The notes under the pieces were generated by a model that was given only the letters and a program-made list of their open reading frames with translations, did not search any database and was not told the origin of the DNA. From assembly GCA_020052615.1 (NCBI GenBank), contig JAGVOT010000031.1, forward strand, positions 1 through 64,000: a stretch of DNA of 64,000 nucleotides. The letters are read 5' to 3'. This document shows, one piece after another, positions 1 to 64,000 of this stretch. The number at the start of each line of letters is the position of its first letter. Within the stretch, counting starts at the first letter, position 1. The DNA comes from Nitrospirota bacterium (lineage in GTDB: Bacteria > Nitrospirota > UBA9217). The position numbers and the translations under genes were made by a program.

Positions 1-103
1 CCGGCCGGGAGGCCGCGCGCATGGCCTTCGCCAGGATGATACCGCATTTTCCGCACTCGATAGCGCCGTCCTGCTGCTCGAAACCGCATTTAGGACATTT
101 CAT
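1..103 (-). CDS. Zinc-ribbon protein, N-terminal fragment
   Basis: The reading frame starts at an ATG at 103 and runs off the left edge of the window. The visible 34 residues begin MKCPKCGFEQ and hold two CxxC knuckles (CPKC and CGKC) 15 residues apart, a classic zinc-ribbon spacing. Such N-terminal ribbons occur on many bacterial membrane and regulatory proteins, so the function of the whole protein cannot be told from this piece. Confidence 0.7.
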   Translation of the reverse strand, partial: MKCPKCGFEQQDGAIECGKCGIILAKAMRAASRP

Positions 104-245
104 CAAGACCTCCCGCGTCGTCGTGGGCCCTTCAGCCCGGACATGCCTGCCGGTCTTTCTGCTGTGCGACGATGAAGTGCTGCAGTGATGAAGTCAGGGC
201 CAGAAACGGTTTCCCTTCGCGCCGAATCCCAAGGTCGCTGTACAG

Positions 246-327
246 AAAGGGAGCCACCGGCTCCCGCCGGGGGAGGCTCCACTAACAGCGAGATTGCCGC
301 GCCGCGAAAAACGCTTCTCGCAATGAC
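246..327. repeat. Two adjoining dispersed-repeat fragments
   Basis: The gap 104-351 has no gene. Positions 246-284 match the hairpin-rich end (GGGAGCCACCGGCTCC) of the 114-bp repeat found at 8706 and 11019. Positions 288-327 hold a 40-bp sequence (AAACGCTTCTCGCAATGAC at its end) that recurs in the opposite orientation at 2781-2823. Confidence 0.6.
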
Positions 328-351
328 CTGTCAAGCGTATTCAGCAACCTG

Positions 352-1002
352 CTACTGCACCGGGGGATGTCCCATGCCCTTCAGCTGGTTGAGCTGGGAA
401 ATGATGACGAAGTCCCGGTCGTTGAAGGCGTACCCTTCCTTGCGGATGAAGGACCGGGTGTACAACGTACCCGTGAACTCGTCAAAACGGAACGATCCGA
501 TGAGGTCGGTCGTATCCTGCTGGAGACAGACACTCTCATATTCCAGGTCGACCCAGGCGTGGTCGATGATGCCGCCGGGATAGGCCAGTTCGCCGGTGAC
601 GACGCGGACGTCCGAGGCCGGGATGCCCATGGACCGGTACAGGGCGCACAGCAGGGCCGCCTTGCCGAGGCAACTCGCTCTTCCCTCGTCGATGATGTCC
701 CCGGCCGGAAGCGCGGGCAGGGACGGATCGAAGCTGACATGATCGCGAACGTAGGCATAGGCGTTCTCGGGCGTCTGGAGAATGTTCACCAGGGCGCGCA
801 CGCGCTTGTCATTCGGTGTAATGAGCGTCAGGAGGTCGTCGGGGTCGTTCACGATAATGTCATGGAAGGTGCCGTCAGGCGGTTCACGCAGGGAGCCGGT
901 CAGAAAACCGAGCCCAAAGGCAAGGATGAGCGCAAGGGCTGCGGCGATCGTTCCGGCCGAAAGCCGTTCTGTTGTCGTTTGAATGCGGTCGCGGATACTC
1001 AT
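352..1002 (-). CDS. Membrane-anchored transglutaminase-like protein
   Basis: The 216-residue protein has one N-terminal membrane segment (about residues 17-37). A transglutaminase-like fold follows, with candidate catalytic residues Cys111 in GRASCLGKAALLC, His148 in DHAWVDLEY and an Asp near 163. In bacteria this fold more often acts as a peptidase or in cell-envelope remodelling than as a crosslinking enzyme. The active domain would face the periplasm. It is followed upstream on the same strand by a deacetylase-family gene about 50 bp away, so the two may be co-transcribed. The substrate cannot be told from the sequence. Confidence 0.75.
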   Translation of the reverse strand: MSIRDRIQTTTERLSAGTIAAALALILAFGLGFLTGSLREPPDGTFHDIIVNDPDDLLTLITPNDKRVRALVNILQTPENAYAYVRDHVSFDPSLPALPAGDIIDEGRASCLGKAALLCALYRSMGIPASDVRVVTGELAYPGGIIDHAWVDLEYESVCLQQDTTDLIGSFRFDEFTGTLYTRSFIRKEGYAFNDRDFVIISQLNQLKGMGHPPVQ

Positions 1003-1052
1003 GATCTTTCCTTTTGCGGGACCTGCTGTTCATGATGGATCGCTATCTCGTT

Positions 1053-2096
1053 CTACTTCAGGCCCTTCCAGTATTTCTTCTGATGGGCAATGATGGAACG
1101 GATGACACGGTCGGCAGCGGGCGAGTCCATGACAGGCACGGTCCAGCGCGGCCCGGTGAAAGCCTGGAGGACCGAGCGCACGCCTTCGCGCAGGCCGTCC
1201 GGATCGTATCCGCCCTCCAGGGTGATCAGGACCTTTCCGCCGCAGGCGGCGTCGGCGATCTCCCGGACGATGGTCGCCAGGCTCCCAAAACCGCCGCCGG
1301 TCACTTCCATGCCGCCGAGGGGGTCTCTGACATAGGGGTCGAACCCCGCCGAGACCAGCACCAGCTCCGGCTTGTACTCCAGGGCGATGGGTTTGAGGAC
1401 CCGGTCATAGACCACGAGATATTCCGTGTCGCCGAAGCCCGGGGGGAAGGGGGCGTTCACCGTGAAACCCTCGCCTTTGCCGCTGCCGACCTCGTCGAAG
1501 TCCCCGGTGCCGGGATAGTGGGGATACTGGTGGGACGAAAAAAAGAGAACGTCCCGGCGGTCATAGAAGGCCTTCTGGGTGCCGTTGCCATGGTGGAGGT
1601 CCCAGTCCACGATCAGGACGCGCTTCAATCCGTGCTTCCCGATGGCGTATGCCGCGGCGATGGCGATGTTGTTGAACAGGCAAAAGCCCATTCCCCGGCC
1701 GGGTTCGGCATGATGGCCCGGGGGACGGACGAAGGCGAAGACGGATGAAACCGTCAGGCGTGAGTCGTTAGGCGACAGGAGAGCGTCAACGGCGTTCAGC
1801 AGGCCGCCGGCGGCGAGGCGGGCAACCAGGTAGGAGCGCGCCGAAAGACCCGTGTCCGCGTCCAGCCGGGAGAAGGCCCTGCCCTCGGATCTCGCCACGG
1901 TCTCGATATAGAAGGGATCGTGGACCGCGGCAAGTTCGTTTTCCGATGCTGCGCGGGGTTCGATGAGAGGAAGGTCGCTGAACTCCTTCTCGATCAGATC
2001 GTGGATCACGCGGAGCCGGTTCGGACTCTCGGGATGACCGTCCCCCGGATTGTGCTCCAGGTACCGGTCGTCTTTGATGATGGCGAGGGAGGACAT
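1053..2096 (-). CDS. Histone deacetylase superfamily amidohydrolase
   Basis: The 347-residue protein has all hallmarks of the class I/II zinc deacetylase fold: RPPGHH (124-129, tandem catalytic His), DWDLHHGNGTQ (164-174, zinc ligands Asp166 and His168), GFDPY (second Asp ligand) and LEGGYD (transition-state Tyr). Bacterial members include acetoin-utilisation protein AcuC and acetylpolyamine amidohydrolases. No acs or polyamine genes lie nearby, so the substrate is unknown. The family call is firm and the substrate open. Confidence 0.9.
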   Translation of the reverse strand: MSSLAIIKDDRYLEHNPGDGHPESPNRLRVIHDLIEKEFSDLPLIEPRAASENELAAVHDPFYIETVARSEGRAFSRLDADTGLSARSYLVARLAAGGLLNAVDALLSPNDSRLTVSSVFAFVRPPGHHAEPGRGMGFCLFNNIAIAAAYAIGKHGLKRVLIVDWDLHHGNGTQKAFYDRRDVLFFSSHQYPHYPGTGDFDEVGSGKGEGFTVNAPFPPGFGDTEYLVVYDRVLKPIALEYKPELVLVSAGFDPYVRDPLGGMEVTGGGFGSLATIVREIADAACGGKVLITLEGGYDPDGLREGVRSVLQAFTGPRWTVPVMDSPAADRVIRSIIAHQKKYWKGLK

Positions 2097-2103
2097 GGCA
2101 TTC

Positions 2104-2203
2104 CGCCAGGAAGAAGGTAGGAAGATAAGAAGGTAAGAGGGTAAGAAAAAAAATAACAGGATCCTTTTTCCTACGTTCCTACCTTCCTACCGTCTTTCCT
2201 TCA
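2104..2203. repeat. Tandem GGTAAGA-type array with inverted arm
   Basis: The gap between two minus-strand genes is filled by degenerate 8-9 bp units (AAGGTAGGAAGATAAGAAGG) that turn, after an A-rich centre, into the inverse (CCTACGTTCCTACCTTCC). The transcript could fold into a long imperfect stem. Confidence 0.7.
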
Positions 2204-2207
2204 AGAT

Positions 2208-2687
2208 TTACCCGGTCTTCGTCTCCAGCGACTGGATGAACTTCTGGAGCTCCGCGGGGTTCGGCAGCGTTTTCGGGACCTTCGCGGTCGGCGCGCATAC
2301 GGTCAGGACCTTGGCGAGGAGGTCCCTGACGCCGAACTCCAGGATCTCCTTCGCGATCTTCGGGGTGACATTGTCCAGGAGCATGCTCTCCCGGTACCAG
2401 CCCTCGCCGCGGGGAGAGATGGGCATGCATAGCCCGTAGTTGAGCGGCCGGGAGTTCGCGCCCTTCTTGAGCGCGATCGCCGAAATGTCCGACCGCAGGA
2501 GCTGCAGTCCTTTGAAGGCAGGATTGGAGCAGATCCCGCTTTTGCCCCGGCACAGCGCATCAAACCGCATGATATCGATGCCGCAGCACATGATGCAGGC
2601 CCTGGGCCCGTGTTCCGGCGATTGGCGGATGATGATGTAGAGATAATCGTTCTTGTACTCGTACGTTGCGACACGCGTGATGGTCAT
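2208..2687 (-). CDS. Conserved-looking Cys-containing protein, unknown function
   Basis: The 159-residue protein has no signal peptide or membrane segment. It holds a cysteine-rich stretch at about 31-54 (CIMCCGIDIMRFDALCRG, then GIC) and a helical C-terminus. I do not recognise the family. The cysteine cluster might bind a metal or cluster, which is speculation. A frameshifted copy of its N-terminal half lies directly upstream at 2843-3015, so the gene was once duplicated in tandem. Confidence 0.65.
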   Translation of the reverse strand: MTITRVATYEYKNDYLYIIIRQSPEHGPRACIMCCGIDIMRFDALCRGKSGICSNPAFKGLQLLRSDISAIALKKGANSRPLNYGLCMPISPRGEGWYRESMLLDNVTPKIAKEILEFGVRDLLAKVLTVCAPTAKVPKTLPNPAELQKFIQSLETKTG

Positions 2688-2780
2688 GGGCCAGTGCCTG
2701 CCTTTCCCTCTTGACCGGCGAGGTTTCCGGGATGTCGCGTCGTCATCGGGTCTTTATCAGTTTGCTGAAAAGTCCCGAAT

Positions 2781-2823
2781 TGTCATTGCGAGAAGCGTTT
2801 TTTTTCTGCGGCGAAGCAATCTT
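2781..2823. repeat. Dispersed repeat (TCATTGCGAGAAGCG type)
   Basis: This 43-bp segment matches 288-327 in inverted orientation. It lies next to the point where similarity of the neighbouring pseudogene to the intact gene ends. Confidence 0.6.
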
Positions 2824-2842
2824 ATGCATATTGATTGATAGT

Positions 2843-3015
2843 TCAGGCGCCGAGATTGCAATCGAGCAGATGCCTGCTTCCCCCCGGCAGATGGGGTCGA
2901 TTCGCGTCATATTGATGCCGCAGCAGAGAAGAAGGAGCCGGGTCCATGCTCAGGCGCTTGGCGCAGGACGATGTGAAAAATCGTTCTTGAGCTCGCGGGT
3001 GGCAACGTGCTGCAT
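2843..3015 (-). pseudogene. Decayed tandem duplicate of the 2208-2687 gene
   Basis: Read on the minus strand from an ATG at 3015, the sequence encodes VATRELKNDF, then after a frameshift HIVLRQAPEHGP, then after a 1-base loss CCGINMTRIDPICRGEAGIC. These align in order with VATYEYKNDY, YIIIRQSPEHGP and CCGIDIMRFDALCRGKSGIC of the intact neighbour. Similarity stops shortly after GIC, close to the dispersed repeat at 2781-2823. Two frameshifts and the missing C-terminal half make it a pseudogene. Confidence 0.8.
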
Positions 3016-3102
3016 GGCTGATATGGTCGGCACCGCCCTTCCGGAATGATGGCAAGCCCGGGCAATGCATAGGTCCTCCTGTCCGGCTTCCGACCCAGAA
3101 CG

Positions 3103-3435
3103 TTATCTGCCCTTCGTTTTCTTCTTTTTTGCCGTGCTTTTCGCGGCCGGTTTCTTGACCGCCGGTTTCGCTTTGGGTTTGGCCTTGCACGCCTCCCAGG
3201 CCTTTTTGTATTTATCGCTTTCCTGGGTCCGCTCTTCCAGCCACTGGGACAGTTTGGCGTTGTCCTCCTTCAGGGCTTCGATCTCTTTGATGGCCGCATC
3301 CCGCTGGGTCCGCGCCTTGTTGCCGGACACGTAGCTGAAAACGAGCAGGATCGTGACCACTGCCGCCAATGAAATGAAGATGAGCTTTGCCTTCTGTGCA
3401 TCGTCGATCGTTCCGCGTTCCGGTCTGCTTTCCAT
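3103..3435 (-). CDS. Single-pass membrane coiled-coil protein with Lys/Ala tail
   Basis: The start chosen is the Met of MESRPERGTIDD at 3435; an upstream extension to 3468 is open. The roughly 110-residue product has a short cytoplasmic N-terminus, one membrane helix (LIFISLAAVVTILLVFSYV), a charged coiled coil of about 40 residues and a very basic tail rich in KPAAK and KKKK. The tail could bind nucleic acid or the cell wall. I do not recognise the family. Confidence 0.6.
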   Translation of the reverse strand: MESRPERGTIDDAQKAKLIFISLAAVVTILLVFSYVSGNKARTQRDAAIKEIEALKEDNAKLSQWLEERTQESDKYKKAWEACKAKPKAKPAVKKPAAKSTAKKKKTKGR

Positions 3436-3606
3436 TCCTTTTTTGCTCCTCCTTCGAAAGATTAGCAAGACAAATGCGGGTCAAATGCTAGTATCACGAA
3501 TGTCACGCATAAAAAAACGAATGGCATGAACATTGGCTTGAACAGCCGTTATTTGCGGCATTTGTCCCATTCCTGGAATTCGTGTTAAGGAATTCAGCAG
3601 GTTGCT

Positions 3607-4116
3607 TTAATGATGCCGCTTCACTTCGAACCGGGACAGGGTGACCGGCGTTCCCGGCGCGATGCCGGCCTTCTGCATGGCGATCGCCACCTGGTCTTCG
3701 ACGGTGTCCACGCCTTCGAGGTCCGGGAGGAGAAGTCCTCTCCGGCCGCGCGCCTGGACAATAACGCCATAGCGTTTGGGGTCCAGGTCCGCAACGCCCT
3801 TTACCTGCTCCGGAGAGGTGAGCACGTCGACGGTGTACTCGATATATTCGAGTTCGTCCGGCCGGACACAGGAGAAGCGGGGATCGCAGGTCGCCGCGCT
3901 GATGGAGTTCCGTATCACCTCGCCTGCTACGTCCGGTTCCCGGGGCTCGAACGTCCCGATGCAGCCCCGCAGCATCCCCCGTATCTTGAGGCAGACGAAG
4001 ACGCCGGCGCGCTCGCCCATCTCAGGCGCCCGGTCCTCGTCCCGCGGTAGGAGGACCTTTCCTTCACGAACATACAGCTCGACGGTGTTCTTTGCCAGCT
4101 TGACGAGGGGATGCAT
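3607..4116 (-). CDS. AMMECR1 (AmrA-like) domain protein
   Basis: The 169-residue protein is a stand-alone AMMECR1 domain with the family core [10 protein letters not shown] (about 48-57) and the DPRF and LSPE-type turns ([20 protein letters not shown]). In many bacteria this is protein A of the AmmeMemoRadiSam set, whose chemistry is unresolved. Here no AmmeMemo or radical SAM partner is adjacent. Its ATG overlaps the stop of the upstream polyprenyl synthase gene (TAATG), so the two are translationally coupled. Confidence 0.9.
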
Positions 4117-5099
4117 TACATCTCCCGCTGCACCACGTAGTCTGCGAGCGCCATGAGCGCCTGGCGGGGCGGAGAATTGGGGAAGACGGCCAGCGATGCC
4201 TTGGCCTCATCGGAAAGGTTCTGTGCGATCCGGAGCGCATCGCCGACCGCGCCGTGCTTCGCCATGAGTCCCAGCGTATAGGTGAGATCGCCTTCGCTGA
4301 CCGAGTCGGCCTGCAGTATGCTCCTGAGGGCTTCCTGCTCTTCCGGCTCCGCCTTGCGCATGAGATAGATCAGCGGCAGGGTGACCTTGCCTTCGTCCAG
4401 GTCCTTGCCGAGGACCTTTCCGAGTTGCTTCTGGTCGGCGGCATAATCGAGGGTGTCGTCGGTGATCTGGAAGGCGAGGCCCATCTTTTTTCCGTAGGCC
4501 GCCAGGGCGTCCTCCTGGGAGAGGGGGGCCTTGCTGATGATGGCGCCGAGCCGGCAGGACGCGGCGATGAGCACCCCGGTCTTGCATTCCACCAGGCGGA
4601 AGTAGTCAGCCTCGGTCATGTCGGCGTTCTGGATCTGCATGAGCTGGAGCACCTCTCCCTCCGACATGGTGGTGGTCGTTTCGGAGAGCACGTCCATGAT
4701 CCGCTGGTTGTGCAGACGGACGGCGTGGTACAGCGCCTTGGAGTAGAGATAGTCGCCGACCAGGATGCTGGCCTGGTTGCCCCAGAGGGAGTTGGCCGAG
4801 GACCGGCCGCGCCGGATCTTCGCCTCATCAACGACGTCGTCGTGGAGGAGCGAAGCCGTGTGAATGTATTCGACGATGCTGCCGAGGAGATATTCGGCGT
4901 TATGTTCGCGGCAGCCGCACAGGCGCGCCGAAAGAAGGTGCAGCAGAGGCCGGAAGCGTTTGCCGCCGGCGCCGAGGATGTATTTGCTGACCTGCTGGAT
5001 GAGCGGAACGTCGGTGCCCAGGCTCTCATGGATCCTGGACTCCATGCGTTCCATGTCGGATTTATACTCTTTAAGGATGTCCTGAAGGGTGGTTATCAT
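4116..5099 (-). CDS. ispB: Long-chain trans-polyprenyl diphosphate synthase
   Basis: The 327-residue enzyme extends farnesyl or geranyl diphosphate with isopentenyl diphosphate to make the side chain of a respiratory quinone. It has both Asp-rich motifs: LLHDDVVDE (about 85-93) and QITDDTLDY (about 215-223), plus GGKRFRP near residue 50. Length fits hepta/octaprenyl synthases; the chain length is not predictable here. It is first in a two-gene unit with the AMMECR1 gene, driven by the promoter at 5130-5158. Confidence 0.9.
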
Positions 5100-5129
5100 G
5101 AGGTTTTTTCCAGACCGGTTTCTTTTTGA

Positions 5130-5158
5130 ATAATAGGTGAGGGCTATTGTAATGTCAA
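5130..5158 (-). promoter_or_regulatory. Sigma-70 promoter of polyprenyl synthase operon
   Basis: On the minus strand TTGACA (5158-5153) and TATTAT (5135-5130) are separated by 17 bp. The gene starts about 30 bp downstream of the -10 box. Confidence 0.8.
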
Positions 5159-5195
5159 GGTTTTTTCTGGATTGGTCGCGTGGTACGCCGCGATT

Positions 5196-6683
5196 CTAAT
5201 TATTGTGTCCGATGAAGGCGTCCTTCAACAACTTGCTCTGGCGTTCAAATGCCTGGCGGGGGTTCCGGGGGTCCTTCATCAGCGCTATCTCCTGGGTAAT
5301 AAGGCGGGCAAGATTCAAGGTGTGGGTCTCCACTTTGCCGGACTCCCGCTTATACAGGGGATGGTCCCGGTTGATGTAGATGGTCGTCTCCTCGGAAAAG
5401 GCCTCAGGTCCGTCCTCCCCGAAGCTGTCCACTACGCACTGGACGCCCGTTTCTCCGAATTTCATTTTCTTGATGATCGCGTTCGGGGTGAGTCTTCTGA
5501 CCCTGGGTTTCTTTTTCCGTTTCTTCTCCAGCGGCTTGACTGCGCCGGTATCCGGCGCCGTTTCCGCGGGCTTCACGTTTTCCCCTGCCCCGGGTCCTTC
5601 GTTCTTCGTGCTCGCAGCGTCGCCGCCGCTTTTCGCTACTTCGCCGATCGGCAGGGGGCCGAACGGCGAGAGGTCGGGATTCAGGGAGAGCGAGCGGTAG
5701 ATCCGCTGGAGCGCGTCCTTCAGCGCACGGCTCACCCGTTTGCCCTCTTTGCGCGCCGTGAGCTTCTGGAGGAAGGCCTTTACGTCCTCCATGATCCTGT
5801 TCATGACCTCGATGAACGAGCGGTACTCTTCCGAGTCCTTCAGAAACCCCGTGCGATCGCTCGTGACCTGAAGAAAGTCGGCGTTCACTTCGCCCGTCAC
5901 CCGGGCCATGGCCCTGCCCCACGTCTCCATGCCGAAGAGCTCCCGCCTGACCGTCACCTGCTTTACCTTCACCTCAATGCCCAGGTCCTTCGTTAGAGCG
6001 GCGGTCTCCGGCAGGATCACGATCTCACCCGTGACCGGGCCGAAGGCGGTACCGTCGATGACCGAGACTTTGTGGCCCGTGAGAGAGCGCGGCGTAACGG
6101 TGTGGTTGTTGATCCGCACTTTAAAGTGCGGGGCCTTGATCGGCGTGCCTTCGATGATCTTGGCTTCGATGTCCCTGGGATCGAACCGGCGGTCCAGACC
6201 CATCAAGATCACCGTGGTGCCGTTCTGCTTGCGGAAATCCGCGTCAAGGCGCTCAAACGGGAGCTGCCAGGCGCCGGTCGCCTTCTCCCATTGCTCCTTG
6301 TCAAAGGTCACCCTCGCCACGAAATCACCTCGTTTGGAGATCACTTCGAACCGCTTGCATGCCGAAAGGCTTGCGAATTTGCCGATGCCGAACATTCCTA
6401 TCCGGTCCCGGTGGTGCACGGGCGATTTGGGATTTGAAAGTTTCTGGGGGGAACCGATATTGAAATACTGCCGGAAACCGTCCATGTCCATGCCGCTTCC
6501 GTTATCCTGGATCTCAATGCTGTCGTCCGTCATAACGATCTCCACGTGGTCCGCATCGGCATCGTAGGCATTGTTCACCAGTTCACGCACGAATTCGATG
6601 CTCTCGGCGTAAAGGCGCTCGCCGATCGTGGTGATGTGGCTCTTGTCGATGGTGACGGGAATGAATTCCTGTGGTGACTGCAT
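5196..6683 (-). CDS. Orphan GHKL-type (HSP90-like) ATPase
   Basis: The 495-residue protein carries a GHKL ATP-binding domain at its N-terminus: ELVNNAYDADAD (N box), DNGSGMD (G1) and GMFGIGKFA (G2). A long charged linker about residues 350-400 (Pro/Ala/Glu then KKRKKKPRVRR) leads to a C-terminal helical domain. It resembles HSP90/MORC/MutL-like stand-alone ATPases rather than histidine kinases: no His-phosphotransfer domain or membrane segment is visible. Such proteins are sometimes found in defence loci, but no partner is adjacent, so the role is unknown. Confidence 0.75.
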   Translation of the reverse strand: MQSPQEFIPVTIDKSHITTIGERLYAESIEFVRELVNNAYDADADHVEIVMTDDSIEIQDNGSGMDMDGFRQYFNIGSPQKLSNPKSPVHHRDRIGMFGIGKFASLSACKRFEVISKRGDFVARVTFDKEQWEKATGAWQLPFERLDADFRKQNGTTVILMGLDRRFDPRDIEAKIIEGTPIKAPHFKVRINNHTVTPRSLTGHKVSVIDGTAFGPVTGEIVILPETAALTKDLGIEVKVKQVTVRRELFGMETWGRAMARVTGEVNADFLQVTSDRTGFLKDSEEYRSFIEVMNRIMEDVKAFLQKLTARKEGKRVSRALKDALQRIYRSLSLNPDLSPFGPLPIGEVAKSGGDAASTKNEGPGAGENVKPAETAPDTGAVKPLEKKRKKKPRVRRLTPNAIIKKMKFGETGVQCVVDSFGEDGPEAFSEETTIYINRDHPLYKRESGKVETHTLNLARLITQEIALMKDPRNPRQAFERQSKLLKDAFIGHNN

Positions 6684-6800
6684 GAAGGGATTATCGATGA
6701 AACAGAGAGGAAAATCAAGGTGATTATGGCAAAGCGCGGGAGCGTGTGCGGCAATATATCGGGCACGGACACGATGCCTGACACATTGCCTCGTATCGGA

Positions 6801-7787
6801 TCATAATTTCATCGCGTCCTGGACCTGGGCCAGGGTCTCTTTGGCGATGGTGCGCGCCTTGCGGGACCCTTCTGCGATGATCTCGGCCACCCTCTTCGGG
6901 CTTGCAGAGAGCTCCTGGCGCCTTTCCTGGATCGGTTTGAGGTACGCCAGGAGGTGCTTCAGGAGTTCCCGCTTGTCGTCGACGCATCCGATGCCTGCGC
7001 GGCGGCACTCCACATTCACATGGTCGCACCATTCCGTAGGCGCGAAGATCCGGTCGAGGGTGAACAAGGGGCAGATGTCCGGGTTGCCGGGGTCCTGCCG
7101 GCGCACGCGGGCGGGGTCGGTGATCATGGCCATGACCTTCTTCGTGATCTCTTCGGGCGTGTCCGAGAGATAGAGGCAGTTGTTGTAGCTCTTGCTCATC
7201 TTGCGGCCGTCGGTGCCGAGGAGCTTGGGGTACTGCGTGAGCAGGGGCTGCGGTTCGGGAAGGACGTCCCCGTAGAAGGCGTTGAACCTGCGGCCGATCT
7301 CGCGGGTCAGTTCCAGGTGGGGCAGCTGGTCGACGCCCACGGGCACATAGTCGGCCTTGTAGATGAGGATGTCGGCGGCCTGGAGCACCGGATAGCCGAG
7401 GAACCCGTAGGTGTACAGGTCCCGGTCGTCGATCTGCTCCATCTTCTCCTTGTAGGTCGGGACGCGTTCGAGCCAGGGAAGCGGCGTGATCATGGAGAAC
7501 AGGACGTGCAGCACGGCGTGCTCGGGAAGCTGGGACTGCTGGAACAGCACGCATTTCTCCGGATCGAGCCCCGCAGAGAGCCAGTCGATGACCATCTCGT
7601 GGACGTAGGTGCGCATCTTCGAGGTGTCGGCGTACTGGGTGGTAAGGGCGTGCCAGTCGGCGATGAAATAGTAGCACTCGTATTCGTCCTGGAGCTTCCG
7701 CCAGTTGTCCAGGGCTCCCATGAGGTTGCCGAGGTGGAGAAGTCCGCTGGGCTGCATGCCGCTGAGAACTCTTTTTTTCTTGGTCAT
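6801..7787 (-). CDS. trpS: Tryptophanyl-tRNA synthetase
   Basis: The 328-residue class Ic synthetase charges tRNA-Trp. The nucleotide-binding signatures are intact: the HIGH-type motif PSGLLHLGNLMGAL (about 13-26) and GRKMSKSYNN (about 195-204). Length is typical for bacterial TrpRS. It reads on the minus strand just downstream of the site-2 protease gene with about 75 bp between the two start and stop codons. Confidence 0.96.
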   Translation of the reverse strand: MTKKKRVLSGMQPSGLLHLGNLMGALDNWRKLQDEYECYYFIADWHALTTQYADTSKMRTYVHEMVIDWLSAGLDPEKCVLFQQSQLPEHAVLHVLFSMITPLPWLERVPTYKEKMEQIDDRDLYTYGFLGYPVLQAADILIYKADYVPVGVDQLPHLELTREIGRRFNAFYGDVLPEPQPLLTQYPKLLGTDGRKMSKSYNNCLYLSDTPEEITKKVMAMITDPARVRRQDPGNPDICPLFTLDRIFAPTEWCDHVNVECRRAGIGCVDDKRELLKHLLAYLKPIQERRQELSASPKRVAEIIAEGSRKARTIAKETLAQVQDAMKL

Positions 7788-7802
7788 ACAGTATCCTTGT
7801 GT

Positions 7803-7857
7803 GTCGGGAGCCGGAAGTCAGGAGCCGGAATAAGATACAGGGGTTCAGCCTTCAGGA
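7803..7857. repeat. Short GGAGCCGGAAGTCAGGAG array
   Basis: The trpS to protease gap holds degenerate direct units (GGGAGCCGGAAGTCAGGAGC) with a partial inverse (TTCAGCCTTCAGGAG region). It is the same sequence style as 25291-25389 and 39361-39457. Confidence 0.5.
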
Positions 7858-7858
7858 G

Positions 7859-8563
7859 TTAACTGAGCAGATACTGAATGAGGAACCGGAGGATCTCCTG
7901 CCCCAGGAAAAAATAGAGTACGTAAATGACCACCGGCCAGATGATGGCGCCGAGGACGCGAAAGACCAGGAGGGCCATGAGGATCAGCATACCGAAGCGC
8001 TCCAGACGATAGTAAGCGGCTCCAAGCCGCTCCGGCAGCAGCCAGTAGACGATCCTGCTCCCGTCCAGCGGCGGGATCGGGATGAGGTTCAGCACCGCGA
8101 GTGCTACATTGATCAGTACCCCGTAGCTGAGCATCAACGCGATCGGGAAAAGGGCCTGACCGGAGATGTCGCTGAGGCCGCTTTCTTTCACGGCAGGGAA
8201 GATGATCCGCAGGACCAGGGAGAAAAGAACGGCCATGAGAATGTTGATCCCCGGACCAGCCAGCGACGAGAGCGCCATGCCTTTCTTCGGGTCCTTGAAA
8301 TACCGCGGGTCAATGGGCACAGGCTTCGCGTAGCCGAACACGAACTGCCCGTTCGTGCTGAAGTACAGCACCAGCGGCATGATGATGGTGCCGATCAGGT
8401 CGACGTGCGGGATCGGGTTGAGCGTGAGCCTCCCCAGGTCCCGGGCCGTCGGGTCGCCGAGCCTGTTCGCGACCCAGCCATGGGCCACTTCGTGAAACAC
8501 GATGGCGAACACGAGCGGCATGGCCATGACGGCGATCTTCTGTATTGATGAAAGCTCTTCCAT
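7859..8563 (-). CDS. Site-2 protease family (M50) metalloprotease
   Basis: The product is about 234 residues from the ATG at 8563; a TTG at 8593 would add ten residues. It is a polytopic membrane zinc protease with HEVAH in its first helix (FAIVFHEVAHGW) and the third ligand in IPIPPLDGSRI near residue 150. The short form without PDZ matches the YwhC/FpvI-type group found in most anaerobes. It probably cleaves membrane-embedded regulators or leader fragments. The substrate is unknown. Confidence 0.9.
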   Translation of the reverse strand: MEELSSIQKIAVMAMPLVFAIVFHEVAHGWVANRLGDPTARDLGRLTLNPIPHVDLIGTIIMPLVLYFSTNGQFVFGYAKPVPIDPRYFKDPKKGMALSSLAGPGINILMAVLFSLVLRIIFPAVKESGLSDISGQALFPIALMLSYGVLINVALAVLNLIPIPPLDGSRIVYWLLPERLGAAYYRLERFGMLILMALLVFRVLGAIIWPVVIYVLYFFLGQEILRFLIQYLLS

Positions 8564-8705
8564 AAATTCAGAATTCCAGTTTACCGCAGCCAAAAGCAGG
8601 CGCTTCTAAGCGGGGTCACAGAGGGCGCGGAGAAAAAACAGGTGGCGTCAAATTGAGAAGGCTTAAAAGCCTGATGCTGATCCGTTGCCTTCAAGTCCCT
8701 TGGTT

Positions 8706-8819
8706 TCAATCCCTGCGAATTGGGATCCCCCGGCTCCCGCCGGGGGAGGAATGCGGAATTCGCGGGAGGCCGCGTTCCTAAAGGGAGCCACCGGCTCCTG
8801 CCGGTGGGAGCTCCGCTAA
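8706..8819. repeat. 114-bp hairpin-rich dispersed repeat, copy A
   Basis: This segment is nearly identical (about four differences by eye) to 11019-11132, in the same orientation. It contains two stem-loops: CCCCCGGC-TCCC-GCCGGGGG and GGAGCCACCGGC with its inverse. A partial copy is at 246-284. The rest of the gap 8564-8924 shows no gene, only a CACAGAGGGCGCGGAGAAA remnant near 8617 like the arms at 14079. Confidence 0.85.
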
Positions 8820-8924
8820 ATCTCAGCGGTCTGCGCTCTGCGCATTGAAAATATATATTCGTGAAGATTGATACTAAAGGAAAGGGGGTAGATGTGTCAA
8901 GGGAAAATGGCGTAGGGCGGCGCG

Positions 8925-10829
8925 CTATTCCTTCACGAGGGTGAACTTGCCGTCCTCGATCATGATGAAGAAGAGCTTCTTCTGGGATTCTCCGCTTCCC
9001 ATGAACGACGTCGATCCGGAGATGCCCGGGAAGTCGCGAAGGTTCAGAAGCCCGTCCCTGATCGTCGTGGGCGTGTCCTTTTTCTCCTTCAACAGGGCGA
9101 GGACCATGGAGGCGGCATCATACGCCTGGGCAGAGAGGATGTCGGGTTCTTCCTGGTAGGCGGAGCGGTATGCATCCACAACGGCCTTGACCGCGGGCTC
9201 CGGATTCTCCGGGTAGAAGCCGTCCACGATGACGGCGCCTTCGGCATGGCGGCCGGCGCGCTCGATCAGGTCGGGCGTGTGCCAGTTGTTGGAACCGATG
9301 ATCGCTTTTCCGGTTATGTTGTAGAACGCCAGCTGGGGGAGCAGCAGGCCGACCTTTTCCGCGTAGCCGGGAAGGTACAGGGCGTCGAAGGTAGGTATGT
9401 ACATCTGGAACAGCTTCTTCCGTTCCTTGTCGTCGTCGGGGATCGGTATCTTCTGGGACCGCAGATCGATCTCGATGAGCTTCCGGATGAAGGGGCCGAA
9501 ATCATTTGTTTCCGGGGGATACATGATGGTCGCGAGGATCTCGGCCTTCCGGGCGAGATCGCGGGTGAAAACGCGGGCGAGGTCCCTGCCATAGGGATCC
9601 TCGGGAGCGAAGATCACGAACTTCCTGAGTTTCTGTTTGAGGCCATACTCGGCGGCGGCGGCGGCCTGGGTCGCGTTGGTGAGGGCGTTCCGGAAAAGCC
9701 ACGGGCTCAGCTCGATCAGGCCCGCGCCCGGAGCGGTCGGCGTGAAGACAGGCAGCTGGACCTTCGCGAGCGACGGCGCCAGAGCCTCGACCTCACGGGA
9801 CAGAAGCGGCCCGATAACGGCCACGACGTTCTTTGTTGCAAGCTCGTTCAGCCCGGCAACGGTCCTGTCGGGCGAACCTTCCGTATCTTTCACGACGAGT
9901 TCAACGCGGTTCTCGGGGTTCTGGATATTATAGGACAGGACCGCGAGTTGGATCCCCTTGAGCACGCGGTCGCCGAAGAACGAGGCTGGTCCCGTCTGCG
10001 GGACCAGGACGCCAACGTTGTACCGCGGCGCCGTGAGCCCTGCAGTGGCCTGGGCCATCAGGATCTCTGCCCGGGTCTTTTCCGGATGGGCGGGGAACGC
10101 TGCCAGGAACCTTTTTGCCGCCTCGATGGCGTCCGAGTAGTTCCGCTGTTCGATCTGGAGCCCGGCAAGCCGCAGGAGCGCGGCGTCCGATGGAAAGGCC
10201 GTACCGGCGGCGAGCGTCTTGAGCTCGCTTTCCGACAGGTTCTTCTCGACGATCTCGCGGATGCGGTCTCTGTAGCCCGGCCGCTGCTTTTCGGGCGCGT
10301 TCTCCGACAGATACACGAACTCCCGGAGGGCGGCAGGATAGTTCTGCCTGATCACATAGGCGGTGGAGAGCATCTCGGCGATGCGCCGGAGCTTCGCCGG
10401 TTCGGTGATCCTGCTCCGGTCCTCGAGGTTGTCAATGGCGAGGTCGTACTCCTTCAATTCGAAGTAGCACAGGCCGATCTTGTATTTCGCCTCGCCGATG
10501 AGCGAAGAAGCCGGATATCCCTCGATGAGCTTCTTGTAATAATTGAGCGCCTGCTTGTAGTTCCTGGTGGTTAGCTGGATCTCTCCCATGAGGGAGAGGG
10601 CCCGGTCGGTATGCCTGCTCTCGGGGTAGGTGGTGAAGAAACCCTCCACAGCCTTTTTTGCCTGATCATACTGTTTTTTGGCAAAGAGGGTCTCGGCGTG
10701 GTCGATGAGCGCCTGGGCGTCCTTCTCCCATTGCGGCTCCGGGGCGAGCGCGGGCGCGCAGCCCAGCGAGGCGGTCAGGGCGATGAGCAGGAGCATCGCC
10801 GACAGGACGATGACGGGCCTCGACAGCAT
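8925..10829 (-). CDS. LpoA-like lipoprotein: TPR plus periplasmic ligand-binding domain
   Basis: The 634-residue protein starts with a lipoprotein signal (lipobox LGC, Cys24). TPR-like helical repeats follow at about 30-250 (DQAKKAVEGFFTTYPESRHT, then ALNYYKKLIEGYPASS). From about 265 it has a periplasmic-binding-protein fold of the branched-chain amino-acid type (YNVGVLVPQTGPASFFGD, AVIGPLLSREV). This architecture matches LpoA, the outer-membrane activator of a penicillin-binding protein. A ligand-sensing role is the alternative. It is flanked by two copies of the 114-bp repeat. Confidence 0.85.
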   Translation of the reverse strand: MLSRPVIVLSAMLLLIALTASLGCAPALAPEPQWEKDAQALIDHAETLFAKKQYDQAKKAVEGFFTTYPESRHTDRALSLMGEIQLTTRNYKQALNYYKKLIEGYPASSLIGEAKYKIGLCYFELKEYDLAIDNLEDRSRITEPAKLRRIAEMLSTAYVIRQNYPAALREFVYLSENAPEKQRPGYRDRIREIVEKNLSESELKTLAAGTAFPSDAALLRLAGLQIEQRNYSDAIEAAKRFLAAFPAHPEKTRAEILMAQATAGLTAPRYNVGVLVPQTGPASFFGDRVLKGIQLAVLSYNIQNPENRVELVVKDTEGSPDRTVAGLNELATKNVVAVIGPLLSREVEALAPSLAKVQLPVFTPTAPGAGLIELSPWLFRNALTNATQAAAAAEYGLKQKLRKFVIFAPEDPYGRDLARVFTRDLARKAEILATIMYPPETNDFGPFIRKLIEIDLRSQKIPIPDDDKERKKLFQMYIPTFDALYLPGYAEKVGLLLPQLAFYNITGKAIIGSNNWHTPDLIERAGRHAEGAVIVDGFYPENPEPAVKAVVDAYRSAYQEEPDILSAQAYDAASMVLALLKEKKDTPTTIRDGLLNLRDFPGISGSTSFMGSGESQKKLFFIMIEDGKFTLVKE

Positions 10830-10833
10830 CAGG

Positions 10834-10944
10834 TTATTTCGCCTTCTTTGCAGCAGCCTCTGCTTTGGCCGCCTTGGTGCGCGCTTTCAGGGTCTCGGCT
10901 TTCCGCTTCCGCCTGCGTCGCAATTCTCTCTCTCTTTCACGCAC
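10834..10944 (-). CDS. Very small basic protein (36 aa), unknown function
   Basis: A GTG at 10944 lies 10 bp after AGGAG and opens a frame of 36 residues: alternating Arg/Glu at the start (REREREL), then RRRRKRK and an Ala/Lys helix. It ends 4 bp before the LpoA-like gene. The strong ribosome site and adjacency favour a real small gene. The composition suggests a nucleic-acid- or ribosome-associated peptide, but this is inference. Confidence 0.5.
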   Translation of the reverse strand: MRERERELRRRRKRKAETLKARTKAAKAEAAAKKAK

Positions 10945-11018
10945 TGGTATGGTTCTCCTTTTTACGAAAATGGCCGATGAAATCAGCCTGCACACTATAA
11001 CGAAGACGGGCAGATTTG

Positions 11019-11132
11019 TCAATCCCTGCGAATTGGAATCCCCCGGCTCCCGCCGGGGGAGGAATGCGGAATTCGCGGGAGGCCGCGTTCTTAAAGGGAG
11101 CCAGCGGCTCCTGCCGGTGGGGGCTCCGCTAA
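11019..11132. repeat. 114-bp hairpin-rich dispersed repeat, copy B
   Basis: Copy B of the 8706-8819 element, same strand orientation and nearly identical throughout. The two copies bracket the LpoA-like gene and the small basic gene. Confidence 0.85.
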
Positions 11133-11267
11133 GGATGAAAGCTTGTCGTCAGTCGGCAGCAGACGGCTCATAGTTGTCAGTCAGGGCCACAGGGGCAGCG
11201 GGAACCTCATCTTTGCGTTCAGGACATCCGACTGTCGACTATCGGCATTTTTTGACCGTTTTTTCCC

Positions 11268-11296
11268 TTGATTTATTCAGGCTGATAGATTAGATT
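11268..11296 (+). promoter_or_regulatory. Sigma-70 promoter of the tRNA-Ala gene
   Basis: TTGATT (11268-11273) and TAGATT (11291-11296) are 17 bp apart. Transcription would begin near 11303, some 17 bp before the tRNA. Confidence 0.6.
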
Positions 11297-11319
11297 ATGT
11301 CCTGTCGTTCAGCCTGTAG

Positions 11320-11395
<76 letters not shown>

Positions 11396-11418
11396 TTTCT
11401 TCATTCACAGCGTAAAGC

Positions 11419-11452
11419 AAAGCCTTGCATGATGACCATGCAAGGCTTTTTG
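11419..11452. terminator. Intrinsic terminator, possibly bidirectional
   Basis: A perfect 13-bp stem AAAGCCTTGCATG / CATGCAAGGCTTT with loop ATGAC is followed by a T run. It ends the tRNA transcript. The opposite strand also ends in a T-rich flank, so it may serve the converging permease operon ending at 11488. Confidence 0.9.
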
Positions 11453-11487
11453 TTTATCAGCGGGTGACGAGTGATTTGTGTGCCGGA

Positions 11488-12654
11488 CTACGACGTTCTG
11501 AGCGCTTCCACAATATTCATCCGCGCTGCGCGGAACGCAGGCAGCACTCCGCCGACCAGTCCCATGAAGAGCGAGAAGGCGAGCGACTGGATAATGATGT
11601 CCGGCGTGAGGGTGAAGGAGAAGGCCAGCTCCGAGAAGGTCTGCCAGTTGACGGTCGAGATGGTGAGGAACTGCAGGAACGACGATACGAAAATGCCCGC
11701 GAGACCTCCCGCGAGGCCCAGGAGCAGGGACTCCAGGAGGAACACGATCATGATGCTCCGTCTGCGGAAGCCCAGGGCCCGGAGCGTGCCGATCTCGGCG
11801 GTGCGGTTGGCCACGGCCGCGTACATGGTGATCATGGCGCCGATGACCGCGCCAAGGGAGAAGATGAACGTGAGCGTCATGCCCATGATGCCGAGGAAGG
11901 TGGCCATCATCTCGGACTGGTCGCTGTAGTACTGCGTTTCGCGCTTCGCCTCCACGGTGAGGCGCGGGTCCGCTTCGATCCGCTCCTTTACCTTCGGGAA
12001 CTCCAACCTGTTTCGCAGGCGGAAGATTACCGATGAGTAAACAGGCCGCCGGAAGGCCTGCATGAGCTGGTCCGCGTCCCCCCATATCTCCGAGCTGAAG
12101 CCCGTCGTGCCCGCGTCGAAGGTACCCACCACGGTCCAGTCCCGCATGCCGAACCGCAGTGTCTCGCCGATCCCGCCGCCCTTGAACCGCTTCGCCACGC
12201 TCTGTCCGGCGATCACTTCGGACGATCCCGGCCGGGGCATATGGCCCTCGACGAGCTTCACCTGCGGCCGCAGGGCGAGCGACGTTACGCTGACGCCCCG
12301 GATCACCACGTTCGACGGCTTGTCGGTGCCGCGCTTGGGCAGGGAGATGAGGACGACGATCTCCTTGGCCAGGAGCTGCCTGCCGTCCGTGCCGACGGCG
12401 ATCTCGGGCTGGGTCTCGATCACGGCCGCCTGGCCCCGGTCCACGCCGCTCTGGACCTCGGACTGCGAGGCCTTGCGGATCACAACGACGTTGTCCGGCG
12501 AGCCGGTCTCGACCAGTGTCTTCCTGAGCCCCGCCGCCAGCATCAGCGTTGCCGCGAAAACGAAGACCACGAGCGCCATGCCCGATGCGGTCAGCACCGT
12601 GGTGAGCCGGCGGGTCCAGAGGTTCCGGAAACTATAGGAGAATGGTATAGCCAT
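11488..12654 (-). CDS. ABC transporter permease, FtsX/MacB family (second permease)
   Basis: The 388-residue protein has the MacB-type topology: an N-terminal helix (LTTVLTASGMALVVFVFAA), a large periplasmic domain of about 230 residues, and three C-terminal helices with the FtsX core (EIGTLRALGFRRRSIMIVF). It belongs with the permease at 12866, the ATPase at 14224 and the adaptor at 14980. Two distinct permeases plus an adaptor suggest a heterodimeric envelope export or lipid-extraction complex. The cargo is unknown. Confidence 0.88.
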   Translation of the reverse strand: MAIPFSYSFRNLWTRRLTTVLTASGMALVVFVFAATLMLAAGLRKTLVETGSPDNVVVIRKASQSEVQSGVDRGQAAVIETQPEIAVGTDGRQLLAKEIVVLISLPKRGTDKPSNVVIRGVSVTSLALRPQVKLVEGHMPRPGSSEVIAGQSVAKRFKGGGIGETLRFGMRDWTVVGTFDAGTTGFSSEIWGDADQLMQAFRRPVYSSVIFRLRNRLEFPKVKERIEADPRLTVEAKRETQYYSDQSEMMATFLGIMGMTLTFIFSLGAVIGAMITMYAAVANRTAEIGTLRALGFRRRSIMIVFLLESLLLGLAGGLAGIFVSSFLQFLTISTVNWQTFSELAFSFTLTPDIIIQSLAFSLFMGLVGGVLPAFRAARMNIVEALRTS

Positions 12655-12667
12655 AAATATTAGACTA

Positions 12668-12850
12668 CAAGATCAAAACCTTTGACACTGAAGGAGCGGA
12701 TAAACAGCGGATAAAACCGGAATGAACCCGCCGTTGTCACAGGCCCGACCGCAGATCAAAACTTTTGACGCGGAAGAAAGGAAGAACGTCGGTAAAGTCG
12801 GAATAAATCCGCCGTGATCAGAGGCCTTTATCCGCTTTGATCTGTGACAA
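12668..12850. repeat. Two direct degenerate ~65-bp repeats with inverted tail
   Basis: Between the two permease genes, AGATCAAAACCTTTGACACT... (12668) and AGATCAAAACTTTTGACGCG... (12753) begin two related segments, each ending in a CCGCCGT. The stretch TTTATCCGCTTTGATCTGTGAC (about 12826-12847) is their partial inverse. No gene is visible here. Confidence 0.6.
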
Positions 12851-12865
12851 AAAATTTCAAGGTTT

Positions 12866-14023
12866 CTATGCTATTCTTCTCAATCCATCGGCGATGTTGA
12901 TGGTCGCGCCGCGCCAGGTCGGGAACACGCCGGCGACCGCCCCGACGACGAACGCTGCCAGCAGGTCGAGATAGATGGTCTCGGCCGTGATGCGGAAGAC
13001 CGGGACGAACTGGCTCAGCGTCCGGCCGATCCCCTGAGCAGCCGGGAAGGAGAGCGCCACGCCCAGGCAGCCTCCGGCCATGGCGAGGACGAGCGACTCG
13101 CCGAACACGACGCCCGCCACGTGCCATCCCCCGAAGCCCAGGGTCTTCATCGTGGCGTACTCGGCGATGCGCTCCCGGGCCGTCATGGCCATGGTGTTCG
13201 CGGCAACGACCATGATGATCACAATGACCACGTAGGACACGAGCCGGATGGCGACGATGATGGCCTCGGTCATGGACACGAAGCTCATCTGGAACGCCCG
13301 CTCGGTCTCGGTGAGCGTCTCGGCCAGGGAGTTCTTGAACATGCCGTCGACGAAGAGCGACACTTCAGCCGCCAGGTCCGGGCTGGCGAGGCCCAGGATG
13401 TAGAAGCCAACCTGGTCGGCCCGGCGCGGCGTGGTCTTTCGGACGGACTCGTTCAGGTAGTCCCAGTGGAAAAAGAACTGGGTCTCGTCGGTGGTGCGCT
13501 GGCTGCCATCGTACACGCCGCGCACCACGAACTCCCAGTCGCCGGGGAAGATGGTGCCGCGCAGCGTTACCGCGTCCCCTCTATTCCAGCCGAATCGCTC
13601 CGACAACTTCCTGCCCACGACGCAGCCCTTCCGGTCCACGAGGAACGCCTTCCGTTCCTCCGGCGTGAGCACGAATTCGGGATAAAGTTCCAGGTAGGTC
13701 TTCGGCTCCACGGCGAAGTTCGGGAAAAAGTTTTTCTCATCAATATAAACGCCGCCGAACCAGTTGCCGTATGAGACCGCAGTGACGCCGGGAACCTGGC
13801 GGATCTTCTCTTGGTACGACGCGGGCAGGAGGAAGACGAGGGAGATGGCGTTCCGCGTGACGAGCCGGGAGGCCGAGGACGACTCAACGCCGAGGTACCA
13901 GGCAGCGACGAGGGTGCGCAGGAGCCCGAAGGCCAGCACAGCGATGGCAACGCCCACGACCGTGAGCGACGACCTGAGCTTGTGTCGCATGGCGTTCCGG
14001 AAGATGAGCTTCAGCATGAACAT
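12866..14023 (-). CDS. ABC transporter permease, FtsX/MacB family (first permease)
   Basis: The start chosen is the ATG at 14023, seven bases after a GGAG, which gives 385 residues beginning MFMLKLIFRNAMRHKLRSS. The upstream extension is not signal-like. It has a short cytoplasmic helix, one membrane segment, a long periplasmic domain and three C-terminal helices with the FtsX signature (IAEYATMKTLGFGGWHVAGV). It pairs with the permease at 11488 in one operon with the ATPase and the adaptor. Confidence 0.88.
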   Translation of the reverse strand: MFMLKLIFRNAMRHKLRSSLTVVGVAIAVLAFGLLRTLVAAWYLGVESSSASRLVTRNAISLVFLLPASYQEKIRQVPGVTAVSYGNWFGGVYIDEKNFFPNFAVEPKTYLELYPEFVLTPEERKAFLVDRKGCVVGRKLSERFGWNRGDAVTLRGTIFPGDWEFVVRGVYDGSQRTTDETQFFFHWDYLNESVRKTTPRRADQVGFYILGLASPDLAAEVSLFVDGMFKNSLAETLTETERAFQMSFVSMTEAIIVAIRLVSYVVIVIIMVVAANTMAMTARERIAEYATMKTLGFGGWHVAGVVFGESLVLAMAGGCLGVALSFPAAQGIGRTLSQFVPVFRITAETIYLDLLAAFVVGAVAGVFPTWRGATINIADGLRRIA

Positions 14024-14078
14024 GCACGGGCTCCTGAATGAAACTTCACGAACCAGGAAGGGCGAAAAACCGATCTTA

Positions 14079-14210
14079 CTACAGAGGCACAGAGGGCACG
14101 GAGAACGGCAAGACGACTGGAACAAAGAGATCGAAAATGCAGATGCCTCGCTTTTTAGTAGGGTATGCTTTCTTCACTGGTTTTCTCCGTGTCTCTGTGC
14201 CTCTGTGGTG
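14079..14210. repeat. CACAGAGGCACAGAG inverted-repeat element
   Basis: Left arm CAGAGGCACAGAGGGCACGG (about 14082-14101) and right arm CCGTGTCTCTGTGCCTCTGT (about 14187-14206) are inverse copies about 27 bp long, enclosing some 75 bp without a gene. The same arm sequence recurs at 8617 and 24021-24080. It lies inside the efflux operon between ATPase and permease. Confidence 0.75.
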
Positions 14211-14223
14211 AATGGCTTAGCCG

Positions 14224-14925
14224 TTACCGGCCACTATCGCTCATCACGCCCTTTTCGAGATGGCGGACCAGATGTGCCCGCTCCGCTGCCCTGGGATCAT
14301 GAGTGACCATGATGATGGTCTTTCCGAATTCCCTGTTCAACCGGCCCATGAGTCCCAGCACGTCTTCGGCCGAGACCCGGTCGAGGTCTCCCGTGGGCTC
14401 GTCGGCCACGAGGATCGTCGGGTCCGTGACTACGGCGCGGGCGATGGCGACCCGCTGCTGCTGTCCGCCCGAGAGCTGGGAGGGGTAATGGTCCATGCGG
14501 TCCTGGAGGTTCACTACGGCAAGGGCCGTCTCGACATGTTCGCGCCGCTCCCTGCGCGAAAGCCCGGTGAGCAGGAGCGGCAGCTCCACGTTCTCGTAGG
14601 CCGTAAGCACCGGCATGAGGTTGTAGAACTGGAAGATGAAACCCACGTTGACGGCGCGCCACTGCGCGAGGTCGGTCTCGGAGAGCGACGAGATGTCCAC
14701 GCCGCCGACGGTCACCGTACCGCTATCGGCCTTGTCGATGCCGGCAAGGATGTTGAGCAATGTGCTCTTGCCCGACCCGGACGGCCCCATGAGCGCGAGG
14801 AACTCGCCTTCGCAGATCTCGAACGTGATGTTCTCGAGCACCGGGACGGTCTGGGCGCCCCGCTGGTAGGACTTGCTGAGGTCTTGTACGGAGACGATGT
14901 TCTGGCGGCAGGGTTGTTGTGTCAT
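14224..14925 (-). CDS. ABC transporter ATPase (LolD/MacB type)
   Basis: The 233-residue ATPase has Walker [10 protein letters not shown] (about 51-59), Q loop, signature [14 protein letters not shown] (about 152-165), Walker [13 protein letters not shown] and switch His in MVTHDPR. The [18 protein letters not shown] start and length fit the LolD/MacB subfamily, which works by mechanotransmission with FtsX-type permeases. It powers the neighbouring permease pair. Confidence 0.93.
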
Positions 14926-14979
14926 GGGTCAAGGGTCATGGGTCAATTGAAATGCATGGCAATTGCACTCCGCACTTCT

Positions 14980-16149
14980 CTATTGTTCCTTCCGTTTGAC
15001 GGCAGAGCCGTTCTTCAGCTTTTTCGGCGGGTTTACGACGACCTTTTCTCCCGGCTTGAGGCCGTCGTGGACCTCGATGCCGTCTCCGATCTTTTCTCCG
15101 AGGGTGACAGCAGTCTCTACGGCCTTGTCGTCCTGCACGACGAAGACGATCTGCTTTCCGTTCCGGGTGACGAGGGCCGCCGGATTCACCGCGGTCCGGG
15201 GGGATTCCTCGTCGGGTGTCATCGCCCGCTCGAGGAATGCCACGCGGGCGCTCATTTCGGGCAGGACAGCCGGGTCGCGCTCAGCGAAACGGACCTTTAC
15301 CATCACCGAGGCCTTGCTGCGGTCGGCGGTCGGTACGATCATATGCACGACGCCGCGGAACCGGCTGTCCGGCAGGGCATCGAGCTGGATCTCGCAGGGC
15401 TGGCCCGCCTTTACCTTGGAGAGGTTCGATTCCGATACGTCCACTTCGACCTGAAGGGAGGTCATGTCCGCGATGGACACGACGGCGGCCTTGGCGTTTG
15501 CCGCCGCCCCGAGGGGGGTCACGATGTCGCCGACGTCGGCGTTCTTGGTCAGCACCACCGCGTCGAAGGGCGCACGGATAAGGGTGTACTCCACGGCCAC
15601 CTGGGCCGACCGCAGGGCCGCCTCGGCGCCGGTCAAGGCGGCCTGGGCCCGCTTCTCACGCGTATCGGCCGTGTCCAGCTCGGACTGGGCGACGAATCCC
15701 TTCTCCCGCAGTTCCTTCATGCGGCCGTAGTTCTGCTGCGCATCGGTCAGTTCCGCTTTTGCACTGTTCACGGCAGCGACAGCCTGGTCGCTGGCCGCGA
15801 GGACGTCCCTGTTCTCGAGGCGCGCGATGATCTGGCCGGTGCTGACCCTGCTCCCTTCCTCCACACCGAGCCACTCGAGCCTGCCTGTCGCCTTGGATGC
15901 CACGGCAGCCTTGCGCTGGGCTACGACATACCCGCTGGCGTTCAAAAGGGTGAATGACTGGGAGGGGTAGACCCGCGCGACAATGGCGGTCTCCACCTCT
16001 ACGGCAGGATTCGCGATGAATGCGTAAATGAGGATGAGCGCGGCGAAGCTGCCGATCATGATGAGTACCCACCGGGGCAGCTTTCGTTTGCGCCGGAAGG
16101 TCGCTCCGGATTTGTCGAGTTTCAGTCTGGACAGATCGCTGTTCGTCAT
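14980..16149 (-). CDS. Periplasmic adaptor (HlyD/MacA-type membrane fusion protein)
   Basis: From the ATG at 16149 (after GAAGGAA) the product is 389 residues. It has one N-terminal anchor (WVLIMIGSFAALILIYAFI), a lipoyl-like hairpin (ASKATGRLEWLGVEEGSRVSTGQII), an alpha-helical coiled coil about 110-180 and beta-barrel domains. It would bridge the inner-membrane permeases to an outer-membrane factor; no TolC-type gene is present here. It is the first gene of the four-gene export operon. Confidence 0.9.
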   Translation of the reverse strand: MTNSDLSRLKLDKSGATFRRKRKLPRWVLIMIGSFAALILIYAFIANPAVEVETAIVARVYPSQSFTLLNASGYVVAQRKAAVASKATGRLEWLGVEEGSRVSTGQIIARLENRDVLAASDQAVAAVNSAKAELTDAQQNYGRMKELREKGFVAQSELDTADTREKRAQAALTGAEAALRSAQVAVEYTLIRAPFDAVVLTKNADVGDIVTPLGAAANAKAAVVSIADMTSLQVEVDVSESNLSKVKAGQPCEIQLDALPDSRFRGVVHMIVPTADRSKASVMVKVRFAERDPAVLPEMSARVAFLERAMTPDEESPRTAVNPAALVTRNGKQIVFVVQDDKAVETAVTLGEKIGDGIEVHDGLKPGEKVVVNPPKKLKNGSAVKRKEQ

Positions 16150-16289
16150 AGATGTTCCTTCAGGAAAGCGGTTCAATGCATGACCACTCGTTTTAATTTT
16201 CGCATAGGGTGGGGATTTGCGCAAGGGCAAAAGCGGCGGATGATGCGACGTCGGATATCGATACCGTATCAGAGGGGCGTGGCGGCCGA

Positions 16290-16940
16290 TCAGGGATTGA
16301 TCAGGTGATCGTCCGTCGAGGTCCTGCCGCCGGTCATGATGACGCGTCTGCCTTCGACCTTCAATGTGCCCTCTGCATAGAGCTGGATGGCGCGGGAGTA
16401 GACCTTGTGCTCCTGCTTCAGGATGCGTGCGGAAAGCGTGTCCTCGGTGTCACTGTCGAGGACCGGCACCACGGCCTGGATGATGATGGGGCCGGTATCC
16501 ATGCCCTCGTCCACGAAGTGCACGGTGCAACCCGAGAACTTGGCGCCATGCTCGATGGCAGCTTTCTGGACATGCAGGCCGGGGAACGACGGAAGCAGGG
16601 CGGGGTGGATGTTCATGACCCGGTTGGGGAATGCCTTGAGCAGGGTGGGCGTGATAATGCGCATGAAACCCGCCAGGCAGACGAGCTCTACGTGATGCTT
16701 CTGCAATTCCTTGACGAGCAATGCATCATAGGCATCCCGCTTTCCCTTATAGCCTGCGGCGCTTACAGGGATGGCAGGGATGTTGTGTCTCTTCGCCCGT
16801 TCGAGCGAGAAGGCGTCTGCCTGGTCGCTGATGACAACGGCAACCTGTGCGGAAAGCAAACCATTCTCAATGTTGTCGATGATGGCCTGGAGGTTGGAAC
16901 CGCGGCCGGAGACAAGAACGCCGAGCTTTATCCTTTTCAT
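16290..16940 (-). CDS. purN: Phosphoribosylglycinamide formyltransferase
   Basis: The 216-residue enzyme transfers a formyl group from 10-formyl-THF to GAR in purine synthesis. VLVSGRGSNLQAI (about 8-20) is the phosphate-binding loop, NIHPALLPSFPG contains the catalytic Asn-x-His, and FVDEGMDTGPI contains the catalytic Asp. Length is normal. It lies just downstream of purM on the same strand, the usual purMN order. Confidence 0.96.
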   Translation of the reverse strand: MKRIKLGVLVSGRGSNLQAIIDNIENGLLSAQVAVVISDQADAFSLERAKRHNIPAIPVSAAGYKGKRDAYDALLVKELQKHHVELVCLAGFMRIITPTLLKAFPNRVMNIHPALLPSFPGLHVQKAAIEHGAKFSGCTVHFVDEGMDTGPIIIQAVVPVLDSDTEDTLSARILKQEHKVYSRAIQLYAEGTLKVEGRRVIMTGGRTSTDDHLINP

Positions 16941-16997
16941 GCTTGCTCCCTGGTGTTGACCGTCTCAACCGATCGTTCGGCGAAGTTCAACATAGCT

Positions 16998-17075
16998 GGA
17001 AGGTAAGAGGGAAAGAACGTATCATGTTGGGAACTTGAGAAGCGAAGAGGGTTTTTCCTACCTTCTACCTTCATC
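16998..17075. repeat. GGAAGGTAAGAGGG array running into the purM stop
   Basis: Direct units (GGAAGGTAAGAGGGAAAG) are followed by an inverse arm (TTTCCTACCTTCTACCTTC) that overlaps the last codons of purM (GAAGGTAGAAGGTAG). It is the same unit as at 2104-2203. Confidence 0.6.
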
Positions 17076-18101
17076 TTCGAGGTACTTCACGATCTGCCTG
17101 CCCTTCACGATCTCACCGACGTGAAATGCCTTCTCGCCCAGTTTGGCTGCTTTCTTGATGACCGCTGCCACCTGTTTCTTCGGAACGGCGATGACCATGC
17201 CCAGCCCCATGTTGAAGGCGCGGTACATTTCACTGTCGTCGACGCCGGATTTTTTCTGGAGGAGCTTGAAGATGGGCGGGATGTCCCAGGTCTTTTTCCG
17301 GATGAGTGCCTGCGCGCCCTTGGGGAGCATGCGGGGGGTGTTCTCGGTGATGCCGCCGCCGGTGATGTGCGCCATGCCGCGGATGTCGAAATCCTTCATG
17401 AGCGCCATGATCGTCTTTGCGTAGATCTTCGTCGGGGTGAGCAGCACCTCGCCGAGGGTGCCCTTCCCGAGCTCCGTCAGGGTATCGTCCACGCCGTACC
17501 CGGCCCTTTCGAGCAGGACCTTCCGGACGAGCGAGTAGCCGTTGCTGTGAAGCCCCGAGGACGCAAGGCCGATGAGCTGGTCGCCGGTCTTTATCCGGGA
17601 GCCGTTGATGATGTTCTTTCGCTCCACCACGCCCACGGCGAAACCGGCGAGGTCGTATTCATCCTCGCCGTAGAACGACGGCATCTCGGCTGTCTCGCCG
17701 CCGATGAGCGCACAGCCCGCCTGTTTGCACCCGTCCGCAATGCCTTTGACGACCCCGGCATGGTCCTCGGGTTTCAGTTTTCCCGTGGCGAAGTAGTCCA
17801 GGAAAAAGAGGGGCTCTGCACCCTGAACAACAATATCGTTGACGCACATGGCGACCAGGTCGATGCCTACGGTGTCGTGCCTGTTCATCAGGAAGGCGAT
17901 CTTGAGCTTTGTTCCTACTCCGTCGGTGCCTGATACGAGAACGGGATTCTTGTACTTCTTCAGGGCGAAGAGGCCGCCGAAACCGCCGATGTCCGTCAGG
18001 ACCTCAGGGCGTAGCGTGGATTTGACGAAGGGCTTGATCTTCTGAACAAAAAGATCGCCGGCATCGATATCTACCCCTGCGTCCTTGTAGGTTATGGCCA
18101 T
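17058..18101 (-). CDS. purM: Phosphoribosylformylglycinamidine cyclo-ligase (AIR synthase)
   Basis: The 347-residue enzyme converts FGAM to AIR with ATP. Family motifs are visible: [13 protein letters not shown] (about 57-69), GGETAEMP (about 136) and [16 protein letters not shown] (about 246). Length is standard. The last residues before the stop (EGRR) are encoded by the inverted arm of the intergenic repeat. It starts the purMN unit, from the promoter at 18182-18210. Confidence 0.96.
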
Positions 18102-18181
18102 TGTTCTCCTCTAACTACTTGAAATAAATAAAAAAATAGAATATCAGTCCCGACCCTTGGTTTCTGGCCAAAATCGGTACG

Positions 18182-18210
18182 ATACTACCTGTAACCCCTC
18201 GGAATGTCAA
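18182..18210 (-). promoter_or_regulatory. Sigma-70 promoter of purMN
   Basis: Minus-strand TTGACA (18210-18205), 17-bp spacer, TAGTAT (18187-18182). The leader is about 70 nt. I see no purine riboswitch in it. Confidence 0.8.
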
Positions 18211-18257
18211 CAGGTTTTCGCTGATACAGGAAGAAGCAGGAGGCAGGGTGGTACGGT

Positions 18258-18725
18258 CTATTTCGCCACTTTTTGCTGAATGTCCCGTACGGTCGGATTG
18301 TGCAGGAGCTGGAGAAACCTGGGATTGGTCATGAGGGCTGCCGTATCGCCCGAGTTCACGGCGTTCATGATCTCCGGGTCTTCGAGGATCTTCGTGAACT
18401 GCGGGTCGTCCTTGAGCGACTGGATCATGGCCATTACATCCTTGTCGGCCATCATCTTGTCCTGGAGGGACTTGGTGTCACCGCTCGGGCCGGAAGGCGG
18501 GGATGAGAATGCACCTTGCTGACGGATGGACCTGACCTTTGCCTCCTCGAGCGTGAGTATGCCCAGGGCGCCGGTCCTGATCGTGTAAATGCCGTTGCTG
18601 AGCGAAAGGACCTCGCCGGCGATGACGCTTCCGTCGTTCAGTTCGATCTCCCTGGTCTCCCCGGCAAGGAGACGTCCGGAAAAGGGGAGCATGAGGAGCA
18701 GGGCAATGACGAGCGCGAGTTTCAT
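18258..18725 (-). CDS. Secreted protein with STI1-like repeats
   Basis: The 155-residue protein has a clean signal peptide (ALVIALLLMLPFSGRLLA-GE), then a small beta domain (REIELNDGSVIAGEVLSLSNGIYTIR resembles an SM-like barrel strand pattern). Its C-terminal half resembles the STI1/DP motifs of co-chaperones: DDPQFTKILEDPEIMNAV and NPRFLQLLHNPTVRDI. STI1 domains bind hydrophobic client segments, and a periplasmic version would be a possible chaperone. This assignment is by motif resemblance only. Confidence 0.6.
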   Translation of the reverse strand: MKLALVIALLLMLPFSGRLLAGETREIELNDGSVIAGEVLSLSNGIYTIRTGALGILTLEEAKVRSIRQQGAFSSPPSGPSGDTKSLQDKMMADKDVMAMIQSLKDDPQFTKILEDPEIMNAVNSGDTAALMTNPRFLQLLHNPTVRDIQQKVAK

Positions 18726-18732
18726 GGGAATA

Positions 18733-19746
18733 CTATAGCGTATCCTGCGCCGGATTGCAACGGCTGATCGATCCTCTGCGGACCCGGGCGTCCGGCAGGA
18801 CCTTTATTACCCGGCCGTATCTGACCTTGACCGCGTCGATATTCCGGCGCTTTTGGCCGATGGCCGTCGAGAGGTCCGCGGGATTGACCAGCAGGGTGAC
18901 TGTTCCGGCCCGATCGCCGGTGGAGAGGAGCGAACATATCTTTTCCAGGAACCGTGACGACTCTACGAGCTGCCGGAATGCAGGATGCCAGGGGCCGGCG
19001 AGGATCGTGCCGGGACGCTCCAATTCCGCCGTCGGCTGGAGTCCCACACGGATGACCTCGATACCTGCCTGCTCGAACCGCTCCACAGCTTGATGGCACA
19101 GCAGAACAGCGTCATCGAGGGGGAGGGGAGAATATCTGCCGGCGCGATAGAGCTCTGCGAGGGGGGTATCCTTGATCACCAGGGCAGGGTATATCCGGAC
19201 GAAGTCGGGCTTCAGGGAAATGACCTGAGATACCGTTTCCTGGAACGTCTCCGGCGCATCGCCCGGAAGACCGGGCATGAGCTGGAGGCCGATGGAGAAG
19301 CCCTCAGCACGGAGCAGGTTGCAGGCCTTCCGGGCATCTGCGGACGAGTGCCCCCGTCCCGAACGTTTCAGCACCTCGTCGTCCATCGACTGGACACCGA
19401 GCTCAATCGTGGAGACGCCGTACGATCCCAGGACTGCAAGAATATCGGGCGTGATGGAGTCAGGCCTGGTGGACAGTCGGATGTTCGCAACGCTGCCCGA
19501 CGTGATGAATGGCCGGACCGCCTCCAGATATGTCTTTTGCCCGGCCAGGGGCAGTGCGGTGAAGCTGCCGCCGTAGAAGGCGACCTGGACCGGCTCGGTA
19601 TCTCTGCGCGCTGAGAGGTATTGGTTTATCGAAGAAGATAAAGATGAAGCATCGGGCGGCTTGTTCTTGCCCGTGATGTTCTTCTGGTTGCAGAACACGC
19701 ACTGGTGCGGACAGCCTGCGTGGGTGATGAAGAAGGGGATGATCAT
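18733..19746 (-). CDS. Radical SAM protein (Elp3-like, COG1243 type)
   Basis: The 337-residue enzyme has the cluster motif GCPHQCVFC (Cys-x3-Cys-x2-Cys, about 12-20) near its N-terminus, SAM-binding glycine-rich AFYGGSFTALP and the downstream RLSTRPD. This is the Elp3-related radical SAM fold without an acetyltransferase domain. It sits downstream of rnc, separated by the repeat at 19761, and is probably the last gene of the long fatty-acid operon. The substrate is unknown. Confidence 0.85.
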   Translation of the reverse strand: MIIPFFITHAGCPHQCVFCNQKNITGKNKPPDASSLSSSINQYLSARRDTEPVQVAFYGGSFTALPLAGQKTYLEAVRPFITSGSVANIRLSTRPDSITPDILAVLGSYGVSTIELGVQSMDDEVLKRSGRGHSSADARKACNLLRAEGFSIGLQLMPGLPGDAPETFQETVSQVISLKPDFVRIYPALVIKDTPLAELYRAGRYSPLPLDDAVLLCHQAVERFEQAGIEVIRVGLQPTAELERPGTILAGPWHPAFRQLVESSRFLEKICSLLSTGDRAGTVTLLVNPADLSTAIGQKRRNIDAVKVRYGRVIKVLPDARVRRGSISRCNPAQDTL

Positions 19747-19760
19747 GGGGTAGCCAGGGA

Positions 19761-19918
19761 GCAGTCATGAAGCAGCCGAAAGGCAGTCAAGATGCAGTCA
19801 AGAAGCGGTCACGAGGCAATTCAGAAGATGTTTTTGGACTGTCTTACGACTGCTGTATGACGCCGCACGACTGCCTTATGACTGCTGTAAGACTGCCTTA
19901 CGACTGCAGTACGACTGA
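19761..19918. repeat. 11-bp tandem array GCAGTCAAGAN with inverted array
   Basis: Six units of 11 bp (GCAGTCATGAA, GCAGCCGAAAG, GCAGTCAAGAT, GCAGTCAAGAA...) are followed after a short T-rich centre by seven inverse units (GACTGTCTTAC, GACTGCTGTAT, GACTGCCTTAT...). The array fills the rnc to radical SAM gap and reaches the rnc stop. A second copy of the same design lies at 26195-26326. Confidence 0.85.
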
Positions 19919-19925
19919 ACTTCAG

Positions 19926-20618
19926 CTATCGACTGCTGCTCGACAGTTTTTCCAGCGCTTCTCTCGCCGCCCGCTGCTCTGCTTCCTTTTTGCTCCTGCC
20001 GGTCCCGCGTCCGTACACCTCGCCCCTTACGGAAAGCTCGACCTCGAACTGCTTCTGGTGGTCGGGACCGGTTTCGGAAACGACCCGGTATTCCGGGAGG
20101 GTCTTGAGGCGCTCCTGGCAACGCTCCTGGATCTCTGTCTTGTAATCAGATGTCCCGCCGGTTGTCCGGGCCTTCCTGATCGTGTCATCGAAGAACCGGA
20201 TGATGAACGCGCCGGCGCGTTCGATGCCGCCGTCAAGATAGAGCGATGCCACGAGGGCCTCAAGGCTGTCGGCGAGGAGCGAATCCTTGTCCCGCCCGCC
20301 GGTCTGTTCTTCGCCTCGTCCCAGCAGCAGGTAATCGCCGAGGCCGATCTCTCGGGCCACGGCTGCAAGTGAGGGCTCGCTGACCACAGCGGCACGGATG
20401 CGGGACAGATCCCCCTCGGAGGAGCCGGGAAGATCGTTCATCAACCGTTCGCTCACCACGAGGTTCAGGACGGAGTCCCCCAGGAACTCCATGCGCTCAT
20501 TGTGTTCGGACAGGCGGTTCTCGTTCGCGTAGGACCGGTGGGTGAGCGCGCGTTCCAGCAGTTCGGCATTTCTGAACATATAGCCGATATGCTGCTGGAG
20601 CTCCGGGGCGGGACGCAT
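19926..20618 (-). CDS. rnc: Ribonuclease III
   Basis: The 230-residue form starts at ATG 20618, two bases past the fabF stop; an ATG at 20654 overlapping fabF is the alternative. The catalytic domain has ERMEFLGDSVLNLVVSERL and DSLLADSLEALVASLYLDGG with the four acidic metal ligands. A double-stranded RNA-binding domain ends the protein (GRGTGRSKKEAEQRAAREAL). Its last codons (SSSSR, stop) share the CAGTCGA words of the adjoining repeat. Confidence 0.96.
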   Translation of the reverse strand: MRPAPELQQHIGYMFRNAELLERALTHRSYANENRLSEHNERMEFLGDSVLNLVVSERLMNDLPGSSEGDLSRIRAAVVSEPSLAAVAREIGLGDYLLLGRGEEQTGGRDKDSLLADSLEALVASLYLDGGIERAGAFIIRFFDDTIRKARTTGGTSDYKTEIQERCQERLKTLPEYRVVSETGPDHQKQFEVELSVRGEVYGRGTGRSKKEAEQRAAREALEKLSSSSR

Positions 20619-20619
20619 G

Positions 20620-21861
20620 CTACGACCGGTATTTTCTGAAGATGAGGGTGGCATTGGTGCCGCCGAACCCGAAGGAGTTCGACATGGCGATGTCTATCGA
20701 TGTCTTCCTCGCCGTGTTGGGGATGTAGTCGAGGTCGCACTCGGGATCGGGATTCTCCAGGTTGATCGTCGGCGGCAGGATGCCGCGCACCAGCGCGAGG
20801 ACGCTGATGACCGCCTCGACGCCGCCGGCCGCCCCCAGGAGGTGTCCGATCATGGATTTCGTCGAACTGACCGGGACCCTGCGGGCATGGTCCCCGAACA
20901 CGGTCTTGATGGCCATGGTCTCGAGCTCATCGCCGTACCTGGTCGATGTGCCGTGGGCGTTGATGTAGCCTACTTCGGCGGGCGAGATGCCCGCGTCCCT
21001 GATCGCCATGTTCATGCATCGGGCCGCGCCTTCGCCGTTCGGCGCCGGGGAGGTGATGTGGTAGGCGTCGCCCGAAAGACCGTAGCCGATGACCTCCGCC
21101 AGAATGGTCGCACCGCGTTTTCGCGCCGACTCCAGTTCCTCCAGGACGACAATGCCCGAGCCTTCACCCATGACAAAGCCGTCGCGCTCCGCGTCAAAGG
21201 GCCGGCTCGCGCGCGCGGGTTCGCTGTTCCTGGTCGAGAGCGCTTTCATGGCGTTGAATCCGCCGACGCCCAGGGGGCAGATGCAGGATTCCGCGCCTCC
21301 GGCGAACATGGCTTCGGCGTCTCCGCGCTGGATGATCTTGTAGGCGTCGCCGATGGAGTGCGTGCCCGTGGCGCATGCCGTGACCACGCTGACGTTCGGT
21401 CCCTTGGCGCCAAAGCGCATGGAGATGTGGCCCGCCATCTCATTGATGATGGACATGGGGATGAAAAAGGGCGTGATCCGCCGGTACCCTTTTTCCCTAT
21501 AGGCCTGGTGGGCCCGCTCGATGGCGGGAAGGCCGCCGATCCCGGCGCCGGCAATGACGCCGACGCGATCAGCGTTCTCGGACGTGATCGGAAGCCGCGC
21601 GCTGTCCATCGCCAGCTGGCTGGCGGCGATGGCAAGGTGGATGAACCGGTCCATCTTTTTGATCTCTTTCGGCTCGATGTATTTGGCCGCATCGAAGCCC
21701 TTTACCTCGCCCGCGATCTGGGTGGGGATCTCCTTGTCATCGAACTGGGTGACGGGGCCGATGCCGCTCCTGCCGGCGATCAAACCTTCCCAGCTTGTCT
21801 CCGTATCCAGACCGACGGGGGTGACCATGCCGACGCCGGTGACCACGACTCTGCGATTCAA
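20620..21861 (-). CDS. fabF: Beta-ketoacyl-ACP synthase II
   Basis: The start is a TTG at 21861, placed seven bases after AGGAGG, which gives 413 residues beginning [16 protein letters not shown]. No ATG fits. The Cys-His-His triad is present in [23 protein letters not shown] and [13 protein letters not shown]. It elongates acyl-ACP chains in type II fatty acid synthesis. It follows acpP in the operon, after a hairpin. Confidence 0.97.
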
Positions 21862-21885
21862 TGAAGCACCTCCTGCGTATAAAAT

Positions 21886-21941
21886 CCGAAAAGCCAAAAA
21901 ACCCTCCTCACAGGACAGGGGAGCGGCTTTCTGGCTTTCGG
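21886..21941 (-). terminator. Hairpin between acpP and fabF (attenuator-like)
   Basis: On the minus strand CCGAAAGCCAGAAAGCC pairs with GGTTTTTTGGCTTTTCGG across an inner GC-rich bubble. It could reduce read-through from the abundant acpP message into fabF. Confidence 0.55.
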
Positions 21942-21977
21942 AACGTGCTGAAACCAACGACGAAGAATGCCTCGCCG

Positions 21978-22214
21978 TTATTTTGCCTTTGCCTTGATGT
22001 AATCGATGGCATTCTGGACCGTCGCGATCTTCTCGGCGTCCTCATCGGGGATCTCGACGCTGAATTCCTCCTCGAGTGCCATCACCAATTCCACGGTGTC
22101 CAGGGAATCTGCGCCAAGGTCGTTGACGAAGGAAGCCTCGGGCTTCACATCGCTCTCCGGTACACCGAGCTGCTCGGATATGATCTTTTTTACTTTTGCT
22201 TCTACATCAGCCAT
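21978..22214 (-). CDS. acpP: Acyl carrier protein
   Basis: The 78-residue acidic protein has the 4'-phosphopantetheine site [20 protein letters not shown], with Ser37 as the attachment residue. A perfect AGGAGGTGGAG ribosome site precedes the ATG. It carries acyl intermediates for FabD, FabG, FabF and FabH encoded in the same operon. Confidence 0.98.
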
Positions 22215-22291
22215 ACTCCACCTCCTCTGATTGTGTTCTTGCGGAAATCGTCTCTTTTGTGAATTTTGAATATTGAATCGTGATTTTATAT

Positions 22292-23032
22292 TTACATATA
22301 CATCCCGCCGTTCACATGGATCACCTGACCGGTGATGTATGCGGCGGAAGGCGATGCCAGGAACCGGACGGCGTTCGCCACGTCCTCGGACGAACCAAGC
22401 CGTCCCAGGGGGATCTGTTTCGCCAGGTCGGCCCGCACCTGCTCCGTGAGGGCCTGGGTCATCGCGGTGTCGATGAACCCCGGGGCCACGGCGTTGGCCG
22501 TGACGTTCCGGTTGGCGTACTCCCGGGCTATGGTCTTGGTAAGGCCGATGAGGCCGGCCTTGGATGCGACGTAATTGGCCTGGCCGGCATTGCCCATGGC
22601 GCCGACGATGGACGCAATGTTGATGATGGTGCCCGAACGCTGCTTGGACATGTACTTGAGGGCCGACTTCGTGCAGAGAAAGGAGCCCTTGAGGTTGATG
22701 GACAGCACGAGGTCCCAGTCCTCGTCCTTCATCCTGAGGATGAGGCCGTCCCGGGTAATGCCGGCATTGTTCACCAGGATGTCGATCCTGCCGAACTTTT
22801 CTATCACCTGCTCGATCATGGCGGTTACCTCTGCGGACGAAGCCACATTCGCCTTGAGGGCCAGGGACTTCCGGCCCTTTGCTTCTATATCGCTCGTAGT
22901 CTTCCGGGCCGCTTCAAGATTGACATCGCAGATGGCCACGTCGGCACCGTCGGTCGCAAGACCGAGAGCGATATCCCTGCCGATGCCCTGAGCGGCTCCG
23001 GTAACCAGTGCTATTTTGCCGTTCAAACTCAT
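22292..23032 (-). CDS. fabG: 3-oxoacyl-ACP reductase
   Basis: The 246-residue short-chain dehydrogenase has the NADPH site [16 protein letters not shown] (about 10-25), [10 protein letters not shown], the catalytic Ser in NIASIVG, and Tyr-x3-Lys in [16 protein letters not shown] after the active site is typical of FabG. It lies between fabD and acpP, as in most bacteria. Confidence 0.97.
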
Positions 23033-23050
23033 ACCCTGTCCTTATGATCC

Positions 23051-23983
23051 CTATAAACCAAGAGCACCAAGGGTGTCGTGCATGCTCTTCTGATCTTCTA
23101 TGTTCAGGACCTTTGCGTCCTTGGCGATCCGCTTCACGAGGCCCGAGAGGACCTTGCCCGGTCCAACTTCGATGAAGGTGTCGAATCCCTCCGCCGACAA
23201 CCGGTTGATCGAATCTTCCCAGTAGAGCGGGGAGCTTATCTGTCTAACGAGCGACGGTTTTAGCTCCGCAACGGTTCGCAGAAACTTCGCATCGGCGTTG
23301 TTCACGATGGGGATGCGAAGATCGCTGATGGCCACCTTGTCCAGTTCCCCGGCGAGACGTTCACCCGCCTGTTTCATCAAGGAGCAATGGGACGGTACGC
23401 TTACCATGAGCGGTACGACTTTCTTCGCGCCCCCGGCCTTTGCCAGTTCCATGGCCTTTTCCACGGCCTTTTTCTCTCCCGCAATGACGATCTGGCCCGG
23501 CGAGTTGTAATTTGCAGGGGCAACTATACCATTTTTGGCCGCTTCAAGGCAAGTTTTTTCTAGGGCGGTCCGGTCCATGCCGAGAATTGCGGCCATGAGC
23601 CCCGCGCCATCGGGCATTGCTTCCTGCATGTACCTGCCGCGCTTCTGGACAAGGGCGACGGCGTCCTTCAGTTCGAAGCCGCCTGCCGCAGAGATCGCCG
23701 TGTACTCACCGAGGCTGTGGCCCGCTGCAGCCTCCGCCGCCAGACCGCGGCGCTCCAGCGGGCGGAGGATCGCAATGCTTGCCGCGAGAATTGCCGGCTG
23801 GGTGTTCTCCGTTCTGTTCAGCGTCTCCGCCGGCCCATGCATGCAGAGCTGCGCGAGGTCGAATCCCAGGGCGGCGCCGGCAATGTCGAACACCTCTCTG
23901 GACTCAGTGAAATTTTCTATGAACTCTTTGGCCATGCCGACATACTGCGAACCCTGGCCGGGAAAGATGTAGGCTATTTTCAT
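23051..23983 (-). CDS. fabD: Malonyl-CoA:ACP transacylase
   Basis: The start chosen is ATG 23983 ([16 protein letters not shown]) after AAGGA; an extension to 24025 lacks sense. The roughly 310-residue enzyme has the nucleophile in [11 protein letters not shown] and the catalytic His in [10 protein letters not shown]. It loads malonyl groups on AcpP. Confidence 0.96.
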
Positions 23984-24020
23984 TTGTGCGGTCCTTGTGG
24001 ATACCATAAAAAACAAATCT

Positions 24021-24080
24021 GCCACAGAAGCGTGAAGTACAGAAGATCCTTCTCTGTGCCCCTCGGCGTCTCTGTGGCGA
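24021..24080. repeat. CACAGAAG / TCTCTGTGG inverted element
   Basis: GCCACAGAAGCGTGAAGTAC and CTCTGTGCCCCTCGGCGTCT...CTGTGGC form inverted arms in the etfA-fabD gap. The sequence style matches the arms at 14079-14210. Confidence 0.55.
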
Positions 24081-24085
24081 TGAAT

Positions 24086-25276
24086 TTATCCTCTCACTTC
24101 TTTGAACTTCTTGATCATAGCCGTAAGAATCTCGGTGACATCGCCGACGATGCCGTAGGTGGCGACGTTGAAGATGGGCGCGTCGGGGTCCTTGTTGATG
24201 GCGATGATGGTCTCGGACGACTGCATGCCTGCTACGTGCTGGATGGCGCCGGAGATGCCGGCGGCGATGTAGAGCTTCGGGCAGACGGTCTTGCCTGTCT
24301 GACCGACCTGGTGCGAGTAGGGGATCCATCCTTCGTCCACGGCGCCCCGTGTCGCGGCTACGGCGCCGCCGAGCACTTTTGCCAGCTCTTCGAGCAGCAG
24401 GAAGTTCTTCTGGCTGCCCAGTCCGCGTCCGCCCGCCACGATGATGTCGGCCTCGCAGATGTTCACCGTCTCGGTCAGTTCATCGATGGTCTTAAGGACC
24501 TTTGTGCGGACGGCCCCGGACTGGGCGAACTTCACCTCGACGATCTCGCCCTTGCGGGAATCGTCACGCTGCGCCGGCTTCATCACCTTGTGCCGCACCG
24601 TGGCCATCTGGGGGCGGTGGTTCGGCGTGACGATCGTGGCCATGATGTTGCCGCCGAAGGCCGGTCGGGTCTGGTGCAGATGGCCCGTTACGGTGTCGAT
24701 ATCGAGCACCGTGCAGTCCGCGGTCAGGCCGGTGTAAAGCGTCGAGGCGACCTTCGGGAAGAAGGACCTGCCGATGGCGGTGGCGCCGGCAAGAATGATC
24801 TCGGGCTTGTGCTGGTAGGCGAGGGTCGTCAGGACCGCCGCGTAGGAATCGTCGTTAAAGTCCTTGAGCGCCTGATCGTCTGCGACATACACGATGTCCG
24901 CTCCGTAGGCGATCAGGTCCTTTGACTTGCCCTTGATTCCAGCGCCGATGAACACGGCCGAGAGCTTGGAGCCTCGCTTGTCGGCGAGCTTGCGGCCCTC
25001 TCCCAGGAGTTCCAGCGATACGCTGGCGATCTCCCCCTTGTGCTGCTCGGCAAAGACCCAAACGCCCTTGTACGCCGAGAGGTCCTTCGCGGGACCGGCC
25101 TGTTCGACGTCCTTTTCGATGGCCTTGAACTCGCATGCCTCGACGCAGGCGCCGCACAGGGTGCAGGCGTCGGTAATGAACGCCTTGCCGTCCTTCATCT
25201 CGATGGCGCCGAAGGGGCAGACGGACACGCAGGTCTCGCAGCCGGTGCAGGTATCGGGTTTGACTTTCACGCTCAC
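24086..25276 (-). CDS. etfA: Electron transfer flavoprotein alpha subunit with N-terminal ferredoxin domain
   Basis: The start is GTG 25276 with AAGGAG upstream. The 396-residue protein opens with a 2[4Fe-4S] ferredoxin module: C10-x2-C13-x2-C16-x3-C20-P and C38, C41, C44, C48. An ETF alpha fold follows, with the FAD-binding SRGAVDEG-like region ([25 protein letters not shown]) and [12 protein letters not shown]. This fusion is typical of anaerobes, where the ETF may exchange electrons with ferredoxin or a quinone reductase. It partners EtfB encoded just upstream. Confidence 0.95.
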
Positions 25277-25290
25277 GACGAACTCCTTGC

Positions 25291-25389
<99 letters not shown>

Positions 25390-25390
25390 G

Positions 25391-26176
25391 TTAGATCAAT
25401 GATTGCTCTTTCAGCTTCTTCGCCAAAGATGCGACCTGCTCCTCGACGTTGCCCGAAAGGATCTCACGCTGGCCTCGAGGGGTCGGCGGGAATATCCGAA
25501 CGACCTGGGTGGGAGAGCCCCGCAGGCCGATCTTGTTCTCATCGGAGCCGATGTCGGCGGCTGTCCATGCAGTGACCTTGAGGCTCTTTGCTTTCATCTT
25601 GCCCTTGAGGGACGGGACCCGGGGTTCGTTGATCTCCTTCACGACGGTGATCAGGGCGGGGAGGGATGTCTCGACCACGTCGTAACCCTCGTCCATGAGC
25701 CGTTCCGCCACCATCTTTTTGCCTTCGACCCGCTCGATCTTCCTTATATATGCCACGAAGGGGATGCCGAGCATGTCGGCCGTCTCGGGGCCCACCTGGG
25801 CCGTGTCTCCGTCGATGGCCTGTTTGCCCGCGATGACGAGATCGAAATCGCCGATCTTCCTGATCCCCTGTGACAACGCGTAGGAGGTCGCCCAGGTATC
25901 AGCTCCGGCAAAAGCGCGGTCAGACAGAAGGACTACGTCATCGGCGCCGAGAGAGACGGCTTCTTTCAGGGCTTCGGCTGCCTGGGGAGGCCCCATGGTG
26001 ACAGCGGTCACTTTTCCGCCGTGCTTCTCGCGGAGTCTGAGGGCCTCCTCGATGGCATACCGGTCATAGGGATTGATGATGCTGGGCACGCCGTCCCGGA
26101 TGAGGGTGTTCGTCTCCCGGTTGATCTTGACCTCAGAGGTGTCCGGTACCTGTTTAACCAGTACAATGATATGCAT
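25391..26176 (-). CDS. etfB: Electron transfer flavoprotein beta subunit
   Basis: The 261-residue subunit has the nucleotide-binding core LVIAGKQAIDGDTAQVGPETA (about 124-144) and the beta-subunit signature VETSLPALITVVKEINEPRVPSLKGKM. The DGDTAQVGP motif is the form seen in anaerobic and bifurcation-capable ETFs rather than the mitochondrial type (established by family comparisons). Whether this one bifurcates electrons is not shown. It lies between the dehydrogenase and etfA. Confidence 0.95.
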   Translation of the reverse strand: MHIIVLVKQVPDTSEVKINRETNTLIRDGVPSIINPYDRYAIEEALRLREKHGGKVTAVTMGPPQAAEALKEAVSLGADDVVLLSDRAFAGADTWATSYALSQGIRKIGDFDLVIAGKQAIDGDTAQVGPETADMLGIPFVAYIRKIERVEGKKMVAERLMDEGYDVVETSLPALITVVKEINEPRVPSLKGKMKAKSLKVTAWTAADIGSDENKIGLRGSPTQVVRIFPPTPRGQREILSGNVEEQVASLAKKLKEQSLI

Positions 26177-26194
26177 GTAACGATCTCCAAAAAA

Positions 26195-26326
26195 AGTCGA
26201 GATGCAGTCGAAATGCAGTCATGATGCAGTCGAGAGGCAGTCATGAAAAATCACTGCCGTTTATCCGCGACTGTCGTGTGACTGTTGTTATGATTGCCTC
26301 ATGACTGCTGTACGACTGCCCTTCGA
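26195..26326. repeat. 11-bp tandem array GCAGTCGAGAN with inverted array (second copy)
   Basis: Units GCAGTCGAAAT, GCAGTCATGAT, GCAGTCGAGAG, GCAGTCATGAA are followed after about 20 bp by GACTGTCGTGT, GACTGTTGTTA, GACTGCTGTAC, GACTGCCCTTC. The design matches 19761-19918. It lies between the acyl-CoA dehydrogenase stop and etfB. Confidence 0.85.
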
Positions 26327-27484
26327 CTACTTTGCTCTCGTCGCTTCCCGGATCATGTCCAGGGCGATGACGTTCCGCTGGATCTGGTTTGCGCCCTCGA
26401 AGATCTGGAGGATCTTGGCGTCGCGCATCATCTTCTCGACGGGATATTCCTTCATATAACCCGAGCCGCCCATGATCTGGACCGCATCGGTCGTCACCTT
26501 CATGGAAACATCGGTGCCGAAGAGCTTTGCCATGGCCGAGGCGCGGGAGAAATCCTTGGCGCCGCTGTCGATGTATCGGGCGACGGAATAGACCAGGGAG
26601 CGCGCCGCCTCGGTCTGGGTCTGCATGTCAGCGAACATGTGCTGGATGGCCTGGAATGAGGTGATGGGCTGCCCGAACTGAACGCGGTTCTTGGCGAACG
26701 ATATCGCCTCGTCGATGGCGCCCTGTGCCACGCCCACGCCCATGGCCCCCACACCCGTGCGGGAACTGTCGAGGGTCTTCATGGCGATGATGAAGCCCAT
26801 CCCCTGCTTGGAGATGAGGTTCTCCTTGGGGATCCGGCAGTCGTTGAAGATGAGCTCCGTGGTGGATGAGGCCCGGATGCCCATCTTGTTCTCCTTCTTG
26901 CCGAAGGTGAACCCGGGGGTGCCTTTCTCCACGATGAAGGCCGAGGCCCCGCGGGGGCCCTTTGACTTGTCGGTGATGGCGATGATCGTGTAGAGTTCCG
27001 CCTCGCCGCCGTTGGTGATCCACTGCTTCGTGCCGTTGAGCACATACTCATTGCCCTCGAGCTTCGCCGTGGTCTGGATGCCGCTGGCATCACTGCCCGC
27101 ATTGGCCTCGGTGAGTCCGAACGCCACGAGGCTCTTGCCGGTGGCCACATCGGGGAGGAACTTCTTTTTCTGCTCCTCGGACCCGTAGAGCAGAATGGGA
27201 TAGGTCCCGAGGGCGCTCGAGGCGTAGGTCGTTGCGACGCCCACGCAGGCCTTGGAAAGTTCCTCGACGGTGATGCAGAGTTCGAGGCTTTTCTTCCCGA
27301 GGCCGCCGTACTCTTCGGGGATGAACAGGGCGTAGAGATCGGCCTGTGCAATGGCCTTCATGATGTCCCGGGGGAACTTGTTCTGTTCATCCAGTTCTGC
27401 GCGGACGGGCACGATCTTTTCCACCGCGATCTGACGCGCCAGGTCGCGGATCATTATCTGTTCTTCTGTCAGCAGGTAATCCAT
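26327..27484 (-). CDS. Acyl-CoA dehydrogenase
   Basis: The 385-residue flavoenzyme has all three ACAD domains: helical N-terminus, FAD-binding middle (FGLTEANAGSDASGIQT, TKQWITNGGEA) and C-terminus with the catalytic Glu in QIFEGANQIQRNVIA. It is closest in features to short-chain/butyryl-CoA enzymes. Placement between fabH and etfBA inside the fatty-acid synthesis operon is unusual. The natural partner is the adjacent ETF. It could oxidise acyl-CoA, or run in reverse as an enoyl reductase. Confidence 0.93.
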   Translation of the reverse strand: MDYLLTEEQIMIRDLARQIAVEKIVPVRAELDEQNKFPRDIMKAIAQADLYALFIPEEYGGLGKKSLELCITVEELSKACVGVATTYASSALGTYPILLYGSEEQKKKFLPDVATGKSLVAFGLTEANAGSDASGIQTTAKLEGNEYVLNGTKQWITNGGEAELYTIIAITDKSKGPRGASAFIVEKGTPGFTFGKKENKMGIRASSTTELIFNDCRIPKENLISKQGMGFIIAMKTLDSSRTGVGAMGVGVAQGAIDEAISFAKNRVQFGQPITSFQAIQHMFADMQTQTEAARSLVYSVARYIDSGAKDFSRASAMAKLFGTDVSMKVTTDAVQIMGGSGYMKEYPVEKMMRDAKILQIFEGANQIQRNVIALDMIREATRAK

Positions 27485-27489
27485 GGATC

Positions 27490-27628
27490 CTCCAGAAAAA
27501 TCAAAATATCAAATTTCAATCTTCAAATAACAAATAAATCTTATACTCTCAATTTCAAATAGTGACGTCTGGAATTTTGTGACGTGGAATTTATTTTTGC
27601 TTTGGTGCTTGTTTCTTGGTGCTTGTCA
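27490..27628. repeat. AT-rich degenerate array (TCAAATTTCAA type)
   Basis: The fabH to dehydrogenase gap is AT-rich and made of words such as ATCAAATTTCAATC and CAAATAACAAAT, later GGTGCTTGTTTCTTGGTGCTTG as an exact 10-11-bp direct pair. I see no gene or clear promoter. Confidence 0.45.
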
Positions 27629-27630
27629 GT

Positions 27631-28611
27631 CTACCATCGTATCAGCGCCGAGGCCCAGGTGAGGCCGCCGCCGAAGGCCTCGAGCAGGATGAGCTTGTTC
27701 TCTTTCACCCGCCCGTCCCGCACCGCCTCGTCGAGCGCCGTGGGGATCGTTGCCGCGGAGGTGTTCCCATACTTGTGAATGGTCAGGACGACCTTCTCCA
27801 TCGGCATGTTCAGCCGCTTGGCCATGGCCTGGATGATGCGGAGGTTCGCCTGGTGCGGCACGAGAAGATCGATCTCCTCGGCCTTCACCTTGTTGTGGTC
27901 AAGGGCTTCCTGCACCACGTCCTCGAGGGCGCGTACGGCCACTTTGAAGGTCTCGTTCCCCTTCATCTTGATGTAGTGCATCCGCCTGGCCACGGTATCG
28001 TGCGTGGCCGGGTGCGCTGCCCCTCCCCCGGGGATATGCAGGAGATCGCCCAGGGAACCGTCGGAGTGGAGGTGGGTGGAGAGGATTCCGCGCTTGCCGG
28101 CGTGCCGCTGGACGACCGCGGCGCCGGCGCCGTCGCCCCAGAGCACGCAGGTCGTGCGGTCCTCCCAGTCCGTGTAGCGGGACAGCGCTTCGGCACCAAC
28201 CACGAGGATGGTCTCGTGCATTCCGCTCCGGATGAACCCGTCGGCGATGGAAAGCCCGTAGAGGAAGCCGGAACAGGCAGCATAGATGTCGAAGGCCGCG
28301 GCCTTTTTGGCGTGGAGTTTCGCCTGCAGCACGCATCCGAGGCTCGGCATGGCAGAGTCCGGTGTGAGCGTTCCGACGATGATAAGGTCGAGGTCCTGGG
28401 CGGACATGCCGGCCGCTTTCAGCGCCCGAATGCTCGCCTCATAGGCGAGGTCGGACGTCGTTTGGCCCTTTTCGCAGATCCGGCGCTCCCGGATGCCGGT
28501 GCGCTCGAAGATCCACTCGTCGCTGGTATCTACCATTTTCTCCAGGTCGTGGTTGGTCAGCACCTTCTTGGGCGCGTAGGACCCGGTCCCGATGATGCGT
28601 GCGTGGATCAT
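27631..28611 (-). CDS. fabH: Beta-ketoacyl-ACP synthase III
   Basis: The 326-residue enzyme starts fatty acid synthesis by condensing acetyl-CoA with malonyl-ACP. The triad is present: Cys in DIYAACSGFLYG, His in LVPHQANLRII, and Asn in KYGNTSAATIP. Its ATG overlaps the plsX stop (ATGA), so translation is coupled. Confidence 0.97.
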   Translation of the reverse strand: MIHARIIGTGSYAPKKVLTNHDLEKMVDTSDEWIFERTGIRERRICEKGQTTSDLAYEASIRALKAAGMSAQDLDLIIVGTLTPDSAMPSLGCVLQAKLHAKKAAAFDIYAACSGFLYGLSIADGFIRSGMHETILVVGAEALSRYTDWEDRTTCVLWGDGAGAAVVQRHAGKRGILSTHLHSDGSLGDLLHIPGGGAAHPATHDTVARRMHYIKMKGNETFKVAVRALEDVVQEALDHNKVKAEEIDLLVPHQANLRIIQAMAKRLNMPMEKVVLTIHKYGNTSAATIPTALDEAVRDGRVKENKLILLEAFGGGLTWASALIRW

Positions 28612-29621
28612 TTTGTTTTCGTGATCTCCATGTTCTTTACGATGTCTTCGTGGAGGTGCTTGTTGACCTCGCTTTTGGCGAGCTCCGCCGCGACGCGGAT
28701 GGCGTTCTTGATGGCCCGGTCCGACGAACGGCCATGGCTGATGATGCTGATGCCGTTGATGCCGATCAGGGGCGCGCCTCCGTATTCCGCGTAATCAATG
28801 CGCCGCTTGAGCGCCCGGAAGGCCGGCCGCATCATGAAATAGCCGAGCTTGCGGATCAGGTTGTCGCCGATATTCTCCCGTATCATGAAGGCGATGGTGT
28901 CGGCGACCGCCTCGGACAGTTTGAGCACGACGTTCCCGATGAAACCATCGCAGACGACGACGTCGGCCCTGCCGCTCATCACGTCGCGGCCCTCGACGTT
29001 CCCGATGAAGTTAAGCGAGGTTTCGGTCAGGAGCTTGAACGCTTCCTTTGTAAGTTCGTTGCCCTTGGTTTCCTCCTCGCCGATGGACAGGAGGCCCACC
29101 TGGGGGTTCGGATTCTTCAGGAGGTATTTCGCGTACACCTCGCCCATGATGGCGAATTGGAGGAGGTGGTTCGGCTTGCAGTCGACGTTGGCGCCCACAT
29201 CGAGCACGATGCAGGTCCCCTTGACGGTCGGCATGAACGTCGCGATGGCCGGCCGCTCCACGCCTTCCAGTTTGCCCAGAACGAAGAGGGACGTGGCCAT
29301 GGCCGCGCCGGTGTGGCCGGCGCTGATAACGGCGACGGCCTCGCCGCTTTTCACCAGTTCATTGGCGACGCGGATGGAGGAGTCCTTCTTCCGCCTGAAG
29401 ACCGTGGAGGGAGAGTCGAGCATGTCGACGACCTCGGTGGCGTTCCGGACCTCGATAGGCAGGGACCTGGCGGCGGGGTGCTTCTTGAGTTCGGTCTGGA
29501 TCGATTGTTCGATCCCGACGAGGATGATGCCGACGCCGTATTCCTTTGCGGCATGCACTGCCCCGGCCACAACTGCCTGAGGCGCATAATCCCCACCCAT
29601 GGCATCAACGGCGATCTTCAT
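28608..29621 (-). CDS. plsX: Phosphate acyltransferase
   Basis: The start chosen is ATG 29621 (MKIAVDAMGGDYAPQ), giving 337 residues. The enzyme converts acyl-ACP to acyl-phosphate for phospholipid synthesis. Conserved landmarks include AVDAMGGD, ISAGHTGAAM and VVCDGFIGNVVLKLSE. It lies between rpmF and fabH, the standard order. Confidence 0.97.
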   Translation of the reverse strand: MKIAVDAMGGDYAPQAVVAGAVHAAKEYGVGIILVGIEQSIQTELKKHPAARSLPIEVRNATEVVDMLDSPSTVFRRKKDSSIRVANELVKSGEAVAVISAGHTGAAMATSLFVLGKLEGVERPAIATFMPTVKGTCIVLDVGANVDCKPNHLLQFAIMGEVYAKYLLKNPNPQVGLLSIGEEETKGNELTKEAFKLLTETSLNFIGNVEGRDVMSGRADVVVCDGFIGNVVLKLSEAVADTIAFMIRENIGDNLIRKLGYFMMRPAFRALKRRIDYAEYGGAPLIGINGISIISHGRSSDRAIKNAIRVAAELAKSEVNKHLHEDIVKNMEITKTK

Positions 29622-29645
29622 CAACGCGATTGCTCCCGGCAAGAC

Positions 29646-29690
29646 AAAAGGCAAAGGGGAAACCCGCAGAGCGGGGTCCGTCTTTGCCTT
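29646..29690 (-). terminator. Hairpin between rpmF and plsX (attenuator-like)
   Basis: On the minus strand AAGGCAAAG...CTTTGCCTTTT encloses an inner CCCGC/GCGGG stem, followed by a T-rich run. It would allow more rpmF than plsX message. Confidence 0.6.
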
Positions 29691-29706
29691 CCATGAATGT
29701 GCGTCG

Positions 29707-29889
29707 TTAGATCTGCTGGACGGTCACGACTTCCCGGCTATTGTAGGTGCCGCAGGACATGCAGGCATGGTGCGGCTTCTTGACCTCCTGGCACTGCGGG
29801 CAGAGCGTGAGGCTTGGTGCCTGGAGGTGCTTGTGGGTACGCCGCTTGTCCCGGCGGGACTTTGAATGTCTGTGTTTGGGATTTGCCAT
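29707..29889 (-). CDS. rpmF: 50S ribosomal protein L32
   Basis: The 60-residue protein begins MANPKHRHSKSRRDKRRTH and carries a four-Cys zinc ribbon (CPQC...CMSC), the zinc-binding form of L32. It follows yceD by 7 bp, the near-universal yceD-rpmF pair. Confidence 0.98.
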   Translation of the reverse strand: MANPKHRHSKSRRDKRRTHKHLQAPSLTLCPQCQEVKKPHHACMSCGTYNSREVVTVQQI

Positions 29890-29896
29890 TGTGGTA

Positions 29897-30427
29897 CTAC
29901 TCCTTTTCCGGTTTAATGATCTTTTTGAGAACGGCGAAAGGGCTTGTTTCTCCCTGTATTACTTCGATCCGGCAGCTGCAGCTCGTTTCGTTCCGGTCAG
30001 CGCCGCATACCGGGCAGAGCCCCTTGCAAACCGGGCTGTGGACCGGGACCATGGGGATGCCGAGAAGCAGCTGCTCCCGGATGAACTCCTTGGGCTCGAT
30101 CTCATCGCCGCGGTAGAACTCGGTATCCAGTTCGCCCTTTCCCAATTCGTGCTCGGCCGCTTGTCCCAGGGATCCCTCGGGGATAAGCTCGAAGTCCATG
30201 GCTGCTTCTTTGATGGGAAAGGAGAACCGTTTCAGGCACCGGCTGCATTCCAGTTCGGTCGTCGCTTCGACGGTTCCGTGAACATGGAATATCCCTGCGC
30301 CTTCTGCCTTGAACGTCACTGTTGCCGTGAACGGTGTGGTGGCGGTCCCTTCTTCGAACAGGTCGAGCTTGTCCGCCAGCTTGACCGTCAAACCTTCTGG
30401 AGGTATATCGTTGATCTTAAAGGCCAT
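29897..30427 (-). CDS. yceD: YceD/DUF177 family protein
   Basis: The 176-residue protein is first in the operon ahead of rpmF. It has the DUF177 landmarks: CSRCLKRFSFPI (about 81-92), then a C-terminal CPVCGADRNETSCSC that may bind zinc. In Escherichia coli and plants this family is linked to 23S rRNA processing (established in part). Confidence 0.9.
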   Translation of the reverse strand: MAFKINDIPPEGLTVKLADKLDLFEEGTATTPFTATVTFKAEGAGIFHVHGTVEATTELECSRCLKRFSFPIKEAAMDFELIPEGSLGQAAEHELGKGELDTEFYRGDEIEPKEFIREQLLLGIPMVPVHSPVCKGLCPVCGADRNETSCSCRIEVIQGETSPFAVLKKIIKPEKE

Positions 30428-30456
30428 TTAAATACCTCCGAGGCCAAGAGTCACGA

Positions 30457-30485
30457 ATTATATAAGGAAGCCCTCGTTTTGTCAA
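30457..30485 (-). promoter_or_regulatory. Consensus sigma-70 promoter of the fatty-acid/ribosomal operon
   Basis: Minus-strand TTGACA (30485-30480), exactly 17 bp, TATAAT (30462-30457). Both boxes are perfect. It would drive yceD through the radical SAM gene, at least 12 genes. Confidence 0.92.
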
Positions 30486-30499
30486 GGGAAAAGACCTGT

Positions 30500-30600
30500 T
30501 GTTCATAGGGCGTGAGACGGGAGGCGAAAAGGGGGATTCCCCATGCGCCGTGACAATTTCCTGTTTCCTGTCTTCCGTCTTGCGTTTTACGTATCACGTC
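30500..30600. repeat. Degenerate array between MFS gene and yceD promoter
   Basis: GTGAGACGGGAGGCGAAAA (about 30510) faces TTTCCTGTTTCCTGTCTTCC...GTATCACGTC as a loose inverse. The right arm adjoins the stop of the MFS gene. Confidence 0.45.
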
Positions 30601-31813
30601 CGACATTCGGTCCCCCGCCGTTCACGCGCCTGAGCAGGATGAGCCCTATAATAAAGAAGGCGGCGATGGAGAGGATGGCAGGCCGCTGGCTCCCGTAGGC
30701 CGCGGACACCTGGCCGAAGACAAGGGGGCCGATGACCGCCGATGATTTGCCGACGAGGGAATAGACCCCGAAATACTCGGCCTCCTTGCCCTCGGGGATG
30801 AACTGGGTGAAGAAAGCGCGCGTACCGGCCTGTACCGAACCGAGCCCGAGGCCGGCGGTGCAGGCGACCGCCCAGAACTGGGTCTTGCTCTGGACGAAGA
30901 ACGCCGACACGGCAACGAGCGACCAGAGCAGCAGCGAGATGGTCACGATCCTCTTGGGGCCCCACAGGTCCGTCGGTTTGGAGAGAAGAAAGGCGCCGGT
31001 GAGCGCAGTGATCTGCACCACGAGGTACAGCCCGATGAGCTCGCTCTGGCCGAAGGCGAAGGTCGTCGCGGCCAGGCTGCTCGAGAACACGATCACCGTA
31101 TTCACGCCGTCTTCATATATAAGGTAGGAGAGGAGAAATTTCCGGGGCTCCTTGCGGGACCATATTTCCCGCAGGGTCGTCACGGCGTTCCTGAAGCCCA
31201 TGATCCCCGCCTGCGAAGACGTCACCCCCGTCCGCGTGTCCCGCGGAAGGACCAGGAAGGCGGGGAGGGAGAAGAGGGCGAAGAATCCCGCGACCATGAA
31301 CCAGATGCCTTCGAACCGGCCGGCGTTTGCCAGCGGGAGCGCGATCAGGAGCGACAGGATGGATCCCGCGTATCCCACGCCGAATCCCCAGCCCGAGACA
31401 CGGCCCTGGTACTCTGCGGGGGCGATCCGGGGGAGAAAGGAATTGTAAAACACCAGCCCGCCCTCCATGCCGATGTTCGCGATGACGATGAGAATGAAAC
31501 CGAAGAGGGCCTCGCCCGGCGTGAGGAGGGAGAACCCGGCGACCGCCAGGACGCAGACATATGTATAGAAGGCAAGGAGACGCTTCCGGAGCCCGGCGTA
31601 GTCGGCGATGCCGCCGAGGAAGGGGGACGACAGGGAGACAAAGAGCATGCTGGCCGAGATAGCAGCACCCCACCAGAGATCGCCTTTGCTCCCGCCGTTG
31701 CCAACGATGCGGTTGATATAATACACCTGGAAGACCACGGCCGCGATGACCGCGGAGTAGCTGGAGTTCGCGAAGTCGAAAAGGCACCAGGACAGGACCT
31801 GCTTCTTGTTCAT
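30587..31813 (-). CDS. MFS transporter, UMF1/Atg22-like family
   Basis: From ATG 31813 (MNKKQVLSWCLFDFANSSYSAV) the product is about 408 residues with some 11-12 membrane helices. The WCLFDFANSSY start is the hallmark of the UMF1 group related to the yeast vacuolar amino-acid effluxer Atg22. The substrate is unknown. The gene stands alone, convergent with nothing, upstream of the yceD operon. Confidence 0.88.
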   Translation of the reverse strand: MNKKQVLSWCLFDFANSSYSAVIAAVVFQVYYINRIVGNGGSKGDLWWGAAISASMLFVSLSSPFLGGIADYAGLRKRLLAFYTYVCVLAVAGFSLLTPGEALFGFILIVIANIGMEGGLVFYNSFLPRIAPAEYQGRVSGWGFGVGYAGSILSLLIALPLANAGRFEGIWFMVAGFFALFSLPAFLVLPRDTRTGVTSSQAGIMGFRNAVTTLREIWSRKEPRKFLLSYLIYEDGVNTVIVFSSSLAATTFAFGQSELIGLYLVVQITALTGAFLLSKPTDLWGPKRIVTISLLLWSLVAVSAFFVQSKTQFWAVACTAGLGLGSVQAGTRAFFTQFIPEGKEAEYFGVYSLVGKSSAVIGPLVFGQVSAAYGSQRPAILSIAAFFIIGLILLRRVNGGGPNVGRDT

Positions 31814-31987
31814 GGCGGCATTATGGGATAAACGGAGAGGGATTGCAAGGGGTACGTGGAAGGCGCACGCTGTTTCGAAAAATGGCAACGGCCGGCAGTG
31901 AAATGGGCATGAATCATGGCGCCGAAGCCGTCTTAAATACGCTGATCCATCTTTTTACTTGTCCGACATTCACCTGGTCAGAGAGCT

Positions 31988-33025
31988 TCATTTCCGAGAA
32001 AGGGCTGGAGCATAATATTTGTCAAAAAGACGGAGAATGAGGATGAGCTGCGCAATGGTTATCCCCGATATGATCACGGCCCACATATTCCCGTTCAAAA
32101 TATAATTAACCGGGATATCTGTATACCATAAAAACAGACCGTCAAAGCATGCTACTGACAGTTGGCTTAACGGTAAATGCAGGACCAGGATAGTAATGGA
32201 GTGCATTCCCACGTAGGAAATGATAGGGATTGGCGGCATGACCCTTGCCAACAGGGCGCACGAAAGGATCCCGGAAATGGCAGCGCCGTAAAACAGGAAA
32301 TAATTGCCATAGTGCCTCGTATTCATGTCGACCCTTCCATTCGCAAAGCTGCAATAAATAGTCACTCCCAAAAAAGCAAGAAAAAGGGCAACGGCAGAGG
32401 CTCTCGAGTGCGGCACAATCTTGAGGCCGGCGTGCTGAATCGTCTTTGCGATGAGGCCGCACCCGCTGAATACGACCGCTGTAAGGGCCGTATCCAGCAT
32501 CCAGGGAAGGCTTGCTGTCATATACTTGCTTTCCAGGAAAGCAAGTATAGAGATGATCAGCAGGGACACTGCCAGTTTTGTCATGCTGAATTGGAAAGAG
32601 ACACGTAATAAATGCAATATATTCACCGTTATGAACAGGCATGGTAGAAACCACAAAGGCACATTATTGACAACTTGCGTCCATTCGCTGTTTGCGATAA
32701 GCAAACCCAATAGTGGCCGGTAATAATTTGCAGCGGCCAACGGTTGAGAACCGAGCACTGATGATATAATCAGACTGGCAATATGTGAAAGTAAATAGAA
32801 CAGAACAAAGGGCAGGATAATCGATTTAAAGCGTTTTTTAAAAAAGTCGCGGTACTGAGGATGGCGATAGGGATCGAATACATATCCCGAGACAAAAAAG
32901 AAGAGCGGCATATGGAAAGAGTAGATAAACGTCTTGACCGTGCCATCGGGAGTTATATGCCCGAACACCACCAAGAGGATACCGATCCCCTTAAGAATAT
33001 CTATCCACGCTATTCTCTGTTGCAT
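31988..33025 (-). CDS. Acyltransferase 3 family membrane protein
   Basis: The 345-residue protein has about ten membrane helices and begins with the family motif IAWIDILKGIGILLVVFGH, followed by HMPLFFFVSGYVF. These enzymes acylate surface sugars such as O-antigen, exopolysaccharide or glycans. The gene is visibly richer in A+T than its neighbours, with many AAA/ATA codons. This suggests acquisition by transfer, as is common for surface-modification genes. The acceptor is unknown. Confidence 0.9.
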   Translation of the reverse strand: MQQRIAWIDILKGIGILLVVFGHITPDGTVKTFIYSFHMPLFFFVSGYVFDPYRHPQYRDFFKKRFKSIILPFVLFYLLSHIASLIISSVLGSQPLAAANYYRPLLGLLIANSEWTQVVNNVPLWFLPCLFITVNILHLLRVSFQFSMTKLAVSLLIISILAFLESKYMTASLPWMLDTALTAVVFSGCGLIAKTIQHAGLKIVPHSRASAVALFLAFLGVTIYCSFANGRVDMNTRHYGNYFLFYGAAISGILSCALLARVMPPIPIISYVGMHSITILVLHLPLSQLSVACFDGLFLWYTDIPVNYILNGNMWAVIISGITIAQLILILRLFDKYYAPALSRK

Positions 33026-33195
33026 AGCCGTATAAATTTTATCTTACGCATTCCCTATTTTACTGTCAAGCGGAGTTTGAGCGGCATTGTATCGAGGACC
33101 CCGATACACGGATGACCGTTAGCATTCTTTAGTCTTGCCGGTTCAGTTTCTGCTGTTACGCTGGCATCATAGGGAGTGATCAACGGGAGGGAAAC

Positions 33196-34155
33196 ATGCA
33201 AACGAGAATGCTCGGGAATTCCGATCTTGCCATCACCCGCCTGGGCTACGGGGCATGGGCCATCGGCGGCACGGGCTGGGAGTATGCCTGGGGACCGCAG
33301 AAGGACGATGATTCCATCGCGGCAATTCACCGGTCCCTTGAACTGGGCGTCAACTGGATCGACACGGCCGCGGTCTACGGGCTCGGCCATTCCGAGGAGG
33401 TCGTATCCCGGGCCCTTGCGGACTGGACGGGATCGAGGCCGTATGTTTTCACCAAGTGCGGGCTGGTCTGGGACCGGCAGGGGCGGCTGTCCCGGAAACT
33501 GGCAGCCGCAACGATCCGGCAGGAATGCGAGGCCAGCCTGACCAGGCTTCGCGTCGAGACGATCGATCTCTACCAGGTCCACTGGCCGCCGGAGAACGAC
33601 GCTGAACTGGAGGAGGGATGGGCAGAGCTGGCGTTGCTCAAAGGCGAGGGGAAAGTGCGCTGGATCGGCGTTTCGAACTTCAACGTTGCACAGATGGTGC
33701 GGGCGCAGGCGATCGCTCCGGTCACATCGCTCCAGCCGCCTTTTTCGCTGGTGCGGCCCGGCGTCCGGGAAGAGATCCTGCCCTACTGCAAGCGGGAGGG
33801 GATCGGCGTCATCGTTTATGCACCCATGGCTTCCGGCCTCCTGTCCGGCGCAATGACGCGCGAACGGGCAGGATCGCTCCCTCCCGACGACTGGCGACGC
33901 CGCAGTCCGGAATTCAATGAGCCGAACCTTACGCGGAACCTCGCGCTGGTCGAGCGGCTCCGCAGCGTAGGCAAGCGCCTCGGCAGATCAGCAGGAGAGG
34001 TCGCGATCGCGTGGACCCTCCGGAATCCCACCGTGACCGGCGCGATCGTCGGCGCGCGTACTGCGGCGCAGGCGGACGGTATCATGAAGGCGGCGGAACT
34101 ACGCTTGACCGAAGGAGATATCACGGAGATCGAATCGGGACCGGCAGGAACTTGA
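33196..34155 (+). CDS. Aldo/keto reductase
   Basis: The 319-residue (beta/alpha)8 oxidoreductase begins MQTRMLGNSDLAITRLGYGAW. The catalytic tetrad is visible: Asp and Tyr in IDTAAVYGLGHSE (about 55-65), Lys in FTKCG, His in YQVHWPP. The NADPH-binding end ARTAAQADGIMKAAEL is intact. A GGGAGG ribosome site precedes the ATG. The physiological substrate is not predictable. Confidence 0.92.
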   Translation: MQTRMLGNSDLAITRLGYGAWAIGGTGWEYAWGPQKDDDSIAAIHRSLELGVNWIDTAAVYGLGHSEEVVSRALADWTGSRPYVFTKCGLVWDRQGRLSRKLAAATIRQECEASLTRLRVETIDLYQVHWPPENDAELEEGWAELALLKGEGKVRWIGVSNFNVAQMVRAQAIAPVTSLQPPFSLVRPGVREEILPYCKREGIGVIVYAPMASGLLSGAMTRERAGSLPPDDWRRRSPEFNEPNLTRNLALVERLRSVGKRLGRSAGEVAIAWTLRNPTVTGAIVGARTAAQADGIMKAAELRLTEGDITEIESGPAGT

Positions 34156-34316
34156 CCGACGGATTGACATCTGTCCATTCTGCTCGTTGGGACAGGCTAT
34201 GTTACACGAGCGAGGCCATCCCCGGAAAATACCCTTCCGAACAGGTTGACTTTTGCCTCCCTCCTGTGATATTTACTCATTCTGCAATACATGTCCGAAT
34301 GTGTGGAGGATCTTCC

Positions 34317-34970
34317 ATGGGCGTATTCCGGATCGTAGTCATAGGTCTCCTTGCAGCTCTCTTCTTGTTCACCGGACGCGAGAGTCAAGCGGTCATCTAC
34401 AAGTACGCGGACGAGAAGGGCGTGCCGACCTTCTCCGACGACATGCAGAAGATCCCCGAGCAGTTTCGCGCCCAGGCGGTCATCGTGAGCGGCGTGGTCA
34501 CCGATGAAACGGCCGAACAGGAGCAGGCGCGGCTTGCGGCCGAGGCCCTGACCCGGCTGGAACAGCAGGCTGCCGCTCCGGCCAAGGCAGAGGAGCCGAT
34601 CACCAGACGGCTGATACGGTCCGGGGTCGCCGTCGGCTTGTTCGTCGCCCTCCTGTTCGTGGCCTATCACATCGACGCATTGAGGGAGCAGGCGCAGGTC
34701 CTGTCCCGCATCCGGACAGGGCTGGTCGTGCTCCTTTTGGTATTTCTTTCCGTCACCCACGCGCGTGATGTCATCGGTCTCTTCGGAACGGTCGGGGAGA
34801 CGGTAGCAAATCCGGTGGCGGACCTTCAGGAAAAGTCGGCGCAGCGGGGGAAGAAGGCCGCGGGCGCCTACAAGTCCATGGAAAGGGCCCTGGACCAGCG
34901 GGCGCACGACGAAGCAGCGCGGGTAAAAGAGATCGAGAAAAAGTTCGACGATGCGGAGCAGGGAAAGTAG
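34317..34970 (+). CDS. DUF4124-type membrane protein with coiled-coil tail
   Basis: The 217-residue protein has a signal sequence (RIVVIGLLAALFLFTG), then the DUF4124 motif VIYKYADEKGVPTFSDD, normally periplasmic. Two further helices about 95-145 and a charged, helical C-terminus (VADLQEKSAQRGKKAAGAY...) follow. The start is ATG 34317 after GGAGGATCTTCC. I do not know the function. Confidence 0.7.
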   Translation: MGVFRIVVIGLLAALFLFTGRESQAVIYKYADEKGVPTFSDDMQKIPEQFRAQAVIVSGVVTDETAEQEQARLAAEALTRLEQQAAAPAKAEEPITRRLIRSGVAVGLFVALLFVAYHIDALREQAQVLSRIRTGLVVLLLVFLSVTHARDVIGLFGTVGETVANPVADLQEKSAQRGKKAAGAYKSMERALDQRAHDEAARVKEIEKKFDDAEQGK

Positions 34971-34972
34971 AA

Positions 34973-36370
34973 CTATCCTTTTTCTGTCACCGTTCTGATC
35001 GCTGCAGTGACGATATCGAGCATTCTTCCCAGCTCCTGCAGCGACATGGAGAGCGGCGGCATGAGCACGATGACGTTCCCCAGGGGCCGGATGATGAGGC
35101 CGTGCTTGCGGCACTCCTGGACGACCCGGAATCCCGCCTTCTCTTCGAGCGAGAAGGGCTCCCTGGTAAGCCTGTTCTTCGCCAGTTCGATACCCACCAT
35201 GAAACCTTTCTGCCGAACCTCGCCCACATGAGCGAGCGCCTTAACTTCGGCCAACCGCTTTGCCAGGAAGGTGATCTTCGGTTTGAGCCGCTGGAGCGTT
35301 TTTTCCTTTTTGAACAGGTCGATGTTCGCTATGGCCGCGGCGCAGGCGAGGGGATTGCCGGTGTAGGTGTGGCCGTGGAAGAACGTTCTCAGCTCCTTGT
35401 GCTCTCCCAGAAAGCCAAGGTAGATATCCTCGGTCGTGAGCGTTGCGGCGAGCGGCAGGTAGCCGCCGGTAATGCCCTTTGCCACGGCCATGAGGTCGGG
35501 GGACACTTTTTCCTGGTCGCAGGCGAACATCGTTCCGGTCCTGCCGAAGCCCGTCGCGACCTCATCGGCGATCATCAGGATGTTGTTCCGGGTGCAGATC
35601 TCACGGATGCGCCTCAGGAATCCCGGCGGCTGCAGGAGCATCCCGGCAGCTCCCTGCACGAGGGGTTCAATGACGAGGGCGGCCGAAACAGAGGCGAACT
35701 TCTGGATGTTCCGCTCAGCGTGCATGAGGCAGGTCATCTGGCACATCGGATAGGTCAGTCCGTACTTGCAGCGATAGCAGTAGGGTGATTCGATCTTCCG
35801 GGTCTGGAACAGGAGCGGCCGGTAGATCGAATGAAAGAGGTCGATGCCGCCCACGCTCACGGCCCCGAGGGTATCTCCGTGATACGCCTGGGTGAGCGAG
35901 AGGAATCCGGTCTTGCGCTGATATTGAGGGCCTTTCTGCTGCCAATATTGAAAGGCCATCTTCAGGGCGATCTCTACGGCCGTCGAGCCGCTATCGGAAT
36001 AAAACACCCGCGATAGCCCTTTCGGTGCTATAGTGACGAGCTTCTCGGCGAGCAGGACCGCCGGGACGTTCGAAAGACCGAGCAAGGTCGAATGGGCGAT
36101 CTTCCTGAGCTGTCGTGACACCGCCTGGTCGATCTCTTTTTTCCGGTGTCCGTGCACCGTGACCCAGAGCGAGGAGACCCCGTCGAGGTACCGTTTCCCC
36201 CGCGTGTCGACCAGGGTGCTTCCCGCGCCGCGTTCGATGATGATCTGCGGTTCCTGCTGCCAGTCCCGCATCTGGGTGAACGGATGCCAGAGGTACTTCT
36301 TGTCGAGCTGATGGAGCCTGGTCTCGGTGGAGGCTGATGATCGTTTCGGGGTCGTTTTTTTCTTCGCCAT
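34973..36370 (-). CDS. bioA: Adenosylmethionine-8-amino-7-oxononanoate aminotransferase
   Basis: The 465-residue PLP enzyme makes DAPA in biotin synthesis. It starts with a short basic extension, then LWHPFTQMRDW, the substrate-recognition stretch of BioA. Other landmarks are YSDSGSTAVEIALKMAFQYW, DEVATGFGRTGTMFAC and the Schiff-base Lys in VAKGITGGYLPLAATLTT. No other bio gene is nearby. It is divergent from htrA. Confidence 0.94.
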   Translation of the reverse strand: MAKKKTTPKRSSASTETRLHQLDKKYLWHPFTQMRDWQQEPQIIIERGAGSTLVDTRGKRYLDGVSSLWVTVHGHRKKEIDQAVSRQLRKIAHSTLLGLSNVPAVLLAEKLVTIAPKGLSRVFYSDSGSTAVEIALKMAFQYWQQKGPQYQRKTGFLSLTQAYHGDTLGAVSVGGIDLFHSIYRPLLFQTRKIESPYCYRCKYGLTYPMCQMTCLMHAERNIQKFASVSAALVIEPLVQGAAGMLLQPPGFLRRIREICTRNNILMIADEVATGFGRTGTMFACDQEKVSPDLMAVAKGITGGYLPLAATLTTEDIYLGFLGEHKELRTFFHGHTYTGNPLACAAAIANIDLFKKEKTLQRLKPKITFLAKRLAEVKALAHVGEVRQKGFMVGIELAKNRLTREPFSLEEKAGFRVVQECRKHGLIIRPLGNVIVLMPPLSMSLQELGRMLDIVTAAIRTVTEKG

Positions 36371-36405
36371 ATCCTGCTCCCTTGGTCTCCGAATGGTCAG
36401 TTGCT

Positions 36406-36433
36406 ATTATATTTCATCCCATCAAGGTGTCAA
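36406..36433 (-). promoter_or_regulatory. Sigma-70 promoter of bioA
   Basis: Minus-strand TTGACA (36433-36428), 16-bp spacer, TATAAT (36411-36406). I see no BirA-type operator beyond this. Confidence 0.8.
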
Positions 36434-36446
36434 TCAGAAAAAGGGC

Positions 36447-36476
36447 TTGAAAATATTCAGTTCTTTTTGGTACAAT
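36447..36476 (+). promoter_or_regulatory. Sigma-70 promoter of htrA
   Basis: TTGAAA (36447-36452), 18-bp spacer, TACAAT (36471-36476). It faces away from the bioA promoter only 14 bp off, so the two may compete. Confidence 0.65.
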
Positions 36477-36521
36477 ACCAATCTGCGCCAGCACCGAACA
36501 AACAACGGGAGGAAATATTTC

Positions 36522-38012
36522 ATGTTGAACAAAAAACGCTTCTATTTATCCACCGCATTCATTCTCATGGTCGGCGTGTTCGTCGGCCTTGCTCTCTCGT
36601 CGCGTCTCGACCTCACCTCGCCGCTCGCGGCCAAGAACCAGGTGTCGTCACGGTCCGTCGAGACGTTGTCCCAGCTGTCCGAGGCGCTCTCCGAGGTTGC
36701 CGGGGTGGCCACGCCGTCGGTGGTGAATATTTCAACGACGCGGTTGATCAAACAGAGCGAGCAGGCGTTCGATTTTTTTGATGATCCTTTCTTTCGCCGG
36801 TTCTTCGGCGATCAGGCCCCCCATCCGAATATTCCGAAAGAACACAAGGAGCAGAGCCTTGGTTCCGGTGTGATCGTGTCCGAGGACGGCTACATCGTCA
36901 CGAACAACCATGTCATCGAGAAATCCCAGGAGATCAAGGTCCTGCTGTCGAACAAACGGGATTACAAGGCCAAGCTCATCGGCGCCGACCCCAAGACCGA
37001 CCTTGCGGTCATCAAGATCGAGGCAAAGGGCCTGACGGCGCTGCCCTGGGGCGATTCGAACAAGCTCCGCGCCGGCGAGATCGTGTTCGCCATCGGGAAC
37101 CCCTTCGGCCTGAACCAGACCGTGACCATGGGGGTCATCGGCGCCGTGGGACGCGCCAACGTGGGCATAGCGGACTACGAGGACTTCATTCAGACCGATG
37201 CCGCCATCAATCCCGGCAATTCGGGAGGAGCGTTGATCAATGCGAGGGGCGAGCTCGTCGGGATCAATACCGCCATCGTTTCGCGGACCGGCGGATACCA
37301 GGGGATCGGCTTTGCCGTTCCGAGCAGCATGGCGAAACAGGTGATGGACAGCCTGATCAAGTACAAGAAGGTGGTCCGCGGCTGGCTCGGCGTGAGCATT
37401 CAGGAGGTCACTTCGGACCTTGCCGAGGAGTTCGGCGTAACGGACCTGAAGGGCGCGATCGTGAGCGGCGTGATGAAGGAGAGCCCTGCCGAGAAGGCCG
37501 GGATCAAGCAGGGAGACGTTCTCCTCCAGTTCAACGGCAAGGACGTGGAGGACACCGGCCATCTCCGCAACATGGTGTCCCAGTCCCCCATCGGATCGAA
37601 GGTCAAGGTGAAGCTGTTCCGGAAGAAGAAAGAGATGGAGGTCGAGGTCACGATCGCCGAACTGCCCAAGAAACTGGGCGAAGCCGCCATGGAGGAAGGT
37701 CCCGGCGAGGACCAGGAGGAGAGCAACGCCCTTTCGGGCGTAACGGTACGCGAACTTACGCCCGAACTGGCCAAGCGCTTTGGCATCAAGGAGGGAACCG
37801 CCGGCGTGATCGTTTCCAAGATCGACCCGGGCAGCAAGGCCTTCGAGGCAGGCATCCGGCCGGGAGACATCGTCATGCAGATCAACCAGAAGGACGTCGC
37901 GTCGATCGAAGACTACAAGAATGCCGTCCTGAAGTTGAAGTCCAAGGAGAGGATCCTGCTGCTCATCCGCCGGAAGGGAGAAGACCTGTTCCTGACGATC
38001 CGGCCCGAGTAG
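36522..38012 (+). CDS. htrA: Periplasmic serine protease Do (HtrA/DegP family)
   Basis: The start chosen is ATG 36522 after GGGAGG, giving 496 residues. A signal/anchor (FILMVGVFVGLALSS) leads into a trypsin-fold protease with His in TNNHVIEK, Asp in DPKTDLAVIKI and Ser in NPGNSGGALIN. Two PDZ domains follow (GWLGVSIQEVT and GVTVRELTPEL starts). It degrades or refolds damaged envelope proteins. Confidence 0.96.
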   Translation: MLNKKRFYLSTAFILMVGVFVGLALSSRLDLTSPLAAKNQVSSRSVETLSQLSEALSEVAGVATPSVVNISTTRLIKQSEQAFDFFDDPFFRRFFGDQAPHPNIPKEHKEQSLGSGVIVSEDGYIVTNNHVIEKSQEIKVLLSNKRDYKAKLIGADPKTDLAVIKIEAKGLTALPWGDSNKLRAGEIVFAIGNPFGLNQTVTMGVIGAVGRANVGIADYEDFIQTDAAINPGNSGGALINARGELVGINTAIVSRTGGYQGIGFAVPSSMAKQVMDSLIKYKKVVRGWLGVSIQEVTSDLAEEFGVTDLKGAIVSGVMKESPAEKAGIKQGDVLLQFNGKDVEDTGHLRNMVSQSPIGSKVKVKLFRKKKEMEVEVTIAELPKKLGEAAMEEGPGEDQEESNALSGVTVRELTPELAKRFGIKEGTAGVIVSKIDPGSKAFEAGIRPGDIVMQINQKDVASIEDYKNAVLKLKSKERILLLIRRKGEDLFLTIRPE

Positions 38013-38074
38013 ATTTCCCGGCCGGGATGTACGCGCAGCGACCTGACCCGGACAATCCGGAACAAGAACGTAAT

Positions 38075-38253
38075 GTTGACAGGATTGCAGGATAACATCG
38101 AATACTATCCGCGGGGAGCTTCAATCCAGGAGCGAGCGATTAGCATGAGGTGACTCCTTGAGGATCGAAGGCCCCTGTCACGCCCGGGCGGGACCGCAGG
38201 GAGCTTCAATCCTTGAGTCGCATTTGTCTGTCAATCCTGTTGTCCTGTCAAGG
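38075..38253. repeat. Long inverted element with TTGACAGGAT arms and GGGAGCTTCAATCC direct repeats
   Basis: GTTGACAGGATTGCAGGATA (38075) faces TGTCAATCCTGTTGTCCTGT (38229). Inside are two direct copies of GGGAGCTTCAATCC (near 38116 and 38200). The gap 38013-38331 shows no gene and is probably the htrA transcript end. A related GGAGCTTCAA word follows the truncated kinase at 59795. Confidence 0.6.
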
Positions 38254-38331
38254 TCTTGTCCCTCGTCAGTTTTTCATTTCAGAATAAGAGGATTTTGATT
38301 CTTTTCGCAGCGAAAGGAGGTGAATGCATAT

Positions 38332-39351
38332 ATGGGACTTATTCTTATCCGCATCATATTTGTTTTTATCGGGACACTGCTGGGATACTATGTTTCGATG
38401 CAGCTCGACGAGCAGGTCGGCAGGACGGAGGGGATGGTCATCGGTTTTGCCGTTGCCATCAGCATCATCCTGACGGAGCTCTTGTTCCGGCGTGTGGCAC
38501 TCAAGGTCATCATCGGCGGCATCCTGGGATTCATCATCGGTCTTACCTCGGCCAATATCATTGCCGCCCCCTTGAAACTGGTGCCTCTGGAGCGGAGCAT
38601 CGTGAATTTCCTGGTCCTGCTCATGAACGCGTTCTTCGGCTACATGGGCGTTACCATCGGCATACGGGAAGGCGAGCGGTTCAACCCGTCGAACGTCAAG
38701 AAGCTCTTCAAGGGAGGGGCCGACGAAAACATCAAGCTCCTTGATACCAGCGTGATCATCGACGGAAGGATCGCCGATGTGTGCGAAACAGAGTTTCTCG
38801 ACGGCATTCTCATCGTCCCCCAGTTCATCCTGCAGGAGCTGCAGCACATCGCCGACTCGTCAGACTCGATGAAACGCGCCCGGGGCCGTCGCGGCCTCGA
38901 CATCCTCCACCGGATCCAGAAGATGGGCCATATGGAGGTCCGGATCACCGACGACGATTTTCCCAAGATCCGGGAGGTGGACAGCAAGCTCATCGCCCTT
39001 GCTAAGCGCATGGGGGCAAAGGTCATCACCAACGATTTCAACCTGAACAAGGTGGCGGAGCTCCAGGGTGTGACGGTACTGAACATCAACGACCTGTCGA
39101 ATGCCGTGAAGCCCGTGGCCCTGCCCGGCGAGACCATGCGGGTGTTCGTGCTGAAAGAAGGCAAGGAGGCCGGCCAGGGAGTCGCTTATCTTGACGACGG
39201 GACCATGATCGTCGTGGAGAACGGCAGAAGGTTCATCAACAAGAACGTGGAGGTCTCGGTCACCAGCGTGCTCCAGACCGCGGCGGGCAGGATGATCTTC
39301 ACCAAGCTCAAGGAGGATATGGAGCACGAGTTGCAGCACGCGGAGCGGTAA
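38332..39351 (+). CDS. PIN-TRAM domain membrane protein (YacL-like)
   Basis: The ATG at 38332 lies 11 bases after AGGAGG; a GTG at 38320 is too close to it. The 339-residue protein has four N-terminal membrane helices (1-110). A PIN nuclease domain follows from [15 protein letters not shown] to [12 protein letters not shown] (about 138-255), with its Asp cluster, and a TRAM RNA-binding domain ends the protein (about 275-330). The family resembles Bacillus YacL. The role is probably RNA turnover at the membrane. Confidence 0.9.
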
Positions 39352-39360
39352 ATCACACTC

Positions 39361-39457
39361 AAGAAGTCAGGAGTCGGAATTCAGGAGCCAGTAAGGAAGG
39401 CGCTGTCCTTTCCTGCCGTTCTTCTGAACCGCTGGCTTCTGTCCCCGAATTCTGGTT
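39361..39457. repeat. GTCAGGAGTCGGAATTCAGGAG array with inverse
   Basis: Direct words AGTCAGGAGTCGGAATTCAG are followed by the inverse GGCTTCTGTCCCCGAATTCTG. Same style as 25291-25389, in the PIN-TRAM to yebC gap. Confidence 0.65.
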
Positions 39458-39475
39458 TTAAAAAACGGAGGTTTC

Positions 39476-40228
39476 ATGTCAGGGCATTCAAAGTGGGCAA
39501 CAACAAAACATAAGAAGGCCGCGATCGACGCCAAGCGCGGCAAGATATTCACCAAGATCGGGAAGGAGATCACCGTGGCGGCACGGCTGGGAGGCGGCGA
39601 TCCCGACGGGAACCCCCGTCTTCGCACTGCCGTTGCCAATGCCAAGAGCGTCAGCATGCCGTCGGACAACATCAAGCGGGCGATACAGAAGGGAACGGGC
39701 GAACTGCCGGGCGTGGCGTACGAGGAGATCACCTACGAGGGATACGGCCCGAACGGCGTGGCGATCATCATCGAGGTCATGACGGACAACCGGAACCGCA
39801 CGGTCTCCGAGATCCGGCACACCATGGAAAAGCTCGGCAAGGGAATGGGCGAGAGCGGCTGCGTCTCGTGGATGTTCCATAAGAAGGGCTATATCGTCGT
39901 GGCGCGCGCCAAGGCCGATGAAGAGAAGCTCATGGGCCTGGCGCTCGACGCAGGGGCCGAGGACCTGCAGACCGAGGATGATAATTTCGTCATCACCACG
40001 CCGCCGAACGAATTCGAGAAGGTCAAGAAGGCATTGGAGGACGCCGGCGTTCCCCTCGAGGTCGCTGAGGTGACGATGCTCCCCCAGACCTACGTGAAGC
40101 TCGAAAAGGAAAAAGAAGCGGGCCAGATGCTTCGCCTCATGGAGGCCCTCGAGGACAACGACGATGTGCAGAACGTGTACGCGAACTTTGACATCCCCGA
40201 CGAAGTGATGAACGCGGTGGGGGCGTAG
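39476..40228 (+). CDS. yebC: YebC/PmpR family protein
   Basis: The 250-residue protein starts [23 protein letters not shown], the family hallmark, and contains [16 protein letters not shown]. This family was called a transcriptional regulator. Recent work on family members points to a role at the ribosome on proline-rich stretches (established elsewhere, not tested here). The location before ruvC is the usual one. Confidence 0.96.
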
Positions 40229-40342
40229 GACCGAGAACCATGTCGTATTCAAAGCGTATGTATAGCGAACAATTCTAACGAACGGCAAACGACGACATTT
40301 TTTCATTTGGTCTTTGCATTTTGAGCTGTTAACGGGGGGACT

Positions 40343-40867
40343 ATGAGGGTTATGGGCATTGATCCGGGGACGCTCACGAGCGGGTACGGGATCGTCTCCG
40401 AGGAAGACCATAAGCTGTTCCATGTGGTGTCGGGCGGGATCAGCCCTTCGGCGAAGCAGCCCTTTCCGAAGCGGCTCAAGAAGATCTACGAGGAACTGGA
40501 AAAGATCATTGCAAAGTACAAGCCCCATGTCGTCGTGGTCGAGGACCTGTTCGTATCGAACAACATCAAGGCGGCGCTCAAGCTGGGCCACGCGCGGGGC
40601 GTTGCGATCCTTGCCGCAGTGAACGCGGGCCTTCCCGTGTTCGAGTACGCGCCGACCGAGGTGAAGCAGGCCGTGGTGGGCACCGGCAAGGCCGAAAAGA
40701 AACAGGTCCAGTTGATGGTCAAGGCCCTGCTGGACCTCCCGAAGGTGCCGCACCCTGCCGACGCGGCGGACGCCCTTGCCGCGGCCATCTGCCACATCCA
40801 TTCATCACGGATGCGCGAGATGCTGAAGAGCCCCTCGCCCTTCCGGGGGGCCGGCAGAACGCGATGA
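40343..40867 (+). CDS. ruvC: Holliday junction resolvase RuvC
   Basis: The 174-residue endonuclease has the four acidic residues of the active site: Asp7 in GIDPGTLTSGYG, Glu in VVVVEDLFVS, and two Asp in HPADAADALAAA. It cuts Holliday junctions moved by RuvAB. Its stop overlaps the ruvA start (ATGA). Confidence 0.97.
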   Translation: MRVMGIDPGTLTSGYGIVSEEDHKLFHVVSGGISPSAKQPFPKRLKKIYEELEKIIAKYKPHVVVVEDLFVSNNIKAALKLGHARGVAILAAVNAGLPVFEYAPTEVKQAVVGTGKAEKKQVQLMVKALLDLPKVPHPADAADALAAAICHIHSSRMREMLKSPSPFRGAGRTR

Positions 40868-41469
40868 TCGCCTGGCTTACGGGAAAACTGCAGAACAAGG
40901 CGGCGGACTCCGTCATCATCAATGTCGGCGGCGTGGGCTACCAGGTGGCGGTTCCCGTATCTACCCTCAACGCCATTGCCGGGCCCGGCGAAGACGTAAC
41001 GCTCCATATTCATACCCACGTTCGCGAGGATTCCCTCAGCCTCTACGGTTTCGGCACGGAACTGGAGAAGGACGTTTTCCTCCTTCTCATAGGCATTTCC
41101 GGCATCGGTCCGAAGCTTGCCCTGGCGGTCCTGTCGGGCCTTTCCGTGCAGGAACTCGTCGCGGCTATCCGCTCGTCCGATGATCCCAAGCTCTGCAGCA
41201 TACCCGGGATCGGGAAGAAGACTGCAGCGAGAATGTGCCTTGAGCTCAAGGACAAGGTCCTGCAGGTCCTGCCGGCTGAATCTCCGACCGCGCCCCGGCC
41301 CGCGGGAGCATCCCCGGGCATCTGGGATGACGCGGTATCGGCGCTGGTCAACCTGGGCTACAAGCGGCAGGTTGCCGAGGATGCGGTGAACAAGGCGCAG
41401 CAGGGACGCCCGGAGATCCCTATCGAAGAGCTGGTCCGGGAAGCATTAAGCATATTGAGGAAGCGATGA
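40864..41469 (+). CDS. ruvA: Holliday junction DNA helicase subunit RuvA
   Basis: The 201-residue protein has an N-terminal OB fold ([20 protein letters not shown]), two helix-hairpin-helix motifs ([36 protein letters not shown]) and a C-terminal RuvB-binding domain. It binds the four-way junction as a tetramer. Confidence 0.97.
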
Positions 41470-41524
41470 GGCCGGGGACAGATCATCAGAAGGCTCCACT
41501 CAGCAGACAAGAGACGACAGCCAT

Positions 41525-42544
41525 ATGCCTAAACGGATCATAACACCTGAGCAGGGCGAAGACGACATCCAGCTCGACCGCAGCCTCCGGCCGACCCGGT
41601 TCGACGACTTCGTGGGCCAGGACCGGATCAAGGACAACCTGTCCGTGTTCATCAATGCGGCGAAGGTACGGGGCGAGGCGCTGGACCATGTGCTCTTCTG
41701 CGGCCCGCCGGGCCTGGGCAAGACGACGCTGGCGAACATCATTGCCCACGAGCTCGGCGTCTCCCTGAAATCTACATCGGGCCCCGTGCTCGAGCGGGCA
41801 GGCGACCTTGCAGCGATCCTGACGAACCTGCAGCCCGGCGACGTGCTGTTCATCGACGAGATCCACCGCCTGAACCGCGTGGTGGAGGAGGTCCTCTATC
41901 CCGCCATGGAGGACTTCCAGCTCGACATCATCATCGGCCAGGGTCCCAGCGCCCGCTCCATCAAGCTCGACCTCCCGCGGTTCACCCTCGTCGGCGCCAC
42001 GACCCGCACCGGGCTGCTCACCTCGCCCCTCCGGGACCGCTTCGGCATCATCGACCGGCTCAATTTCTACGCTCCCGGGGAACTGCAAACGATCGTCAAG
42101 CGCTCGGCCGGCCTGCTCCGCATCGCCATCAATCAGGATGCCGCCGCGGAGATCGCGCGCCGTTCCCGGGGAACACCGCGCATCGTGAACCGTCTGCTCC
42201 GGCGCGTCAGGGATTTCGCGCAGGTCGCGGGAAACGACGGGATCACGGCCGAAGCGGTCGTCAGCGCCATGAAGCGGCTGGAGGTGGACGAAAAGGGATT
42301 CGATGAGATGGACCGGCGTCTGATGCTCTCGATCATCGACAAGTTCGAGGGGGGACCGGTGGGGCTCGAGACCCTCGCCGCGGCCCTGGGCGAGGAGAAG
42401 GACACCCTTGAGGATGTGTATGAACCGTACCTGATCCAGGAAGGGTTCCTGGACCGCACCCCGCGCGGCAGGCAGGCCACCAAGCTTGCCTACGAGTATT
42501 TCGGGAAGAAGAGAACAGCGCCGGGGCAGGACCGGCTGCTGTGA
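41525..42544 (+). CDS. ruvB: Holliday junction DNA helicase motor RuvB
   Basis: The 339-residue AAA+ ATPase has Walker [12 protein letters not shown], Walker [10 protein letters not shown], sensor 1 GATTRTG and the C-terminal winged helix ([18 protein letters not shown]). It completes the yebC-ruvCAB unit. Confidence 0.98.
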
Positions 42545-42556
42545 CCGATCAAGATC

Positions 42557-42651
42557 TTTGACAGGATCTCAGGATCAAATCCGATAACGTCAAAGGCCAT
42601 AGGGGCAAGGCAACGACATATCTGCCGTTATCCTGTTATGCCGTCAAAAAG
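42557..42651. repeat. TTGACAGGATCTCAGGATCA array with inverse
   Basis: Following ruvB, CTTTGACAGGATCTCAGGAT and CCGATAACGTCAAAGG face ATCTGCCGTTATCCTGTTAT and GCCGTCAAAAA. It may act as the ruv operon terminator. Confidence 0.5.
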
Positions 42652-42677
42652 CATTTATTATTTTCGGGGGAGCTGAA

Positions 42678-44300
42678 TTGAAAAAAGCGCGAAAAAGAGC
42701 AGAAACGTCCGGTGACGACCAAGTTCATCCGGCGGCAGAGGGCTCACGGCCATTCCTCTATTACCTGGTCGCGACGGCAATGATCTGCGGCGGCCTGGTC
42801 ATGGTCATCGAGATCCTGGGCTCCCGCGTCATCGGGCCTTTCTTCGGCGCGAGCCTTTTCGTCTGGACCTCGTTGATCACCGTGACCCTCGTGGCCCTTG
42901 CCGCGGGATATGCGGCGGGCGGCGTCCTCTCCGACCGAAAACCCTCACCGGCCTATCTGTACGGCATCATCCTTCTCTCGGGCGTGCTTACCCTGCTGGT
43001 GCCGGTGTTGAAAGGCGCGGTGCTCAAGGCCACCGTGTCCTGGGGACTCCGGACCGGCGCGTTTGCCAGCTCTCTCGCGCTCTTCGGCCCCGCCCTGTTC
43101 CTCCTCGGCTGCGTATCTCCCTATCTGGTCAGGATCGCTGCACGGGAGATGCGGAACATCGGGAGGACGGTCGGCGTGTTCTATGCCATTTCGACCGTGG
43201 GAAGTTTCGCGGGCACGGTGGTTACGGGGTTCGTGCTCATCGCCTATTTCGGGGTCAACGCGATCTTTACGGTCATCGGGACCCTGCTGATAGCGCTTGC
43301 TGCCGGATATTTCCTCTTCTTCCGCCGGAACGGGTTCGTCCTGCCTGTCCTGCTGCTCCCCTTTTTCCTGTATCTCCCCGTGGGGCCGGTCTCAAAGGTC
43401 CTGGCGAACGGCACACGGGTCACGAAGGTGTTCAGCAGGGACACGCACTACGGCAACCTCAAGGTCGTCGATTATGCTCTCGGCGAAAAACGTCACCGGG
43501 AACTGATGATCGACGGACTGATCCAGGGCGGGATGGATGTGAACGACCGCCAGTCCATCTATGAGTATGCCTATTATCTCGAGTTTCTTCCCTACGGCAT
43601 CAACCCGGCGGGGAAGAACTGTCTCGTCATCGGGCTGGGTGCAGGCCTCGTCCCGGTCTGGTACGAAGCGCGGGGCGTCAGGACCGACATCGTGGATATT
43701 GATCCCGACGTGGTGACCATCGCGAAGGATTACTTCGGCTTCCAGGTGTCCGGGGACGTCATCATCGCCGACGCGCGCTATTATCTCAATACCTCGTCCA
43801 AGCAGTATGACTATATCATCCTTGATGTGTTCAACGGAGATACGACGCCGGGACATATCCTGAGCCTTGAAGCGCTGGAGCTCGTCAAGGCGCGTCTCTC
43901 CGAAAAAGGCATTCTGGGGATCAACCTGATCGGCAGCCTGAAGCACGAGAATTTCATGACGGCCTCCATCATCAGGACCCTTGAAAGGGTCTTCCGGAAC
44001 GTGGACATCTATCCCAATTACGCCGTGGAAACGAGCGAAGGGGGCGGGAACATCACCGTGCTGGCCTACGACGCCGCGTTCAAGCCCTTTGACCGGAGGT
44101 CGGTTGACGGCCTGTACGTTCACCCCCAGGCCCGGAACGGCGTGGACCGCTTCCTCGGGAGGCCCTACAGGCTTCCGGCGGGCACGCCGGCGATGATACT
44201 GACCGATGATCACAATCCCATAGATTTCTACGACGTATGGCTCAAGGAGTGGGTCAGGAGGATGATCCTTGAAGGCGTTGATATGGATGTCCTCATATAA
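42678..44300 (+). CDS. Membrane protein with C-terminal spermidine-synthase-like domain
   Basis: The start is TTG 42678 after GGGGGAG. The 540-residue protein has about eight N-terminal helices, including GSRVIGPFFGASLFVWTSLI and GYAAGGVLSDR, followed by a SpeE-like domain from about 240. Its SAM-binding loop is LVIGLGAGLVPVWYE, then TDIVDIDPDV and a catalytic-type Asp in ILDVFNGDTTPGH. Such membrane-fused SpeE homologues are common in environmental bacteria. Whether they make polyamines is uncertain. Confidence 0.85.
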   Translation: MKKARKRAETSGDDQVHPAAEGSRPFLYYLVATAMICGGLVMVIEILGSRVIGPFFGASLFVWTSLITVTLVALAAGYAAGGVLSDRKPSPAYLYGIILLSGVLTLLVPVLKGAVLKATVSWGLRTGAFASSLALFGPALFLLGCVSPYLVRIAAREMRNIGRTVGVFYAISTVGSFAGTVVTGFVLIAYFGVNAIFTVIGTLLIALAAGYFLFFRRNGFVLPVLLLPFFLYLPVGPVSKVLANGTRVTKVFSRDTHYGNLKVVDYALGEKRHRELMIDGLIQGGMDVNDRQSIYEYAYYLEFLPYGINPAGKNCLVIGLGAGLVPVWYEARGVRTDIVDIDPDVVTIAKDYFGFQVSGDVIIADARYYLNTSSKQYDYIILDVFNGDTTPGHILSLEALELVKARLSEKGILGINLIGSLKHENFMTASIIRTLERVFRNVDIYPNYAVETSEGGGNITVLAYDAAFKPFDRRSVDGLYVHPQARNGVDRFLGRPYRLPAGTPAMILTDDHNPIDFYDVWLKEWVRRMILEGVDMDVLI

Positions 44301-44330
44301 GAGGAGCTGTCGCGTGCCCGGGCTATAACG

Positions 44331-44879
44331 ATGAACATCTTACTCCACATCTGCTGTGCTCCCTGCGCCATCTACCCGCTTTCCCGATTGCAGGAAGAAG
44401 GGTTCACCGTTCAGGGGTACTTCTACAATCCGAACATCCATCCCTACCTTGAATATCAGAAACGCCTGCAGACGCTGCGGGACTTCTCTGGCCGCGTGGG
44501 ACTGCCGATATCCTGCGATGAAGGATACGATCTCGACGATTTCCTTGTCCGTGTTGCCGGCAAGGGAACGGGCCGTTGCGAGCAGTGCTACCGGATGCGG
44601 CTCGATGCCGCTGCCGTGGAGGCCAGGAAGAAGGGGGTCGGCCTGTTCACCACATCGCTGCTCTACAGCAAACATCAGAAGCACGATCTCATCAGGGGCG
44701 TTGCAAAGGAAATGGCCTGGGAACAGGGGATAGAGTTCTACTATGAGGACTTCCGGTCCGGCTGGCGCGAGGGGATCATGGAGTCGAAGGCCATGGGCCT
44801 CTACCGCCAGCAGTACTGCGGGTGCATCTACAGCGAGCGGGAGCGATATTGCAGGACAGGAGCGGTGAAAGAAAAATGA
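44331..44879 (+). CDS. queH: Epoxyqueuosine reductase QueH
   Basis: The 182-residue protein is the cobalamin-independent enzyme for the last step of queuosine tRNA modification. Cys pairs that bind the [4Fe-4S] cluster and iron are visible: LLHICCAPC (5-13), CEQCYRMRL and YCGCIYS. Also present are YFYNPNIHPYLEY and TTSLLYSKHQ. Its stop overlaps the start of the next gene (ATGA). Confidence 0.95.
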   Translation: MNILLHICCAPCAIYPLSRLQEEGFTVQGYFYNPNIHPYLEYQKRLQTLRDFSGRVGLPISCDEGYDLDDFLVRVAGKGTGRCEQCYRMRLDAAAVEARKKGVGLFTTSLLYSKHQKHDLIRGVAKEMAWEQGIEFYYEDFRSGWREGIMESKAMGLYRQQYCGCIYSERERYCRTGAVKEK

Positions 44880-45478
44880 CCTGTGCGGGCAATCAAAAAG
44901 AATGGACACCGCGGCATCTGCATCTCTTCTGCTCTCTGCTGGTCGTTGCAGTGTTTGCGGGGAGCGCGTTCGAACGAAACAGCATATGGCAGGATCCCGT
45001 CTCGTTATGGGAAGACGCTGCGCGGAAGAGCCCCCGGACAGGAAGGATCTACAACAATCTCGGAGAGGCCTATCATAAGAAAGGACAGATAGCGAAAGCC
45101 CTTGAAAGTTACTATCAGGCGATCAGGGTAAGCCCCGCGTCATCGCTTGATGCCTATGGCAATATCGGCAGCATTTATGTGAGCATTGGTGAGTATGAAA
45201 AGGCCGTGCAGATCTTTTCACAGCTGCTCATGATCGACCAGAACGATGCGATGACCTATGCCAGTCGAGGTCATGCGTATCATCAACAAGGATCGTATGA
45301 GAGCGCGATCCAGGATTTCAGCAAGTCGCTGCTTCTTTCGCCGCGCCAGTCGACGGTCTATCTCTATCGAGGACTTAGTTACGAAAAGAGAGGCAACAGC
45401 TCGGCCGCCGATCAGGATTTTCGATCAGCGTGTGCGCTGGGAGAAGCCGGCGCTTGCACAAGATTCTTGAGCCAATAA
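44876..45478 (+). CDS. TPR protein with one membrane anchor
   Basis: The start at 44876 overlaps the queH stop by ATGA, giving 200 residues. One N-terminal helix (LFCSLLVVAVFAGSAF) precedes FERNSIWQDPVSLWEDAARKSP, then four TPR units (RIYNNLGEAYHKKGQIAKAL and following). The RN-xx-W...LW-x-DA...KSP linker is what joins the last membrane helix to the TPRs in TMTC/PMT-like proteins. This looks like the C-terminal part of that design as a free protein. A paralogue lies at 46979. Confidence 0.8.
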   Translation: MTCAGNQKEWTPRHLHLFCSLLVVAVFAGSAFERNSIWQDPVSLWEDAARKSPRTGRIYNNLGEAYHKKGQIAKALESYYQAIRVSPASSLDAYGNIGSIYVSIGEYEKAVQIFSQLLMIDQNDAMTYASRGHAYHQQGSYESAIQDFSKSLLLSPRQSTVYLYRGLSYEKRGNSSAADQDFRSACALGEAGACTRFLSQ

Positions 45479-45510
45479 CGAAATATGCCGGTACATTGAG
45501 TGCGTCTCCT

Positions 45511-46635
45511 ATGCCGAGGAATGATGGATCTCACGTGCAGATAAGAACAAAAAGAACGAACCTTGGCTCCCTTCCCGTACTTGTCGCATGCCTGTTGCCT
45601 TTTTCCGCTTTCGCCGGCGAGCAGATACGCGTTGTCATTGCCGACAACCAGCGGTCGGTGACCGTGTCTTCGCCGGGAGGCATGTCTGTCGTTGGCCTTG
45701 CTCAACGACAGACGGGCAAGCGCCTGACCGTTGCCGCTTCCTCGCTGGGGAATCAGCCGGCTCGTTTCAGGCCCCGAGGCGAGGCTCTCCACGTAAACGG
45801 GAAACAGTATCGTGGCGTGGTCGAGCTGAGGAAGAAAAAGGGAAATGTTCTCCGGGTTGTCAACGAACTGGACATAGAAGACTATCTCCTCGGGGTGGTC
45901 GCGGCGGAGATCCCGTCGGACTGGGAACGGGAGGCGCTCAAGGCGCAGGCAGTGGCATCGAGGACGTACGCGCTCTACCAGAAGCAGAACGCAGGCAGAC
46001 GGTCCTACCATATTCTCGCGACCGTGGACAGCCAGATGTACCTTGGCAAGCGGGGAGAACGGGTGCGCGCAACCGAAGCGGTTGAGGAGACGCGGGGCCT
46101 TGTCATCACGTACCGGGGCGATGTGATCCCCGCCTTCTACCATTCCAGCTGCGGCGGACACACGGAGAACGCCCTCGAGCTCTGGGGCATTGATGAGCCC
46201 TTTCTCAAGGGCGTTGACTGCGATTGCCAGAACATATCCAAGTACGGGATATGGGAAAAGCGATTCACCACGGCGGGCGTCATTCGCGCGCTGCGCAGGG
46301 AAGGCTTCCGGCTTGCCCATATCGGCAGCGTGGAAATGGGCGATGTGACGCCGGCCGGCCGGGTCAAAAATGTCATTTTTCGTAACGGGGGAGGTTCCAC
46401 GTCCGTGCCGGCCGAAACGATCAGGGCGGCCCTGGGATATTCAAATATCCCCAGCATATTTTTTGAACCTGAGCTTATCGACCAGGAGGTGGTGTTCTCG
46501 GGCAGGGGCCTCGGCCACGGCATCGGCCTTTGCCAATGGGGCGCAAAGGATATGGCCCGGAACGGAGCTGATTATAAGGCGATCATTTCCCATTATTATC
46601 CGGGGACCGCTGTCCTTCGCAAACAGGGTCTCTGA
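45511..46635 (+). CDS. SpoIID/LytB-domain secreted protein
   Basis: The start is uncertain; ATG 45511 keeps a full signal peptide (LGSLPVLVACLLPFSAFA). The roughly 374-residue protein has the SpoIID domain: DYLLGVVAAEIPSDWEREAL, KAQAVASRTYALYQ, YHSSCGGHTENALELWG and the ending GRGLGHGIGLCQWGAKDMA. In spore formers SpoIID is a lytic transglycosylase on denuded glycan. In Gram-negative bacteria the related proteins probably act on peptidoglycan too. It lies between two TPR genes. Confidence 0.9.
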   Translation: MPRNDGSHVQIRTKRTNLGSLPVLVACLLPFSAFAGEQIRVVIADNQRSVTVSSPGGMSVVGLAQRQTGKRLTVAASSLGNQPARFRPRGEALHVNGKQYRGVVELRKKKGNVLRVVNELDIEDYLLGVVAAEIPSDWEREALKAQAVASRTYALYQKQNAGRRSYHILATVDSQMYLGKRGERVRATEAVEETRGLVITYRGDVIPAFYHSSCGGHTENALELWGIDEPFLKGVDCDCQNISKYGIWEKRFTTAGVIRALRREGFRLAHIGSVEMGDVTPAGRVKNVIFRNGGGSTSVPAETIRAALGYSNIPSIFFEPELIDQEVVFSGRGLGHGIGLCQWGAKDMARNGADYKAIISHYYPGTAVLRKQGL

Positions 46636-46739
46636 TCATTGTCCTGCCCGGGCTCACAGAAAGTGAATGAACATCTCGTTCAGAACGGACGAAACAGGCG
46701 GAATAAACCGGGAAAACGTTACGTCTCGGTTTTAAATCT

Positions 46740-46890
46740 CCATTTATGATGCGGTTTCCCCCCGCGAGCATCGAAGCTCCCCGCAGCAAGCTACGGGGAA
46801 TGCGCTCGCTCCTCGATTCAACTGAGCGATTCACCGAGTTCCGCCGAAGTCCCCGCGCCTCGCTTATACGCGCCTCCTCCGGCTGAAAAT
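46740..46890. repeat. Dispersed CTCCCCGCAGCAAGCTACGGGGA repeat region
   Basis: The gap 46636-46978 has no gene. It contains the hairpin TCCCCG-CAGCAAGCTA-CGGGGA and GCGCTCGCTCCTCGATTC, words related in inverse to GGGGAGCTTCAATCC...GAGCGAGCGA at 38112. Confidence 0.5.
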
Positions 46891-46910
46891 TCCTGCCGTT
46901 TTGAGCAGAT

Positions 46911-46940
46911 TTGATTCGTCAGCAGTTTTTATGCTATAGT
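46911..46940 (+). promoter_or_regulatory. Sigma-70 promoter of second TPR gene
   Basis: TTGATT (46911-46916), 18-bp spacer, TATAGT (46935-46940). Confidence 0.55.
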
Positions 46941-46978
46941 CACACTATTCTCGGAATGGATAAAGGATGGGGACCTCA

Positions 46979-47791
46979 ATGGGGAAAAAGCAGGGTCAAG
47001 CAAAAGTCAAGTCACCGGCCGGCGTCCGGCCTTTTGCGAGAGAGGCTGTTTCACAGCCTCTCTCAACAGCCGCGCTGATAGGGATGTCGCTCCTTATGGT
47101 ATATGTCGGTTACATGACCGTATCGGCACACAAGAGGAACAGTATCTATCTCAATCCTGTGACGCTCTGGAAAAGCGCGGTGGAGAGCGCTCCGAACAAG
47201 CGAAGAACCCATGAGAACTACGGCCAGGCGCTCTCGACAGCCGGGCGTCTGCAGGAAGCGTTACAGCAGTTCAAGACCGTCCTTGCGCTGCCCGACGACG
47301 GAAGCGTCCCCCTGCGCGACGTCCACCGCGAGATCGGCGTGGTTTACTTCCGGCTCGGCCTTATCGAAGAATCGATAGGCGCCTGGAAAAAGGGGCTCGA
47401 GTATGCCTATATGGACCCCGGTCTTCTCAACAATATCTCAATCGCCCTGATGAAACAGCGACGGTTCGACGAAGCCTTATCCCATGCGGAAATGGCATCA
47501 CGGGCCAATCCCTATATGCCGGAGCCGGCGAACACCCTCGGTGAGATCTATATGGCGAAGGGCGACTATAAAAAGGCTGCGCAGTACTTTATGGCTTTTC
47601 TGCAATTGCGGCCTGAGGATGCGCGGGGGTACTGGAATGCCGCCCTGGCATATGAGCGGGCGGGGGAGTATGAAAAATCCCTTCGGTTCGCCAACCAGTT
47701 CCTTGCAATGGAAGGGGATCCGAGGTATCGGCAATCAGCAATGCTATTGGTGGATAGCTTGAATGACAGGATGGGCGGTGGAAAGAAGTAA
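46979..47791 (+). CDS. TPR protein with one membrane anchor (paralogue)
   Basis: The Met at 46979 is preferred over 46967 because of GGGGA just upstream; the product is 270 residues. It has one helix (LSTAALIGMSLLMVYVGYMTV), then KRNSIYLNPVTLWKSAVESAP and five to six TPR units (THENYGQALSTAGRLQEALQ and following). The anchor-linker pattern matches the protein at 44876. It ends about 120 bp before the sigma-54 promoter. TPR scaffolds often serve export or envelope assembly. Confidence 0.8.
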   Translation: MGKKQGQAKVKSPAGVRPFAREAVSQPLSTAALIGMSLLMVYVGYMTVSAHKRNSIYLNPVTLWKSAVESAPNKRRTHENYGQALSTAGRLQEALQQFKTVLALPDDGSVPLRDVHREIGVVYFRLGLIEESIGAWKKGLEYAYMDPGLLNNISIALMKQRRFDEALSHAEMASRANPYMPEPANTLGEIYMAKGDYKKAAQYFMAFLQLRPEDARGYWNAALAYERAGEYEKSLRFANQFLAMEGDPRYRQSAMLLVDSLNDRMGGGKK

Positions 47792-47908
47792 CACGGGGCA
47801 TCTTTGAATGCGTAAAAACCAACAATCAGCGCAAAATCGCTCATTTTGTCGATCACCTGAGACCGGTTGTCTTATGAAAATAGTCTTATAAAATAATATG
47901 TTATGTCG

Positions 47909-47924
47909 TGGCACACGAGTTGCA
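47909..47924 (+). promoter_or_regulatory. Sigma-54 promoter upstream of the tetraheme cytochrome
   Basis: TGGCACACGAGTTGCA matches the -24/-12 consensus (TGGCAC-N5-TTGCA) at every key base, with GG and GC exactly 10 bp apart. The predicted start is near 47935, giving a leader of about 180 nt. Sigma-54 control implies an enhancer-binding activator encoded elsewhere. The gap 47792-48117 otherwise has only AT-rich sequence and the hairpin at 48074. Confidence 0.88.
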
Positions 47925-48073
47925 AATATATTGTCCGTTGTCATAATTTATCTTCATTTTATAGGATCACCGAAATAAGCATCCATGATGAAAAGGAGGT
48001 GTATCTCAGAAGAACAGCAAATTAATATTCCTAAATCGTACGAAAAATGAAAGTAGTAATTATCGGGGGTATG

Positions 48074-48091
48074 CTGAAGCAACTGCTTCAG
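48074..48091 (+). promoter_or_regulatory. Perfect hairpin in the cytochrome leader
   Basis: CTGAAGCAACTGCTTCAG is a perfect inverted repeat about 25 nt before the start codon. It has no T tract, so it is not a terminator. It may stabilise the mRNA or bind a regulator. Confidence 0.5.
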
Positions 48092-48117
48092 ATAAAATCA
48101 GAAAAGGAGAAAAGTCG

Positions 48118-48768
48118 ATGAAGAAAATACTATTGTTAGTTGTGTGTATGGTTCTCGTTGCATCTGCTGCATTCGCCGCTACCATCGTAGGCACGAAACA
48201 TGACCTGAGCACTGCTGGTGCGGGAACGGCCCTGCCGAACACCAACCAGGAAATCTGCGTATTCTGCCATACGCCGCATAACGCAGATGCCACTCCGCTC
48301 GCTCCTCTGTGGTCGCATACGTCTACGACCGTTGCGACCTATCAAACCTACACCAATGATTTTGGCACATTGCAAGGGGCAATTGGTCAGCCCGGATCGG
48401 TTTCAAAGGCCTGCTTGAGCTGTCATGACGGCACGGTCGCGGTAGGCCAGATCGGCTCTGGTCGTTATACCGGCTTAAGAGCAGCGGGAACCTATGCCGC
48501 CGGCGCATTCATGACCGGCCTTGCTCTGTTCAGCGCAGATCTTTCAAACGACCATCCCATCGGCATTGTCTATGATTCTACCCTCGATACAGGCCTGACA
48601 GTCAATGCCGCCGGTCTTGTTGGTGGAACGCTCCCGATCTATCCTTCCGGCGCAAATTATACTGTTGAGTGCGGAAGCTGCCACAATGTGCACGATAACA
48701 CGAACGCCCCCTTCCTGAGACGGTCCAACACGGGAAGCGGTCTGTGCCTGGTCTGTCATATCAAGTAA
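48118..48768 (+). CDS. Secreted tetraheme c-type cytochrome, OmcE-like candidate
   Basis: The 216-residue protein has a signal peptide (cleavage after AFA, about residue 20) and four heme-binding motifs: CVFCH (47-51), CLSCH (99-103), CGSCH (185-189) and CLVCH (210-214). Other His residues (28, 54, 67, 146, 192) give enough distal ligands for four bis-His hemes; TKHDLS, CHTPH, NDHPIG and CHNVH are the contexts. Size, heme count and the NHL/PpiC/beta-barrel neighbours match the filament-forming OmcE group of Geobacter. Filament formation is inference. A strong ribosome site (AAAGGAG) and its own terminator suggest high expression. Confidence 0.93.
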   Translation: MKKILLLVVCMVLVASAAFAATIVGTKHDLSTAGAGTALPNTNQEICVFCHTPHNADATPLAPLWSHTSTTVATYQTYTNDFGTLQGAIGQPGSVSKACLSCHDGTVAVGQIGSGRYTGLRAAGTYAAGAFMTGLALFSADLSNDHPIGIVYDSTLDTGLTVNAAGLVGGTLPIYPSGANYTVECGSCHNVHDNTNAPFLRRSNTGSGLCLVCHIK

Positions 48769-48800
48769 TTCAAACAGGTATCTCTGATTAGTGAACGAAA

Positions 48801-48840
48801 TGAGGAGGGATGGCATCATCCCTCCTCATTTTTTATTTTA
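48801..48840 (+). terminator. Strong intrinsic terminator after the cytochrome gene
   Basis: A perfect 12-bp stem TGAGGAGGGATG / CATCCCTCCTCA with loop GCAT is followed by TTTTTTATTTT. It separates the cytochrome transcript from the NHL gene. The following gap 48841-49214 holds no gene I can support. Confidence 0.95.
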
Positions 48841-49214
48841 GGGACCTACAGCCTGCATCCTTCTGACAGGAGACAATGACTTCGACGCCGGTCTTCGAGT
48901 GCCGACCACTGCCAGTATTGCCTGATCTAATCCCTGACAAAGGCTATAAAAGAGGGCCGCATTGAGCATCGTGTCTATCTTGCTAGAGTATCTTGTTAGA
49001 GCACTGCATCTTTTTCAGGGCATGATATGTCGTTATATTTTCCACTGGAATTGTGAAAGTTTTTTCTCCCTGGTTGCCAAGCGGGAGCCATAACTGATAA
49101 ATTACAGCTCCGATACGTATTCGACGAGGGCGCTTGGAATATGAGCAACGAATAGCCTCCCTTCTTTAACCACAGATTGATCCGTATAATTGGCGTGCAA
49201 TATTGGTTGCAGCA

Positions 49215-49243
49215 TTGACAGAGAAGAGAATACATGTTATATT
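49215..49243 (+). promoter_or_regulatory. Sigma-70 promoter of the NHL-repeat gene
   Basis: TTGACA (49215-49220), 17-bp spacer, TATATT (49238-49243). The downstream genes can thus be made without sigma-54. Confidence 0.8.
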
Positions 49244-49298
49244 TCTACGCCTTGTTTTATGTGAATCCCTTTCGTTACGGAAAAAATGGAGCAATGAC

Positions 49299-50366
49299 AT
49301 GATGATAAGAACAACGTTATGCCGACTCCTGTTCCTCCTCTTGGTTGCGTTCTCCGGATGCTCCTCGCCGATTGCCAAGCAGGGGCCGATAGTATATCCT
49401 CCCCCCCCGGACGATCCCAAGATCGTTTATCTGGAAACCTATGAGGGAGAAGCGGATTTTGCCACGCCGTCGTTTCTCGACAGGCTCTTTGGGGTATCTG
49501 CACATAATAATCTTGTGCGACCCTTCGGGGTTGCAGCGGGCACGGAGAGAGTGTTCGTTGCGGATACGATCAAGGCCATGGTGTTCGTCATTGATACTGC
49601 CCGAAAGAAGGTCGACTATATCACGGAGATAGATAAGGTCAACGGCAGTCTGAAGGCGCCGCTTGATGTTGCTCTTGATGCCTCGGAAAATCTTTATATT
49701 TCCGATATCAAGCTGCGCAAGATCGTCGTCTACGATAGAGCGCTGCGGTTTGTCACCACATTCGGCAAAAAAGGCGATTTCGAGAATCCGGCAGGTATGG
49801 CAATAAACAACAGGCTCCAGCGTCTCTATGTTGCCGACAGCTATGGACATGTGGTGTATGCCTATTCCCTCAAAGGGGAGAGATTGTTCGGGTTCGGGAC
49901 CCGGGGAACAGGCGAGGGCGAGTTCAATTATCCTGCGGCCATTGCGATCGATCGTCGAAATGACAATGTCTATGTCGTCGATTCGCAGAACTTCAGGATA
50001 CAGCTGTTCAGCAAGGATGGGAAATTCATCAGCCAGTTCGGGCAGGTGGGAGATTCTCCAGGCGATTTTATCCGGCCCAAAGGGATCGGTGTAGACAGCG
50101 AAGGGAATATTTACGTGGCCGATGCCGCTTTTGACAACGTCCAGATATTCAATGAAAAGGCAAAGCTGGTCCTGCCGCTCGGCGGTATGGGCCGGGAGGC
50201 CGGCCGATTTAACATGCCCGCGGGGCTCTTCATCGATGAGCAGGACCGCATCTTCGTGGTCGACTCTCTCAACCTGAGGGTCCAGAGGTTCCAGTTCTTG
50301 AGCGAAAAGTGGATCAAGGAGCATCCGGAGGAATTCAAGAAATACGTTGTCGGAACAGAGAAATAG
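49299..50366 (+). CDS. NHL-repeat beta-propeller lipoprotein
   Basis: The ATG at 49299, seven bases after GGAG, begins a lipoprotein signal (LLFLLLVAFSGCSS, Cys21). The 355-residue protein is a six-bladed NHL propeller; repeats such as LVRPFGVAAGTERVFVADT, NPAGMAINNRLQRLYVADS and FIRPKGIGVDSEGNIYVADA are clear. NHL proteins of this kind accompany OmcS/OmcE-type cytochromes in Geobacter and may help their export or assembly (inference). Confidence 0.9.
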   Translation: MMIRTTLCRLLFLLLVAFSGCSSPIAKQGPIVYPPPPDDPKIVYLETYEGEADFATPSFLDRLFGVSAHNNLVRPFGVAAGTERVFVADTIKAMVFVIDTARKKVDYITEIDKVNGSLKAPLDVALDASENLYISDIKLRKIVVYDRALRFVTTFGKKGDFENPAGMAINNRLQRLYVADSYGHVVYAYSLKGERLFGFGTRGTGEGEFNYPAAIAIDRRNDNVYVVDSQNFRIQLFSKDGKFISQFGQVGDSPGDFIRPKGIGVDSEGNIYVADAAFDNVQIFNEKAKLVLPLGGMGREAGRFNMPAGLFIDEQDRIFVVDSLNLRVQRFQFLSEKWIKEHPEEFKKYVVGTEK

Positions 50367-50443
50367 GATCGCCACGCGACAGTTCGGCGGAGGGCAAGGG
50401 CGCCTGTTCGACCGATCGGAATCGCTGCGAGTCAGGAGAACGC

Positions 50444-51370
50444 ATGTTCCAGGTATTGCTCATGGTAGTACTGTTTTTCGCCGCCCATCCGGTCGGCGCG
50501 GATGAGGCGATCGTGGCCAAAGTGAACGGGACGGCCATAACCCTGCGCGAGCTGGAGAGCGCAACGGATCAACTGATATCCCGCGTTACCTTTCACGGAA
50601 ACCCTTCTGATGAACAACGCGATGAATATCAGAACAAGGCGCTCCAGGAGCTTATTGACCGGGAATTGCAGTATCAGCATGCCCGTGAGCTGGGCCTGAA
50701 GCCTGACAAGGAATGGGTCAGGAAGCAGGTCGAGAGCATCAGGGCGCAGTTCAAATCGAAGAAGGAATACCGGAAGTGGCTGGAACGATCGGGAATGAAC
50801 GAGGACGATCTCCTGGCGGTCGTGGAAAAAACCAATCTCGCGGCCCAGGCAATCCGGAAGAACGTAACGGATTTGGCGCTGGTGAGCGATGAAGCGCTCA
50901 AGGAGTACTATGCGAACAATCCGGAACGGTTCAAGAAGCCCGAAGTCGTCAGACTGAGCATTATCTCATCGAAGGACGAACAAAAGGCGAAGAATGCCCG
51001 TGCCTTGATCGCTGAGGGGCAGGACTTCGGGAGTGTCGCCGCAAGGATGTCGGAGGACATGTACCGCATCAAGGGCGGCGACCTCGGCCTCATTCACCGG
51101 GGCAGGATATATCCTGAGCTTGAGAAAGAAGCATTTGCCATGAAGGTAGGAGAGATCCGCGGACCGATCAAGGCGGAAGGATCATGGTACATCCTGCTGG
51201 TCCGTGAAAGGCAGCCTGAGAAGCGCATCCTGTTTGAAAGCGCGAAGGACGCACTGAAAAAGGAGCTTGAATCCAAGAGGGCGCAGGAACTCTCTGAGGT
51301 CTGGATCGCTGCGTTGCGTTCCAAGGCGACTGTTGAGGTATTCCCTGCAGCAGGCATGAAACAGGAATAA
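50444..51370 (+). CDS. Periplasmic PpiC-type peptidyl-prolyl isomerase (SurA-like)
   Basis: The ATG 50444 follows AGGAGAACGC. The 308-residue protein has a signal peptide (VLLMVVLFFAAHPVGA), a SurA-like N-terminal chaperone domain (VAKVNGTAITLRELESATDQ) and a parvulin domain about 165-260 with GQDFGSVAARMSEDMYRIKGGDLG and PIKAEGSWYILLV. It lies 77 bp after the NHL gene and probably shares its transcript. Likely task: folding the cytochrome or the beta-barrel encoded alongside. Confidence 0.92.
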   Translation: MFQVLLMVVLFFAAHPVGADEAIVAKVNGTAITLRELESATDQLISRVTFHGNPSDEQRDEYQNKALQELIDRELQYQHARELGLKPDKEWVRKQVESIRAQFKSKKEYRKWLERSGMNEDDLLAVVEKTNLAAQAIRKNVTDLALVSDEALKEYYANNPERFKKPEVVRLSIISSKDEQKAKNARALIAEGQDFGSVAARMSEDMYRIKGGDLGLIHRGRIYPELEKEAFAMKVGEIRGPIKAEGSWYILLVRERQPEKRILFESAKDALKKELESKRAQELSEVWIAALRSKATVEVFPAAGMKQE

Positions 51371-51498
51371 GCTTCACCAGTGCAGCCAAGGTCGATGATC
51401 GCTGTCCTTGACCGTGGCCGTATGTTCCTAAAATTTAAGATTTTCTATCGTTGTTCTCTTCCATGTTCTCTCCCGCGTTGTGTATTATTACTCACCTC

Positions 51499-51514
51499 TG
51501 AGTGTAAACACTCA
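51499..51514. promoter_or_regulatory. 16-bp perfect palindrome, candidate operator
   Basis: TGAGTGTAAACACTCA lies about 20 bp before a TTGACA (51536-51541) in an AT-rich leader upstream of the beta-barrel gene. No good -10 box at standard spacing is visible. A dimeric regulator site is plausible. Confidence 0.5.
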
Positions 51515-51629
51515 ATTCACGAATAATTAATTTTATTGACAATATATACCATTGATATCATTGATATATTTATGCAAGTTGCCGAGTCGCACCGGGTATA
51601 AATATTGCATAATTATTTGCACTATATTT

Positions 51630-53612
51630 ATGTCTTCAAGCCTATATTTTTCAATTATATCCGTGACTAAGCGAAATAATAATTTAGTGCTAAAGCGTTT
51701 TCCCGGGACCGGCACAGGACCCCGGGTGCTCGCTCTTGTCCTTTTTCTGATCATGGCATTCGGACTGTCTTCCGATGTTCATGCTCAGTACGGAGTATCC
51801 GGCGTCGTCTCGTTCAGCTATGAGGACTACTCAACCAAGATAGGAAGCCAGAAACAATCGTCTCAAACTTTTTCTCAGATATACGCACTGTCACTGAGCA
51901 ACTATATCTGGGACCGCCGCTTCATGACCTTTTCCGCGGGCGTCGGTTACACGGATCGGACAAAATTGAACGATGCAGGGGCGGATACCCAGACTTTGAC
52001 CTATGGGCTCAGTACCACGTTCTTCCCCGGAAGAAGCATCAGCATGGATCTCTTCGGCAACAAGGCGATCAACAAGATCGAGAGCCGATCGAATCTCGCC
52101 GGGTACAATGTGACATCGACCGCTTATGGCGCTACCATGATGCTGTCGCTGAACACGCTGAACAAAAATGGCAACCGGAACAACAACAACAATAATAACA
52201 ATAACGGCTTCAACGGCAATTGGGGAAGGAGGGCGGTGTTGCCGGATATTGTGCTCTCCCACATCCATACGGATAGCGAGTCGCAGAATGCATCATTCCC
52301 GATCCGGGAATCACGGGACGACTCAAAGGTCCTCCTCACTTATCGTCCGAGCACGCGGTTCGACATGAGCCTCGACGGCGAACTGGAACAATACAAAAAC
52401 GAATTAACCGGCTATTTCTATGATTCGGCAACAGCGGGAATGAGGGCGAACGCCGCTCTTTCTCCGCGGTCCGCTCTCTCGATGTATGGTCGCTACACAG
52501 ATCGGACCATGAGCATCAATTCGCTCGGCGGTGATCCTGAACTGATCACTTATAGCTACGGCATGACGCTGGACACGGTCGAAAACGCACGCTTGTCCCA
52601 CAAATACCAATTCGATCAGAGCGCACAGAAATCAGACAGCATGGAAGTAACGGCGGACCGCGCGCGAGCCGAAGTGTTTTACATGATGACTCCGGAGCTG
52701 CAGGTGCACGGCGCCCTTGTGTATGGGCTTGCAGAGAACAGGTCGCCGGCAACGGCAGTCACATCCGCTCAGACGACGCAGCAGAAGAGCGGGGCATTGC
52801 AGGCCGGCGCATCTTACAATAAGACTTATACGCCGGATTTCCTCGGGCCGTTTGTGTTCGATACGTCCTATGCCTTTGATTATGGATTTTCTGAGATATC
52901 GTCAACAGATCCCAGCATCGATCAGGGGAGAGGACGCTTTTACGTGAATTCCGGAGGTCTGGGCTTCACGAGCCGGGGCTGGGACAAAGACACCTTTTCT
53001 CTTGGATATGGTGTTACGAGCAAGCGGGACCATTCACCGGCGAATAATGATTATATGAGTCAAAATTTCAACTTAAACGTGAACACCAGGCGCCTGCCGA
53101 AGACCACGATTGCGGCCAGCGCATATTACGCGGTGCATGAGAGCACCAGCGCATTTTCCATCCAAAGCATAGCCACGAACGAGTCAAACCAGCAGCGAAG
53201 GAGCGTACGATACAATATTAACGCATCTCACGCGACCACGCAGTCCTTGACGCTCAACGCCGGAGCCACACGGGGGCTAACCACGTCCAACACGGTATAT
53301 ACGCTCGCATCGCTGAGCACTCCTCAGAGTTCCGTTTACTTCGACGAGACAACGGTATTTGCCGGGGCGCAGTTCAACTATAATTTTACGCGCAACGTAT
53401 CGTTCAGGGCAAACGCGCAGGAGGAGTTCAGAAAGACCGACAATTTGGTCACAAAGTCCAATACGCGGACCCATTCCGCGAACGTGTACATTGACTATCG
53501 GATAAGAATGATCTTGCTGAATCTTGAATATCGCTGGAAGCAGGATGTACCTGAAAACGGGACGACCGTCACTCAACAATACTTTGTTGCACTGATCACC
53601 AGGCCTTTCTAG
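51630..53612 (+). CDS. Large outer-membrane beta-barrel protein
   Basis: The start is unclear: ATG 51630 is given, and a GTG at 51687 would yield a neater signal peptide (VLALVLFLIMAFGLSSDVHA). The mature part (about 620 residues) shows alternating amphipathic strands (GVVSFSYEDYSTKIG, FMTFSAGVGYTDRTKL, RFDMSLDGELEQYKNEL) and ends in ALITRPF, a terminal aromatic as needed by the BAM complex. A run of nine Asn near residues 190-200 is encoded by AAC/AAT triplets. It is probably the porin-like conduit or secretion barrel of the cytochrome locus (inference). Confidence 0.85.
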   Translation: MSSSLYFSIISVTKRNNNLVLKRFPGTGTGPRVLALVLFLIMAFGLSSDVHAQYGVSGVVSFSYEDYSTKIGSQKQSSQTFSQIYALSLSNYIWDRRFMTFSAGVGYTDRTKLNDAGADTQTLTYGLSTTFFPGRSISMDLFGNKAINKIESRSNLAGYNVTSTAYGATMMLSLNTLNKNGNRNNNNNNNNNGFNGNWGRRAVLPDIVLSHIHTDSESQNASFPIRESRDDSKVLLTYRPSTRFDMSLDGELEQYKNELTGYFYDSATAGMRANAALSPRSALSMYGRYTDRTMSINSLGGDPELITYSYGMTLDTVENARLSHKYQFDQSAQKSDSMEVTADRARAEVFYMMTPELQVHGALVYGLAENRSPATAVTSAQTTQQKSGALQAGASYNKTYTPDFLGPFVFDTSYAFDYGFSEISSTDPSIDQGRGRFYVNSGGLGFTSRGWDKDTFSLGYGVTSKRDHSPANNDYMSQNFNLNVNTRRLPKTTIAASAYYAVHESTSAFSIQSIATNESNQQRRSVRYNINASHATTQSLTLNAGATRGLTTSNTVYTLASLSTPQSSVYFDETTVFAGAQFNYNFTRNVSFRANAQEEFRKTDNLVTKSNTRTHSANVYIDYRIRMILLNLEYRWKQDVPENGTTVTQQYFVALITRPF

Positions 53613-53831
53613 AGCTTCTGCAGCCCTCTTTCCCGATGGGCCTTCGTGTGGTTTTTGCCTTTCCCCAGCGATTCACAACGCGCTTCACCCGGTCTGCGTC
53701 GACGGCTCCCCTCGGTCGCAACCTGAGACTTCTGTCAGATCCCGATGCTATTTCAGGCTGTCGATGGTACGATGCGGGCAGGACCTTTGTGCTGTTCGTG
53801 AGAGTCTTCGATCTCCATCGGCGCAAAGAAA

Positions 53832-53860
53832 TTGCGTAGCATATTCAAATTCAGTATAAT
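53832..53860 (+). promoter_or_regulatory. Sigma-70 promoter of the glycosyltransferase gene
   Basis: TTGCGT (53832-53837), 17-bp spacer, TATAAT (53855-53860). The rest of the gap 53613-53995 has no supportable gene. Confidence 0.6.
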
Positions 53861-53995
53861 GCTCCTGATCTGTCTGGAGAAGGCGCTGACCGGATGCCAG
53901 GCTGTGAAGTAATTCCTATCCTCTGGTATCGGGTAATCCATCATAAAATAGTTGGTTCAGGCGCGTCCGTGCCAGGGCGACGGGCAGGGGTCCAG

Positions 53996-54787
53996 ATGCT
54001 TCTCGCAAAAAAAATCATTGTTGTGATGCCCGCATACAACGCCGCAAGCACCTTGCGGCAGACCTACCTCGAACTGCCCCACGATCTTGTCGACGAAGTG
54101 ATCCTGGTCGATGATGCGTCTGCCGACGGGACAGCGCGCCTGGCGGCCGAACTCGGCATACGGACGATCGTCCATGCAGAGAATAAAGGATACGGCGCCA
54201 ACCAGAAGACCTGCTACCGGGAAGCGCTCCGCCATGGTGCGGATATCGTGGTGATGGTGCATCCGGACTACCAGTACTCGCCGAGTCTTGTCACGGCGAT
54301 GGCCTCCATGATCGTATCGGGACACTATGATGTCGTACTGGGATCGCGCATCCTGGGCGGAGGGGCCTTGAAGGGCGGGATGCCGCTCTACAAATACATC
54401 GCCAACCGGTTCCTGACGTTCTTCGAGAACCTCTTCCTCGGCGTGAAACTGTCGGAGTATCATACCGGATTCCGGGCCTTTACCCGGGAGGTCATTGAGA
54501 CGCTGCCCCTGGAGGAGAACTCCGATGATTTCGTGTTCGACAACGAGATGCTTGCCCAAGCCGTCTATTTCGGCTTCACGATCGGCGAGATCAGCTGTCC
54601 GGCGAAGTATTTCGAGGAAGCATCGTCCATCAATTTCAGCCGCAGCGTGAAGTATGGTTTCGGCGTGCTGGGAACGACCATGAAATATGTTCTGCAGAAA
54701 GGGGGTCTGGTAAATTCCGTATTGTTCAGCAGGCAGGGGAAAAAGGTATCCGGGACGTCCGCGGCAGCTCCCGAAAACAGGGGATAG
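53996..54787 (+). CDS. Family 2 glycosyltransferase (polyprenyl-phosphate mannose synthase-like)
   Basis: The start at ATG 53996 ([17 protein letters not shown]) follows AGGGG; the product is 263 residues. The GT-A motifs are [27 protein letters not shown] and the metal-binding [10 protein letters not shown]. The helical tail without a long membrane domain suits a polyprenyl-phosphate sugar transferase. It presumably supplies lipid-linked sugar for envelope glycans. Confidence 0.9.
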
Positions 54788-54792
54788 TCAGA

Positions 54793-55917
54793 TCACACGG
54801 ACGGGGTCGGGGCTGCGGTCACCCGGTTCCTGCCGTTCCTTTTCGAGACATACAGCGCTTCATCGGCCTTCCTGAGCAGTTCTTCCGGTCGTACGTCATC
54901 GCTGCCGTTCAATCCCGCAACACCGATGCTGATGGTCAGGTTCGTCCCCGGGTGTCTTTCCTTGATCCGGAAAGGATGTTTTTCCACGATTGCGCGCATC
55001 CTGTCGGCGACCTTCAGGGCAATGCCCATATCCAGCTCCGGAAGGATCACGGAGAACTCCTCCCCGCCGTACCGGAAACAGGCGTCCATGGTCGTGTGCC
55101 TGCATTGGCCTTTGATGACGATTGCCAGCTCCTTCAGGATGGCATCGCCCTCCTGGTGTCCGAAATTATCATTGAACAGCTTGAAGTGATCGATGTCCAG
55201 CATGATCAGCGACAGGGGCTTGCCGGTCCTGTTCCGCTTGTTCACTTCCTGCTCGAGCCTTTCCTCGAATACGCGGTGATTATAAAGGCCGGTCAGGCCG
55301 TCGAGCTGGGAGAGCTGCTCGGTCTTCATGAAGAGGCTGGCCTTTTCGATGCCGATGGCGATCTGGTGGGAGGTCAGCGCCATGAAGTCCATATCGTCGA
55401 CGCTCAGTCCCTGCTTCTCCCTGCAGTCGATGCCGATCACCCCGACGGTCATGTTCCGCGACTTGAGCGCGACGCCGATATACGCTCCGTCCCGCTGCTC
55501 CTCGCCGGGGACATGGATAAAATCGTTGAAGGTCTCGTAGAACAGCGAAAGATCGTGGATATGCGCATGCTCGCCGATCTCGACGATCCTGCCCGGCAGC
55601 CCTTCGCCGATCCCGATGGAGGTCTTCTCGGTTATCTCGAATCCGCTGGAATAGGTGAGCAGCAGTTTTTTCCGACGGTCGTCGGCAAGGTAGAGAGAAA
55701 CGCGGTCAAAGGGGATCGATTTTCTGAGCGTGCCCATGATCAGGCGGATCATTTCATGAAAATCATTGGTCGCGGCAATGGTCTTGGAGATGTTGTAGAA
55801 GGTGAAGACCTGATTGTTCGACTTTTCGAGCAGGTTTCCCAGACCGTCGATCTGGGCCCGTTCCTGTTCCAGCTCCTGTTCAAGCCGTTCGATGCGTGCT
55901 TTCAATTCATCAGACAT
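54793..55917 (-). CDS. GAF-GGDEF diguanylate cyclase
   Basis: The 374-residue cytoplasmic protein has a short coiled coil (ELKARIERLEQELEQERAQ), a GAF sensor domain about 55-195 and a GGDEF domain with active site RYGGEEFSVI. The usual RxxD inhibitory site is absent (TTMD precedes the motif), so product inhibition there is unlikely. It makes cyclic di-GMP in response to an unknown ligand. Confidence 0.94.
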   Translation of the reverse strand: MSDELKARIERLEQELEQERAQIDGLGNLLEKSNNQVFTFYNISKTIAATNDFHEMIRLIMGTLRKSIPFDRVSLYLADDRRKKLLLTYSSGFEITEKTSIGIGEGLPGRIVEIGEHAHIHDLSLFYETFNDFIHVPGEEQRDGAYIGVALKSRNMTVGVIGIDCREKQGLSVDDMDFMALTSHQIAIGIEKASLFMKTEQLSQLDGLTGLYNHRVFEERLEQEVNKRNRTGKPLSLIMLDIDHFKLFNDNFGHQEGDAILKELAIVIKGQCRHTTMDACFRYGGEEFSVILPELDMGIALKVADRMRAIVEKHPFRIKERHPGTNLTISIGVAGLNGSDDVRPEELLRKADEALYVSKRNGRNRVTAAPTPSV

Positions 55918-56057
55918 GGAGACCCCGCAAGGTTGGCGTCACCTGCAGCACAGGACTTCGGCAAGGCGGACGAAAAAGAACAAGAAGGTATAGTGCGCCG
56001 CTGCACAGCCACAGCAGGGAGGGGCTCATCTGCAGTTTGACCGCATGGACGGTTTGA

Positions 56058-56816
56058 TCATTGGGTCTTTTTCGGCGGCACCGTTGATATGGGGATCGAC
56101 TTCGGCTGCGGCGCAGGTGCTGCGGCCGCTGCCGCCGGCGCGGTCTTTGCCTCCTGCTTCGGAGCGGCGGCTTCCGCTGACGCCGGTGCGGTGATAACGA
56201 TGATGGTCTTCTGGTCTTTGACCTTGAACCCGCGCTCGGGAGCTTTCTCCGGGTAGGATGCGGCGATAAGGGCCTCGGCGTTTACGCCATTCTTCGCAAG
56301 ATATTTCACCAGTTCCAGCGACCGTCCTGAGGCCAGGGTCCGGCCGTCCCTGGCGGGGACCCTTTTCCGGCCCTTGCCCTGGGCCGGAGCGGACTTTGTC
56401 GTGTTCCCGACGACGATCTCCCTGTCATTCATCTCCTTCAGAAGGGTGGCAAGGTTCAAGAGGTTCTGCTGGCTGGTCCGTGCGAAAGTGATGGACAGGG
56501 GCGTATAAAGGACGTCCTCGGCGATATTGACGATGATCCGGTTCCCCGCAGTGACGACCTCGGCCTTTTCGGCGGCGATCTCGCTTTCCAGGCCTTTCCT
56601 GAGCGTCTGCCCCGCGGCGTCTAACCAGCCTGTTTCCTGTTTTTCCTTTGCTTTGAGCTGGTTGAGCTCTTTCCGGGTCCTTTCGAACTCAGGCTGTCCC
56701 TGCTTCAATTTCTCATACTCGGCAGCAACAGGTTTGTATTCGTACAGATAGAAATAGGCGCCGCCGCCGAGGGCCGCGACGAGCAGCACGATCAGAATAG
56801 ATGCAACGATCTTCAT
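56058..56816 (-). CDS. Membrane-anchored OmpA-like protein
   Basis: The 252-residue protein has an N-terminal anchor (ILIVLLVAALGGGAYFYLY), a coiled coil about 35-75, and a domain resembling OmpA/MotB peptidoglycan binding (LLNLATLLKEMNDREIVV, LASGRSLELVKYLAKNGVNAEALIAASY). A low-complexity Ala/Pro tail follows. The typical NxxLSxxRA core is only partly present (GRTLASGRSLEL), so peptidoglycan binding is likely but not certain. Confidence 0.75.
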   Translation of the reverse strand: MKIVASILIVLLVAALGGGAYFYLYEYKPVAAEYEKLKQGQPEFERTRKELNQLKAKEKQETGWLDAAGQTLRKGLESEIAAEKAEVVTAGNRIIVNIAEDVLYTPLSITFARTSQQNLLNLATLLKEMNDREIVVGNTTKSAPAQGKGRKRVPARDGRTLASGRSLELVKYLAKNGVNAEALIAASYPEKAPERGFKVKDQKTIIVITAPASAEAAAPKQEAKTAPAAAAAAPAPQPKSIPISTVPPKKTQ

Positions 56817-56837
56817 GGTGCCTCCTTGAATAAGCAG

Positions 56838-56921
56838 ATGTTAAAGATCAGACAGAAGACTACCGACGACAGGCCAACGCCTCTGTTCCCGTCTCTGGTC
56901 TTCTGCCCGCCTAAAATCTGC
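56838..56921. repeat. AGACAGAAGACTACCGACGACAGG array with inverse
   Basis: ATCAGACAGAAGACTACCGA faces GTCTCTGGTCTTCTGCCCGC in the gap before the OmpA-like gene. Same architecture as the other intergenic arrays. Confidence 0.5.
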
Positions 56922-56925
56922 TGTC

Positions 56926-58125
56926 CTATTTTAACACATTCACCGCTTCTTCGATGCGGTCCATGCCTTTTTTAATAATCTCCATGGAGGTGGCATAGGA
57001 AAGCCGGATATAGTCGTCGGCGCCGAAGGAGTCGCCTGATACCAGCGCCACTTTTGCCGCCTCGAGCAAATACGCGGCGAGGTCTCCCGAGTTCCTGACG
57101 GTCTTCCCGCCCGCCGATTTTCCATAGAGCTTCGATACGTTAGGGAAGGCATAGAAGGCGCCGACAGGCAGCATGCAGGACACGCCCTGCATCTTGTTCA
57201 GGCGCTCCACCATGTATTTTCTGCGCTTGTCGAACTCGGCGTTCATCACCGGGAGAAAGTCCTGGCGACCACGCAGCGCTTCGAGAGCGGCCTTCTGGGA
57301 AATGGACGTGGGATTCGAGGTGCTCTGGCTCTGGATGTTGGCCATTGCCGTTATCACATCCTTGGGGCCGGCAGCGAAGCCGATGCGCCAGCCGGTCATG
57401 GCGTGGGACTTGGAAACGCCGTTCACCACGATGGTCAGCTCCTTGATCTCCGGATTGAGGGAAGCGATGCTGGTATGGGTGAACCCGTCGTAGACGAGCT
57501 TTTCGTAGATCTCATCGGAGATGACATAGATCCGGTGCTTGACCGCAACGGCCGCGATCTCCTCGAGGGTCTTACGGTCGTACGCCAGACCGGTGGGGTT
57601 GGAGGGGCTGTTCAGGACCATCGCCTTGGTCTTTTTGGTGATCGCCTTCTCAAGCTTGGCCGCGGAGAGGCGGAACCCTTCCTGCTCCGTCGTCTCGACG
57701 ATGACCGGGGTGGCATCGTTCAGGATAACCTGATCGGGATAGGAGACCCAGTACGGCGAGGGGATGATCACCTCGTCGCCGGGGTCGAAGAGCGCTTCGG
57801 CGATATTGTAAAGGCTGTGTTTCGCCCCGCAGGAGATCAGTATCTGCGACCGTTCATAGGTGAGCCCGTTGTCCTTCTTGAGCTTGTCAACGACCGCGTC
57901 CTTGAGCTCGTCGGTGCCGCCGGCCGGGGTGTACTTCGTAAAGCCCGACTGGATCGCCCTGATCCCCGCCTGTTTGACGTTATCCGGTGTGTCGAAATCA
58001 GGTTCGCCGACGCCGAAATCCACCACATCGATGCCCTGTGCTTTCATGGCCTTGGCTTTCGCCGCCATGGCAAGCGTGGGCGACGGTTTGATCGCCTTGG
58101 CCCGTTGTGCAATGCCGATAGTCAT
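56926..58125 (-). CDS. aspC: Aspartate aminotransferase (class I, Igamma-like)
   Basis: The 399-residue PLP enzyme has the pattern GVGEPDFDTPDNVKQAGIRAI, NSPSNPTGLAYD and the Schiff-base Lys in VVNGVSKSHAMTGWRIGFAAGP. It starts SPTLAMAAKAKAMKAQG, as in thermophile and spirochaete type AspATs. It interconverts aspartate and oxaloacetate, possibly also prephenate/arogenate. A palindrome lies in its promoter. Confidence 0.93.
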   Translation of the reverse strand: MTIGIAQRAKAIKPSPTLAMAAKAKAMKAQGIDVVDFGVGEPDFDTPDNVKQAGIRAIQSGFTKYTPAGGTDELKDAVVDKLKKDNGLTYERSQILISCGAKHSLYNIAEALFDPGDEVIIPSPYWVSYPDQVILNDATPVIVETTEQEGFRLSAAKLEKAITKKTKAMVLNSPSNPTGLAYDRKTLEEIAAVAVKHRIYVISDEIYEKLVYDGFTHTSIASLNPEIKELTIVVNGVSKSHAMTGWRIGFAAGPKDVITAMANIQSQSTSNPTSISQKAALEALRGRQDFLPVMNAEFDKRRKYMVERLNKMQGVSCMLPVGAFYAFPNVSKLYGKSAGGKTVRNSGDLAAYLLEAAKVALVSGDSFGADDYIRLSYATSMEIIKKGMDRIEEAVNVLK

Positions 58126-58177
58126 GGTAACAAAATCCTTTCTCAGTCCGGAATGAATTGAAATTTCTCCGTTTTTA

Positions 58178-58191
58178 ACATAGCGCTATGT
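58178..58191. promoter_or_regulatory. 14-bp perfect palindrome in the aspC promoter
   Basis: ACATAGCGCTATGT lies between a minus-strand TTGACT (about 58201-58196) and TAAAAA, where a repressor would block transcription. No identified regulator is known to me for this sequence. Confidence 0.5.
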
Positions 58192-58304
58192 CAAAGTCAA
58201 TTAATTTTTGGCAGTGCAGGTCCATCGGGAAACGATCTCCAGGTATGATGAACCTTGTGCCTTGGGAATGCAATATGCTATAGTACCTCCATGGGGGAAG
58301 CGTT

Positions 58305-59786
58305 GTGAACGTACCGCAGATCCTTGGATATCCGCTGCTCGTTGTCGCTGGTCTGGAATTCCTGCTCGGCATCCTTCTTCTCCGGCAGAATCCGCGCAAC
58401 AGTCCCGTGAACAAGGCCACCGCTGCCTGTGCCTTTGCAGCAGCCTTGTGGTCGTTCAGCGCGGCATTGATGTATATCCGGTCGGCCATGGGGTTGGACC
58501 ATATCTTCTTCGCCCGGCTCAGCTGGATCGGCTGGTTCACGGTCCCCACGGCACTCCAGTCCGTGCTTTTCCTGAAGGACGAGCGGAGCCGCCGGGCCCA
58601 TGTCGCCGGGATGGTCCTGTATCCCCTCTGGGCGGCGGTGCTGGCACTCTGTCTGTTCACGGACCTGATCGTAACGAACGGATATGTTCCGTTCCCCTAT
58701 CACAACAGCCCCGGCCCGCTCGAAGCGCCGATGCGTCTCATCGGCGGCCTGCTGGTCTTCTGGCTGGCCTACGAGATCATCCGGCTCAGAGGCCTCCTGA
58801 CGGGGTATCGCCGGTCACAGCTCGGCTGGTATCTCTCCGGCACGATCATCTTCGGGACCGGCGGCGCCGTTGTCGGCGGTTTTCTGCAGCTGTTCACGGG
58901 CACCGGGCTTGAGCCGTCGCTGAGCGCATACTTCAGCCTTCCCTGGGTCCTGATGATCTTCTATGCCATCACGCGCTATCGTCTTTTTGACGTGCGGATC
59001 GTCATCTCGAACGCCATGAGCGCCCTGCTGCTGTTCTCGCTGTTCGCATGGGCCCATGTGGTCCTGTCCCGGCTGCTGGAGCCCTTTGCCGGGAGCGTTT
59101 TCGCCATCCCCCTGTCGCTTTCGGTCATCGTTCTGCTGTTCTTCGCCACGCCGTTCAGCAGGACAGTGCGGGAGCTTGTCCAGCGGTCGGTCGTGCAGGA
59201 CAAGTATCGCTACCAGGAGATACTGCGGGAATCCATCAATGCTATCGTCACGATCCTGGATTTCGGCGAACTGCTCGATTATATCGCCGATACGATACAG
59301 AAGGGCCTGCGGGCAGAATGTGTCTCCCTGTACCTCAAGGAGGCCGATGGCCGCTTCGCTCTCCGCCATGGCGTCGGGCGCATCGCCCAGGCGCCGCAGG
59401 GCCGTTCCCTGGACCCGGCAATGATCGATCTGGTCCAGCAGGCAGGCAGTGCCGTGGTCCGCGAGGAACTGGAGCGGGTCCTGACGGAGAAGGACTTCGG
59501 CGGCCTCAACCGCACCCTCAGGGAAGCCTGCGCCGAATTGATCATTCCGCTGCGGTACAAGGGAAAGCTCGCCGGCGTCCTGACGACCGGCAGCAAGGGG
59601 AATGGTGAACCCTATGTACAGAGCGATATTGACCTGCTCGAAGCGCTGGCGGGACATGCGGCCGTGGCCATCGAGAACGCCCGGCTCTATGATGAGGCGA
59701 AGCGCGCCCAGGAGTCTCTCCGGGAGAGCGAGGCGCGGCTGGAGATCATGGCGAAGCAGTCCATCGAGCGGTATCTGTCAAAGTAA
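58305..59786 (+). CDS. 7TM-GAF sensor protein, apparently truncated histidine kinase
   Basis: The GTG at 58305 follows GGGGGAAG. The 493-residue protein has seven or more N-terminal helices of the histidine-kinase N-terminal 7TM type (1-290) and a GAF domain about 330-460. It then has a start of a coiled coil (AKRAQESLRESEARLEIMAK) and ends IERYLSK. Full-length relatives continue into HisKA and HATPase domains, which are absent here. The stop is followed by a GGAGCTTCAACGG repeat word. It may be a natural sensor-only protein or a broken kinase. Confidence 0.8.
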   Translation: MNVPQILGYPLLVVAGLEFLLGILLLRQNPRNSPVNKATAACAFAAALWSFSAALMYIRSAMGLDHIFFARLSWIGWFTVPTALQSVLFLKDERSRRAHVAGMVLYPLWAAVLALCLFTDLIVTNGYVPFPYHNSPGPLEAPMRLIGGLLVFWLAYEIIRLRGLLTGYRRSQLGWYLSGTIIFGTGGAVVGGFLQLFTGTGLEPSLSAYFSLPWVLMIFYAITRYRLFDVRIVISNAMSALLLFSLFAWAHVVLSRLLEPFAGSVFAIPLSLSVIVLLFFATPFSRTVRELVQRSVVQDKYRYQEILRESINAIVTILDFGELLDYIADTIQKGLRAECVSLYLKEADGRFALRHGVGRIAQAPQGRSLDPAMIDLVQQAGSAVVREELERVLTEKDFGGLNRTLREACAELIIPLRYKGKLAGVLTTGSKGNGEPYVQSDIDLLEALAGHAAVAIENARLYDEAKRAQESLRESEARLEIMAKQSIERYLSK

Positions 59787-59882
59787 GCGCTGTCAGGAGC
59801 TTCAACGGTCGTCCTCGCGGCAACGAACCCGCTGAACATTCCCTCCCTTGCAAAAAAGGCATGAATCGGTTACATTCCCCCT

Positions 59883-61097
59883 ATGTCTGAACGTGATCCG
59901 TCCGGCCCGGCACGATGGCGTCAGGGCCTTACCCGCAATGTCGTCATCCTGGGTTTTGTCAGCCTGCTGAACGACGCGGCCTCCGAGATGATCTATCCGC
60001 TGCTCCCGGTGTTCCTCACCTCCGTGCTCGGTGCGGGACCGGCTGCCCTCGGTATGATCGAGGGCGTCGCTGAGTCAACGGCTTCGCTGTTGAAGCTCTA
60101 TTCGGGCTATCTCTCTGACCGGGTAAAGCGCCGCAAGGGCTGGGTGGTCGCCGGTTATTCCCTCTCGAACGTCATTCGTCCGCTCATTGCATTCGCCGGT
60201 TCCTGGGTCCAGGTGCTGGCGCTTCGTTTTTCCGACCGTGTCGGCAAGGGGCTCAGGACATCACCGCGGGATGCCATGATCGCCGATTCCACGCCGCCGG
60301 AGTTCCGCGGCATGGCGTATGGCTTCCACCGGGCCATGGACCACGGCGGTGCAATCGTGGGCCCGCTCCTTGCCACAGGCCTGCTCCTGCTCTATCAGGA
60401 CAGCCTCTCCACGGTCTTCCTGCTTTCGTTCATCCCCGGGACGCTGGCCGTTGTCCTGCTGCTCGTGGGATTGCGGGAGAAGGAGGCCACCCCCGGCACG
60501 GGAAGCAGGCCGTTCAGCTTCCGGTCGGCCTGGATGGCGATGCCGGGCGGCTTCCGGAAATATCTGATGATCATCCTCATCTTCACGCTCGGCAACTCCA
60601 CCGATGCGTTCCTCCTGGTGCGCGCGCAGTCGCTGGGGGTCCCGATCGCTCTTCTTCCGACGATATGGGTGGCCCTCCACGTCGTCAAGATGGCGTTCTC
60701 CGTGCCGGGTGGGATGCTTTCCGACCGTCTGGGAAGAAAGCGGATCATTGTCGCCGGCTGGGTAGTGTACGCCCTGGTGTACGGGGGATTCGCCTTCGCG
60801 AGCCTGCAGTGGCATGTCTGGGCCCTTTTTGCAGCGTACGGGATCTACTTCGGCCTGACCGAGGGCGTTGAGAAGGCGCTTGTCGCCGATCTCGCGCCTG
60901 CCCATCTCCGGGGCTCCGCTTTCGGACTCTATCATCTGACCGTCGGCATCGGCGCGTTCCCGGCGTCGCTTCTCTTCGGCCTGGTGTGGGAGCGGTTCGG
61001 TGCCGCCGCAGCATTCGGCATGGGCGCAGGTCTTGCGCTCCTTTCGAGCGTGATGCTTGCCCTGCTGCGGGAGCAGAAACCACGAAATGCTGATTGA
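59883..61097 (+). CDS. MFS transporter
   Basis: The 404-residue protein has 12 predicted helices with the MFS loop motif GYLSDRVKRRKGWVVAGYSL after helix 2 and GGMLSDRLGRKRIIVAG after helix 8. FLNDAASEMIYPLLPVF is shared with a group of uncharacterised bacterial MFS carriers. The substrate is unknown. It lies 33 bp upstream of ubiX. Confidence 0.9.
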   Translation: MSERDPSGPARWRQGLTRNVVILGFVSLLNDAASEMIYPLLPVFLTSVLGAGPAALGMIEGVAESTASLLKLYSGYLSDRVKRRKGWVVAGYSLSNVIRPLIAFAGSWVQVLALRFSDRVGKGLRTSPRDAMIADSTPPEFRGMAYGFHRAMDHGGAIVGPLLATGLLLLYQDSLSTVFLLSFIPGTLAVVLLLVGLREKEATPGTGSRPFSFRSAWMAMPGGFRKYLMIILIFTLGNSTDAFLLVRAQSLGVPIALLPTIWVALHVVKMAFSVPGGMLSDRLGRKRIIVAGWVVYALVYGGFAFASLQWHVWALFAAYGIYFGLTEGVEKALVADLAPAHLRGSAFGLYHLTVGIGAFPASLLFGLVWERFGAAAAFGMGAGLALLSSVMLALLREQKPRNAD

Positions 61098-61130
61098 TCA
61101 CGAGCGAAGGAACGTCAGAAAGGAACGATC

Positions 61131-61730
61131 ATGGCAATCTATACTATCGCAATAACCGGCGCCAGCGGCGCCCCCTACGGCATGCGCGTGCTCCAGACCC
61201 TGATCAAGGGCGGGCACAATGTGTACCTGACCATTACCGGCGACGGGCTGGCGATCCTGAACGACGAGACGGGAGCGACCCTGAAGGGTTCGGAGACGGA
61301 CATCCAGAATGCTCTGGAGAAGCACCTGGAGGCAAAGGAAGGTCAGCTCCGGTATTTCGACGAGGACAACATGTATTCACCCATTGCCAGCGGTTCGGCC
61401 AAGGTGGACGGCATGGTCGTGGTCCCGTGCTCCATGAAGGCGCTGTCGGCAATAGCGAACGGATTCGCGTCGAACCTCGTTGAACGCGCTGCCGATGTGA
61501 CCATCAAGGAAAAAAGGAAGCTGATCATCGTGCCGCGGGAGATGCCGCTTTCCTCGATCCATCTGCGGAACATGCTCTCCCTGTCCGAGATGGGATGCCA
61601 CATCATCCCTGCCATGCCGGCATTCTATCACCATCCGAAAAAGCTGCAGGACATGATCGACTTTGTCGCGGGCAGGGTGCTCGACGCGCTGGGGGTGGAG
61701 AACGATCTGTCGCCGAGGTGGGGATTGTAA
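61131..61730 (+). CDS. ubiX: Flavin prenyltransferase UbiX
   Basis: The 199-residue enzyme prenylates FMN for UbiD-type decarboxylases. The FMN-binding loop ITGASGAPYGMRVL, VVVPCSMKALSAIANGFASNLVERAADV and VPREMPLSSIHLRNML are intact. No ubiD gene is present in the window. Confidence 0.95.
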   Translation: MAIYTIAITGASGAPYGMRVLQTLIKGGHNVYLTITGDGLAILNDETGATLKGSETDIQNALEKHLEAKEGQLRYFDEDNMYSPIASGSAKVDGMVVVPCSMKALSAIANGFASNLVERAADVTIKEKRKLIIVPREMPLSSIHLRNMLSLSEMGCHIIPAMPAFYHHPKKLQDMIDFVAGRVLDALGVENDLSPRWGL

Positions 61731-61733
61731 GTC

Positions 61734-61788
61734 AATTGCGGATTGCGGAATGTAAATTGCGGATCAACAAGCTGTTTAAAAAGGAGCC
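61734..61788. repeat. ATTGCGGATTGCGGAATG tandem units
   Basis: Three degenerate ATTGCGGA units follow the ubiX stop within 60 bp. Confidence 0.5.
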
Positions 61789-61803
61789 TCGTTAAGCCTC
61801 GTT

Positions 61804-61874
61804 CGTCATCCCCGTGAAATCGGGGATCCATGAACAGTCTAAAAGTCCGGGTTCCCGCCTACGCGGGAATGACG
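61804..61874. repeat. CGTCATCCCCGTG / CGCGGGAATGACG inverted dispersed repeat
   Basis: TCGTCATCCCCGTGAAATCG and GGTTCCCGCCTACGCGGGAA...TGACG form the ends of a 70-bp element of the GGAATGACG type seen between genes in many bacteria. Confidence 0.75.
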
Positions 61875-61926
61875 CATCAAGAGCGTAAACCATGAAGAAG
61901 GTCTGCCGGCCGGCAGCTTCTTCCGC

Positions 61927-62370
61927 TTATGCGTTGTACTCCGTGCCGCCGCCTTCCCCGAGGTTCTTCATCCAGTTATCAAGCGTCGATTGGTCCTGCT
62001 TCGCAAGGACCTCTTCCTGGACGAAGATGGGCGCGCCGACCCGGATCGCGATGGCGATGGCGTCACTGGGGCGGGAATCGATATGGAACTCCTTGCTGTT
62101 GTGGAGAAGGTACAGGGAGGCGTAGAAGGTATTGTCAATGAGGTCGCTGACGACCACCCGGGCGATCTCGATCTCCAGCCGGTCGAAGATGCTGATCATC
62201 AGGTCATGGGTGAGGGGGCGGCCGGCCTTTACGTTGCTCATGGCCAGTGCTATGGAATTGCCTTCCGCCGCTCCGATCCAGATGGGCAGGAGCTTCTTCC
62301 CGGTCTCATCCTTCAGGACGACGATGTAGCTGCTGTTCTTGCTGTCGAACAGCACGGTATTTACGCTCAT
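61927..62370 (-). CDS. Bifunctional nuclease family protein (DUF151)
   Basis: The start chosen is the Met of MSVNTVLFDSKNSSYIVVLK at 62370; 62388 is the alternative. The 147-residue domain has the DUF151 landmarks LPIWIGAAEGNSIALAM, RPLTHDLM and SRPSDAIAIAIRVGAPIFV. Members from plants show DNase/RNase activity; the bacterial role is unsettled. Confidence 0.92.
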   Translation of the reverse strand: MSVNTVLFDSKNSSYIVVLKDETGKKLLPIWIGAAEGNSIALAMSNVKAGRPLTHDLMISIFDRLEIEIARVVVSDLIDNTFYASLYLLHNSKEFHIDSRPSDAIAIAIRVGAPIFVQEEVLAKQDQSTLDNWMKNLGEGGGTEYNA

Positions 62371-62560
62371 CTGTATCCACATGGCCATTTCCGCCTTAAA
62401 ACTACCATACCACAGTATTCCGCCGCAGTAAACCCCGTTATTGCAGAAACTCAGTGAAACATTGCAGGCTGTTCATGAGATAACAAACTGCTGCTTCCCT
62501 ACCTGAATTATACAACAACGGCAGCACGTCGGTCATCGAAGCATGCTGGTTTAAAAATAC

Positions 62561-62589
62561 TTGACAGATTTAGTCAGGTTTGTTATCGT
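62561..62589 (+). promoter_or_regulatory. iscR promoter with candidate Rrf2-type operator
   Basis: TTGACA (62561-62566), 17-bp spacer, TATCGT (62584-62589). The segment TTGACAGATTTAGTCAGG is a dyad (TGAC...GTCA) resembling IscR/Rrf2 sites, so autoregulation is likely (inference). Confidence 0.7.
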
Positions 62590-62595
62590 AAGTGC

Positions 62596-62620
62596 ATGCG
62601 AGACACTAACGGTCTCGCAT
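62596..62620 (+). promoter_or_regulatory. Perfect inverted repeat in the iscR leader
   Basis: ATGCGAGAC, 7-bp spacer, GTCTCGCAT just before the start codon. As RNA it would form a stem next to the ribosome site; as DNA it could be an operator. Confidence 0.6.
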
Positions 62621-62630
62621 AATGTGTGCC

Positions 62631-63110
62631 ATGAAACTGTCGACAAAAGGAAAATACGGTGTACGCGCCCTGTTCGAGATCGCGCGCAACTACGGCAAGG
62701 GTCCTCTGGCCATCAAAGAGATCGCTGAACGCCAGCAGATATCGCTCTCCTATCTTGAGCAGATCCTCCATCGTCTCGGGAAGGCGGGCATCATCGAGAG
62801 CGTGCGCGGACCTCACGGGGGCTACGAACTGGCCCGAAAACCGGTCGAGCTGACGATCGGCGACGTGGTCCGGGCGCTCGAAGGCCCGATCGCCCTGTCC
62901 CACTGTCTGGAACCCGGCGCGACGACGGACGGCTGTTATCAGGCCGAGGACTGCGTTGCCCGGATGGTCTGGAGCAAGGTAGGAGAAAAGATCGAAGAGG
63001 CGCTGGACAGCATCACCTTCGAACAGCTGCTTCGGCAGTATCACGGGAAGGACCGCGAACATCCCGCGCACCGCAAGAAGCTTGTCGCGGCGGGAAAGGG
63101 GGCCTGTTGA
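62631..63110 (+). CDS. iscR: Rrf2/IscR family transcriptional regulator
   Basis: The Met of MKLSTKGKYGVRALFEIA at 62631 is the family start. The 159-residue protein has a winged helix (QQISLSYLEQILHRLGKAGII, ESVRGPHGGYELAR) and three Cys (92, 102, 108) where IscR binds a [2Fe-2S] cluster; the spacing is wider than the E. coli pattern. It lies 2 bp before the cysteine desulfurase, so it probably controls iron-sulfur assembly. Confidence 0.92.
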   Translation: MKLSTKGKYGVRALFEIARNYGKGPLAIKEIAERQQISLSYLEQILHRLGKAGIIESVRGPHGGYELARKPVELTIGDVVRALEGPIALSHCLEPGATTDGCYQAEDCVARMVWSKVGEKIEEALDSITFEQLLRQYHGKDREHPAHRKKLVAAGKGAC

Positions 63111-63112
63111 TC

Positions 63113-64000
63113 ATGCGAAAAGTATATCTCGACCATGCGGCGACCACGCCGGTGCACCCCGAGGTCGTGGAAGCCATGCTGCCCTATTTCACCGCGAAGT
63201 TCGGCAATCCCTCCAATCTTCACGACATGGGCAGGGAAGCCAAGAACGCCGTAGAGGACGCCCGGGGAAAGACCGCGGCGCTGATCGGCGCCAGACCGGA
63301 GGAGATATTCTTCACCTCCAGCGGGACGGAGTCCAACAATTTTGCCGTCAAAGGGCTTGCCCATGCCAACAGCCAGAAGGGCAATCATATCATCGTGTCC
63401 CAGGTGGAGCATTTCTCCGTCCTCCATCCGGTGAAGTCCCTGGAAAAGGCCGGGTTCAAGGTCACGCAGATAGCGCCGGACAAGCAGGGGATCATAGATC
63501 CCGAGGCCGTCGCAAAGGCCATCACCAAGGAGACCGTCCTTGTCTCGATCATGCATTCGAACAACGAGATCGGGACCCTGCAGCCCATCGCTGAGATCGG
63601 AGCGATAACCAAGGCAAAAGGCGTGCTGTTCCACACCGATGCCGTGGCCTCCGTGGGATGGGTCCCCGTGGACGTGCAGGCCCTCGGCGTGGACGCGCTT
63701 TCCCTCTCGGGGCACCAGTTCTACGGCCCCAAGGGGGCTGCCGCGCTGTTCGTCCGCAAAGGGGTCCGGATCAAGCCGCAGATCGAAGGTGGTGTTCAGG
63801 AGGACGGCAGGCGGGGCGGTACCGAGGATGTCCCGGGGATCGTGGGTCTGGGCAAGGCCGCCGAGATCGCGGCGGCGGAGATGCCAAGGCGCGGGAGTTA
63901 CCTGCTCCCGCTTCGCGACAAGCTCTTGCAGGGGCTTCAGGAAAAGATCTCCGACCTGATCGTGAACGGTCATCCGACCCGGCGGCTTCCGCACAACGTG
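63113..64000 (+). CDS. Cysteine desulfurase-like protein lacking the PLP lysine (partial)
   Basis: 296 residues are visible before the window edge; family length is about 390. NifS/IscS landmarks are present: YLDHAATTPVHPEV, SSGTESNNFAVKG, SQVEHFSVL, MHSNNEIGTLQPI, HTDA and RRGGTEDVPGIVG. At the PLP site the sequence is SGHQFYGPKG where active enzymes have SxHKxxGPKG: Gln202 (codon CAG 63716-63718) replaces the Schiff-base Lys. The Gln that usually contacts PLP (DAxQ) is also Ala179. The catalytic Cys lies outside the window. A. fulgidus IscS is a known natural variant without this Lys. Confidence 0.9.
   Translation, partial: MRKVYLDHAATTPVHPEVVEAMLPYFTAKFGNPSNLHDMGREAKNAVEDARGKTAALIGARPEEIFFTSSGTESNNFAVKGLAHANSQKGNHIIVSQVEHFSVLHPVKSLEKAGFKVTQIAPDKQGIIDPEAVAKAITKETVLVSIMHSNNEIGTLQPIAEIGAITKAKGVLFHTDAVASVGWVPVDVQALGVDALSLSGHQFYGPKGAAALFVRKGVRIKPQIEGGVQEDGRRGGTEDVPGIVGLGKAAEIAAAEMPRRGSYLLPLRDKLLQGLQEKISDLIVNGHPTRRLPHNV

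Follow-up and report, generated by a model that had tools for sequence, protein, structure and literature searches.

Short palindromic dispersed repeats of bacteria include REP/BIME- or MITE-like elements. Ordinary bacterial pseudogenes of tandem paralog pairs are truncated genes with frameshifts and an in-frame stop; close relatives keep the ortholog intact, and an undamaged paralog lies beside the remnant. Here we describe a locus that brings the two together, in a window of 64,000 nt from a Nitrospirota bacterium (the whole stretch of DNA that was analysed; contig JAGVOT010000031.1, positions 1 to 64,000). It has all of the listed features of such pseudogenes and differs from them in no point of principle. 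What sets it apart is the identity of the copies: the gene that survives has the tail-less form, observed in a single genus, whereas the lost gene is of the type with close relatives at this locus in other genera. In all likelihood the locus records an ordinary gene loss, the recent disappearance of one member (c2) of a very old pair of which the other member (c1) survives.

All features of the locus lie on the minus strand. In the order of that strand, an AMMECR1 family gene (3607-4116; PF01871, E 2.8e-42) is followed by an ORF for a small coiled-coil-like protein (3103-3468), which stands upstream of the relic in conserved synteny, and by the relic itself (2862-3024), as delimited by translated search, frameshift-tolerant alignment and the family profile. 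Next come a dispersed palindromic element in truncated form (2765-2859, from alignment to other copies), a spacer (2706-2764, from blastn blocks against the genome G001), the intact gene for a 159-aa protein (2208-2687, an ORF with orthologs in congeners), which is c1, a form without the tail within an unnamed protein family of the Nitrospirota, and a histone-deacetylase-like gene (1053-2096; PF00850, E 3.5e-93). The AMMECR1 and deacetylase-like genes serve as syntenic anchors on the two sides. The source genome (G000) is a draft assembly of 135 contigs and was compared at family level with 13 other genomes (G001-G013), among which two congeners were found, G001 and G002.

When the translated genome was searched with the 159-aa protein, the relic was matched at 2839-3012 of the minus strand (E 1.9e-8, 40% identity, one TGA), and the family profile matched 2860-3015 of the same strand (E 2.7e-6). 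A reading made from the letters of the window alone (hereafter the sequence-only reading) had seen here three colinear peptide blocks in shifted frames, resembling the intact neighbour, and these blocks are real. Frameshift-tolerant, protein-guided alignment of 2843-3015 (minus strand) gave a score of 159 with three frameshifts and 28 of 49 residues identical, far better than shuffled sequence: none of 300 dinucleotide-preserving shuffles of the relic reached this score (mean 30.7, sd 5.1, maximum 50). The alignment spans residues 6-54 of the 159-aa protein, its N-terminal third, which corresponds to window positions 3006-2863. Against the intact c2 of a congener the score was 198 with 38 of 52 residues identical, above the score against the c1 protein. 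The relic retains the first ~55 of the 184 codons of the G001 c2 ortholog. Its reading frame is broken by three small frame-breaking length changes and an in-frame TGA, and where the intact orthologs have their first start codon the relic has no ATG. As in a pseudogene, the sequence combines above-chance homology with a broken and truncated frame, and related genomes have an intact ortholog in the corresponding position.

The intact pair for which the sequence-only reading had proposed to look in relatives is present at the same place in both congeners. Orthologs of the 159-aa protein were found in G001 (93%) and G002 (79%), each beside a 54% paralog, c2. The genes flanking the pair in G001 are the same as in the window (blastn and ORFs); the pair is likewise followed by the deacetylase-like gene in G002, where it begins at base 89 of the contig and the other side falls off the contig. 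One 602-bp blastn block, 83% identical to G001, joins the coiled-coil gene to the relic and ends within c2 at window position 2862. In a 16-row DNA tree the relic, which is short (~163 nt), grouped with G001_c2 (support 96/93; 84% nucleotide identity over 163 columns) and, less firmly, with both c2 genes together (82/78). We conclude that the relic is very probably the pseudogenised remainder of c2, which stands first, in transcription order, in an old tandem pair.

Had the 159-aa gene recently been duplicated in tandem and the new copy decayed, this would account for two adjacent copies of like orientation and for a match between relic and 159-aa protein far above shuffles. This history nevertheless appears exceedingly improbable. 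If the relic and the c1 gene of the window were recent duplicates they should be closest relatives, and they are not: a clade of the two was rejected on the DNA tree (AU p 6.3e-5), the relic lies closer to the c2 genes of the congeners, both congeners carry the intact pair, and dS between c1 and c2 exceeds 1. A clade of the relic with all c1 genes was also rejected (p 0.009). No other c2-type copy was found in the source genome by the translated search, which gave four hits; the two hits remaining beyond this locus, on C29 and C9, fall in clades B and C of the family.

The pair itself is much older than the loss. Within a genome, c1 and c2 are 53% identical with a dS of 1.15 (G001) or 56% identical with a dS of 1.54 (G002), and dS across six c1-c2 pairs ranges from 1.15 to 1.80. 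Between the window and G001, dS at this locus is 0.24 for c1, 0.37 for the deacetylase-like gene, 0.41 for the coiled-coil gene and 0.61 for the AMMECR1 gene. Because c1-c2 dS is at least 1.15 against 0.24-0.61 for the species comparison, the duplication long predates the species split, and c1 and c2 certainly separated before the three species of the genus arose. The sequence-only reading was correct in seeing a broken, truncated paralog beside an intact copy, and the frameshifts and truncation that it described are recent. Its further claim, that the relic dates a duplication of the intact gene, is contradicted by the pair in the congeners, by the grouping of the relic with their c2 genes and by the old divergence of c1 from c2; the duplication is old. 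Similarity to the intact neighbour alone would misdate the duplication, and relatives with an intact pair are needed to tell an old duplication from a recent loss.

How much further back the pair reaches was approached with protein trees of the family. The alignment A1 held 41 of 43 references (without L019 and L110, and with the window reference standing for L001). The first protein tree used 35 of 45 sequences, leaving out the raw reading of the relic, L110 (incomplete at a contig edge), L026 (start wrongly placed) and seven distant rows (L019, L022, L025, L028-L031). A second tree, built on 34 rows without the columns of the C-terminal tail, additionally left out G034, which has the longest branch. 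In the protein trees c1 is a long branch outside a clade (24 rows, support 86/93 in the second tree) that unites c2 with clades B and C and with the tailed A copies from other genera. The C-terminal tail is present in all 24 of these rows and absent in c1, G005_A, G007_A and the distant rows, and on the tree built without the tail columns its presence changes once. Since the tail, which c2 has and c1 lacks, changes only once on the tree, the c1/c2 split is probably to be placed near the base of the bacterial family, with its exact position blurred by long branches. Clades of c1 with G005_A (p 0.016) and of c1 with G005_A and G007_A (p 0.032) were rejected.

A duplication in the stem of the genus, after which c1 evolved fast and so only looks basal, would be compatible with a relic of lost c2. 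It is suggested by the distribution of c1, which was found in three species of one genus only and sits on a long branch in protein trees, and a clade of c1, c2 and all five tailed A copies was not rejected (p 0.119 and 0.259), with a clade of c1, c2 and G004_A borderline (p 0.057). A clade of c1 and c2 alone, however, was rejected in two protein tests (p 0.011 and 0.021). In addition, c1 lacks the tail borne by c2 and by all sampled members of the tailed clade, so that a secondary tail loss in c1, though possible, would be an extra step where one change suffices on the tree. Overall we consider a genus-stem origin unlikely, and a split near the base of the family is preferred.

For the loss itself, c2 would have ceased to function after the split from the nearest congener, as the relic retains 84% identity to G001_c2 and the congener gene is intact. 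Changes at codon positions 1/2/3 number 4/3/7 on the relic branch and 5/0/4 on the G001_c2 branch (55/54/54 sites), too few to prove relaxed selection. The surviving c1 gives dN/dS values of 0.17 against its G001 ortholog and 0.13 against that of G002, and on these estimates is under purifying selection.

At its downstream end the relic lies against the palindromic element. A complete element consists of two inverted arms around a ~20-nt spacer and is ~100 nt long overall; the copy in the window has 9 nt of the left arm (2851-2859), the right arm at ~2822-2782 and a tail reaching to ~2765. The left arm is kept in most other copies of the source genome (element alignment). At the joint (2860-2862), placed by blastn against G001 and by the element alignment, c2 homology has its last base at 2862 and two bases on, at 2859, the element remnant starts. 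The homology does end near a dispersed repeat, as had been noted from the letters; the element extends from 2859 to ~2765 and so lies nearer to the relic than the position 2781 given there. Between anchors taken from the blastn blocks against G001 (window 2862 = L034:3293 and window 2705 = L034:3983), the 156 nt at window 2706-2861 replace ~690 nt in G001 that hold the 3' part of c2 and intergenic sequence. About two thirds of c2, together with the intergenic spacer, are missing in the window.

The simplest reading of this arrangement is one deletion that stopped inside an element which was there before it. It would have run from inside c2 to the left arm of an element already present in the intergenic spacer, taking the 3' part of c2 and most of the left arm at once, and the three small frame-breaking changes could have accumulated before or after it. 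The element may itself promote deletions. The order of events might also have been the reverse, with the element inserting into c2 and a second deletion beyond it removing the rest of the gene. Such a history would explain why the joint sets gene almost exactly against element, but it requires an extra event for the truncation of the left arm, and beyond the element nothing recognisable of c2 or of the congeners' spacer follows; we regard this order as possible yet rather improbable. Finally, a draft of many contigs with a break at a dispersed repeat invites the suspicion of an assembly or sequencing artefact. Against this, the gene order across the joint is as in the congeners, the repeat contains neither the three separate frame breaks nor the many substitutions, and the translated search found no c2 sequence elsewhere in the genome, which makes an artefact highly improbable.

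In other genera the locus takes different forms. G004, G005 and G008 have a single intact copy between the AMMECR1 and deacetylase-like genes. All that G003, a member of another genus, has at the locus is the 5' piece of a gene of the family (~1099-1236 of L155, G003:C98:1900-4500), which is matched best by the tail-less G007_A (54.5% over G007_A residues 10-42). This fragment amounts to a second truncation, independent of the first, at the AMMECR1-HDAC locus. One could go further and propose an ancient pair whose members are largely interchangeable and have repeatedly been lost by 3' truncation, with the element driving the deletions, in which case the losses would concern a c2-type gene in the species of the window and a tail-less-type gene in G003. 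We hold this generalisation to be doubtful.

The loss has little significance beyond its lineage. It does point to an unnamed protein family. By profile search, members of the family of the 159-aa protein occur in 68 of 295 sampled Nitrospirota genomes. The best Pfam match of the 159-aa protein has an E of 0.11, below the cut-off, no match was found in NCBIfam or PHROGs, and a sequence search of solved structures gave only matches at E 0.19 or worse. The predicted structure of the protein is confident (pLDDT 91.0). A Foldseek search with it gave no match at E <= 0.001 (best E 0.04), and the best VIA-align Z was 6.0 over 72 residues (rmsd 3.0), with mostly designed proteins in the top rows; neither comparison yielded a convincing solved structure. 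A ferredoxin-like fold is a candidate at most. Two more intact paralogs of the 159-aa protein are encoded in the source genome, one of type B (G000:C29:36068-36526) and one of type C (G000:C9:6287-6733), each with orthologs across the bacterial family. A short profile match at G001:C4:100425-100562, considered as a second relic, was rejected: it reaches the contig end and is closest to B-type members, and probably supplies the missing half of the gene that opens G001:C90.

The palindromic element is dispersed, with matches at nine other places in the source genome (E < 0.01). Its core pattern was found in 9 of 41 genomes, all of the same family, whereas a reversed control pattern gave no match. 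The number of exact complete-core copies varies within the family (30 in G009, 19 in G006, 10 in G005 and 5 in G000). At L117 two copies stand in a row, and the outer flanks of the element also look inverted. In its size of ~100 nt, its inverted arms and its several dispersed copies in genomes of one family, the element resembles REP/BIME- or MITE-like repeats. It is palindromic and dispersed, as expected of a REP-like element, but no cognate Y1/RAYT transposase gene with copies beside it was found: the element motifs are absent from the fetched flanks of both Y1 transposase loci of the source genome. Likewise, window positions 1-12000 contain no match to an Rfam family at gathering scores, and no related description was met in the literature, judged by titles. 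Unlike a transposase-mobilised REP, it is at most a candidate mobile element.

Other repeats occur around the locus and further along the window. In the c2-c1 spacer of G001 (L034:3765-3985) a different sequence, ~110 nt long, stands twice in tandem in nearly identical form, suggesting that this spacer is prone to collecting repeats. A second dispersed, GC-rich repeat, made of paired CCGGCTCC-type hairpins ~61 nt apart, lies at window positions 246-285, 8719-8819 and 11032-11132; it has many more copies in the genome, and at 240-354 it abuts half a copy of the palindromic element. Short tandem-like repeats with an 11-nt unit (GACTGCCTTAC-type) are found at 19837-19927 and 26292-26328, 6.4 kb apart.

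Follow-up and report, generated by a model that had tools for sequence, protein, structure and literature searches.

An OmcE-family tetraheme cytochrome gene beside a gene for a predicted MtrB-like barrel in a Nitrospirota genome: probably part of a Uet-type electron-transfer module

As outlined in a pangenome study, the Uet complex comprises an extracellular tetraheme cytochrome (UetA), a PpiC isomerase (UetB), a barrel (UetC), triheme cytochromes (UetDEG), NHL proteins (UetHI) and an undecaheme cytochrome (UetJ) (PMC10734462); in the accounts drawn on here, the genes uetABCDEFGHIJ are placed in Ca. Tenderia electrophaga and Gallionella (PMC10734462, PMC12575090). OmcE of Geobacter sulfurreducens is a known cytochrome filament (PDB 7TFS), and its homologues are reported, as summarized in one recent review, across bacteria and archaea (PMC12307469, citing Baquero 2023, Gu 2023 and Portela 2024). 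The same review states that the export, anchoring and electron loading of cytochrome nanowires are unsolved (PMC12307469). In studies of ANME-partner sulfate reducers, every wire is proposed to operate together with a conduit (PMC12246660, PMC10553843). OmcE homologues and Uet have each been published already; no paper linking the two was found in a literature search, whose reach did not extend to the original OmcE, ECN and Uet papers.

The locus described here belongs to a member of the Nitrospirota and lies in a stretch of 64,000 nucleotides, hereafter the window. An earlier note on this DNA had recognized four consecutive genes, for a secreted 216-residue tetraheme cytochrome of OmcE type, an NHL protein, a PpiC isomerase and a barrel, and had placed the system outside Geobacter. 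It was correct in all of this: the four genes were confirmed on the + strand inside 47909-53612, together with two signals around the first of them.

47909..47924, + strand: sigma-54 type -24/-12 promoter element TGGCACACGAGTTGCA, the sole 11/11 consensus match in the 64-kb window
48118..48768, + strand: OmcE-family tetraheme c-type cytochrome, 216 aa, secreted, UetA-like (phmmer, ligand histidines, tree)
48797..48832, + strand: intrinsic terminator directly 3' of the cytochrome gene (16-pair stem with T tail)
49302..50366, + strand: NHL six-bladed propeller, predicted lipoprotein, 354 aa (Pfam NHL, 9.8e-23)
50444..51370, + strand: SurA-N/PpiC peptidyl-prolyl isomerase, secreted, 308 aa, UetB-like (Rotamase_2, 2.8e-21; SurA_N_3, 7e-17)
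51687..53612, + strand: predicted outer-membrane barrel, 28 strands, MtrB-like fold, about 641 aa, UetC-like (AF2, Foldseek)

With moderate confidence, we read this locus as the outer-membrane and extracellular half of a Uet-type electron-transfer module around an OmcE-family cytochrome, that is, a conduit plus a wire. The tetraheme gene is the only multiheme gene in the window, where the Rfam matches consist of one tRNA, with no riboswitch upstream of the locus. A TPR gene directly upstream (46967-47791) was rejected as a fifth member and is regarded as flank, because it is also present in the relatives G008, G009 and G012, which have no cassette. Directly after the barrel gene stands a family 2 glycosyltransferase gene (53996-54787). 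OmcE filaments reportedly carry heavy glycosylation, and at two loci (L012 and L053) Geobacter-type omcE likewise has glycosyltransferase-like genes downstream.

Judged by its sequence, the cytochrome is a true OmcE homologue outside Geobacter. A phmmer search of all PDB chains matched OmcE (7tfs, E 1.4e-37, residues 3-216) and 9yuq (218 aa, 16 chains, E 3.5e-33), with no other credible match; homology to OmcE extends over the full length at 46% identity. The protein has a signal peptide and four CXXCH motifs, and the codon-level pattern of this motif occurs four times in the cytochrome gene alone, against 2.7 occurrences expected in the whole 64 kb. Matches to ERGIC-53 lectins (E 0.02-0.13) were taken as chance.

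Heme ligands were compared in an alignment of 97 tetraheme relatives and 57 undecaheme N-domains. Seven of the eight ligand histidines, counting those of the four CXXCH motifs and the distal ones, are invariant in both sets (97/97 and 57/57), and H54 is kept in 93/97 tetrahemes and 56/57 undecaheme N-domains. The earlier note had counted four spare histidines for bis-His ligation; H28, H54, H146 and H192 are conserved as it supposed, but the protein has five non-CXXCH histidines in total. The fifth, H67, is conserved in 55/97 tetrahemes and is Arg in OmcE, and was rejected as a heme ligand. Since H28, H54, H146 and H192 are conserved together with the CXXCH histidines, the bis-His set of OmcE is complete in this cytochrome. 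The AF2 monomer model (53 homologues) reached a pLDDT of 51, had no Foldseek match in the PDB and was too poor for use, possibly since the hemes that hold the fold together are invisible to AF2.

Sigma-54 sites scoring at least 9 were found in 47 of 104 regions upstream of OmcE-like tetraheme genes, compared with 2 of 104 on the opposite strand. The terminator in the window (dG about -24) lies between the cytochrome gene and the other three; terminator-like signals follow 24 of 86 tetraheme genes versus 7 of 156 NHL genes. Both a sigma-54 site and a terminator are also present at L012 and L053. With so strong a terminator after the cytochrome, the four genes need not be one operon, and the tetraheme subunit, having its own promoter and terminator, is probably made in excess over the NHL, PpiC and barrel proteins.

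The best start of the barrel gene is a GTG at 51687 (stop at 53612), and its product carries a signal peptide and a C-terminal Phe and belongs to no Pfam or NCBIfam family. An AF2 model built with 11 homologues (mean pLDDT 83.7) contains 28 beta strands and no plug domain. Its best Foldseek match in the PDB is MtrB of the Mtr complex (6r2q_B, E 1.7e-11), followed by TonB-dependent receptors (4e-7). The model and MtrB share 11% identity and a TM-score of 0.47; because such TM-scores are moderate, 'MtrB-like' here refers to a large open barrel of this general kind and implies no close relationship. MtrB itself has 26 strands. From geometry only, the lumen of a 28-strand barrel is estimated at about 37-44 Å, wide enough in principle for a wire. 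Homologues with E <= 1e-8 occur in 8 of the 14 genomes of the family, its own included; across phyla, barrels were matched by iterated HMM at about 10-22% identity, helped by their fixed position. A poly-Asn stretch (window 52176-52216) falls in a low-confidence loop of the barrel and is also found in the orthologous barrel of L111.

The NHL protein has the lipobox FSGC and groups with the NHL proteins of L107 and L111 (support 97), both likewise placed after tetraheme genes. NHL proteins beside undecahemes and those beside tetrahemes form largely separate lineages.

When a collection of genomes from 84,980 species was scanned with the alignment of the family, at least 563 relatives were obtained, of which the best 80 alone span many phyla. 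Gene order was compared in 79 loci that were kept, plus the window, and a recurrent order emerged in many phyla: OmcE tetraheme, NHL, pentaheme or PpiC, barrel, NHL, undecaheme. In a set enlarged with relatives to 98 loci, a few of which represent the same contig twice, a barrel gene accompanies the OmcE-like genes in 61 and an undecaheme gene in 60, and tetraheme, NHL, barrel and undecaheme stand together in 45. By comparison, random control regions from the same and related genomes contained NHL in 1/19, PpiC in 1/19 and a barrel in 0/19. The NHL neighbour on which the earlier note relied is borne out, being found within 1.5 kb on the same strand for 80 of 103 tetrahemes; the whole NHL-PpiC-barrel neighbourhood, whose lack in homologues the note took as a sign against its idea, is missing from part of the family and kept in the rest. 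The Geobacter precedent of the note is not supported by the two Geobacter-type omcE loci examined: L012 and L053 have NHL and glycosyltransferase-like genes, with octahemes in L012, but neither PpiC nor a barrel within 8 kb of omcE.

The undecaheme gene of the recurrent order and its NHL gene are absent from the window. They are unlinked to it on another contig of the same genome, C85, where an undecaheme-type gene (208046-210199; L094:12047-14200) adjoins a second NHL gene. The encoded protein has an OmcE-like N-domain and ten CXXCH motifs plus a CX17CH, a possible eleventh heme, and it has orthologues in six family members. The CX17CH and a C-terminal CX11CH recall the expanded heme motif reported for OmcZ. 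In the family tree the 57 undecaheme N-domains all lie on one side of a branch (one change, versus a shuffled mean of 46), though the support of that branch, 79, is not strong. In a genome from another family of the phylum (G026), the order four-heme OmcE-like cytochrome, NHL, PpiC, barrel, NHL, undecaheme is contiguous. Because the full set is contiguous there, and because the undecaheme-type gene and an NHL gene lie on C85 here, the window is best read as a putative half of a split Uet-type module. Small c7 proteins are plentiful in this genome, and both c7 and triheme-like proteins are encoded on other contigs.

Within the family, an orthologous tetraheme-NHL-PpiC-barrel cassette occurs in two members of another genus (G004 and G010), and the four genes keep the same order in G005 with an insertion of several kb. 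In G001, G003 and G007 the NHL/PpiC/barrel or PpiC/barrel part reaches a contig end. G001 and G003 have the barrel without the undecaheme of the window's type; G011 has that undecaheme without the barrel. The congener G001 has the tetraheme gene and the NHL-PpiC-barrel genes at the ends of two contigs (L097 and L135, on C86 and C14), probably because assembly interrupted a single locus; the tetraheme of G001 is 47% identical to that of the window and groups with Geobacter OmcE. L025 and L097 contain identical sequence, which identifies G001 as Nitrospiria bacterium Hainich-H41-bin277-1; L099 and L043 in the same way connect a further relative with a named Nitrospirae genome, and the host of the window is accordingly placed in the Nitrospirota.

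Likeness to Uet was judged by gene type and position from the published description and from a locus close to the published order (L074). L074 reads tetraheme, PpiC, barrel-like, triheme, triheme, three non-heme proteins, triheme, NHL. Its tetraheme is 37% identical to that of the window, and the barrel profile matches its UetC position too weakly to count as proof (E 8.6e-4 over 95 columns, probability 24%). The window shares with Uet the tetraheme, the NHL protein and an adjacent PpiC and barrel corresponding to UetB and UetC, and the same genome has the undecaheme-type gene with its own NHL gene. Unlike Uet, the window cluster lacks the trihemes UetDEG and the undecaheme UetJ, and its NHL gene lies between the tetraheme and PpiC genes. 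As possible counterparts of the two NHL proteins UetHI, one NHL gene is in the window and one beside the undecaheme on C85.

The other described systems resemble the locus in part. OmcE (7TFS) shares full-length homology, four CXXCH motifs and four conserved distal histidines with the cytochrome, and the NHL neighbour, sigma-54 site and terminator recur at the Geobacter-type loci; the locus differs in its Nitrospirota host and in the adjacent PpiC and predicted MtrB-like barrel. OmcE is a known filament, and the window protein a candidate for one. MtrCAB (PDB 6R2Q) would have in common with the locus a large plug-less barrel, MtrB being the best structural match of the model; it differs in the 28 strands predicted here, in the low identity and TM-score, and in the lack of adjacent MtrA or MtrC. 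The OetABI and 26-/16-heme clusters of ANME-partner sulfate reducers likewise combine a barrel or large multihemes with PPIase and beta-propeller genes, but their cytochromes are different ones and an OmcE-type tetraheme is not mentioned (PMC12246660, PMC10553843).

In the module that we favour, PpiC may help fold the barrel, the cytochrome or both in the periplasm, and the barrel would form an insulated outer-membrane passage that holds a cytochrome path. Small periplasmic c7 cytochromes could feed or drain the chain of conduit and tetraheme. The undecaheme would sit on the conduit as a surface hub, where its OmcE-like domain may offer the same interface as an OmcE subunit. The tetraheme would act as an extracellular relay and would probably polymerise, giving an OmcE-like wire that docks on the conduit, with the two lineages of NHL lipoproteins possibly serving as partner-specific scaffolds.

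It is rather unlikely that the conduit is the same while the tetraheme remains a monomeric extracellular relay or terminal Uet cytochrome, its OmcE-like fold being simply a tetraheme module in wide use. The account of Uet used here says of UetA only that it is a tetraheme located outside the cell, and the OmcE-like domain forms the N-terminal part of undecahemes, which are presumably not filaments. Against a monomer, all four distal histidines are conserved, as in OmcE, where a neighbouring subunit supplies the second ligand of one heme; the cytochrome's own promoter and terminator, common to Geobacter-type omcE, point the same way, though neither observation is proof of a filament.

In the earlier note the locus was read as an OmcE nanowire plus genes dedicated to its export and folding; on this view the barrel would secrete the cytochrome subunits, with help from NHL and PpiC. 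This agrees with the true OmcE homology, with the cytochrome gene's own promoter and terminator, such as one would expect if the subunit is produced in surplus, with the conserved NHL neighbour, and with nanowire secretion being unsolved in the literature (PMC12307469). It is nevertheless the weaker reading of the barrel, and we think it unlikely: the gene set corresponds to that of Uet, the barrel travels with the undecaheme cytochrome in most loci, and the two Geobacter-type omcE genes do without PpiC and barrel nearby. Among known folds the barrel model comes closest to MtrB, which sheathes a conduit, and not to a secretin or an usher; this favours a conduit over a dedicated exporter.

The barrel gene of the window has no neighbour coding for a pentaheme, a triheme or a periplasmic cytochrome like MtrA. 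Because no other cytochrome is encoded beside the barrel in the family, it may also be proposed that the wire, or a short tetraheme stack, is seated in the MtrB-like barrel itself or passes through it, with the OmcE-like domain of the undecaheme as a cap or adaptor to other hemes; we regard this as an unlikely variant. Finally, it is highly improbable that the tetraheme is a periplasmic carrier of the c3/c7 class beside unrelated envelope genes, as its small size, signal peptide and weak c7 Pfam score might suggest, for its full-length match is OmcE and not c3, and its neighbourhood is conserved across phyla far above the control.

If the Uet-type tetraheme is an OmcE-type wire subunit, as in the conduit-plus-wire module, then many phyla encode a wire side by side with its outer-membrane conduit, and the undecaheme of the conduit has a domain that matches the wire in its ligand set. 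Anchoring would therefore become a concrete two-protein docking question. As far as the literature was searched, four points appear to be new: that the Uet-type tetraheme belongs to the OmcE family, that the undecaheme begins with an OmcE-like domain, that the barrel is predicted to fold like MtrB, and that this Nitrospirota family has a split arrangement.

Two further arrangements of OmcE-like genes were observed. The same genome has a third such gene (L096, G000:C23:26000-45900, at 10065-19901), a 285-aa frame with four hemes, followed by two genes whose products are an NHL/FG-GAP protein of 945 aa and a protein of 1694 aa that has 31 CXXCH motifs; this gene order is repeated in G001, G004 and G005 (L098, L112 and L110). 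A Desulfarculales genome carries four OmcE-like genes in tandem (L017:4235-8603), three with five CXXCH motifs and one with four.
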